A DNA stretch of 30,654 nt from a virus: positions 1 to 30,654 of IMG/VR virus record IMGVR_UViG_3300015206_000008. One strand, 5' to 3'. The number at the start of each line of letters is the position of its first letter. The first letter of the stretch is position 1. Under the pieces are notes generated by a model, which saw nothing but the letters and a program-made list of their open reading frames with translations, was not told the origin of the DNA and made no database searches. The translations under genes and the position numbers were made by a program. This document shows, piece after piece, positions 1 to 30,654 of the stretch.

Positions 1-278
1 ACCTTATTGCGTAGGTTGCGCTCCCATTCGGCGTACTCCTCGTCCGTGACCTCGAGGGTGGCGCGCAGCTTCTTGACCCAGATTTCAGTCTTCGGATCCC
101 GGAATTGGATGCCCGCCTTCACGCCCGCGATCACGTTGTCGTGCGCATCGATGTAGCGGCCGTCTTTGAGCACGTTGGCGCAGTGCGACCAGCCGCCGGG
201 CCCTTGACCGAAGTAGGCAATCGCGCTCGAGAGTATCCCGGGCGCGCGCAGCCAGTCGATGGCAATGATCTGACTCAT
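1..278 (-). CDS. NlpC/P60-like (papain-fold) cysteine hydrolase, 3' end outside window
   Basis: Partial leftward gene; the first 92 residues are visible and the frame runs off the left edge. The segment around residues 22-46 (GQGPGGWSH followed by DGRYIDAHDN) resembles the first half of circularly permuted NlpC/P60 or YiiX/YebB-type hydrolases of phages. In these the catalytic His (here the His of WSH) precedes the catalytic Cys, which would lie beyond the window. Such enzymes cleave amide bonds in peptidoglycan or lipid-linked substrates. The ATG at 278 is chosen because it overlaps the stop of the upstream ASCH gene in an ATGA. Its place at the end of a modification operon rather than in the lysis block argues against a simple endolysin. 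The family call is by motif only; the nucleophile is not seen. Confidence 0.6.
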   Translation of the reverse strand, partial: MSQIIAIDWLRAPGILSSAIAYFGQGPGGWSHCANVLKDGRYIDAHDNVIAGVKAGIQFRDPKTEIWVKKLRATLEVTDEEYAEWERNLRNK

Positions 279-694
279 GGTTCGGCTCCTAAAATGACTT
301 CCGGCGCATTCCACAAGCGCTGGCGGCCGATGTGCGGGACGGGGCGCGCGAGGGCTAAGAACTGGCCGCGCTTCCACGCGAAGCGTCCGCCCGTCCAGTC
401 CCCGCAGATCCTATCCTGGGTATCGATCGGTCCATGTACTGACGTTGTATAGACGTCAATCAGCTGCACGACGCCGATGATGCTTCCTAAAGGACAGGTC
501 TTCTCGTAGTCCTTGCCCAGGTACTCGACGCAGACGCAATGCAGGTCATAGGGCAGGTTCCAGCCCACCGGGCGCTTGCCGGCGTGCACGGCCAGCTCCC
601 CGCGGTAGTTCGTGCTCCAGGGCCGCGTCTCGTGCACCTTGGCGGTCGTGAGCCACAGACTCGCCCAGGGCTGCCACAGGGTTAGGGCTTTCAT
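275..694 (-). CDS. ASCH-domain protein
   Basis: A 139-residue protein starting MKALTLWQPWASL, with ETRPWSTNYRG at residues 22-32 and HAGKR at 37-41. This is the N-terminal signature of phage and bacterial ASCH domains, beta-barrels related to PUA that bind RNA or modified nucleotides; one member, E. coli YqfB, is an N4-acetylcytidine amidohydrolase. A later GVVQLIDV strand and a conserved Trp region fit the fold. The start overlaps the stop of the C5 methyltransferase by 4 bp (ATGA) and its stop overlaps the next gene the same way, so the genes are probably translationally coupled. A role beside the cytosine methyltransferase in modified-base handling is inference; substrate unknown. Confidence 0.85.
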   Translation of the reverse strand: MKALTLWQPWASLWLTTAKVHETRPWSTNYRGELAVHAGKRPVGWNLPYDLHCVCVEYLGKDYEKTCPLGSIIGVVQLIDVYTTSVHGPIDTQDRICGDWTGGRFAWKRGQFLALARPVPHIGRQRLWNAPEVILGAEP

Positions 695-1533
695 GGGTAA
701 TACGTCCTCGCGATGTGGCGGGCGAGTAATAGCGGGATTTTGGCGATCAGGGCTGAGGCGAAGCGCCGCTTGGGTGAATTAGATTTGTGGCGCCGCATTT
801 GCGACGGCTCACTGCCGTCAAACCAGTCGCCGCCGCATTTGATGTGATCGCGCGGGTTGTTGCGATTGTTACCGCTGGTGGTGTTGTGCGCGACCGCAAA
901 CCATGAGCCGCCGGTGTTCTTGATGGCCTGATCACCAGCCACGCGCGTGAAATCTTGGCCGGTTTTCGAGCGATCGCTCCAGTTCAGCCCACTGCTTTTA
1001 AGACCGCTCGCCTCTACCGATGCACTCTGGAAGCTCTTGCCGCTCCCGTCAAAACTGAATCCAGCCACCTTATGGCCGCGCTTCATGGTCATTGGCATGA
1101 GCGCCGGCACATCACCCCACAGGTAGAAACTGCCGTAATGCCAGCGCGCGCGACCTACCCACTTCTGCGCACCGTTCACGTTTTCAACCACCATGGGGAT
1201 ATGCCGCCCGGCCGCAGCGCAGGCCTCGGCCTGGATCCGGAAACAGGCCTCGAAGAGCGAATTGTCGGGGGAGGGTAGCGCTTTGGCCCGCTTCCACGGC
1301 ATGGCGCGATAGCTGTAGGCCTGGCATGGCGGTGAGGCGACGATGAGCGCCGCATCCTTGAACTGCCTACCGTGGAGTGTGAGCACGTCCTGGATCACGA
1401 GCTGCGCCGGGTAGCGATGCTCGCCGTAGACGTGCTGCACATTGTCGAATCCGACCACGTAGTACCCCTCTGCCAACAGGCCTTCAGTCCAGCCCCCTAA
1501 TCCAGCAAACAAATCTATAGCGAGAGGTTTCAA
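691..1533 (-). CDS. C5-cytosine-specific DNA methyltransferase
   Basis: This 280-residue protein carries motif I (DLFAGLGGWTEG, residues 8-19), the catalytic motif IV SPPCQ (67-71, Cys70 the nucleophile) and motif VI ENV (117-119). These mark an AdoMet-dependent enzyme that methylates cytosine C5. The usual QRR-type motif VIII is replaced by a segment around 130-143 (HYGSFYLWGDVP), and the C-terminus ends SALIAKIPLLLARHIA, the motif-X-like end seen in a compact phage subfamily. A long Gly/Ser/Asn-rich stretch at about 155-245 occupies the target-recognition region. Expected roles are protection from host restriction or marking of phage DNA; the target sequence cannot be deduced. It overlaps its neighbours by 4 bp on both sides. 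Confidence 0.93.
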   Translation of the reverse strand: MKPLAIDLFAGLGGWTEGLLAEGYYVVGFDNVQHVYGEHRYPAQLVIQDVLTLHGRQFKDAALIVASPPCQAYSYRAMPWKRAKALPSPDNSLFEACFRIQAEACAAAGRHIPMVVENVNGAQKWVGRARWHYGSFYLWGDVPALMPMTMKRGHKVAGFSFDGSGKSFQSASVEASGLKSSGLNWSDRSKTGQDFTRVAGDQAIKNTGGSWFAVAHNTTSGNNRNNPRDHIKCGGDWFDGSEPSQMRRHKSNSPKRRFASALIAKIPLLLARHIARTYYP

Positions 1534-2024
1534 AGGAAGGTGCCTCGGTCGCTTCTCTCGCGAATCAATATCGCTGGAGTCGTGAGTGTCTTTTCGACTG
1601 ACCAGCCAGATTTAAGGCGGTCCCGTAGCGATTCTCGAGCAACCCCGAGTCGCTCTGCCCATTCTGAAAGGGTCAGAGATTCTTCGCCAAGAGTGAAGCG
1701 AACGTTTCGGTGCGTCCAGTTCCGCGCTTGTTCCTTTGCAGTGGCCCATCGAACATTGGCAGGATCGTAATCGCCATCCCCGTTAGGGAAACGATCTAAC
1801 GAATGTAGGCGTGACGGTTTTGGACCAACATCCGCAAAGAAGTTCTCGAAAGAAAGCCACCGCTCGCAAACTTTTATGCCACGACCACCATATAAGTGAA
1901 AATCCTTGAACTTCGGATTACGGCAACGCGTAAGCATGTCACCCCACGCCCTATATTCACGAGGCCGTGTTTTGTAGGTCGGCCCGGTGTGGTCGTACTT
2001 CCTCAGATTATCGCCACGCTTCAT
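1530..2024 (-). CDS. HNH homing-type endonuclease with C-terminal HTH
   Basis: A 164-residue protein with YGGRGIKVCERW (45-56), SLDRFPNGDGDYDPANVRWAT (about 75-95) and a following EQARN. This is the typical layout of phage-borne free-standing HNH nucleases that nick or cut DNA and promote their own spread. Residues 118-147 (TLSEWAERLGVARESL, then DRLKSGW) look like the NUMOD-type helix-turn-helix that often supplies specificity in homing enzymes. A GGAGAG ribosome binding site sits 6 bp before the ATG. The stop overlaps the C5 methyltransferase start in an ATGA. Its base composition is visibly less GC-rich than its neighbours, a sign of recent acquisition. A second, related enzyme lies at 18822-19304. 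Confidence 0.85.
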   Translation of the reverse strand: MKRGDNLRKYDHTGPTYKTRPREYRAWGDMLTRCRNPKFKDFHLYGGRGIKVCERWLSFENFFADVGPKPSRLHSLDRFPNGDGDYDPANVRWATAKEQARNWTHRNVRFTLGEESLTLSEWAERLGVARESLRDRLKSGWSVEKTLTTPAILIRERSDRGTFL

Positions 2025-2045
2025 TCCATCTCTCCGCAGAAAAGA

Positions 2046-2288
2046 TCAATTGCGAGGGGTTGCATCGGACCTCAGCCATTGGTAGTAAAAACCGCGCGCC
2101 CACGACCAGGTGTAGAAAAACGAGGCACCCAAGATTCCCCATTGCTGATGCGCAAATGCCGTGTAGTACCAAAATGGCTGCGCCAGCAGCCCAGAAATGC
2201 AGCCAAAGCGCCGCACCTGGGCGCGCGGATCGTTTGCGAGCCAGATGCCGCCGATGCCGAACACGAAGATGCAAATCTGGGAGATCAT
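2046..2288 (-). CDS. Small phage membrane protein, unknown function
   Basis: An 80-residue protein starting MISQICIFVFGIGGIWLAND, with three hydrophobic or aromatic segments (about residues 3-18, 31-45 and 50-63) separated by short charged loops, so probably an inner-membrane protein. Aromatic patches such as QPFWYY and FFYTWSWARGFYY are striking. The start is set by the ATGA overlap with the Dam-type methyltransferase stop; a longer reading from 2405 would overlap that gene needlessly. I do not recognise a defined family. It could be a superinfection-exclusion or transporter-like protein, but nothing in the sequence proves either. Confidence 0.75.
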   Translation of the reverse strand: MISQICIFVFGIGGIWLANDPRAQVRRFGCISGLLAQPFWYYTAFAHQQWGILGASFFYTWSWARGFYYQWLRSDATPRN

Positions 2289-3127
2289 GCGCTCTCGGCC
2301 GTCGGTAATTTCCCGGAACAAGCCGGATTGAGCCAGACCACCTCGAGATTGAGCTTCGTGCCGCGCCGCGCATTGCCGCGCGCCATCACCGAGTACTCGG
2401 TCCACCCCGCCAGCTCCCGGCCGTACATCTCAGAATGAAAGCCCGACAGCACGACCATGCCCGTCAAGTTCTTCAGGCAGCCGAGCAGATCCATGTGTTG
2501 AAAGTCGGTCATCTCGTGCCGGTAATACTTGTCCGAGTCCCAGCGCCGGCCCTTGCGGGTGCTAAAGACGTACGGCGGATCCACGTAGTGCAGCGTGGTC
2601 GGTGCATCGTGCTGCATCATCACGGACGTGGCCGGGCGGCATTCGATCAGCACGCCGGAAAGCCGACTCCCAACCGCGGCGATCGCGTCCGGGTATTTCA
2701 CCCACTGCGCAAAGTCGGTCGACCACTTGCGGCCGGAATCGATCTTAAAGCCGGTGTTCTCCTTGGTGCCGCCTGAGGATCCGTAGCCCATGCCGGCGCG
2801 GATCGCCAATTGACGAGCGCGCTCCACCGGGTCCGAATTTTCGTCATATGCCCGCTCGAACTCCTCGCGGGAAAAGGGCGTTAGCGCTATCAATTCACAG
2901 AGTTGCGCGCGCTGCTCCGGATTGCGTAGAACCCGGAAGAAATTGACGACGTCACCGTCTAAGTCGTTGTACACCTCGGCGTAGGCCGGCTCCTTGGTCA
3001 AGAGCACGGAACCGGCGCCGCCGAAGGGCTCGACATAGACCTGGTGCGGCGGAAAGAAGCTGCGGATCCAGCCAGACAGTCGGAACTTGCCGCCGTGATA
3101 GCGCAGCACCGGGCGCTTGATGGTCAC
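2285..3127 (-). CDS. Dam-type (D12 class) N6-adenine DNA methyltransferase
   Basis: A 280-residue AdoMet-dependent methyltransferase. The N-terminus has RYHGGKFRLSGWI followed by YVEPFGGAGSVLL (AdoMet-binding FxGxG, about residues 32-43), and the catalytic DPPY motif lies at 183-186 (HYVDPPYVFSTR). The order FxGxG then DPPY is that of the Dam/D12 alpha class, which methylates adenine N6. The GTG at 3127 is preferred because it forms a GTGA overlap with the stop of the micro-ORF before it; an alternative GTG at 3142 would add five residues. Together with the C5 enzyme, this phage can put two kinds of methyl mark on its DNA, probably to evade host restriction. Target sequence unknown. Confidence 0.92.
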   Translation of the reverse strand: MTIKRPVLRYHGGKFRLSGWIRSFFPPHQVYVEPFGGAGSVLLTKEPAYAEVYNDLDGDVVNFFRVLRNPEQRAQLCELIALTPFSREEFERAYDENSDPVERARQLAIRAGMGYGSSGGTKENTGFKIDSGRKWSTDFAQWVKYPDAIAAVGSRLSGVLIECRPATSVMMQHDAPTTLHYVDPPYVFSTRKGRRWDSDKYYRHEMTDFQHMDLLGCLKNLTGMVVLSGFHSEMYGRELAGWTEYSVMARGNARRGTKLNLEVVWLNPACSGKLPTAESA

Positions 3128-3204
3128 GGGAAGCCTCGCCACTGCCGCCAGATCGCGATCGCGGTGTAGTAGACGTTTAAGTGCAGGTGGCGCGTGCGTA
3201 TCAC
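3124..3204 (-). CDS. 26-residue micro-ORF in the methyltransferase operon
   Basis: A GTG-initiated reading frame of 26 residues (starting VIRTRHLHLNVYY, ending WRGFP) fills the gap between the zinc-ribbon gene and the Dam-type methyltransferase. Its GTG overlaps the upstream stop in a GTGA, and its own TGA overlaps the GTG of the methyltransferase in a second GTGA. This double coupling suggests it is translated, as a small peptide or simply as a bridge that carries ribosomes onto the methyltransferase. Composition is basic and aromatic. There is no known family. Confidence 0.5.
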   Translation of the reverse strand: MIRTRHLHLNVYYTAIAIWRQWRGFP

Positions 3205-3440
3205 TTGCCCACCGTCAAGGTATCCGGTTGCCAGCCCCAGCGGCGCAGGGCCTTGGCCTTCACCCGCTCGAAGGCATCGGGGTTGTATTGCCGCTCGCGC
3301 CAGCGGGTCTGCAGGTCCGACGATAGCTCGAAGCCCAAGAGCGCCCGGTGCTGCCCGCAGCAGAAGCAGAACAGCTGCACGCGCCGCGCACAGCCCGGAG
3401 CGCCGCATTTGCGCCATGCCTTAGAAAGGGATGTCATCAT
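3201..3440 (-). CDS. Small Cys-rich (zinc-ribbon-like) protein
   Basis: A 79-residue protein with CGAPGC (residues 12-17) and CFCC (25-28), spacing that suggests one zinc site, followed by a basic helical half (DLQTRWRERQ, then AFERVKAKALRRWGW). Zinc-ribbon proteins of this size are common in phage early regions and usually bind nucleic acid or protein; the exact role is unknown. Two ATG codons lie in tandem at 3440 and 3437, and either may be used; both are inside the last codons of the SSB-like gene upstream. The stop overlaps the micro-ORF start by 4 bp. Confidence 0.75.
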   Translation of the reverse strand: MMTSLSKAWRKCGAPGCARRVQLFCFCCGQHRALLGFELSSDLQTRWRERQYNPDAFERVKAKALRRWGWQPDTLTVGK

Positions 3441-4104
3441 TCCAGTCTTCCGTTGGCTGACCTGTGTTCGGCGGCAATGCGCCCCAGTCGCCGCTGTCGG
3501 CCGGCGGATGGCCCGCGTTCACGCGCTCGGAGATCGTCGCCGGCCGCTGGTGCACCGGCGGGGCAATCTCGCCGGTCGATGGGTTGACGGTCTCCCACTC
3601 CCCGGTCGCCTCGTTGAACACCGGCGGCGGTGGCCGTTGCTTGACAGGGGCCGCCGCGGTGGGCTGGTTGACGTACATCTGGCGCTTCTCATCCCACACC
3701 GGCGGTGGTGGGCGTCCAGGCACAGGCGCGGGCGCATCGCCCCATGCTCCTGCAGGGGCTCCAGCGCCGTTGTAAACCACGCCGGGCGGGGTCTGCAGCC
3801 GCACGCCTCCCACCGCCTGGCCCCCGAAGATCACGGTCGGATCGAAGGAGAGGCGCACGCGCTTGCCGACCCAGAGCGCAGAGTCCGGCCCGTAGGCCAT
3901 CTCGAGGATCGCGACGCGCGTTTTGTTCAGCTGCAGCCCCTTTAATGTCTCGTTGAACCACAAGAAGCACTTGGCTTCGTTGCGCCCCTGGCCGCGACCC
4001 ATGAGCTCCTCGGTGACATCCGCGATGGTGAGCACGAGCGGCGGGGCGCCCTTGACGTCCCGGGCGCTGTAGAACTTCGACTTGACCATGTCGGCGGTTC
4101 TCAT
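3421..4104 (-). CDS. SSB-like phage protein with acidic C-terminal tail
   Basis: A 227-residue protein. The N-terminal part (about residues 1-115) follows a pattern I recognise from a widespread phage family: LVLTIADVTEE, then ETLKGLQLNKTRVAILEMAYG, then WVGKRVRLSF. This region is probably an OB-like or beta-rich nucleic-acid-binding domain. The second half is Pro/Gly-rich and disordered, with a repeated RPPPPV(W/F)(D/N)E element. The protein ends DWNDDIPF, very like the acidic tail by which SSB proteins recruit replication and repair partners. I infer a single-stranded-DNA-binding accessory protein. The ATG at 4104 is chosen because it overlaps the upstream stop in an ATGA; the longer frame from 4254 would overlap another gene. 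Confidence 0.7.
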   Translation of the reverse strand: MRTADMVKSKFYSARDVKGAPPLVLTIADVTEELMGRGQGRNEAKCFLWFNETLKGLQLNKTRVAILEMAYGPDSALWVGKRVRLSFDPTVIFGGQAVGGVRLQTPPGVVYNGAGAPAGAWGDAPAPVPGRPPPPVWDEKRQMYVNQPTAAAPVKQRPPPPVFNEATGEWETVNPSTGEIAPPVHQRPATISERVNAGHPPADSGDWGALPPNTGQPTEDWNDDIPF

Positions 4105-4295
4105 TGCGTCACCCCAATCGGGAAGCGCGCCACTTCGCGGTTGCAATCGGGCACGTAGCAGTAGAAGACGATCTCGGCCGCCGAGGGCATCTCGACGCGC
4201 AGCGGGGCGAGTGGATGGCAGCGCGCGTGCAGCCGGACGGGGAAGTCCCCGCACAGATCGCAGCCCTTCACCGCTTCAGGGCTCGACGCGCTCAC
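4101..4295 (-). CDS. Small Cys-rich protein, GTG start
   Basis: A 64-residue protein with CDLCGD near residue 13, a CHPLAP segment, and a C-terminal CYVPDC, so four or five cysteines plus His for a possible zinc site. The GTG at 4295 is chosen because it overlaps the stop of the DnaJ-zinc-finger gene in a GTGA; extending to the ATG at 4466 would only reread that gene. The stop overlaps the SSB-like gene start by 4 bp. Function unknown; it lies in a run of three Cys-rich proteins in this operon. Confidence 0.65.
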   Translation of the reverse strand: MSASSPEAVKGCDLCGDFPVRLHARCHPLAPLRVEMPSAAEIVFYCYVPDCNREVARFPIGVTQ

Positions 4296-4678
4296 CAGCG
4301 CTCTCCCGACTCGGCGCGGCGCAACCAGGCCTCGGAAGCATCCTCGCGCGCGTCCGCCTCCTCCTGCTTGTCCTTCAGTTTCAGCAGCAGCCGCAGCTCC
4401 GGGTTGCGCTCGCAAGCCTCGCGATCGATCTCCACGATGACGTTCTTGCCCTTGCAGGTCCGGCACGTGATGTCGTACACGCCCCCAAAGTAGGCCTCCT
4501 CGAAGTCTGGATCCGCATCGAAGTCCTCGCGGGTGAGGCCATTGCCGTCGATGTCGGGATTGACTGTCTTGCCGCTGCCGTTGCAGGTGTAGCAGACAAT
4601 CGTTTTGGCGGGAAACTTGACCTGTTGCTCCTCACCGTTGGGTAAGTAGCGAAGCCATTGGATGGTGTTGTTGCTCAT
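4292..4678 (-). CDS. DnaJ-type zinc-finger protein
   Basis: A 128-residue protein with CYTCNGSGKT at 29-38 and CRTCKGKN at about 71-78, the CxxCxGxG-like pairs that form the DnaJ central zinc finger. They are separated by an acidic insert (DIDGNGLTREDFDADPDF). The C-terminal third is a charged helix (LLLKLKDKQEEADARED), possibly a coiled coil. There is no J-domain, so this is not a full co-chaperone; free-standing fingers of this type occur in many phages and may help protein folding or bind partners. The start and stop overlap the neighbouring genes by 4 bp. Confidence 0.75.
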   Translation of the reverse strand: MSNNTIQWLRYLPNGEEQQVKFPAKTIVCYTCNGSGKTVNPDIDGNGLTREDFDADPDFEEAYFGGVYDITCRTCKGKNVIVEIDREACERNPELRLLLKLKDKQEEADAREDASEAWLRRAESGERW

Positions 4679-5001
4679 AGCCGATCTCGTTGGGTGCGAA
4701 GTTGTAGGGGCAAAGGATGCAGGCCGAAGGCGCGGCGCCGTTCAATCTGACGCTTCAGACAGCGATTCTTGAACATCCAGCGCTTGGCCAAATCGCGCTT
4801 CTCCTGGTAGTGCCGCTCCAGGCAGACGCGAAACAGGGGCGGGTACGCATCGATCATGGGCGGCTTGAACTTCGGCGGCCAGCAGTCGATCCGGTCCAAG
4901 TCCCGCGCCAGCCAGCGTTTGCGCCACTCCTCAAGGCAGACCCCATTCTGGAGGTGAATCTGCGCCTCGAGCTCGGTGAGTCCCGTGTGTTGGCGCATCA
5001 T
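4675..5001 (-). CDS. Hypothetical basic protein
   Basis: A 108-residue protein rich in Arg, Lys, Leu and Trp, without a recognised motif. It begins MMRQHTGLTELEAQIHLQ and has a basic helical C-terminal half (KRDLAKRWMFKNRCLKRQI). The composition would suit nucleic-acid binding, but that is inference. Its start region overlaps the upstream stop and its stop overlaps the downstream gene by 4 bp, so it belongs to the leftward operon. Family unknown. Confidence 0.6.
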   Translation of the reverse strand: MMRQHTGLTELEAQIHLQNGVCLEEWRKRWLARDLDRIDCWPPKFKPPMIDAYPPLFRVCLERHYQEKRDLAKRWMFKNRCLKRQIERRRAFGLHPLPLQLRTQRDRL

Positions 5002-5180
5002 TTGCGCACGTCCGTCAACGGGGCCGCATCGGCCGGCAGCTCGGCCATTTCCTTGAGGAGCGGCGCCAACGCCTTGGTCGACGCCTTGGCGATCGAGGAG
5101 GTGGGCGCGTTCGTGCGCTGCAGAAGCTGTAATCCCCGAATCGCCCGTAGCAGCCGATCTTTATTGGTTTTCTGATCCAC
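4998..5180 (-). CDS. First gene of the leftward operon, hypothetical
   Basis: A 60-residue, GTG-initiated helical protein (starting MDQKTNKDRLLRAIRGLQLL when initiated with Met). A GGAG ribosome binding site lies 7 bp before the GTG at 5180. It is the promoter-proximal gene of the leftward operon, directly facing the control region. No family is recognised. Small promoter-proximal phage proteins often have regulatory or host-takeover roles, but nothing here shows that. Confidence 0.6.
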   Translation of the reverse strand: MDQKTNKDRLLRAIRGLQLLQRTNAPTSSIAKASTKALAPLLKEMAELPADAAPLTDVRK

Positions 5181-5299
5181 TTTGGTCTCCGTGTGGGTGT
5201 ATGGAATTAGACCCTCAGAGCGTACACCACTACACTTATTTGTTACTACACATAAATGTTGGTATAACCGATATAAATGTTGGTATAACCGATGGAATT
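5181..5299. promoter_or_regulatory. Divergent control region between the leftward operon and the YdaS/Cro-like gene
   Basis: This 119-bp intergenic stretch is conspicuously AT-rich beside its GC-rich neighbours and separates divergently transcribed genes. It contains several TATA-like hexamers on both strands (TATAAA at 5272-5277 and TATAAC at 5284-5289 on the plus strand) and the tandem 21-bp repeat listed separately. No textbook -35/-10 pair is evident, so the start points are not assigned. The layout, with the regulator gene directly beside putative operators, is that of a lambdoid-type switch. Confidence 0.6.
5252..5293. repeat. Perfect tandem 21-bp repeat, putative operators
   Basis: Two identical 21-bp units lie head to tail (5252-5272 and 5273-5293), ending 6 bp before the regulator ATG. 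Each contains TTGGTATAACCGA, a near-palindrome of half-sites TYGGT and ACCRA around ATA. Centre-to-centre spacing of 21 bp is two helical turns, which would put two bound repressor dimers on the same face of the DNA. The position over the TATA-like hexamers suggests repression of the regulator's own promoter. Confidence 0.75.
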
Positions 5300-5509
5300 A
5301 TGAAAAAAGCACAGCGCGAGGCCACCGAAGAAGCCATCAAGAATATGGGCGGCGCGGCAAAGATTTCGGAGCGCCTGCACATCAGCATCCAGGCGGTCGG
5401 ATGGTGGCCCAAGCGCGGGGTCCCGCTCAAGTTTTTGAAGGTTGTCGTCCAGGAAGGCCACGTGCCAAGGGAAAAACTCAGACCCGAACTGTACGCATGG
5501 CCAGGATGA
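5300..5509 (+). CDS. YdaS/Cro-like transcriptional regulator
   Basis: A 69-residue protein. The segment GGAAKISERLHISIQAV followed by WWPKRGVPLKFL is a helix-turn-helix with the W.KRGVP signature of the YdaS/Cro family, and the end VPREKLRPELYAW matches the 'tREeLRPDiY' C-terminus typical of these proteins. The ATG at 5300 is preferred because it gives the normal family length and starts just after the tandem operators; the frame is open to 5201 but those residues encode the operator repeats. It most likely binds the repeats and controls the early transcription decision between the leftward and rightward operons. Confidence 0.8.
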   Translation: MKKAQREATEEAIKNMGGAAKISERLHISIQAVGWWPKRGVPLKFLKVVVQEGHVPREKLRPELYAWPG

Positions 5510-5874
5510 GCAAAAACTTGCTATTGCCATATGTTAATCGAGGGGCGTATAAAACAAAACCCCGCGTAAAGCGGGGTTCGGTTGCGAAGTTACAAGCTTC
5601 GACTCCCATGTCTGCGTGTCGGCGCGGCGCTGGTGCCCTGCATTCTATAGGGTCTCCACTCCCGTTTCTACCGCAAGTTGACATAGTCAAGAGCTTCTTT
5701 GCAGCCGCCTCGTGGGGCACTTTCGTACGGCCGCTCCGGGTGCGAGGCAAAAGAAGTCCGGAGTCCGTGCGGACACCTCATCCCTCTGCAGATGACCGCT
5801 CGGCTTCCCTTCTCCCCGTTTGGGGGGTAAGGGGGGCTTTGCCCGCTGTTCCTAAGCCCTTGCAGGTGTAGCAG
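5510..5874. other. 365-bp stretch without a convincing gene
   Basis: No reading frame here looks coding on either strand. The frames that cross it run through the terminator hairpin or have poor codon use. It holds the leftward terminator (5549-5578), a 13-bp palindrome TTGACATAGTCAA at 5678-5690 that includes a consensus -35-like TTGACA but lacks a matching -10, a leftward TATAGA at 5644-5649, and short hairpins (GTCCG-CGGAC near 5760; CCCC-GTTT-GGGG near 5816). The promoter of the rightward operon should lie here, but I cannot place it with confidence. Confidence 0.55.
5549..5578 (-). terminator. Rho-independent terminator, leftward
   Basis: Perfect 8-bp stem AACCCCGC / GCGGGGTT with a 5-base loop (5558-5578). 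On the minus strand it is followed by TTGTTTTAT, a good U-tract. On the plus strand the sequence after the stem is not T-rich, so rightward termination after the regulator gene would be weak. The odd point is that no gene lies to its right on the minus strand, so it would end a short non-coding transcript or read-through. Confidence 0.8.
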
Positions 5875-6168
5875 ATGGCAAAGCAGAACTGGAAAACTCG
5901 GCTCAAGGCTCAAAACATTGAAGAACTGAAAGCTTTGAAAACCAAATACCCTGACCTCGAGGTGCTCGAATTCAGCCCTCTTCATTTGCGCCTTATTGGT
6001 ACTCGAAGGGTGGATTTCTGGCCTTCGACTGGGAGGGGATGGCTCGTGGGCCCGTGGCGCGGATCGAAGATCATGACCCCTGCGCAGGCCGTTGCCCTCG
6101 CTTTTGATCACTTCTCGGATGCAGCGCATTCAACCCTCAACACAGAATTCAGGGAGATCGTCGGTTGA
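5875..6168 (+). CDS. Hypothetical phage protein, first gene of the rightward operon
   Basis: A 97-residue protein. The middle part, LHLRLIGTRRVDFWPSTGRGW, matches a pattern frequent in small phage proteins ('lDFyPtTGkW') of unknown function. The N-terminus is a basic helix and the C-terminus a helical tail. An AGGT motif upstream could serve as ribosome binding site. The TGA at 6166-6168 overlaps the TTG of the next small gene. As the promoter-proximal gene it may be early expressed; its role is unknown. Confidence 0.7.
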   Translation: MAKQNWKTRLKAQNIEELKALKTKYPDLEVLEFSPLHLRLIGTRRVDFWPSTGRGWLVGPWRGSKIMTPAQAVALAFDHFSDAAHSTLNTEFREIVG

Positions 6169-6329
6169 AGACGTTTACCAAGGTAGAACTCGAGGCTGCG
6201 CTGCGCTTTGTCACTCGGACGCCAGAATTTCGCGACTCCGATATCTACGATGCTCCCCACGACATCGAGGAAACACTGAAAGCCTTTTATTCCGCACCAG
6301 GAGGCGCGCATGGGCCAAGAATTACCTAA
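6165..6329 (+). CDS. Short TTG-initiated hypothetical protein
   Basis: A 54-residue frame that begins with TTG at 6165 overlapping the upstream stop (TTGA). It starts (L/M)KTFTKVELEAALRFV and includes FRDSDIYDAPHDIEETL, an acidic helical protein with normal codon use. It overlaps the next gene by 20 bp; that gene's ribosome binding site AGGAGG lies inside this frame. Without it there would be a 141-bp gap in an otherwise gapless operon. No family recognised. Confidence 0.55.
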   Translation: MKTFTKVELEAALRFVTRTPEFRDSDIYDAPHDIEETLKAFYSAPGGAHGPRIT

Positions 6330-6528
6330 AACAACCGAAGAGCCAGCCACCGAGGAGTACACCATCGAGCAGATCGTCCCGACGACGCAGGAGCTATTTC
6401 TGCTCGTAAACCAATTGAGCGACAAGTTAGTGAGGTGCTGGCCCGGATCCGTTCATGAGGATCTGTGCCGCGATGCGCTCGCCGCCTTGACCGATGAGCT
6501 GCTGCGCAGGAGAAAAGCCCGTGGGTGA
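6310..6528 (+). CDS. Hypothetical small acidic protein
   Basis: A 72-residue protein with a strong AGGAGG ribosome binding site 5 bp before the ATG at 6310. The N-terminal 25 residues are Glu/Thr-rich (KTTEEPATEEYTIEQ) and the rest forms a predicted helix pair ending in RRRKARG. No recognised domain. It overlaps the Gp37/Gp68-family gene by 8 bp, so co-translation is likely. Confidence 0.6.
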   Translation: MGQELPKTTEEPATEEYTIEQIVPTTQELFLLVNQLSDKLVRCWPGSVHEDLCRDALAALTDELLRRRKARG

Positions 6529-7408
6529 GACAACCATCGAATGGACCGACTACTCGTTCAACTCGCACCACGGCTGCACAAAAGTGAGCCCCGCCTGCAA
6601 TAACTGCTATGCCGAGACTTGGTCAAATCGCACCGGCCATCCCGATCTTTGGGGCGTGAACGCCGGCCGGCGCCTATTCGGTGAGAAGCATTGGTTCGAA
6701 CCCATCAAGTGGGACCTGAAGGCCATGGAGAACGATCCGGGCGCTCCACGGCCGCGCGTCTTTTGCAACTCGATGTCGGACGTCTTCGACAACCATGAGG
6801 GCGTCACCGCGGCGCGCGAACGGCTCTGGCGCCTGATCAAGGCGACGCAAAGCCTCGACTGGCTGATCTTGACCAAACGCATCGGCAACGCGGGCTCCAT
6901 GCTGCCGGCGGACTGGGGCGAGGGGTATCCGAACGTCTGGCTGGGCATCTCGGTGTGCAACCAGGTGGAAGCCGATCGGGATATCCCGAAGCTGCTCGGG
7001 ACGGCTGCGGCGGTGCGTTTCCTGTCGTGCGAGCCGCTGTTGGGGCGCATCGACCTGTACGCTTTCCAGAAAGGTGTCTGCACGGGCTGCGCGGGGGCGG
7101 GTGAAGTCGTGGCGATGGGCGCCACTACAACGTTTCCTGAGGACGATGACGGCCTCGAGCGCTGCTATGAATGCAATGGCACAGGCCTGTGCGAGGACAA
7201 TCCGGGCCTCTCCTGGGTGATCGCGGGCGGGGAGTCCGGCGCCAACGCGCGCCACATGGATCCTTTCTGGGCCGAAAACTTACGCTGCGAGTGCGCGAAC
7301 CAGGAGATACCGTTCTTCATGAAGCAGTTAAGTCAGGCGGACAGCCGGGACTTTAAAAACTTCGAGACTTTCGGGTCGTTACAGGTGCGCCAATGGCCGA
7401 AACTCTAA
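6521..7408 (+). CDS. Phage Gp37/Gp68 family protein (DUF5131) with an inserted zinc finger
   Basis: A 295-residue protein from the GTG at 6521, which has an AGGAG site 8 bp upstream. It opens VGETTIEWTDYSFN and has CTKVSPACNNCYAE at 19-32 (CX6CX2C). VFCNSMSDVF, DWLILTKR, NVWLGISV, RFLSCEPLLG and WVIAGGESG follow in the order of the Gp37/Gp68 family, whose three N-terminal cysteines recall radical-SAM cluster sites. The reaction of the family is not established to my knowledge. Between residues 187 and 221 it carries CTGCAGAG and CYECNGTG, a DnaJ-like zinc finger inserted between the CEPLLG and GGESG motifs. An earlier start at 6494 is rejected because it lacks a ribosome site and the family begins near VGETTIEW. 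Confidence 0.88.
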   Translation: MGETTIEWTDYSFNSHHGCTKVSPACNNCYAETWSNRTGHPDLWGVNAGRRLFGEKHWFEPIKWDLKAMENDPGAPRPRVFCNSMSDVFDNHEGVTAARERLWRLIKATQSLDWLILTKRIGNAGSMLPADWGEGYPNVWLGISVCNQVEADRDIPKLLGTAAAVRFLSCEPLLGRIDLYAFQKGVCTGCAGAGEVVAMGATTTFPEDDDGLERCYECNGTGLCEDNPGLSWVIAGGESGANARHMDPFWAENLRCECANQEIPFFMKQLSQADSRDFKNFETFGSLQVRQWPKL

Positions 7409-7761
7409 ACGAGACCCTCGCCAAGCGCGCGAGCGCCGAGGATGAGACCGCGGCGGCTCGCCTGGCCCAAGCGCACGCGCGGATCCGCAAGAACTTCCCC
7501 AACGAGCGCAGCCCGTTGCAGTGGCGGCGCGACTCAGCGAACCGGCTGATCTCCCATTGCGGCAAGTTCTCCATCGAAAAGTCCGGCTCCGGCGATGGCG
7601 TGCGCTATACGGCGAAGCTGCTGCCGAACGCTGTCATCGGCCTGCGCCGCTACACCCTCGAGGAGGCGAAGCAGGACTGCGACAGCCACGCATCCCCGCT
7701 GCCCTTGGAGCCACCGATCACTGAAGCTGTTGAACGAGAACCGGGGAGCGACGATGAATGA
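7393..7761 (+). CDS. Hypothetical phage protein
   Basis: A 122-residue protein with a helical Ala/Glu-rich N-terminus (MAETLNETLAKRASAEDE) and a beta-rich middle (LISHCGKFSIEKSG, then GVRYTAKLLPNAVIG), a pattern common in small phage proteins that seem to carry one compact domain. The last residues are acidic. It overlaps the gene before by 16 bp and the gene after by 8 bp. Function unknown. Confidence 0.65.
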   Translation: MAETLNETLAKRASAEDETAAARLAQAHARIRKNFPNERSPLQWRRDSANRLISHCGKFSIEKSGSGDGVRYTAKLLPNAVIGLRRYTLEEAKQDCDSHASPLPLEPPITEAVEREPGSDDE

Positions 7762-8251
7762 GCCCATGACGACGGCGATGGCGCTGCGCTGGCTGCGCAA
7801 TGGCTACGATGGCATGGGTGGGGAAGGCCCGGAATACGAAGCGATCGCGGATCACTTCGAGAAGCTCGTGCAGGCGCACCGGGACATGGCCATTGCCCAG
7901 GCGAAGGCGGAAGCGCGCCTGCTCACGGAGATTGCCGCACTGCACTGGCGTGTGCGGGAGTTGGAACTTGAAGCCGAGCTTGAGTCGGTCCTGGAGCATG
8001 GCACATGGGCTGAGCGCGACCCCGCAGAGAACGCGCTCGCCGCGCACCGCAATGTGCCGCCCGCCCCCATCCCCGAGCCGAGCAACTGGGCGCAGGATGC
8101 CGCGCGCTACCGCTACCTGCGCGCCAGCCCGCACTTCAACAGTGACATGGGGCGCCTGCGGTGGTACCTGCCAATGATGTGGCGCGAGAAGCAGACCCTG
8201 GCCGAGCGCCTAGACGAATCGGTCGATGAGGCCATGAAGGAGCCACGATGA
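7754..8251 (+). CDS. Hypothetical phage protein, coiled-coil region
   Basis: A 165-residue protein from the ATG at 7754. Residues about 25-85 form a long charged helix (EKLVQAHRDMAIAQAKAEAR, then VRELELEAELESV) likely to be a coiled coil. The second half has WAQDAARYRYLR and an aromatic WYLPMMW. The phrase 'DAARYRYLR' is frequent in small phage proteins of unknown function. The start is set by overlap with the gene before; the frame is open further upstream but those residues reread it. ATGA overlap with the next gene. Confidence 0.65.
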   Translation: MNEPMTTAMALRWLRNGYDGMGGEGPEYEAIADHFEKLVQAHRDMAIAQAKAEARLLTEIAALHWRVRELELEAELESVLEHGTWAERDPAENALAAHRNVPPAPIPEPSNWAQDAARYRYLRASPHFNSDMGRLRWYLPMMWREKQTLAERLDESVDEAMKEPR

Positions 8252-8529
8252 GCGAACCCACCATGAACATCACGTTTCAGGAGGCGGCGGACATCGTGCA
8301 GTGGATGGAAGTCGCCTGGGACGAGGGACAAGGACCTGATACCTGGGTGTTCGCGGAGCGCCTGGTTGCGGCCTTTCCCACCCTTGAGGTCCGCTCGTGG
8401 CTGCGCAAGCCCGAGCAGGAAGAACCGCCGCCAGCCCCGGAGCCGCCCTGTACCTGCGGCAGTGAGCGCCACGGGCGGTACGTCGCTACGTGCATCCAAT
8501 TCGAGTTCCCCGGAGAAGCACAAAAATGA
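8248..8529 (+). CDS. Hypothetical phage protein
   Basis: A 93-residue protein. The N-terminal 55 residues look like one small helical domain (ITFQEAADIVQWMEVAW, then ERLVAAFPTLEV). A Pro/Glu linker (EEPPPAPEPP) leads to a CTCGSERHGRYVATC end that could hold a metal. The ATGA overlaps on both sides tie it into the operon. No family recognised. Confidence 0.6.
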   Translation: MSEPTMNITFQEAADIVQWMEVAWDEGQGPDTWVFAERLVAAFPTLEVRSWLRKPEQEEPPPAPEPPCTCGSERHGRYVATCIQFEFPGEAQK

Positions 8530-8870
8530 GCACCCGCAAGTACGTCCTCGACGGGCACACGCCTAAGCAGGAATTGGACCTGATCACCTGGGCGAAGTGG
8601 TATGAGACATCCAATCTCGCGCGCACCGTGGCGTATACCCCGAAGTCGCCGCCCGGCGGCAACATCAGTGGGAACGTCCTGACCATGTTCTTGAGCATTG
8701 AGCCCTTAGGACCGCCGCGGGATCCGCCGCGCCTGTTCGAGACGTACGTGATGGATGGCCCGTGGAACCACTGGACCCAGCGTGTCACGACGTGGGAGGA
8801 AGCCGAGGCGCTGCATGCCAAGGTGCTCGCCGCCCTTAAGGCCGGGCTACCGGAAGGGCAGTTCGTATGA
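8526..8870 (+). CDS. Hypothetical phage protein
   Basis: A 114-residue protein from the ATG at 8526, which overlaps the upstream stop in an ATGA. It reads as a compact alpha/beta protein (LITWAKWYETSNLARTVAYT, then VLTMFLSIEPLG, then LFETYVMDGPW), ending in a helix (EEAEALHAKVLAALKAG). The repeated theme 'YETxVF/VM' plus 'tweEAxxxH' occurs in many small phage proteins of unknown role. Next gene overlaps by 4 bp. Confidence 0.65.
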   Translation: MSTRKYVLDGHTPKQELDLITWAKWYETSNLARTVAYTPKSPPGGNISGNVLTMFLSIEPLGPPRDPPRLFETYVMDGPWNHWTQRVTTWEEAEALHAKVLAALKAGLPEGQFV

Positions 8871-9451
8871 AGATCATGGTGTACGACGCGGAGATCAAGA
8901 ACGCCATTCCGGAAAAGGGCGTCGCCCCGCTCGAGGGGATTCGCTATTGCAAGGGCTGGGGAGACTACGAGGGCATGGGCGTCTCGGTCGTCTGTGCCTA
9001 CGTTTTCGGCGGTAGCGGGTACCGGGTATTCCTCGAAGACAACATGCACGAGTTCAAGGCACTCGCAGAACACCCCGAAATGCTATGTGTGGGCTTCAAC
9101 AACCGCGCCTTTGACGACTCTTTGGTGAGGCTGGGCCTTGGCATCAACATCGAGGAGCACCGCTCCTGGGACCTCCTACGCGCCGTGAGGGTGGCCCGGG
9201 GGCAGGATGCTGGGTACATCGCGGGCGGCCCAAACTTGGATTCGTTGTGCAAAGCCAACTTTCTGCCCGGCAAGCGCGGCAGCGGCGCCTTCGCGCCGAT
9301 CTTGTGGCAGCAGGGCAAGACCGGGCAGGTCATCGACTATTGCTTAAACGACACCATCCAATTGAAGAAGTTGATCGAACTCGTGCAGGACGGGCGCTTA
9401 CGCGATCACGAGTCTGGCCGGATCCTGCCCGTGCAAGTACCGCCCGTATGA
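8867..9451 (+). CDS. DEDDy-type 3'-5' exonuclease-like protein
   Basis: A 194-residue protein with the acidic residues of the DnaQ/RNase-H exonuclease fold in order: D7 and E9 (VYDAEIKN), D83/D84 (GFNNRAFDDSLV), and Y158xxxD162 (DYCLNDTIQL), the YxxxD form of the DEDDy class. Such enzymes remove nucleotides from 3' ends for proofreading, repair or RNA trimming. It has no polymerase domain, so it is free-standing and may work with a polymerase coded elsewhere. The 4-bp overlaps at both ends place it in the rightward operon. The fold call is motif-based. Confidence 0.75.
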   Translation: MKIMVYDAEIKNAIPEKGVAPLEGIRYCKGWGDYEGMGVSVVCAYVFGGSGYRVFLEDNMHEFKALAEHPEMLCVGFNNRAFDDSLVRLGLGINIEEHRSWDLLRAVRVARGQDAGYIAGGPNLDSLCKANFLPGKRGSGAFAPILWQQGKTGQVIDYCLNDTIQLKKLIELVQDGRLRDHESGRILPVQVPPV

Positions 9452-9576
9452 GTAGCGATCAAATGCTGCGCTGGTTGGTGCGTCGGCGGCTGCGCCGCGT
9501 GCGCGCGTGCGTGCGGGTCATGCAGGCCAAGGCGGCCTTCCGGGCCTTCGCGGCGTCATACCTGGACCGTCGGTGA
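9448..9576 (+). CDS. 42-residue arginine-rich protein
   Basis: A short frame opening MSSDQMLRWLVRRRLRR, with an Arg/Ala-rich amphipathic helix throughout. The ATG overlaps the exonuclease stop in an ATGA and its TGA overlaps the GTG of the next gene, so it is probably translated. The strong positive charge would suit nucleic-acid or membrane contact. No known family. Confidence 0.5.
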   Translation: MSSDQMLRWLVRRRLRRVRACVRVMQAKAAFRAFAASYLDRR

Positions 9577-9767
9577 CCTTCTTCAAGATGCCCGATGGAT
9601 CGACGGTGCACGTGCGCATGTCGCCGGAGCGCGCCCGGCGCTGCAAGGTCTGCAACCGCAAGACGAATCCTCGCTGGCTGCGTGAATGCGATTTCGTGCT
9701 GCCGAATGGCAAGACCTGCGGACCTCTTGATGTGCTGGCAATGCGCGGAGTCGATCGGCCCCAATAA
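9573..9767 (+). CDS. Cys-rich phage protein, 5' part of an apparently frameshifted gene
   Basis: GTG-initiated frame (GTGA overlap with the gene before) of 64 residues. It opens VTFFKMPDGSTVHVRMS and has CKVCNRK followed by CDFVLPNGKTC. In a common phage zinc-finger family this is followed by a 'CDxxLCxxCA...DLCPxH' second half. Here the last 17 residues (after GKTC) do not fit, but the +1 frame supplies exactly that second half (see 9730-9864). The gene is therefore either broken by one extra base near 9718-9722 or read through a +1 shift. Confidence 0.6.
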   Translation: MTFFKMPDGSTVHVRMSPERARRCKVCNRKTNPRWLRECDFVLPNGKTCGPLDVLAMRGVDRPQ

Positions 9768-9864
9768 GGATTTGTGCCCGGTGCACAGCAAGACAGTCAA
9801 AATCGATTCCGCGAGGAACCAGCTGGACGAGGCGATCGCTACCGCGAGGAAGGGGGGACGATGA
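9730..9864 (+). CDS. 3' part of the frameshifted Cys-rich protein
   Basis: The 44-residue frame starting at an ATG at 9730 opens MCWQCAESIGPNKDLCPVH and ends in a helix (ARNQLDEAIATARKGGR). The motif CxxCAxxxG...DLCPxH is the second half of the family to which the preceding frame belongs. It could be made as a separate peptide from its own ATG, though I see no ribosome binding site, or as the C-terminus of a shifted product. It overlaps the preceding frame by 38 bp and the following gene by 4 bp (ATGA). Confidence 0.55.
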   Translation: MCWQCAESIGPNKDLCPVHSKTVKIDSARNQLDEAIATARKGGR

Positions 9865-10073
9865 TCAAGGCCAAACTCTCCAACGACGACGTCATCATCC
9901 TGGGGCTCTCGAAAGAGAACGTCACCCGGCTTACGGCTGGCAGCCCGATAAAGTTCGATGCCCGGCCCTTGGGATTCCCGGGCACCATCTTCATCGTCTA
10001 TGGGGAGACGGAACTCGCGATACTGCACGAACTGCAACAAGCCGAGGGGCAAACCGAGGAGACGAGACAATGA
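9861..10073 (+). CDS. Hypothetical phage protein
   Basis: A 70-residue protein, MIKAKLSNDDVIILGLS then NVTRLTAGSPIKFDARPLG then TIFIVYGETELAILHEL. The layout (beta strands, 'GLSxxNVxrLxxGxPI', then 'I.I.yGeTe..i...L') is one seen in small phage proteins; function unknown. The ATG overlaps the previous stop in an ATGA and the stop overlaps the next gene the same way. A GGGG-rich Shine-Dalgarno-like tract precedes the start. Confidence 0.7.
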   Translation: MIKAKLSNDDVIILGLSKENVTRLTAGSPIKFDARPLGFPGTIFIVYGETELAILHELQQAEGQTEETRQ

Positions 10074-10558
10074 CCCAGGACTACATCCCGGACGTGCGCC
10101 TCCTCGAGTCCTGCCCCAATTGCGCCTCCGGGCGCATCGCCTGCGTGGTGGGCCAGGATTTCGACTTTTGCATGGTCTGTCATCGCATCTGGGAGCGCCT
10201 TGGCGCCAACGAGGCCTACACCATCGACGGGGAGCAGATGGCCTTTAAGCGGCCATGCGATAACTGCGCGTTTCGCGGCAACTCGCCCGAGCGCCAGGAC
10301 GCCGAGGCCTGGAAGCACCTGCAGGCGATGCTGGCCGGCGGCGGGGAGTTCTACTGCCACAAGGGCGTGCCGCTCAAAGTCGATGTCGCGGCGATTGCGG
10401 CGGGCAGGAAGCCGGACATGGGCTTCGACTTCCCGCGCAAAGAATGCACCGTGGACGTCGCGGGAGAGGCCAAACCGTACCTACACTACGACAAGGAGCG
10501 CATGCGACTGTGCCGTGGTTTCTTAAACGCGCACATCGCGCCACTACTACGAAGATAA
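10070..10558 (+). CDS. Zinc-binding phage protein, unknown function
   Basis: A 162-residue protein with CPNCASG near residue 15, CMVCHRIW near 34, CDNCAFRGNSPER near 63, FYCHKGVP near 95, and later Cys residues. At least two zinc sites are likely. The segment CDNCAFRGNS followed by W.hL......G..FYCHkGvP recurs in small phage proteins of unknown role. It begins with an ATGA overlap and is followed by the next gene after 3 bp. Confidence 0.7.
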   Translation: MTQDYIPDVRLLESCPNCASGRIACVVGQDFDFCMVCHRIWERLGANEAYTIDGEQMAFKRPCDNCAFRGNSPERQDAEAWKHLQAMLAGGGEFYCHKGVPLKVDVAAIAAGRKPDMGFDFPRKECTVDVAGEAKPYLHYDKERMRLCRGFLNAHIAPLLRR

Positions 10559-10561
10559 GAA

Positions 10562-11248
10562 ATGCAAAAACTCTCCATCACCAAACGCGGCGGCGCCATG
10601 ATCGGCGGCAGCATCGTCAATCGCACCCAGATGCACGGCAAGAAGGAGAAAGTCCCGGCCATTTCGCTGCCCATTGGCGGCATCGTGCTCACACCCGAGG
10701 AGTTCTGCCTGCTGATGCGCGATCCGCACGCCTACGAGGCGTTCTTCACCGACGAGCGCTCGGCGGTCATGGAGCCGCGCTTCCCCGGTATGACCGAGAT
10801 CCCCATCGATGATGAGTTCGTCGGCGCCAAAGTGACCATCGCGCCGCAGGACACCGACGAGCCGCTGGTGCTCAAGCCCGCCAAGGTGGGCAGCATCGTC
10901 ATCACGCCGATCGGTGCCCAGCCGATCATGCGCTGCATGGTCTCCGGTGCGCCGGACATCCACCTGCAAACGCTCACCTTGCTCAACAAGAAATGCACCA
11001 TCTCGATTTTGAACGGTGCGCTGGCCGATCGCAGCGACAAGCAGAAGGACCTGCCGCTTGAGGGCGGTGGGCCGCAGGTGAGCGTCGAGCCCGGCGGCGA
11101 GGTCAAGAACGAGACGCTGGCCGATTTGCAACGCGAAGAGGACGAAGCCACCCGCCTGGCGCAGGGCGGGGAAGAGACGGAGTCGAACATCGGCCGGCAG
11201 ATCCGGCGCAGCGCGGCTAAGACCAAGCGCGCGAGCAAAAAGAAATGA
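10562..11248 (+). CDS. Hypothetical phage protein with basic C-terminal tail
   Basis: A 228-residue protein, one of the longest in this operon. Residues 1-165 look like a beta-rich domain (KVPAISLPIGGIVLTPEEFC, then PLVLKPAKVGSIVITPIG). The last 60 residues are charged and disordered, ending KRASKKK. No motif lets me name it; a nucleic-acid-associated protein made in quantity is possible. It overlaps the next gene by 4 bp (ATGA). Confidence 0.65.
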   Translation: MQKLSITKRGGAMIGGSIVNRTQMHGKKEKVPAISLPIGGIVLTPEEFCLLMRDPHAYEAFFTDERSAVMEPRFPGMTEIPIDDEFVGAKVTIAPQDTDEPLVLKPAKVGSIVITPIGAQPIMRCMVSGAPDIHLQTLTLLNKKCTISILNGALADRSDKQKDLPLEGGGPQVSVEPGGEVKNETLADLQREEDEATRLAQGGEETESNIGRQIRRSAAKTKRASKKK

Positions 11249-11472
11249 TCTGCCCGGAGGCGATGCCGGACGGAACGCGCGACGGCGATGGCACTTGGTT
11301 TGCCGGCAAATGGTATCCGATGCAGTTCCAATCGCGAGCTCGGGCGCTGATGGTGCCTGACGAAACCGGGAAATACAGCACGGACGCGCGGCCCCGAGGA
11401 CCGGCGGTGCGCGCGGAAGCGCATGCGGAGTTCCTGGAGACGGCCGACGACTCCACGGAAACGAAGCCGTGA
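11245..11472 (+). CDS. Hypothetical small protein
   Basis: A 75-residue protein (start MICPEAMPDGTRDGDGTW) with a short beta-like middle (WFAGKWYPMQFQ) and a polar acidic tail. Overlaps of 4 bp on both sides tie it to the operon. No family recognised. Confidence 0.55.
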   Translation: MICPEAMPDGTRDGDGTWFAGKWYPMQFQSRARALMVPDETGKYSTDARPRGPAVRAEAHAEFLETADDSTETKP

Positions 11473-11654
11473 GCTGGGTTACACCCGAGAAATTTGCGGC
11501 GCAGGTAATTCTGAACGTTTCCGAGTTGTCCGGCTATACCAGCCCCGACGACCAGCCTGAGCTGCTTCAATGCACGGCGGCGGAGCTTGAGACCTGCGTA
11601 ATCAAGGCCTTTGAGCACTTTGATCCCGATGGAGCGGCAAAGCATGGGCGCTGA
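11469..11654 (+). CDS. Hypothetical small protein, GTG start
   Basis: A 61-residue helical protein starting at the GTG at 11469, which overlaps the stop before it (GTGA). It opens (V)SWVTPEKFAAQVILNVSE and ends FEHFDPDGAAKHGR. No family recognised; codon use resembles the rest of the operon. Confidence 0.55.
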   Translation: MSWVTPEKFAAQVILNVSELSGYTSPDDQPELLQCTAAELETCVIKAFEHFDPDGAAKHGR

Positions 11655-11808
11655 TTCTCAAGAACTCGACTTCGACGGCAAAGGGCCCACAGTCTGGTAC
11701 ACGCACGACGTCAAAAAGGCACTGGCTCGCCACGGCCTATCGACTGGCATCCGGCGTCGCGCAGGAACCCGGTGTGAAGACCCAAGCAGCGCGCAATCTG
11801 CTTGTTGA
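11644..11808 (+). CDS. Last gene of the rightward operon, possibly frameshifted
   Basis: A 54-residue frame from the ATG at 11644 (GGAG 9 bp upstream), opening MGADSQELDFDGKGPTVWYT. After about residue 31 the codon choice becomes unlike the operon (RRRAGTRCEDPSSAQSAC). The +1 frame over the same DNA instead gives a helical stretch (YRLASGVAQEPGVKTQAARN, then LLVDALRAWERDQQPA) that runs to a TAA at 11844-11846, just before the terminator. A frameshift, or a second overlapping gene, is suspected. Confidence 0.45.
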   Translation: MGADSQELDFDGKGPTVWYTHDVKKALARHGLSTGIRRRAGTRCEDPSSAQSAC

Positions 11809-11845
11809 TGCCTTGCGGGCCTGGGAGCGGGATCAGCAGCCCGCA

Positions 11846-11875
11846 TAAAAAAGCCGCCCGGGGAGGCGGGCGGCT
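11846..11875 (-). terminator. Rho-independent terminator between convergent operons
   Basis: A GC-rich stem AGCCGCCC / GGGCGGCT (11852-11875) is followed on the minus strand by six T residues, so it terminates the leftward late operon whose last gene ends at 11921. On the plus strand the hairpin is followed by CTTAAG, a poorer tract, yet the same hairpin may also stop the rightward operon ending at about 11808-11846. Confidence 0.85.
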
Positions 11876-11920
11876 CTTAAGAGGCGATTGCTTAACTACA
11901 ACGAGGGGAGAGTCTACTCC

Positions 11921-12478
11921 CTAGTTGAAGGTCGCCGCCAGTGTGCCCGCGGACGGGGCCGAGGGCTTGCCGCCGACGCCGGTGCCCGGGTTTGTGACGA
12001 CGTTCGAGGCATCGCCTGCGTCCCCCGCCGTGTCCGTCACGAAGAACGTGTAGGCGTCTCCCGCGATGGAATTGGGGTCGGTGAAGGTCGTGTCAGACAG
12101 CTGCAGGCCTGCGCCGGCCGCGGCCTGGTTGACCTGCAAGGAGGTTTGCGGGCCCGGCGTGACGCCATCGGCGCCAAGGCTCGTTTTCTGGAAGGTGATC
12201 GACGCGATATCGGTCGGGGCCAGCGCGGTCTGATCCTTGCGCGTGGTGGGCAGAGTGGCTACGAGTACTGCGTTCATGGAGGCTCCTGAGGGGTGAAAGG
12301 TGACGTCGAGTGTTCCGGGGACGGGCGCTGTCTCTTGGCCGGCGTGGCGGCGAAGGATGGATCGGAGCACATGGTGTACCAGGCGGAGCTCGCGCTCCAA
12401 CCGGATAATCCGCTCCGAGTCCTGAAGTTGGCGGTCCTCCAACATCGTTAATCGGCGTCCGAGCTCGTGTTCGTTCAT
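11921..12478 (-). CDS. Coiled-coil plus Fn3/Ig-like virion-associated protein
   Basis: A 185-residue frame from the ATG at 12478. Residues about 1-45 are a charged helix (LEDRQLQDSERIIRLEREL), likely a coiled coil. From about residue 68 it has a beta-sandwich-like part: AVLVATLPTTRKDQTALAP, then ITFQKTSLG, then AYTFFVTDTAGDAGDASN, typical of Fn3/Ig-like domains of phage surface proteins. A very good ribosome site (AGGAG, 6 bp) precedes an internal ATG at 12277, so the Fn3-like part may also be made alone. It is the last gene of the leftward late operon. A decoration or tail-surface role is inference. Confidence 0.6.
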   Translation of the reverse strand: MNEHELGRRLTMLEDRQLQDSERIIRLERELRLVHHVLRSILRRHAGQETAPVPGTLDVTFHPSGASMNAVLVATLPTTRKDQTALAPTDIASITFQKTSLGADGVTPGPQTSLQVNQAAAGAGLQLSDTTFTDPNSIAGDAYTFFVTDTAGDAGDASNVVTNPGTGVGGKPSAPSAGTLAATFN

Positions 12479-12545
12479 GGCGGGCTGCACTCTACGTGGT
12501 TTACGTTGCAGGTTAAAGGAGCACAGGTCGTGGTCTTTTGCCTAT

Positions 12546-12571
12546 GCCAGTGACTGGCTCCAAGATATACT
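12546..12571 (+). promoter_or_regulatory. Putative promoter with a palindromic operator
   Basis: The hexamer TATACT (12566-12571) is a good -10, with TATGCC as a poor -35 at 17-bp spacing. Between them lies a perfect 13-bp palindrome GCCAGTGACTGGC (12546-12558), well placed for a repressor or activator. The likely transcription start is within a few bases of the ATG at 12580, so the message would be nearly leaderless. Promoter activity is inferred from the hexamer only. Confidence 0.4.
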
Positions 12572-12579
12572 GCAGCGCC

Positions 12580-12786
12580 ATGCAAACCGCTACGTCAAAC
12601 CTCGCGATGGAGCTGCGTCACAACGACGAGGCCTTAGGCCACGTGTATGCCGGCGCGGTCGATATCCACGACGAGGAGGAAGTGCAGCACTCCCATGCGC
12701 GCTTCTGGCACGGCCTTCGAGGCCTGCGCTCACGCATCCAGTCTCGACGGCTGCCGCCTATGCACATCGTTTTCGCAAAGGGTTAG
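12580..12786 (+). CDS. Isolated plus-strand small protein inside the late region
   Basis: A 68-residue frame (MQTATSNLAMELRHNDEALG then HVYAGAVDIHDEEEVQHSHA) with good GC-rich third positions from about residue 10. It ends in a basic Arg-rich tail (RGLRSRIQSRRLPP). It is transcribed against the late operon, and its TAG overlaps the stop of the large terminase gene in convergent orientation. No Shine-Dalgarno site is seen; a second ATG at 12607 is an alternative start. No family recognised; a regulatory or DNA-binding role is only a guess from its charge and position. Confidence 0.5.
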   Translation: MQTATSNLAMELRHNDEALGHVYAGAVDIHDEEEVQHSHARFWHGLRGLRSRIQSRRLPPMHIVFAKG

Positions 12787-14459
12787 GCGTAGCGCTTCGC
12801 CGGGCGCTTCTTCCACGCCCAAGGTGCTATTTCGTCCCGCTCGTCATCAGGCAATTGAAGGTCGTGGTACCGTCTCGCGTACATCCAGGCGATGACGCAG
12901 GTAGAGACATAGTCGTCGTGATCACCATTCGGGAACTTGGCGCATTCCTCCATCACGGAATATGAGAACGGCCGGGGTGGGTACCATACGGTCCCTTTTT
13001 CCAGCATCAGCGAGGCTGAGTTGGCGCGCGCCACCAAGTCGCCCTCTCTGCCGCTCTTGCCGCTGGATCCTGATAGCAGCACCGCCTTGACGGGGAGGCG
13101 CTTGCGCCTCAGCTCCTGGACGAGCGAGTGCCCGGAGACCTTCTTCTCAACCAGAATCGTGTCCGGCGCGAATTCCTTATTTAAATCGATCGCCTTTTGC
13201 CGCAAGTCCGGGTACGCCCATCGCTCCTGCACCGCATCGAGCAGCATCATGCTGGTGCGCGTCTGCCCGGTCACCGGCTTGCCGCTGTTCTTGTCTAAGA
13301 ACATCTCGGTGTGCTGAAAAATGCCCCAGGTCGTGCACGCGGAGAAGTCGTTATCCTCCATCTCGTCTTCCTCGAGCGCGGTGTCCCAGACCTGGATGAG
13401 TTGATCGAAGCGCGGCATCGGCCGCTCCTCGCCCGCGTTCGCGCGCCATTCCGGCTGCACCCACGGTCGCCACCAGTGACGCTTCAAGATCAATCCGCCT
13501 TGGCCGGTCGGGCGCTGGTTGTACTGCGCCTGCCAGGCGGCCTCGGACACCAGGCGCTTCTCGGCATTGACGGTCTTGGCACTCATGCGTTTCGGGTCCA
13601 GGATCTCGTTCTCGAGCGTGCGCGGATCCTTGAAGATCGGCGTGGCGCCCTTCTCCACCCCATCGCCCTTGTTGAAGAACGTGATGCAGCGGCGGGTGGG
13701 ATCGAATTCCATGGGCAGGATCAAATGGACCCAGCGGCTGCCCTCGCCCTCGAGCACGTGCCCGAAGATGTCCACGTCGTGGGTGCGCTGGCCCACGTAG
13801 ACCTTCTTGGCGGTGTCGGGGTTATTGACGCGCGAGCGCCAGGCGTTGTCGTGCCAGGCGAGCGCGTTGTGGCGCACCGTGTCGCTTTCGATCTTCTTCG
13901 CGTCGTGCGGGTCATCCAAGATCTGCACCGAGCCGCCGACGCCGACGATGCGGCCCTGCAAGCTACCGATCATCCGATAGCCGCCCTTGCGGTTGCGGTA
14001 CATGCCCGCGGTGTTCTCGTCGTCGTAGAGAATGATCTCGCCCGGGTACTGGGTCTGGTACCACTGCGATTCGATCAGGCGGCGCGACAGAATCGCCGCA
14101 TCTTTGGCAAGGCCATCATCGACGCCCGCGGTCAAGAACTGCTCGCCGGGCTCGTGCAGCCAATGCCACGCCGGCCAGTCCACCGTACAGACCATCGTTT
14201 TGGTGGAGCGGGGCGGCGTGGAGATCATCAGGAAACGGATATCGCCCAAGGTCACGTAGGCCAAGTGATCGCACATCGCGTCGATGTGCCAATTCCACGT
14301 GGGGGTCGAGGGCTGCAGGGTCGGCCAGCCGCGTTTCACAAACAGGCGCAAGGAGCGCCGCGCCTGTTCGGCGGCGACCTCGGTTAGGTACGATCGGACG
14401 TGAGTGGGGGTGAGTTCCGCACGCGGCGGCAGCACATCGCCGGACAGCAGTTCATACAT
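12783..14459 (-). CDS. terL: Terminase large subunit
   Basis: A 558-residue DNA-packaging motor. The ATPase part has a Walker-A-like STPPRSTKT (residues about 80-88) and Walker B VQILDDPHD (about 178-185). The nuclease part has VWDTALEEDE (Asp359), ILVEKKVSG (Glu438) and GDHDDYVS (Asp515/516), the three acidic positions of the RNase-H-like terminase nuclease. It cuts concatemeric DNA and pumps it into the prohead with the small subunit. I prefer the ATG at 14459, which has a GAGG element 8 bp upstream; the longer frame to 14564 would overlap the HTH gene by 73 bp. Family length is normal. Confidence 0.93.
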   Translation of the reverse strand: MYELLSGDVLPPRAELTPTHVRSYLTEVAAEQARRSLRLFVKRGWPTLQPSTPTWNWHIDAMCDHLAYVTLGDIRFLMISTPPRSTKTMVCTVDWPAWHWLHEPGEQFLTAGVDDGLAKDAAILSRRLIESQWYQTQYPGEIILYDDENTAGMYRNRKGGYRMIGSLQGRIVGVGGSVQILDDPHDAKKIESDTVRHNALAWHDNAWRSRVNNPDTAKKVYVGQRTHDVDIFGHVLEGEGSRWVHLILPMEFDPTRRCITFFNKGDGVEKGATPIFKDPRTLENEILDPKRMSAKTVNAEKRLVSEAAWQAQYNQRPTGQGGLILKRHWWRPWVQPEWRANAGEERPMPRFDQLIQVWDTALEEDEMEDNDFSACTTWGIFQHTEMFLDKNSGKPVTGQTRTSMMLLDAVQERWAYPDLRQKAIDLNKEFAPDTILVEKKVSGHSLVQELRRKRLPVKAVLLSGSSGKSGREGDLVARANSASLMLEKGTVWYPPRPFSYSVMEECAKFPNGDHDDYVSTCVIAWMYARRYHDLQLPDDERDEIAPWAWKKRPAKRYA

Positions 14460-14491
14460 CTCAGGCCTCGGCCTGGCTTCGTTTTGGGGTC

Positions 14492-14746
14492 TTAGCGGCG
14501 GTTCACGGGATCCACTTCGATCCGGATATGCACCTTCGCGGTATCGGCCAGGCGGAACAGCCATTGAACGGAAAAGTACTCGTACCGCCCGCGGCGGATA
14601 CGGGAGAGGCGGTTGTGATCGACGTTGGCAAACTCGGCGGCCTGCGCAAGCGATGGAAAGCGGCGTTTCAAATCGGTGTCGATCGCGCGCATCAGCGCGA
14701 GCTTTAACTGGGTCTCACCGTCGAGCGGCTCTGCGAGGGCGGCCAT
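14492..14746 (-). CDS. XRE/HTH_37-like small DNA-binding protein
   Basis: An 84-residue protein. Residues about 25-72 (RFPSLAQAAEFANVDHNRLS, then RIRRGRYEYFSVQWLFRLAD) form a helix-turn-helix followed by the 'RxRxGkxxxFSxxxLxxLAxxAxxxvxI' pattern of the HigA/XRE HTH_37 type, best known as antitoxins. It ends VHIRIEVDPVNRR. It sits between small and large terminase genes, so it may be a packaging co-factor or a late-gene regulator rather than an antitoxin; no toxin gene is adjacent. Its ATG overlaps the previous stop by one base (TGATG). Confidence 0.75.
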   Translation of the reverse strand: MAALAEPLDGETQLKLALMRAIDTDLKRRFPSLAQAAEFANVDHNRLSRIRRGRYEYFSVQWLFRLADTAKVHIRIEVDPVNRR

Positions 14747-15102
14747 CAGCCGGCTTTGTCGGCTTCGTCTTCGATCGCTTGCGTGCGCTGTCGCCCGACT
14801 TTCCCGGATCCGGGGGACGACGGTGCAGCCGGCGCGGATGGCGCCGGTGGCGCTTTCGGCGGTGCGGGCGATCCTTTGATGCTGAAGGGGTCGGTGCGAC
14901 CTCGAGCTACCTGGGGGCGAGCGCCTTGTGTCTCGTTGCCGTCCTGGTCGCGCGATTGCATGATCGGCTCGGGATCATAGGGCACCTGGCGCAGCGGTTC
15001 TTTCTTGGCCGCCGCTGGCGCAGCTGGCGCTTGTCGGTTGGCGACCCCTTCCATGCCAGGCCGGGCCGCGGACTGGTTGATGTCCTCATCGTAGTCTGAC
15101 AT
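14746..15102 (-). CDS. Pro/Ala-rich low-complexity protein
   Basis: A 118-residue, largely disordered protein (start MSDYDEDINQSAARPGMEGV) with an AAPAAAKKEP stretch and a Pro/Ala/Ser-rich centre (SPAPPKAPPAPSAPAAPSSP). AAGGAG lies 7 bp before the ATG, and a promoter-like element stands just upstream (15130-15157). It lies between the small terminase and the HTH gene. No family recognised. Low complexity makes homology calls unsafe. Confidence 0.65.
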   Translation of the reverse strand: MSDYDEDINQSAARPGMEGVANRQAPAAPAAAKKEPLRQVPYDPEPIMQSRDQDGNETQGARPQVARGRTDPFSIKGSPAPPKAPPAPSAPAAPSSPGSGKVGRQRTQAIEDEADKAG

Positions 15103-15129
15103 GGGGCCGCTCCTTGAAGTTGGGGCCTC

Positions 15130-15157
15130 AATATGTCACATGCTGGCTATGGGTCAA
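15130..15157 (-). promoter_or_regulatory. Leftward sigma70-like promoter before the terminase-region genes
   Basis: TTGACC (15152-15157 read on the minus strand) and CATATT (15130-15135) are separated by 16 bp. The expected start near 15123 is followed by AAGGAG and the ATG at 15102. The -35 overlaps the last codons of the small terminase gene. It could give extra or timed expression of the Pro/Ala-rich protein, HTH protein and large terminase. Prediction only. Confidence 0.5.
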
Positions 15158-15942
15158 GCAGGCGTCTTCTGCGTCACGACCGCAACGACGCCCTCATCCT
15201 TTGCCGCTGCCGCTACATCCTCCGGCGTGTAGCCGAGCATTTGCGCGAACTCAAGATCGACCAAGGGCAGCATCTGGCGCGTGAGCGCATTCAATTTCGC
15301 GGTCGGCACGTTGGTGAAATCGAGCGTGTGGTGCTGGTGCTTGTGCTGGTGGCGCTCGATGATCAACTTCTCCGCGAACATGCCGAACTGCCGGCCTAAG
15401 CTGGAAAGATACGTGTGCTGCTCGCGAATCGTGGGCAGGCGGTAGCGGATCTGATCGCCGGTGTCGCTCGTGATCTCGACCACAGCGCGCTGCTCGGGCG
15501 TGAGGTCCGAGTAGGGCTTCAAGCGCTCGGCATACACGGGTGAACCGTGCCACGTGCGCACCTCCTCGACCTCCTTGCCATCCTTGTCCTTGAGGGTTTT
15601 GGTCAAGGGCTGCGCGCTGCGTTCGTAGAACGTGGTCGGATCGAAGAACACCTTTTTGACCATGCCCTGCAGCACCTGGTCTTGATCGATGAGCAGCCGC
15701 TCGGCCACGAGCTTCGCCTTGGCCTCCCTGATGGGGCGCAGGTAGTCGGCAAACTTCTCGAGCTTATCCAAGGCCGCGGTGCCGCTATTCGCGTTCCACT
15801 TAAATCCCGCCTCCTTGTAGGCGCGGTCCTTGTCGAAGTGGATCAGCCAGCGCTCGCAGAAGGCCTTATCCCGCTCGCTCTGCGGCCCGAGTTGCTTCGG
15901 CCGCTTACGCGCGCCCTTGCCGGTGGCATGGCGTCTGGCCAC
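15154..15942 (-). CDS. terS: Terminase small subunit
   Basis: A 262-residue protein. Residues 23-60 (SERDKAFCERWLIHFDKDRA, then YKEAGFKWNANSGTAALDKL) form the 'FveeYl.d.n...A..eAGy' helix-turn-helix of small terminases. This is followed by a central helix (REAKAKLVAERLLIDQDQVL) and the typical FFDPTTFY. It recognises the packaging site and loads the large subunit. A His-rich segment (ERHQHKHQHH, about residue 200) is unusual. The GTG at 15942 is chosen because it overlaps the upstream stop (TAGTG); the longer frame to 16134 would reread the upstream gene. Confidence 0.8.
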   Translation of the reverse strand: MARRHATGKGARKRPKQLGPQSERDKAFCERWLIHFDKDRAYKEAGFKWNANSGTAALDKLEKFADYLRPIREAKAKLVAERLLIDQDQVLQGMVKKVFFDPTTFYERSAQPLTKTLKDKDGKEVEEVRTWHGSPVYAERLKPYSDLTPEQRAVVEITSDTGDQIRYRLPTIREQHTYLSSLGRQFGMFAEKLIIERHQHKHQHHTLDFTNVPTAKLNALTRQMLPLVDLEFAQMLGYTPEDVAAAAKDEGVVAVVTQKTPA

Positions 15943-16196
15943 TAATAACGCCCGGCCATCGCATCTCGCTCGAGGCGCTCGCGAAAGGCCTTGCTGTAGA
16001 CACGAACCGTCGTCTGCAGCACGCCAAAGGGCTGGGTCGTGTAGCTGCCGTAATCGATAAGCTCGAGGCCGACCTTGGCGAGCGCTGCCCGCAGGCTCTC
16101 CTCCCGGCTCGGCTTGATGGAGCAGTACCGCCATTCATCGCGGCCAATTTCGAACTCGAGCTCCTCGAGGAAGAGCGTGTCCATCACCAGGCGCAT
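15942..16196 (-). CDS. Hypothetical protein before small terminase
   Basis: An 84-residue alpha/beta protein (MRLVMDTLFLEELEFEIGRD, then WRYCSIKPSREESLRAALAK). No motif is recognised. Its ATG overlaps the stop of the small membrane protein gene by one base (TGATG) and its TAG overlaps the terminase GTG, so it is co-translated with packaging genes. Confidence 0.6.
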   Translation of the reverse strand: MRLVMDTLFLEELEFEIGRDEWRYCSIKPSREESLRAALAKVGLELIDYGSYTTQPFGVLQTTVRVYSKAFRERLERDAMAGRY

Positions 16197-16354
16197 CAGT
16201 GGGTATCCCAGCGCCCGGCCCGAGGATTATGCAGCGCGACCGTCAGCTCAATGTAAATGAAGATCAGCGATAAGGAGAGCGCCACGGACCAGTGCGCGTG
16301 TAACCAGACCACGATCAGCAGTGCAATCGACAATAGCCAGCGCAGGTATTTCAT
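16196..16354 (-). CDS. 52-residue membrane protein
   Basis: A small frame opening MKYLRWLLSIALLIVVWLHA, with two close hydrophobic segments (about 5-19 and 23-41) and a short polar tail (HNPRAGRWDTH). Its ATG overlaps the VRR-NUC stop in an ATGA, and its stop overlaps the next gene by one base. These overlaps support a real gene. It is probably an inner-membrane hairpin; function unknown. Confidence 0.65.
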   Translation of the reverse strand: MKYLRWLLSIALLIVVWLHAHWSVALSLSLIFIYIELTVALHNPRAGRWDTH

Positions 16355-16968
16355 TTGACGTTCCCGCGCCGCATGTAGCCGCTGGCCATGGTGAGGTGCT
16401 CTTCGATGATCCTCGAGGCCTCGACCCAGCCCTTGGCGATCTCGCAGCGCCAGCCGAGCTCGACCATGCGAACTTTAAAGTTCTTCTGGTCCTCCGAGAT
16501 CTTGCCGAGCTTGGTGCGCTTCATCTCGACCCACAGGCCAGGACAGCTAAGCAGCGGCACGGGAACCAAGTAGTCGTAGACGCCCGGCTGCAATCCCATG
16601 GCCTTCAATTTTCCCATCGTGACCCCCCGGGTCGTGGGATTCGCCCCCAGGTATGCGCCGTTCGGCACGTGAATCAGGTAATCGGACACGGGATGGCCGT
16701 GCCAGCGCTTCGCCTGCGCCCATTGGAACAGGAAGACGCACTCGTCCTCCTCGAGCGGCACCGGCAGCTCCGGTATCTTAGGTCCCCGGCTCTTCTTCGG
16801 CAGCGGCGCGCCGTGCTCGTCGAGCTTCACGCCCCGGGCCCGCTCCATCGATTTGAGAGTGGGCGTCGGCAGGCCTCGGCCTGAGTTGCGCTTGAAGTCG
16901 GCCAGATTGTTGTCGCCCAGGCGCCTCTGCATGTCGGCCAGTTCCTCCTCGCTTATTCGGTATCCCAT
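16351..16968 (-). CDS. VRR-NUC domain endonuclease
   Basis: A 205-residue protein. The VRR-NUC (PD-(D/E)XK-like) domain lies in the C-terminal half: HVPNGAYLG (100-108), then KLKAMGLQPGVYDYLVPVP (120-138, catalytic Asp132), then LWVEMKRTKLGKISEDQ (145-161, ExK at 148-150 and Gln161). The N-terminal half is a basic, Pro-rich linker region. Phage VRR-NUC proteins are thought to process branched or replication-intermediate DNA. Its start follows the previous stop directly, and it ends in an ATGA overlap. Confidence 0.88.
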   Translation of the reverse strand: MGYRISEEELADMQRRLGDNNLADFKRNSGRGLPTPTLKSMERARGVKLDEHGAPLPKKSRGPKIPELPVPLEEDECVFLFQWAQAKRWHGHPVSDYLIHVPNGAYLGANPTTRGVTMGKLKAMGLQPGVYDYLVPVPLLSCPGLWVEMKRTKLGKISEDQKNFKVRMVELGWRCEIAKGWVEASRIIEEHLTMASGYMRRGNVK

Positions 16969-17235
16969 TTAAGAGTCCATCCTTTTTAAGTGTTTGGGTT
17001 CTTTGTGGCCGAATCGATCCTGCAGGATCTTGCGGGTGGTGATGGTCAGGTCCCGCCGGCAAAAGTCATCACAAACTTTCATCCACTCGGACTGCAGGTA
17101 GGTGTCGAGCTGGCTGGCGTACACGGCCTTGTAGGCAACGATGAGGCGGATGGCGAGCGGGTCGCCCAGCTTGGCCAGGCGGTTGATTTTGGCGGCATTA
17201 CAAAATTGCCACTCAATGGTCATCGCAAGCGTCAT
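16969..17235 (-). CDS. Hypothetical helical protein
   Basis: An 88-residue protein. The centre (AAKINRLAKLGDPLAIRLIV, then AYKAVYASQLDTYLQSEWMK) is helical, and the C-terminus is basic. No motif is recognised. The ATG at 17235 is used; an internal ATG at 17223 is possible. Its start faces the isolated plus-strand gene at 17290, so the 54-bp gap between them must hold divergent promoters or the leftward operon reads through. Confidence 0.6.
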   Translation of the reverse strand: MTLAMTIEWQFCNAAKINRLAKLGDPLAIRLIVAYKAVYASQLDTYLQSEWMKVCDDFCRRDLTITTRKILQDRFGHKEPKHLKRMDS

Positions 17236-17289
17236 TGACCGTCTCGCTTGATATTGCGGAAGGCGAGCATAGCCCCTACGCTTGCCCGC
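17236..17289. promoter_or_regulatory. Short divergent intergenic gap, promoter inferred
   Basis: This 54-bp gap separates a leftward and a rightward gene, so it should carry at least the promoter of the isolated plus-strand gene at 17290. TTGATA (17248-17253) is a possible -35, but no convincing -10 follows at normal spacing. The evidence is the gene arrangement more than the sequence. Confidence 0.3.
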
Positions 17290-17574
17290 ATGCTAGATCA
17301 GGACATCGAGCGCTTCCGCACCGGCCTGCACGCCACGCGGCACGGTCTGCGCTTACGCATGGCGATGCACGAGGGGAATATCGCCATCAAGCAGATCGAG
17401 CGCTTCAAGTTCTTAGGGGGCGCCGCGGCCGGCGAGGTCGAGTCCTGGCAGCGCGCCTACATCAAGGCCTGCAACAACGCATCCCTTGCGATCGACTCAC
17501 TCTTCGATGCGTACCAATGGCCCGCCGATGGGGCCCGCGATCGCAGCTTCGCCTACCGGCCGCCGCCTAAGTAA
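17290..17574 (+). CDS. Isolated plus-strand helical protein inside the late region
   Basis: A 94-residue protein (MLDQDIERFRTGLHATRHGL, then MAMHEGNIAIKQIERFKFLG), basic and helical, with a Pro-rich tail. It runs against the late operon and its stop overlaps that of the leftward gene at 17567 by 8 bp, head to head. No ribosome binding site is evident before the ATG at 17290, and the frame is open to 17248. Good codon use supports it. Function unknown. Confidence 0.65.
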   Translation: MLDQDIERFRTGLHATRHGLRLRMAMHEGNIAIKQIERFKFLGGAAAGEVESWQRAYIKACNNASLAIDSLFDAYQWPADGARDRSFAYRPPPK

Positions 17575-17815
17575 CTTTGCCCGCGGTGCCCCCAGTAGCC
17601 ACGCCGCCGGTGCTTGGGCCGATGTTGGCCGCGGCCTCGAGCTGCGCGATCTGCGCCGCTAAGACCGCCCGGTCGATCCCGTACTGATTCAAGACCGTGG
17701 CAACCGCGTCCATCGACACGGGCTTGCCGGCGGTTGCCTGAGTGAAGAGCGCGAGGATCTGCGGGGCAGCTCCCATGAGGCCCTGCAGCAGCGCGAGCAG
17801 CAGCGCGGGGCTCAC
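17567..17815 (-). CDS. Small hydrophobic-helix protein after the lipoprotein
   Basis: An 82-residue protein with an N-terminal hydrophobic segment (SPALLLALLQGLMGAAPQIL) and a Gly/Ala/Thr-rich C-terminus (GPSTGGVATGGTAGKVT). The GTG at 17815 overlaps the lipoprotein stop in a GTGA. Its place after lysis-type genes suggests a membrane role, but no family is recognised. Confidence 0.6.
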   Translation of the reverse strand: MSPALLLALLQGLMGAAPQILALFTQATAGKPVSMDAVATVLNQYGIDRAVLAAQIAQLEAAANIGPSTGGVATGGTAGKVT

Positions 17816-18249
17816 GTTTGCACCGGCGGGCTGAGCTTCGCCGCGCAGGCATCGAAGCTGTTCACCGTCAGCGGCTTTGTAGTCAGGCAGGCCGAGAGGA
17901 TCGCGATCGGTCCTAAGGCGGCCGCAAGGTTGCCGGTGGCGAGGGCCGTTTGACCTCCCTGCGCGGCGGCGTTCGCGGCATCGAGGGTTGCCTTCACCGA
18001 GTCGGTGATGGCCAGGATCTTCTTGGCCTGCGTGACGTTGATCAATCCGCCGGTGAGCGCGGCGCTCGTCGCTTTGATGACTAAGTCATCGGCCGAGACT
18101 GCGTTCGCGTAGATCAGGTCGAACGTCTGTAGTGCCGTGGGCGGCGGCGTCCCCGATGTGGTCGGATTGGTTGCCTGGCAGCCTTCAAGGCTTAGGAGGC
18201 TCAGAAAAGCTAACGTGAGGAGGGGCAGGAGGCGGTGGAAGGGGCGCAT
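17812..18249 (-). CDS. Phage lipoprotein, possible outer-membrane component of lysis
   Basis: A 145-residue protein with a clear lipoprotein signal peptide: a basic start (MRPFHR), a hydrophobic core (LLPLLTLAFLSLLS) and a lipobox LEGC, with Cys24 the predicted lipidated residue. The mature part is Ala/Thr-rich and helical. The ATG at 18249 is chosen because it begins the signal peptide and has GGAG 8 bp upstream. Its first 65 bp overlap the end of the upstream gene, an arrangement reminiscent of overlapping spanin genes. It is longer than typical Rz1-type o-spanins and not Pro-rich, so the spanin role is uncertain. Confidence 0.65.
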   Translation of the reverse strand: MRPFHRLLPLLTLAFLSLLSLEGCQATNPTTSGTPPPTALQTFDLIYANAVSADDLVIKATSAALTGGLINVTQAKKILAITDSVKATLDAANAAAQGGQTALATGNLAAALGPIAILSACLTTKPLTVNSFDACAAKLSPPVQT

Positions 18250-18634
18250 GTTGGGATACTCCGAATTTGCTCGTGGCAACAAAAGGATCGGGCAGCGTCG
18301 CGGCGCGCTCGGCGGCGATCGTCGCCGGGTGCACATCGGCATTACCTTGCGTCAAGGTCAGGGGCTGCAGCTTCGAGTGTGCCCGGAAGAAGCTGCCGAC
18401 GATGGGGCTGATGAACGCGACGATGCCCCCGAGGGTCTCGACCCAGGTCTGCAGCGCCGCATTGGTGACCGGGCCCGTCGAGCCCATCAGGGTCGCGATC
18501 GCATTGCCGATGCGCGGTGAGAGCGCGATCAGCGCGGAGAGCGCCGTGACAATGTGCGCGATCTGCACCGAGCTCGTGTACCAGGGAGCGGCGGCGCCCG
18601 GCAGGACCGGCGGTACGGGAGTCGGCGTGTTCAT
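18185..18634 (-). CDS. Membrane protein of the lysis cassette, holin candidate
   Basis: A 149-residue protein with two hydrophobic segments (IAHIVTALSALIALSPRIGN, about 25-47; and ETLGGIVAFISPIVGSFF, about 66-83), a polar Ala/Thr stretch and a Pro-rich cytoplasmic-type tail (PLPPPPAPPHVSF). The start overlaps the stop of the 57-residue membrane protein in an ATGA. Position and topology fit a holin or holin partner, but no family motif is seen. Confidence 0.6.
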   Translation of the reverse strand: MNTPTPVPPVLPGAAAPWYTSSVQIAHIVTALSALIALSPRIGNAIATLMGSTGPVTNAALQTWVETLGGIVAFISPIVGSFFRAHSKLQPLTLTQGNADVHPATIAAERAATLPDPFVATSKFGVSQHAPLPPPPAPPHVSFSEPPKP

Positions 18635-18804
18635 CCGTGCCCGCTACTGCCGTTGCGCAGCAAGAATGTGGCGATGAAGAAGGCGAGGCCGAGCCAGCCC
18701 AAATGCGGGGCGTGCCTGGGCGCTGGTGTCATCCACCAGGTGAGGAAGGATTGTAGGACGCAGAAGACCAGGGCGATGACGAGGCAGATGGTTATCCAGG
18801 GCAT
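18631..18804 (-). CDS. 57-residue two-TM protein, holin candidate
   Basis: A short frame opening MPWITICLVIALVFCVLQSF, with a second hydrophobic segment (HLGWLGLAFFIATFLLRNG). It has an excellent ribosome binding site, AAGGAG, 7 bp before the ATG at 18804, and an ATGA overlap with the next gene. Two close transmembrane helices, small size and a place just after the lysozyme gene (with an HNH gene between) are typical of class II holins. No sequence family is recognised. Confidence 0.7.
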   Translation of the reverse strand: MPWITICLVIALVFCVLQSFLTWWMTPAPRHAPHLGWLGLAFFIATFLLRNGSSGHG

Positions 18805-18821
18805 GGAAATCTCCTTCTAGG

Positions 18822-19304
18822 CTAGACGGAAAGCCCATTAGGGCGGCGCTTGTTGGCATTTTGCTGGGCTCGCGTTGCCCAAATGCAATTATCCGGCTCG
18901 TAGTTTCCGTTGTTATCGAGACGCTCGATGGTCAGGGACGGGTGAGGCTTTCTTCCCATGTCCCGCAAAAATGTGGAATAGTCGTTGTTCCACTCATCGC
19001 ACACTGTGATGCCGCGGCCGCCGTAGTCTTTGAATTGCGGAAATTGCGGGTTGTAGCAGCGAGTCCTTATGTTAGCCCAGCACCGATACTCGGCCGTCTT
19101 CCTTGATTCCCCATGGGTCGTGAAACTTTGGCTTACCATTTCGGCCCTTAAACAGCCGCAGCTTTGCGTCCTACCGCTACGCAGATGAAGTCCCATAACG
19201 GACGCCGTTCGCCCGCAGTCGCAGCGACAAATCCAACAGGGCTTATTCCCTTTGTTCTCGTCTTGGTGCAGGACGATCCACCGGCCGTATCGGCGCCCGC
19301 TCAT
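18822..19304 (-). CDS. HNH homing-type endonuclease with N-terminal zinc ribbon
   Basis: A 160-residue protein. The N-terminal part has CRCDCG (26-31) and LRSGRTQSCGC (41-51), forming a Cys-rich zinc module. The HNH part has YGGRGITVCDEW (94-105), a DMGRKP segment, and ERLDNNGNYEPDNCIWAT (127-144). The start lies 5 bp after the lysozyme stop. Base composition is visibly lower in GC than the flanking lysis genes, and the gene separates lysozyme from the holin candidates; both fit insertion as a mobile free-standing homing gene. It shares the YGGRGI...D.G.Y.PxNxxWAT core with the HNH gene at 1530-2024. Confidence 0.85.
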   Translation of the reverse strand: MSGRRYGRWIVLHQDENKGNKPCWICRCDCGRTASVMGLHLRSGRTQSCGCLRAEMVSQSFTTHGESRKTAEYRCWANIRTRCYNPQFPQFKDYGGRGITVCDEWNNDYSTFLRDMGRKPHPSLTIERLDNNGNYEPDNCIWATRAQQNANKRRPNGLSV

Positions 19305-19309
19305 GTCGA

Positions 19310-19807
19310 TTAGTTTGCTGATGTGGATGCTCCAGGAAGGGGAATATCAGCGGGCCAGTTGCCGGTCAAAATCATATTCTCGAGGCGAGTCGCGCGGGCG
19401 GCTTTCACTTGCGAGACCCAGAGGGCATTGCCCTTGATCTCCGCCACGGCGGCAGGGTAGTCCTGTTTCGCTAAATAAGCTAGGAAGTGAGGCCAATTTA
19501 GCAATCCGTGGACCCCGATGTTGTACGCAATGTCAGCGAGGGCGACCTGGCGCACGGGATCCAGCGCCGCATACCACGGAATGACGAGCAGCCCGGTCTG
19601 CGTCTTGGCGATGCGGTTCTTCTCGAGGAATGCGAGCTCGACGGGGTCGAACGGGATCATCAAATTGAGGCCGATACCCACCGACAGGTTGCCCACCAGA
19701 GTCATGCCCTTGAGGAACGTCTTGCCCGTGGCGTCATCGTAGATCAGCAGCTTATTGCCCTCCTCGACCTCGAGTTCGGCGTCCAAGTGATCGGCGGGTG
19801 TGCTCAT
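19310..19807 (-). CDS. T4-type lysozyme (endolysin, GH24)
   Basis: A 165-residue muramidase. The N-terminus has EEGNKLLIYDDATGK (15-29) and LSVGIGLNL (41-49). By comparison with T4 lysozyme, Glu16 is the catalytic acid and Asp25 its partner, while the third position (Thr26 in T4) is Ser42 here, and the usual His of GIGH is Leu. The later DIAYNIGVHGLLNW fits the conserved 'D..yN.G...l' region. It cuts the glycan strand of host peptidoglycan. The ATG at 19807 overlaps the stop of the giant gene in an ATGA. There is no signal peptide, so release depends on a holin. Confidence 0.85.
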   Translation of the reverse strand: MSTPADHLDAELEVEEGNKLLIYDDATGKTFLKGMTLVGNLSVGIGLNLMIPFDPVELAFLEKNRIAKTQTGLLVIPWYAALDPVRQVALADIAYNIGVHGLLNWPHFLAYLAKQDYPAAVAEIKGNALWVSQVKAARATRLENMILTGNWPADIPLPGASTSAN

Positions 19808-22800
19808 GCGAAATCCTCGAGGGAGGCCGCGACGCGCGGCTTGGGGTGTTCGGGCAGGGAGCGCCATAACTCGGCAAAGGCGGGCATGCCGGCACCTCTG
19901 AGCGCCGCGGCGGCATCCTCCCGTCCCTTGCCCTCGATCAGCGAGGAGATTTTATCGGCCGCTTCCTTGGCCTTGACCTTGTCCTGGCGGATGTCGTGCT
20001 CGGTGCCTTTCTCATGGACCTTCGATTCACGTATTTCATCGCGTAGGCTCGCCGCTTCCTGCTCATCGCCTTTTTGGATCGCCACTTTGAGACGCCGATT
20101 TAGGCCCCGGATATAGGACTTCTCGGTCTCGCGTAGCTGGTAGCGCTCCATCTGCTCAGGGCTCGTGACGCGCGCCGGCGCGGGGCCAAAGCCGACATAG
20201 GGCATGGTGGAGAGCACCTTGCCGCGCGTGTCCATCTCCCCGGCGCCCACGAACTGCTTGGTGCCTTGCAACGAGAAGGGCTGCACCTGGCGCGCGCCAT
20301 AGAGAATGCTGTCCCAGGTCTGGCGCTCCCAGGAATGATCGGGATTGCGCACCGCGTTGCCGAAGAAGTCCTCGTTGGCATAGATCGAATGGGCGATGCC
20401 GAAGATCGGGTTCGCCTTGTTGATGATGGTGGTCATCGGCTGGGTGGCGTACTCGTACAGATCCTTGGTGTAGGAGGGCATGGAGATGCGCTCTTTGGTG
20501 CCGTATTTGGTCTTCCGTCCGGTCCAGGGGAAGAAGTAATCCTTGATCTCCTCCGGGCCCTTGCCGGTGAAGAGGTACGTGAGCGCGGCGCCCAATATCA
20601 TGGTGGTGGCAATGAGGGCGAGTGCGTACGGGATCTTGTGTCCCACCTTTTCCGCGATGCGGTGCAGCTTAGATTTCTGCGCCTCGTAATCAAGCCGCGC
20701 CTGGGAAGTCCTCGAGAGCGGCGGGGCGTTGAGTTCTGCCGGCGCGCCACGTGCCATATAGTCGAGTAGCTTGATGACATCGATGGGCGCGCCGCCGAGC
20801 TCGCGGATGGTCCCCAAATTCCACCCCACCGCACGCACCATCATGTGATTGACGTCCTTGAAGGTGCGGTTCCAAAAGACGTTGTCGTAGACCATCTCGC
20901 CCAATCGATTGTCGACCGAATTCCAGATCTTCTGCATCGCATCGGCAAAAACCACCGGATCCTCGAGCGGGTTCCTGCGGATGTGATCGGCGGCAAGGTC
21001 CGAGAACACGCCCAGTTTCTGCAAGGGGACGATGTGTTCCATGATGATGGACGTCGAGGCCCGGGTCATGCGGCCGGCGATCTCGAGCGCCGACATGATG
21101 GGCGCGATTTTCAAAGGCTCCAGGCGCCAGACCTCTTGCAAGTCGCGCCACAACCGCTGCGCGTATTGCTGCGGGAAGGACGTCAGCACTTTCGTGATTG
21201 AGTCCACCTCGCCGCGGGGTTTGGTGAGCGCGGCCTTGATGTCACTGGCCAGTGTCGCGAAGCCCACGCCCTTGAACGGCGAGAGGCCTTGCGCGGCCTG
21301 GAAGTAGTTGTCCATCTTGATCCGGCCGCCGGCGGCCATCAGTCCCTCGACGATGCGGCGCATCTGCGGGGTGGCGCCACCTAAGTTCGAGTAGGCCTTG
21401 AGCAGCTGGCTGCCGCGGCGGATGTTCCACACCGGACCGCCTAATATTCCCTCGAGCAGTGCCTGCGCGGCTTTCAAAGGCTCGCCGTGCGCCAGGCGCT
21501 CGATGGATAGTGCGTTCTTGGAAATGATGGCATCGAGCGTGGTGAAGCCCAAATGGAAGGCCGAGAAGCCGAGCTGCAGCGCGTTGACCGCGTTCGACAT
21601 CACCCTAAAGATTTGGGCGGGGAGGAAATTGCGCAGCGCGGAGGCGGATAGGTGATTGTTGATCACGCGCGCCGCGTCGGTCGGCATGATGTACTTGCCG
21701 CGCTCGATAAACCCTTGCTCGGCTTCACTCCACTGGCGCACGCGCCCCACCGCGTCATTGATCTCGGCCCAGTCATCCGGGCGCAGTTTGCTCGCGGGGA
21801 GGAACTTGGCCAGGCCCTCGTCCTTGAAGCGCTGCATGAGCTTCACACCGGTGTAGAAGCGCATCATCTCGCGCAGCTTGGCGAAGGCCAGCACCAAGGG
21901 ATTGCTGCTGATGGGCACCAGGCCTGCGTCCAGGCCCTCGCGCGTGGTCGGGATGGTACGTTCCTTCAAGAAGGACGCGGGGCCTTTTAAGGGCCGGCGG
22001 CCGAAGATCTGCCCGAAGATCTTCTTGGCCTTATCGTCGCGCTGCCAGATGTGCGGGAAGTAGTTCTCGATGAAGTTATCGAGCGCGCCCACCCCTAACC
22101 CTCGGATGTTCTCCCGCCAGCCGTCCAAGAGCTTGCGGATGGCATCGGCCGCGGGCTGCAGGTCGGGCCGGGTGGGTTTGCCGCCCTCCATGGCATCAAT
22201 GAACTCGTACCGGTCCGGAATGGAGAGCGTGTCGAAGACCTTGCTGAATCGCTCGAGGTTCTTGAGCGCCTCCTCGCTGTTTTGCGCGAGCTCGCCCAAG
22301 GCCTCGCGCGTGACGATGGCGGTCGCCTTCGATGCCTCCGACACGCCGGCAGGGTCCGCGATGCGCCGAAGCGATAGCGTGAATTCGTTGTTCGGGATGG
22401 CCGCGACCGCTCGGCGCGCCATGGCGTAGGCGCCTTTCTTCGGGGTCGGCGCCTCCGCGCCGGCGCTGCCCTTGCGACGCTTCAGGAACATGGGTTGACC
22501 GGCCATGACACTGTCCCGCATAGCGGGCGTGATCTGCACCGTGTGCGCCGGGATGGCTTCCATCTCGCCGTGCAACTTGCCGCCCAACCTCCCCATGAGC
22601 GGCTCGCTCGCCGCCTCGTTGACTGCCTGGGAAAACGTCCGTCCCTGCTCCATGGCATTGATGACGTCGCGCAGCTCCTGTTTCTCGTCTCCGGTGACAG
22701 ACCTGTCGTGCAGGTTCTCGCGCTCGAATTCCTTCAACTCACCGAGTGTGTGGACTGGCCCCACGTAGTGCTTACCCATCTGCGTGCCGGCGACGGTGCC

Positions 22801-25800
22801 CGGCTCCACGCTCGAACCCCACTTCTTCACCAGCTTATTGACGGCCTTGGGGAGGATATCGTCGTAGAAGCCGCGCATGCCGGCACCGCCGACTTTCAGG
22901 TCATCGCCTTTGAAGGTGATCGTCCCCTCATCGCGGCGGCTGACGGCCTTCTGTGCCATATCCTTGCCGATGAGGTCCGCCAGTTTCTTCTCTGAGAGAT
23001 CGTTATGCTCTGCGACCGTGGTGCTGCCCTTGCGCGCAACCAGGTTGTAGCTGTCATTGCCGATCGCCGTGACGTGGATTTTGTCCGCCACCTGCTGCAT
23101 GTTGTAGCGCTCGGCATTGGTGCTGCCGGTATCCCACGAAAGAGCGTCATAGCCGCGCTCGGCGGCATAGCGCAGCATTCGCTTCATCGCGAGCTCGGGC
23201 CACGTGGTCTTGAAGGGCGCATCAGGCACCACGCCGCTATTACCTTCGGCAGCCGCCCATCCGTGCGGATTCGTCGCTTGCGCATCGGCTAGGAGACGCA
23301 CGCGGCGGTACGTCACGAGCGTCGCGACGTCGGCGCTCGGCATATCGCCCCAGCGGCTTTCCCAGTCCTCGTGGCTCAAGATGGCATTCATCGCCTGGGC
23401 GGTCGAATCGAATCCCAAGTCATCGTTTGCCGAGATCGCGTGCCTAGCGCCCTCGGTGGCGTTGCTGAGTTCGCCCACCGTGACCGTCCCAGCCGGCAGC
23501 CGGGTGGGGTCGACATACCCGCCCTTGCGACCTGCCTGGTGCCAATCAGACTGGATCTCATGCAGGTGCAACACCCGTTCGCCATTGGGCCCGGTTCGAT
23601 CATCGAAACGGATATGCGCCAAGACGTTTTTCTCGTCCCAGTGCTGGGACCGATAGTTGCCACCGTTTTTAGCCAGACCCTGCGCATTGGCATCGTCTTG
23701 CGTGGCGGCGTATAGCACGCGGTTTGCAACGATAGATTGCTGCATAGCGTGCCGTGCATCGGATCGAAGTGCTGGGCTCATCCTGTCCACTGCCGCGTGT
23801 AGCTTTGTGATCGCCTCGTCCCTGATGACATTACCGCGAGGGGTGGCCGCGTCGGCCAGCCAGTGGCTCGCATTGGCGCGCAGCACCTGATCATGCGCAG
23901 GTAGGAAGTCCATGAATGCGCGCTCGTAGAATCTGCTGTCGGTCTCAGCCTTGAGCCGCGCCGCGGCGGACACCCTCGCCCGCTCAGTCGCTGCGGCGTC
24001 AGTCTTGGACTCCGCCAGCGTCATCAGCAACTCGCGGTAGTTCTTGCCGCCAGGCGTGGCCCATTGCGGGTACTTCGGGGGCGAGAGCGGCCCCTTGCGC
24101 AATTTGTCCAGCAGGTCCAGGGCCACAGGAGGGATGTCTCCGTCGTGCGCCTCCGAGGCAATGCCGTGCTCGTCCACCGTCATCAGGTACGGCTGCCCGG
24201 TGACATCGTCCTCATGCACCTGGTAGCCCATGTCGCGCAGTTCTTGGAACACAGCCTCGTACGGTGGCTCCTTCGTCACCATATCCTGCACGTTGATGCC
24301 CATGCGGTAGAGCTCTTCCAGCATGTGCTCGGTGTCGGGGCCGCCGGCCATGAGCACATTGAGTTGCTCGTTCTCAAGATCGCCGTAGCCCGACGCAGCC
24401 ATGCGCTCGTTTAGCTGATCTAGCTGATCATCGTTGAGCGCCGCTTGCGGGGTGCCACCGTGCTCGACCTCCCCCACGCGGACAGTATGCGCATGCACAA
24501 ACTCGGCTACTTCGGCCTTGGCTACCCGGCCGCGGCCTTCCAACCAGTCTTTCAGTCCCGTCCATTGCAGTTCCTCTGCCTTCACCCCGGGCATGTTGCG
24601 AAGCGTCGCCTCCCACTCGGCGCCGGTGCCCTTGTCGCGCTTGGCCGCATCGACCGCTTTGGCCAATCCTGAGAAGAAGGTATCCTGTCGGCCTGCGAAC
24701 GCTGGCTCACCAGTGCGAGACTTACCGCCTGGTTCCGTTTCGCTGCCGGCGCGGCCCTGGGACCGACGTAGGTACGATTCGAGATCGGCCAGCGTTCGCT
24801 TCACAAAAAGCTCGTCGAACTTCTTCGGTAAGCCCCAGGCACTGCGCCACAGGTCCCGCAGCATGGCCAGCAGCTTGGTCAACCAGCGCTTGGCGCGCGC
24901 CGGGATGCTCTGGCCGGCGCTGTATTGCTGTCCGTAGTAGGCGAGCACCTCTTCGGCCGCGCGGTTGCGATGGCTCGCATTCAACGGGTTGAAGGTGCCG
25001 GGATACTCCGCCTCGCCCCGCTGCCGGAATGCCGCCGGCATGGCCTCGCGCACCCCGTCCAAGATCGCCTGGTATTGGGCGTTGCGGGCATCGCCGAAGG
25101 CCGCGCGCAGCCCGAAGTGCGTGATGTACTCGTGCGCCATGGTGGTGGCGACGGCGCCGGGGGTCGAGAATTGGTCCGCCACCAGATGGATGGTTTCGGT
25201 GGGCGGGTGCAGGAACGCGGTGACATCGCCGTCCTCGTAGCCAGCCAGGTCAAAGGAGAACTTCGGATTCGCTTGCAGTTCGGCCAGGTTCTTCGCCACC
25301 ACGACGTTGGGCTTCACGGAAAAGCCCTTGAGGATTTTGTCGACCTGGGCGCGCACCTCGAGCGGAGACATGCCGCGTCCCGCGGTCGGGCCCTCACCCT
25401 TGCGCACCGGCGGACCAATCCGTTCGATGCGATCCAGGTGCGGGCGCTTCGGACCCGCCTTGTCCTCCTTCGGCTTGCCATCATCGACGGGCGCCGCGGG
25501 CGCAGCTTTCTCCGGCCAGCCAGCCTCGATCATGGCGCGCACCTTGCGCAAGTCCGAGTGCGCTACCCGCAGCGTCGAGCGTCGGCCCTTTTGGATCGAC
25601 CAGAAGATATCCCGGGCACGCATCTGCTCCGGGGTGCTGGCGATCGCGTAGCCGGTCGGTACCCCGAGTTCACGCAATATGACTCCCTCGAGATCCTGCA
25701 TATCAGCGACGCTCTTCGTCTTCTCGATGAAGGCCCTTACCATGCCCATCGCCTGCACGTAGTCGCGCCGGCCCTGCGGGGTGTTGTTGCGCGGCTTCGC

Positions 25801-28800
25801 GCCCAGCTGATCCATGAGCACCTTGGAGATCGCCGCCACATCCTTCGGCATGCCCGCCTCGATCAACTTGCCCCACTGCGGATTCCAGACCGCTTTCTTG
25901 GTGACGAGTCCCGCAGCCTCGGTCTCGGTCATCTCGGAGAGGTCGGATAAGCGCATGCCGCGCTCCGCCCAGCGATCCTTGCGCGCTCCGCCGATCTTCG
26001 CGCCCGCGTCCTCCAAAGCGCCCGACTTGCTAACTTGCGCAGGTTCGCGAGTTGGCTGATCGGTGAGATCGGTTTGCTTACGTGCCTGGCTGAACAGGTC
26101 ATCCGGTCGTCCGGTCTCCACCGACTCCTGCCCGCTGCTGCGCCGTTTGTCGAGTTCGGCTTCTAGGCGCTTGATCTCATTCTTGACGTTGTTGTTCGCG
26201 CCGAAAAGGTCCTGCTGCACGCCCGGGGGTTTGCCGCCCTTACGCATGAACGGGATGGCATCAAGATCGCTACGGCTGCTCTCGAGGTCGCCCTCCTCGT
26301 TCAAACCCGCCCGTTCGATCTCCCGCTCGAGGCGCTCCTGTTCCGCGCGCAGCTTCTCCAAGCGGCTGTGCGCATCAGCATCGGTGAGCTTCGCGAGATC
26401 CTCATCCGACAACGGATGGCTCCAGTCGCGCCCGATTTCACCTACCTGCGCTTGATTGCGCGAGCTCAAAACCTTGGTGCCGCGCAGCTCGTCGTCGATC
26501 TTGTCGAGCAACACGTTGGGGTCGTAGTGCCCCTGTTTGTTGGCTACCGGGTAACCGGCTTCGTGTAGCGCTTCCGCGGCATGATCGAACGATAGACCGC
26601 CTTTCCGAAAGGCCCGACGGATGCCCACGTGCGCTGCCGATAGCGCCATATCGGCTGGGTCAATCCCTTGGCGCGCAGCCTCTTCGCTATCGAGGCCGCG
26701 AGGATGGCGCGCGAGAAATCCCAGTAGTGAGTCGTGGCGGGGATCCGGGCCAGCGCCTCGGACCACTTTCGCACGAGGAACGGATTCCGGATCGATCGGC
26801 TCCTTGAGGTTGCCCTCTTTGAGCCAGCGCTTGAGCTGGTTGGGATCGAGTTCCGTGATGCCGCCGAAGCCTTTCCAGCCCTTCTGGTAGTGATCAAGGT
26901 AAGTCTGCTTCGCATCCGCGGCATCCTTCGCCCCCAATATGACCTTATGCTCATCGAAAGTCTTTCCGGTGGGATCCAATTGGTCAATGACATGCGCCTT
27001 GTCTCCCTTGCCCGCCATGAACACATCGACGCCATCGCCATCGGCACCATCGGTGCGCGTGAATTCACCGTACGGCACCTTCATCTTGCGCTTCGCGGGC
27101 GTGCCATCGGGCAACTTGAATGAGCGGAAGGACCCGGTCGGGTTCTCGATGCCGATGGGCAGGCCATGCCACGACGTGCGCTCCTTGATGCGTGGCTTGC
27201 CGTTTGGCGCTAGGTCTCCTCCCTGTGCGGCAGCGGTGACGCCAGCCTCCGGCAGATCCGTTTCGCTGTCGCGTCGCGCCGCCTCGCCTTCGTGCTCGGC
27301 TGCACGCTTCGGAATAATTTCCGGGACAAACGGCTTGAGCGTTCCCTCATCGGCGTCGCGCTGGTTGGCCACCCGCTCGCGCTCGGCCGCCCGCTGCTCG
27401 GGGCTCAACGTCATGTCCTGGCGCGGTCCTTCGGTCGGTGCCCCAGCCCGTACCGTTTCTGGGACAGTCTCCTGTGTGGGACTCTCGCCGGTAGTCGTGA
27501 TGTCCTGCAGGGTCGTCGGTTTGGGTTTCTCCCCGGTTATAACCGGGTTTTTACCGGGGGTAGAAACCTCCTCGGCCTTCGGCTGTGTGGGAGTTTCGAC
27601 GGGCTTGGCAGGCTTCGTGCCCACCAGCTTGCGCGCCGCGGCCATGGCCTCGCGCGCCACCGCCGCGGTGTCGAAGTGCACGATGGGCTCGCCCTTCACA
27701 TGTACCGACCAGCCTTCCTCTTCCGGCTGCAGACTCACATCCGAGCGCTTCTCCGCCCGCGATGCCGCTTCATTGAGCGCTTCGGTCTTGGCCTGGTAAG
27801 TCGCACGTGCGTTTGGTGCGCCGGCAGCCGGACCGGCCGCGGGTCCTTGATCTGCACTGGGGGCGGCGGCGGCAGGTCCGGAAGGCCCAGCAAGGCGGCG
27901 AGTCCCCCGCTGATCGCTGGTGGAAACATCAGTCGATTCATAGCGTCTTGTCCCCTCGTTGAATTTATAGCCCGGGTATTCCTCGCCCGGTGCGGGCTTC
28001 GCTCCGGCGCTTAAGTTCTCCCCGGCACTCGTGTAGCGGGCATGCAGCTCGTCCGCATCGGTCTTTGCTTGGGCTCTGGCGTTGGCCGGCGCGGCAAGCC
28101 GCTCCTCGCCTGCCTTGATGAAGCCGGCCGTGGTGGCTGCCACGACGCCGGTATAGGCAATGTCTTTTAAGGCATCGGAGAGACTGGTGTTCTCGTGCAC
28201 GATGCCCGCATCGACCGCCTTTTGAATCGAGGCCTGCAGGATGCCGCCCGCACCGTTTGCGACCATCGCCCCGCCGATGCGCCCGCCGACCGTCTTAGAC
28301 GCCGCGGCGCCGACCATGCGATCGAGCATGACTTTTCCTAACGGGGACTTGGAGAGCACCGCGGACACGGGCACGGCGCCGGCTGCATCGGCCACCGCGT
28401 AGAGCACGCCTGCGGTATTCGCGATCTTGTCGGAACTCGCGGCTAAGTCCGCTGCCGACTGGCGCAGCGCTTCTGATTGTGGGTTTAAGCCGCGCTTCTC
28501 CCCGATCGGCGCCGCGGCATCGACCGCATCCGCCCGCTCGAGGAGCGCGCTCACCTGATCGTCGATCTTATCCTTCGCCTCCGCGCGCTGGGCGGGTGCG
28601 AACAGGGCCACCGCGGTAGCGCCGCCGGCTGCAACGCCTAAGCCCGGGGAGCCGACCGCGGTGCCGGCGAGGGTAGCGCCCGCGACCATCCCGAGCTCAG
28701 GAATGGCGAGCGCGGTGTTAAACGCGATGCCCTTCAAGCTCCACGGGTCGAGCTTGCCGTGCATGAGATCCGTGGGCTGCCAGGCGCGCTCTTCGGCCCA

Positions 28801-29502
28801 GGCCGTTGCGCGTGCCGTGGTGCCGCCCGTGCGATTCGCTTGGCCCTTCTCGAGCGTCTCCTTGGCGTCCGCCATGGCGCTCGCCTGCTCCTCCGGTGTC
28901 ATCCCCGCGTACTGCGCCCACTGGCCAGCGAACACAGTCGGATCAATCCCAAGTTTGATCGCGGTCTTGCGCACCGCCGGATCCTTGGCCATCGTTGGGA
29001 CGTCGGGAATGCCGCTCGACCCTGACCCCATTGAGCGCGCCGCGACCTGGGGCAGCACATTCAAGGCCGCCATCGTCTGCTCGGCGCTCTGCACTTGAGC
29101 GGCGCCCGTAGTCTCCTGGTAGCCGGCCTTGATCTTGGAGACTTGCGCGCCCAAGAGGTGCGGATAGGCCGTGGCGAGCGTCGATACGTCGGGCCCAGGC
29201 GCCAAGAACTTATCCGCATCCGCGCCGATCGACTGTCCCAAGGAGGAGAGCACGCCGGTCTGATAGTGCTGATCAGGATCCTGTGAACTCTGCGGTTCAT
29301 GGCCGAAGAGCAGTTGCTTGGTGCGGGTCATCAGGCCGCGCGTGTTGTCGATCGGATGCGCGTTCGGATCCTGATGCGCTCGCACGAGCGCCGGGGTCGA
29401 GGAGGTATCCGGCCCTACCGGCGTCCAAGGATCCACGGGAGCCGCCGCGCCGGTCGGCGCTGGTGTGTCAGGCCCCTGCGCGATCCAGTCGCCTTCGGCC
29501 AT
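19804..29502 (-). CDS. Giant phage polyvalent protein (3232 aa), probably virion-delivered
   Basis: A single 9.7-kb frame. Visible parts in order: an N-terminal region with Gly/Ala-rich hydrophobic stretches (about 257-300, 358-378, 448-460); Pro/Thr-rich linkers (500-760); an inorganic-pyrophosphatase-like polyvalent domain (about 765-905: NPTGSFR, YGEFTRTDGADGDGVDV, FDEHKVILG); a conserved FRKGGLSFDHAAEALHEAGY element near 960; a coiled-coil stretch (about 1030-1130); a metallopeptidase-like domain with AHEYITHFGLR (HExxxH at 1457-1462); a large module with HEIQSDWHQ (about 1981-1989) and GMRGFYDDILP (from 2208); ENYFPHIWQ (about 2479-2487); and a transmembrane segment (about 2957-2980). 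Proteins of this kind are carried in virions or made early to protect injected DNA and disarm the host. Domain names rest on motif recognition. The ATG follows the previous stop by 2 bp. Confidence 0.85.
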   Translation of the reverse strand: MAEGDWIAQGPDTPAPTGAAAPVDPWTPVGPDTSSTPALVRAHQDPNAHPIDNTRGLMTRTKQLLFGHEPQSSQDPDQHYQTGVLSSLGQSIGADADKFLAPGPDVSTLATAYPHLLGAQVSKIKAGYQETTGAAQVQSAEQTMAALNVLPQVAARSMGSGSSGIPDVPTMAKDPAVRKTAIKLGIDPTVFAGQWAQYAGMTPEEQASAMADAKETLEKGQANRTGGTTARATAWAEERAWQPTDLMHGKLDPWSLKGIAFNTALAIPELGMVAGATLAGTAVGSPGLGVAAGGATAVALFAPAQRAEAKDKIDDQVSALLERADAVDAAAPIGEKRGLNPQSEALRQSAADLAASSDKIANTAGVLYAVADAAGAVPVSAVLSKSPLGKVMLDRMVGAAASKTVGGRIGGAMVANGAGGILQASIQKAVDAGIVHENTSLSDALKDIAYTGVVAATTAGFIKAGEERLAAPANARAQAKTDADELHARYTSAGENLSAGAKPAPGEEYPGYKFNEGTRRYESTDVSTSDQRGTRRLAGPSGPAAAAPSADQGPAAGPAAGAPNARATYQAKTEALNEAASRAEKRSDVSLQPEEEGWSVHVKGEPIVHFDTAAVAREAMAAARKLVGTKPAKPVETPTQPKAEEVSTPGKNPVITGEKPKPTTLQDITTTGESPTQETVPETVRAGAPTEGPRQDMTLSPEQRAAERERVANQRDADEGTLKPFVPEIIPKRAAEHEGEAARRDSETDLPEAGVTAAAQGGDLAPNGKPRIKERTSWHGLPIGIENPTGSFRSFKLPDGTPAKRKMKVPYGEFTRTDGADGDGVDVFMAGKGDKAHVIDQLDPTGKTFDEHKVILGAKDAADAKQTYLDHYQKGWKGFGGITELDPNQLKRWLKEGNLKEPIDPESVPRAKVVRGAGPDPRHDSLLGFLARHPRGLDSEEAARQGIDPADMALSAAHVGIRRAFRKGGLSFDHAAEALHEAGYPVANKQGHYDPNVLLDKIDDELRGTKVLSSRNQAQVGEIGRDWSHPLSDEDLAKLTDADAHSRLEKLRAEQERLEREIERAGLNEEGDLESSRSDLDAIPFMRKGGKPPGVQQDLFGANNNVKNEIKRLEAELDKRRSSGQESVETGRPDDLFSQARKQTDLTDQPTREPAQVSKSGALEDAGAKIGGARKDRWAERGMRLSDLSEMTETEAAGLVTKKAVWNPQWGKLIEAGMPKDVAAISKVLMDQLGAKPRNNTPQGRRDYVQAMGMVRAFIEKTKSVADMQDLEGVILRELGVPTGYAIASTPEQMRARDIFWSIQKGRRSTLRVAHSDLRKVRAMIEAGWPEKAAPAAPVDDGKPKEDKAGPKRPHLDRIERIGPPVRKGEGPTAGRGMSPLEVRAQVDKILKGFSVKPNVVVAKNLAELQANPKFSFDLAGYEDGDVTAFLHPPTETIHLVADQFSTPGAVATTMAHEYITHFGLRAAFGDARNAQYQAILDGVREAMPAAFRQRGEAEYPGTFNPLNASHRNRAAEEVLAYYGQQYSAGQSIPARAKRWLTKLLAMLRDLWRSAWGLPKKFDELFVKRTLADLESYLRRSQGRAGSETEPGGKSRTGEPAFAGRQDTFFSGLAKAVDAAKRDKGTGAEWEATLRNMPGVKAEELQWTGLKDWLEGRGRVAKAEVAEFVHAHTVRVGEVEHGGTPQAALNDDQLDQLNERMAASGYGDLENEQLNVLMAGGPDTEHMLEELYRMGINVQDMVTKEPPYEAVFQELRDMGYQVHEDDVTGQPYLMTVDEHGIASEAHDGDIPPVALDLLDKLRKGPLSPPKYPQWATPGGKNYRELLMTLAESKTDAAATERARVSAAARLKAETDSRFYERAFMDFLPAHDQVLRANASHWLADAATPRGNVIRDEAITKLHAAVDRMSPALRSDARHAMQQSIVANRVLYAATQDDANAQGLAKNGGNYRSQHWDEKNVLAHIRFDDRTGPNGERVLHLHEIQSDWHQAGRKGGYVDPTRLPAGTVTVGELSNATEGARHAISANDDLGFDSTAQAMNAILSHEDWESRWGDMPSADVATLVTYRRVRLLADAQATNPHGWAAAEGNSGVVPDAPFKTTWPELAMKRMLRYAAERGYDALSWDTGSTNAERYNMQQVADKIHVTAIGNDSYNLVARKGSTTVAEHNDLSEKKLADLIGKDMAQKAVSRRDEGTITFKGDDLKVGGAGMRGFYDDILPKAVNKLVKKWGSSVEPGTVAGTQMGKHYVGPVHTLGELKEFERENLHDRSVTGDEKQELRDVINAMEQGRTFSQAVNEAASEPLMGRLGGKLHGEMEAIPAHTVQITPAMRDSVMAGQPMFLKRRKGSAGAEAPTPKKGAYAMARRAVAAIPNNEFTLSLRRIADPAGVSEASKATAIVTREALGELAQNSEEALKNLERFSKVFDTLSIPDRYEFIDAMEGGKPTRPDLQPAADAIRKLLDGWRENIRGLGVGALDNFIENYFPHIWQRDDKAKKIFGQIFGRRPLKGPASFLKERTIPTTREGLDAGLVPISSNPLVLAFAKLREMMRFYTGVKLMQRFKDEGLAKFLPASKLRPDDWAEINDAVGRVRQWSEAEQGFIERGKYIMPTDAARVINNHLSASALRNFLPAQIFRVMSNAVNALQLGFSAFHLGFTTLDAIISKNALSIERLAHGEPLKAAQALLEGILGGPVWNIRRGSQLLKAYSNLGGATPQMRRIVEGLMAAGGRIKMDNYFQAAQGLSPFKGVGFATLASDIKAALTKPRGEVDSITKVLTSFPQQYAQRLWRDLQEVWRLEPLKIAPIMSALEIAGRMTRASTSIIMEHIVPLQKLGVFSDLAADHIRRNPLEDPVVFADAMQKIWNSVDNRLGEMVYDNVFWNRTFKDVNHMMVRAVGWNLGTIRELGGAPIDVIKLLDYMARGAPAELNAPPLSRTSQARLDYEAQKSKLHRIAEKVGHKIPYALALIATTMILGAALTYLFTGKGPEEIKDYFFPWTGRKTKYGTKERISMPSYTKDLYEYATQPMTTIINKANPIFGIAHSIYANEDFFGNAVRNPDHSWERQTWDSILYGARQVQPFSLQGTKQFVGAGEMDTRGKVLSTMPYVGFGPAPARVTSPEQMERYQLRETEKSYIRGLNRRLKVAIQKGDEQEAASLRDEIRESKVHEKGTEHDIRQDKVKAKEAADKISSLIEGKGREDAAAALRGAGMPAFAELWRSLPEHPKPRVAASLEDFA

Positions 29503-29504
29503 GG

Positions 29505-30654
29505 CTATTGCGTCGTCTGCGGTGCGCCGCCCGCGATGGATCCCGCAGATACTTTGATGGGCTTGCCGTCAATGCCCAACGTCCAGCTGCCCTTCGCGCC
29601 GAAGTTCCTGACCTTGCCGTGCTCGAGGCCCTGCATCGCGGCCGGCGGCGGCGCGTCGGGGATGATGGCCTCGTTGGCCTTGGCGAGCGCACCGGCGCCG
29701 TACTTGTTGGTGATGTACTGATCGGCAGCGCGCTGCGCCGTTTTCTCATCCAAGCTCTCGGCCAACGCTGACTTGTACACGGACGTGTGATCGGCATTGG
29801 CATTGCCCGTGGGCTTGAATCCCAAAATCCGGGTCGCCTTTTCAGGCTCGATGCCGAGCACGTTGGTGGCGTACTTGTAGGTACGCACCGCGGCCGGATC
29901 CCCCTTGTCGATGCCGGAGCCGGCCTCTTTGCCTAACACCCTGCCCTGGAAGGGCTTGCCGTCGATACCGCTCTTGACCGGCGTGGCGGTCGCGCCTTTG
30001 CCGTCCTCGTCACGCGAGAGGATGTGCAGCGTGTTGTGCGAGTCCACCGCGTAGGTGGGTGAGCCCAGCGTGGCCGCCTTGGTGGTCTCGACGTCGCTGA
30101 TGGATTTCAAGGCCGAGGCCTGGTCCTTCACCGCGGCCGAGTCGCCCTTGGCTTGATCGGACGAGGCTTTCTGCGCCGCGGCCGGTGTGCCGATGCCCGC
30201 TTGCTCCTTATCGCGCGCCGTCTCGATGGCGCCGGCCTGCGTGTCGTACGCCCCTTGCGCCGCGGTGATCTTGTCCTGGTGCGCCTTACTGCTCGCGTCG
30301 TGCTCGTCCGACAGCGTGCCGGTCAGCACCGCGCCCTGATTGGTGGTCGCCTGACTCGAGTTCTTCATCAGGTGCAGGCCAAACTCCAAGAGCGCGGCAA
30401 ACTTCTCCTTTTTGGTCTGCGGCTCATCGTCTGAGGGGCGCGCGCCCATCTGCGCCTTCATGTTGTCGTACTTATCGTCGATATCGCCGTGCTGCTGCTG
30501 CCACCAGTCCATGTACTCCTTGCGCGACGCGGCGGTCGCAGCGTTCAGGACATCGAGCGTGGTCTTCGCCTTGGTGAGCTTCTCCGGATCCGGGAACTTG
30601 AGTTTCACCGTTGGCGTCGCGATCTCGCCCTTGGTGTTGCCCGTGCCCTGCGCA
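29505..30654 (-). CDS. Virion-associated-like protein, 5' end outside window
   Basis: At least 382 residues, rich in Ala, Lys, Asp and Thr, mostly helical with a coiled-coil-like centre (QDKITAAQGAYDTQAGAIET, then ARDKEQAG). The C-terminal part is more compact (VLGIEPEKATRILGFKPTGN; AAMQGLEHGKVRNFG). A GTG at 30608 could start it, but it has no ribosome binding site, and the frame stays open to the window edge (the residues before it read AQGTGNTKGEIATPT), so the gene probably begins upstream. It ends 2 bp before the giant gene, suggesting a shared function such as an internal virion or ejection protein. No family is recognised. Confidence 0.6.
   Translation of the reverse strand, partial: AQGTGNTKGEIATPTVKLKFPDPEKLTKAKTTLDVLNAATAASRKEYMDWWQQQHGDIDDKYDNMKAQMGARPSDDEPQTKKEKFAALLEFGLHLMKNSSQATTNQGAVLTGTLSDEHDASSKAHQDKITAAQGAYDTQAGAIETARDKEQAGIGTPAAAQKASSDQAKGDSAAVKDQASALKSISDVETTKAATLGSPTYAVDSHNTLHILSRDEDGKGATATPVKSGIDGKPFQGRVLGKEAGSGIDKGDPAAVRTYKYATNVLGIEPEKATRILGFKPTGNANADHTSVYKSALAESLDEKTAQRAADQYITNKYGAGALAKANEAIIPDAPPPAAMQGLEHGKVRNFGAKGSWTLGIDGKPIKVSAGSIAGGAPQTTQ

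What the first reader, a model, noticed from the sequence alone, without database searches (positions are those of the whole stretch)
19804..29502. A 3232-residue polyvalent protein combining pyrophosphatase-like, HExxxH peptidase-like and EIQSDWHQ modules
One gene takes up almost a third of the window and strings together at least four conserved modules plus a C-terminal membrane segment. The HEYITHFGLR site has three residues between HE and H rather than the two of classic zincins, and the function of the EIQSDW...GMRGFYD module is not known to me. Its place between a virion-like gene and lysozyme suggests a packaged protein that enters the host with the DNA, as DarB-type proteins do.
Basis: partly seen in the sequence, partly recalled or inferred. 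Interest (0 to 1): 0.65.

Follow-up and report, generated by a model that had tools for sequence, protein, structure and literature searches.

The report
Giant phage polyvalent protein, acetyltransferase-like module
This is a very large virus-of-bacteria protein of a known kind, several enzymes strung on one chain and probably injected with the viral DNA, and its one mysterious module turns out to have the predicted fold of an acetyltransferase and to be common in uncultivated phages although the domain libraries searched here hold no model for it.

Summary
One intact ORF of 3232 codons lies on the minus strand at 29502-19804, with the motifs at the stated residues.

It is a phage polyvalent protein (Iyer et al. 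2017, PMC5512222), not a new kind. That paper already describes the pyrophosphatase (Pfam InPase, E 2.4e-36) and an HEXXXH peptidase clade. Here 23 relatives share H1457, E1458, H1462, G1464 and a likely third metal ligand, E1518.

The new part is the EIQSDW module (residues ~1607-2339). None of 75 relatives matches a fitting Pfam or NCBIfam model. PHROGs catches it only inside a profile labelled 'endolysin'. AlphaFold models give the GNAT strand order with two large insertions. All 50 best VIA-align matches are GNAT-superfamily structures (top Z 10.3). The usual acetyl-CoA loop motif is missing and profile-profile support is weak, so the fold is predicted and the activity unknown. At least 560 viral contigs carry it, but only four phages among 50,697 records.

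Packaging is inferred. The gene lies between a virion-like gene and the lysis and terminase genes. A close relative has a DNA-ejection gene two genes upstream. Shorter EIQSDW genes abut portal genes or follow tail genes. Cargo domains swap between relatives around a shared peptidase, GNAT-like and C-terminal chassis.

The parts
19804..29502 (-). polyvalent protein gene, 3232 aa
   Evidence: homologues L002/L003/L011/L094
27193..29502 (-). N-terminal region, residues 1-770, function unknown; 61% identical to L003
   Evidence: part of the DarB-like PHROG 10089 match (residues 403-904)
26794..27186 (-). InPase domain (residues 773-903), type I pyrophosphatase-like; acidic residues D821, D823, D826, D850, E851
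   Evidence: Pfam PF18823 125 bits, cut-off 26.8; conservation in 22 relatives
24823..25374 (-). HExxxH zincin-like peptidase domain (residues 1377-1560)
   Evidence: 23-sequence alignment A8
25117..25134 (-). HEYITH motif, residues 1457-1462
24949..24951 (-). E1518, likely third metal ligand, invariant
22486..24684 (-). GNAT-like EIQSDW module, residues 1607-2339, with insertions
23542..23559 (-). EIQSDW motif, residues 1982-1987 (C-terminal end of predicted strand beta-4)
22861..22881 (-). GMRGFYD motif, residues 2208-2214 (start of predicted helix alpha-4)
19807..22485 (-). C-terminal region, residues 2340-3232, best conserved part (84% to L003), with a hydrophobic helix at ~2956-2979
20281..20412 (-). 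divergent LPD38-like stretch, residues ~3031-3074
   Evidence: profile-profile only: probability 73%, E 3e-5, 44 columns; no Pfam LPD38 match
29505..30653 (-). virion-like gene directly upstream (stop TAG 2 nt before the ATG), runs off the contig
   Evidence: homologue L003:8695-9987 lies next to a DNA-ejection-protein gene
19310..19867 (-). lysozyme-type endolysin directly downstream, overlapping the 3' end
   Evidence: PHROG 7 endolysin E 7e-5
12783..16134 (-). terminase large (12783-14564) and small (15154-16134) subunits, same strand, further downstream
   Evidence: PHROG 38 E 7e-66, PHROG 51 E 7e-8

Best explanation
A late-expressed phage polyvalent protein that is probably packaged in the head and ejected with the DNA. 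Inside the cell (or in the head) its zincin-type HExxxH domain probably cuts the chain into parts. The InPase domain would remove pyrophosphate or a nucleotide-like signal. The EIQSDW module, an insertion-bearing GNAT-fold domain, would transfer an acyl group to a host molecule such as a protein or tRNA during take-over. The C-terminal region, which has a hydrophobic helix, is the most conserved part and is the likely packaging or membrane-channel anchor. Shown by sequence: domain identities, conserved residues, gene order, cargo swapping. Predicted: the GNAT fold. Inferred: packaging, self-cleavage, all activities and targets.
For: InPase 125 bits, with acidic residues conserved in 22 relatives. 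HExxxHxG plus E1518 invariant in 23. EIQSDW module: 19 invariant columns in 75; model pLDDT 86, pTM 0.82; all 50 VIA rows GNAT superfamily, best Z 10.3 over 128 residues, 32 chains with Z>=8. A separate model of the window's own sequence also ranks GNATs first. Gene order: virion-like gene - polyvalent - lysis - terminase here, with a DNA-ejection protein upstream in L003 and L096. In other phages EIQSDW genes abut a portal gene (13 loci), follow a T7-type tail-tubular gene (18) or adjoin an internal-virion-protein gene. Cargo swapping: GGDEF, LPD1, RadC, ART, PBECR5 or helicase in relatives. Literature: DarB-like giant of podovirus JC1 found in virions by mass spectrometry (PMC9144972); phage P1 DarB packaged (PMC9024508); autoproteolysis idea (PMC5512222).
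Against: No virion proteomics for this phage. The canonical GNAT Q/RxxGxG/A loop is absent and hhalign to cellular GNATs gives only 3% probability, so acyl-CoA binding is not indicated by sequence. Foldseek alone finds nothing below E 0.001 in the PDB. The zincin fold was not modelled and its profile finds no solved structure with confidence.
Confidence: 0.7

Rival explanations
1. The protein is mainly structural: a large internal core or ejection-channel protein (T7 gp16-like role) whose enzyme-like modules are degenerate and serve as building blocks.
For: Position at the internal-virion-protein slot of T7-like phages in several relatives; the C-terminal region is far better conserved (84%) than the enzymatic modules (50-66%); hydrophobic helix near the C terminus.
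Against: Predicted catalytic residues are invariant over distant relatives; enzyme cargo is swapped between relatives, which fits effectors better than a pure scaffold.
Confidence: 0.2
2. The EIQSDW module only shares a general alpha/beta arrangement with GNATs and is a different enzyme or a binding domain.
For: Weak sequence support, no CoA-loop motif, Foldseek E 0.012 at best; two large insertions.
Against: Strand and helix order matches GNAT throughout; all 50 VIA rows are GNAT superfamily and the best Z, 10.3, is above the 7-8 that the tool's notes call typical for unmatched models; hhalign, without structure, aligns the same helix-3/strand-5 register; invariant residues fall at the ends of beta-4, alpha-3 and alpha-4, where GNAT active sites lie.
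Confidence: 0.25
3. The protein is made late and acts in the infected cell only, never packaged.
For: No direct virion evidence; the gene sits next to the lysis genes.
Against: Linkage to ejection, portal and internal-virion-protein genes in relatives and virion detection of a DarB-like giant placed just before the lysis module in JC1.
Confidence: 0.12

Closest known systems
Phage polyvalent proteins (Iyer et al. 2017, PMC5512222)
   Same: Several disparate enzyme domains on one chain; InPase and HEXXXH peptidase both listed there; late, virion-gene neighbourhood
   Different: Holds the EIQSDW GNAT-like module, which is not among the families found in Pfam/NCBIfam; the paper's two GNAT families are described as RimI-like with other phyletic ranges
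DarB-like giants of Bcep22-type podoviruses (JC1 gp69; PHROG 10089)
   Same: Giant gene between a virion-associated gene and the lysis module; local similarity to the PHROG over residues 403-904 including InPase
   Different: No helicase or methylase in this protein; no similarity found for its C-terminal third in phage isolates
Portal or minor-head proteins with a C-terminal InPase (Pa193 gp19, PDB 9b41)
   Same: Same InPase domain, E 2e-19, physically in a virion
   Different: Fused to the portal there; that domain had no density in the map (PMC11042391)
GNAT acetyltransferases (AtaT, KacT, TacT, NatD, Elp3, ICL2)
   Same: Predicted topology beta1-alpha1-alpha2-beta2-beta3-beta4-alpha3-beta5-alpha4-beta6-beta7
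   Different: No Q/RxxGxG/A loop; insertions between beta4/alpha3 and beta5/alpha4; own invariant set EIQSDWHQxG ... GMxxFYD
phiKMV Rac
   Same: A phage GNAT that acetylates host RNA polymerase (cited in PMC7824862); precedent for the proposed role
   Different: Small free-standing protein; homology not tested

Membership tests
Phage polyvalent protein | two or more domains of disparate activity in one polypeptide | tested here: met
   InPase, HExxxH peptidase-like, GNAT-like
Phage polyvalent protein | encoded among late virion genes | tested here: met
Phage polyvalent protein | carried in the virion and injected | not testable with these tools
   needs virion proteomics
InPase (PF18823) | score above the curated cut-off | tested here: met
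   125 bits against 26.8
InPase (PF18823) | conserved metal-binding acidic residues | tested here: met
   D821, D826, D850, E851 invariant, D823 in 86% of 22 relatives
HEXXXH zincin-like peptidase clade (Iyer 2017) | HEXXXH plus a downstream Glu as third ligand | tested here: met
   H1457, E1458, H1462, E1518 invariant in 23
HEXXXH zincin-like peptidase clade (Iyer 2017) | zincin fold | tested here: inconclusive
   not modelled; profile search of PDB sequences gives only a zincin-like protein at E 0.71
GNAT acetyltransferases | GNAT topology | tested here: met
   predicted model only; Z up to 10.3, all 50 rows GNAT superfamily
GNAT acetyltransferases | match to GNAT sequence models | tested here: not met
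   0 of 75 members match a Pfam GNAT model at E 0.05; PF00583 not found in the window's record
GNAT acetyltransferases | acyl-CoA loop Q/RxxGxG/A before helix 3 | tested here: not met
   PDAPFKxxW precedes helix 3 in the alignments
GNAT acetyltransferases | acyl-CoA binding and transfer | not testable with these tools
   biochemistry needed
LPD38 (PF18857) | match to the Pfam model | tested here: inconclusive
   no HMMER match in P0001 or relatives' records (whose controls were silent too); profile-profile 73%, E 3e-5 over 44 columns
DarB (antirestriction) | helicase/methylase modules | tested here: not met
   none found in P0001

The most novel reading that the evidence does not exclude
The EIQSDW module is the prototype of an unrecognised acyltransferase family with a GNAT fold and a non-canonical cofactor loop, one of the common cargo domains of ejected proteins in uncultivated phages, acting on a host target in the first minutes of infection.
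Probability: 0.45. Interest if true: 0.7.

Novelty: new variant of a known kind. Interest (0 to 1): 0.5.

Why it matters
Polyvalent proteins are a known but little-tested store of phage take-over functions. A strongly conserved domain that Pfam and NCBIfam do not hold, that PHROGs names 'endolysin' by transfer, and that occurs in at least 560 viral contigs but only four phages among 50,697 records, is a blind spot in phage annotation. A predicted GNAT fold turns it into a testable acyltransferase. The short versions (about 600-700 aa, next to portal genes) give tractable constructs.

Tried and rejected
DNA-level comparison with phage isolates: no match. tblastn of the C-terminal 948 aa: no match. 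Viral-contig scans with the zincin alignment A2 (not conserved enough) and with the bare zincin sequence (none confirmed) failed; A4 worked. Foldseek of the window's own EIQSDW model gave no significant PDB match, probably because long low-confidence insertions dominate; a short-insert homologue gave a clear answer. A GNAT assignment by sequence alone was tried and is not significant (unrelated control E 0.68). LPD38 by Pfam in relatives' records: nothing, but its controls were silent too. 'Endolysin' (PHROG 7348) for the EIQSDW module is rejected as label transfer from a 2564-position mosaic profile. A text search for EIQSDW in papers found none. Promoter/terminator scan of 11000-20500: no more sites than in shuffles.

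Full report
WHAT IS THERE. The ORF is real and on the minus strand: ATG at 29502, stop at 19804, 3232 aa. The window is a whole IMG/VR viral record of 30,654 bases that ends inside the upstream gene. Relative L003 (IMGVR_UViG_3300021170_000017, 65.5 kb) covers residues 6-3232 at about 67% identity. Over 3032 aligned codons the third position differs twice as often as the others, so the frame is under coding constraint throughout.

MODULES. (a) Residues 773-903 are the InPase domain of polyvalent proteins. D821, D826, D850, E851 and K853 are invariant in 22 relatives and D823 nearly so. The same domain ends the portal protein of Pseudomonas phage Pa193 (PDB 9b41), and 466 phage-isolate records match the N-terminal 905 residues, nearly all those listed through InPase and often annotated as portal, minor head, internal head or virion structural protein. 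(b) Residues 1377-1560 are the HExxxH peptidase-like domain. In 23 relatives only H1457, E1458, H1462, G1464 and E1518 are invariant, which is the expected H/E/H + E pattern of a zincin with one extra residue in the motif. Iyer et al. 2017 describe exactly such an HEXXXH clade, and propose that polyvalent peptidases cut their own chain. (c) Residues 1607-2339 are the EIQSDW module (below). (d) Residues 2340-3232 are the best conserved part (84% to L003), with a hydrophobic helix at about 2956-2979 and a stretch that profile-profile comparison links to LPD38, a domain listed as phage-only in the 2017 paper. (e) Residues 1-770 and 904-1376 remain unassigned.

THE EIQSDW MODULE. In 84,980 bacterial and archaeal species genomes 106 were confirmed. 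Among 50,697 phage records only four phages carry it. 75 relatives share 19 invariant columns and none fits a Pfam or NCBIfam family. All 75 match PHROG 7348, named endolysin, a long mosaic profile. The full module in short proteins runs from a 'KGTG...PGVKxEE..TGLD..L...VTK' segment over 'PGGENYRE', 'HWDEPNVLAH', 'EEIQSDWHQxGRKKGY', 'PDAPFKxxWxELAxKR' and 'GGEGMKGFYD' to 'DITPxMR...GQPLF'.

STRUCTURE. The window's own core gave pLDDT 81. Foldseek found nothing significant, but VIA-align put GNATs in nearly all rows with Z up to 6.2. A short-insert homologue (L044, 470 aa, 74 sequences) gave pLDDT 86.4 and pTM 0.82. With this model all 50 VIA rows are GNAT-superfamily structures (acetyltransferases, tRNA-acetylating toxins, ICL2, Elp3, NatD, p300/CBP, acyl-homoserine-lactone synthase), best Z 10.3 over 128 residues at 3.7 A, with 32 chains at Z 8 or more. 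The top ranks are tied within 1, so no subfamily or substrate can be read from them. Foldseek's best PDB row is NatD (E 0.012, probability 0.77). Matching the elements by order (my reading of the DSSP line): beta1 84-88, alpha1/2 96-132, beta2 149-154, beta3 209-220, beta4 223-232, insertion, alpha3 297-311, beta5 316-320, insertion, alpha4 399-418, beta6 424-430, beta7 443-450. The invariant residues lie at the end of beta4 (E230, Q232, S233, D234), the start of alpha3 (W297) and the start of alpha4 (Y405, D406), where GNATs hold cofactor and catalytic residues (general knowledge of the fold). Sequence comparison with 28 cellular GNATs is not significant (probability 3%, E 0.014) but gives the same alpha3/beta5 register; an unrelated control gave E 0.68. 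The usual Q/RxxGxG/A loop is absent. I therefore state a GNAT-like fold, not membership of a GNAT family and not proven catalysis.

CONTEXT. On the minus strand the order is: virion-like gene (29505-30653), polyvalent gene two bases after its stop, endolysin, HNH endonuclease, small membrane and lipoprotein genes (my reading), VRR-NUC-like nuclease, terminase small and large. In L003 the homologue of the virion-like gene is preceded by a DNA-ejection-protein gene (PHROG 4287, E 1.5e-13), and L096 has the same pair. Across 174 loci with the module (window and overlapping loci included), 13 have a portal gene directly downstream, often 4 nt away. In 18 a T7-type tail-tubular gene lies upstream within 5 kb, in 7 an ejection protein within 2.5 kb, and in 7 an internal virion protein adjoins. 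These are lower bounds from a few query genes, with no random control. In Burkholderia podovirus JC1 the 4515-aa DarB-like protein, placed just before the lysis module, was the virion protein with most unique peptides (51; PMC9144972). Phage P1 DarB is packaged through its N terminus (PMC9024508).

CARGO SWAPPING. The closest relatives keep peptidase, GNAT-like module and C-terminal region but change the rest: L003 adds GGDEF and LPD1, L011 carries a strawberry-notch/SNF2-type helicase, L094 GGDEF and RadC, L095 an ADP-ribosyltransferase, L096 a PBECR5 nuclease. L094-L096 were fetched by the peptidase alone, so their EIQSDW modules are independent support for the pairing; L097-L100, fetched the same way, have none. 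More distant carriers have LPD37/38/39, SLT, MuF_C and ART domains. This modular exchange is what the polyvalent concept predicts.

MECHANISM. Most likely the protein is packed with the DNA, ejected, and cut by its own zincin so that the parts reach different targets. The InPase part removes pyrophosphate or a defence nucleotide (both proposed in 2017). The GNAT-like part acylates a host protein or tRNA. A phage GNAT with such a role is known (phiKMV Rac on RNA polymerase, cited in PMC7824862). Packaging and activities are inferences; domain identity, conservation and gene order are shown.

VERDICT. A new member of the polyvalent class overall; what lifts it is the widespread, unannotated GNAT-like module. 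Hence 'new variant of a known kind' and interest 0.5.

Noticed in passing
L003:9989-20818: This polyvalent protein carries a GGDEF domain (PF00990 E 4e-8) beside InPase and an LPD1 domain; GGDEF recurs in L094. GGDEF in polyvalent proteins was noted in 2017 as not widespread.
   Followed up: partly
L028, L053, L054, L062, L068, L069, L076, L078 (EIQSDW ORF then portal gene): In many uncultivated phages a short protein with the EIQSDW module is encoded about 4 nt before the portal gene; it may be a head protein in its own right.
   Followed up: partly
PHROG 7348: The label 'endolysin' of this 2564-position profile is caught by all 75 EIQSDW modules tested and is probably a false transfer.
   Followed up: yes
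L169-L172, L174-L179, L181 (about 8.9-10.6 kb in the longer loci): A group of ~550-590 aa ORFs with a partial EIQSDW-core match in Thiodiazotropha and other, mostly gammaproteobacterial, MAGs; possibly a separate solo branch.
   Followed up: no
window 18822-19304: HNH endonuclease gene (PHROG 374 E 2e-59) inside the lysis region, probably a free-standing homing gene; 1530-2024 looks similar by eye.
   Followed up: no
window 2285-3142, 691-1533, 6494-7408: By eye: Dam-like adenine methylase (DPPY), a cytosine methylase-like gene and a Gp37/Gp68-type gene in the early region; not tested.
   Followed up: no
window 16351-16968: VRR-NUC-like nuclease (PHROG 824 E 4e-27; PHROG 5702 Holliday junction resolvase E 6e-7) next to the terminase genes, conserved in L003.
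   Followed up: no
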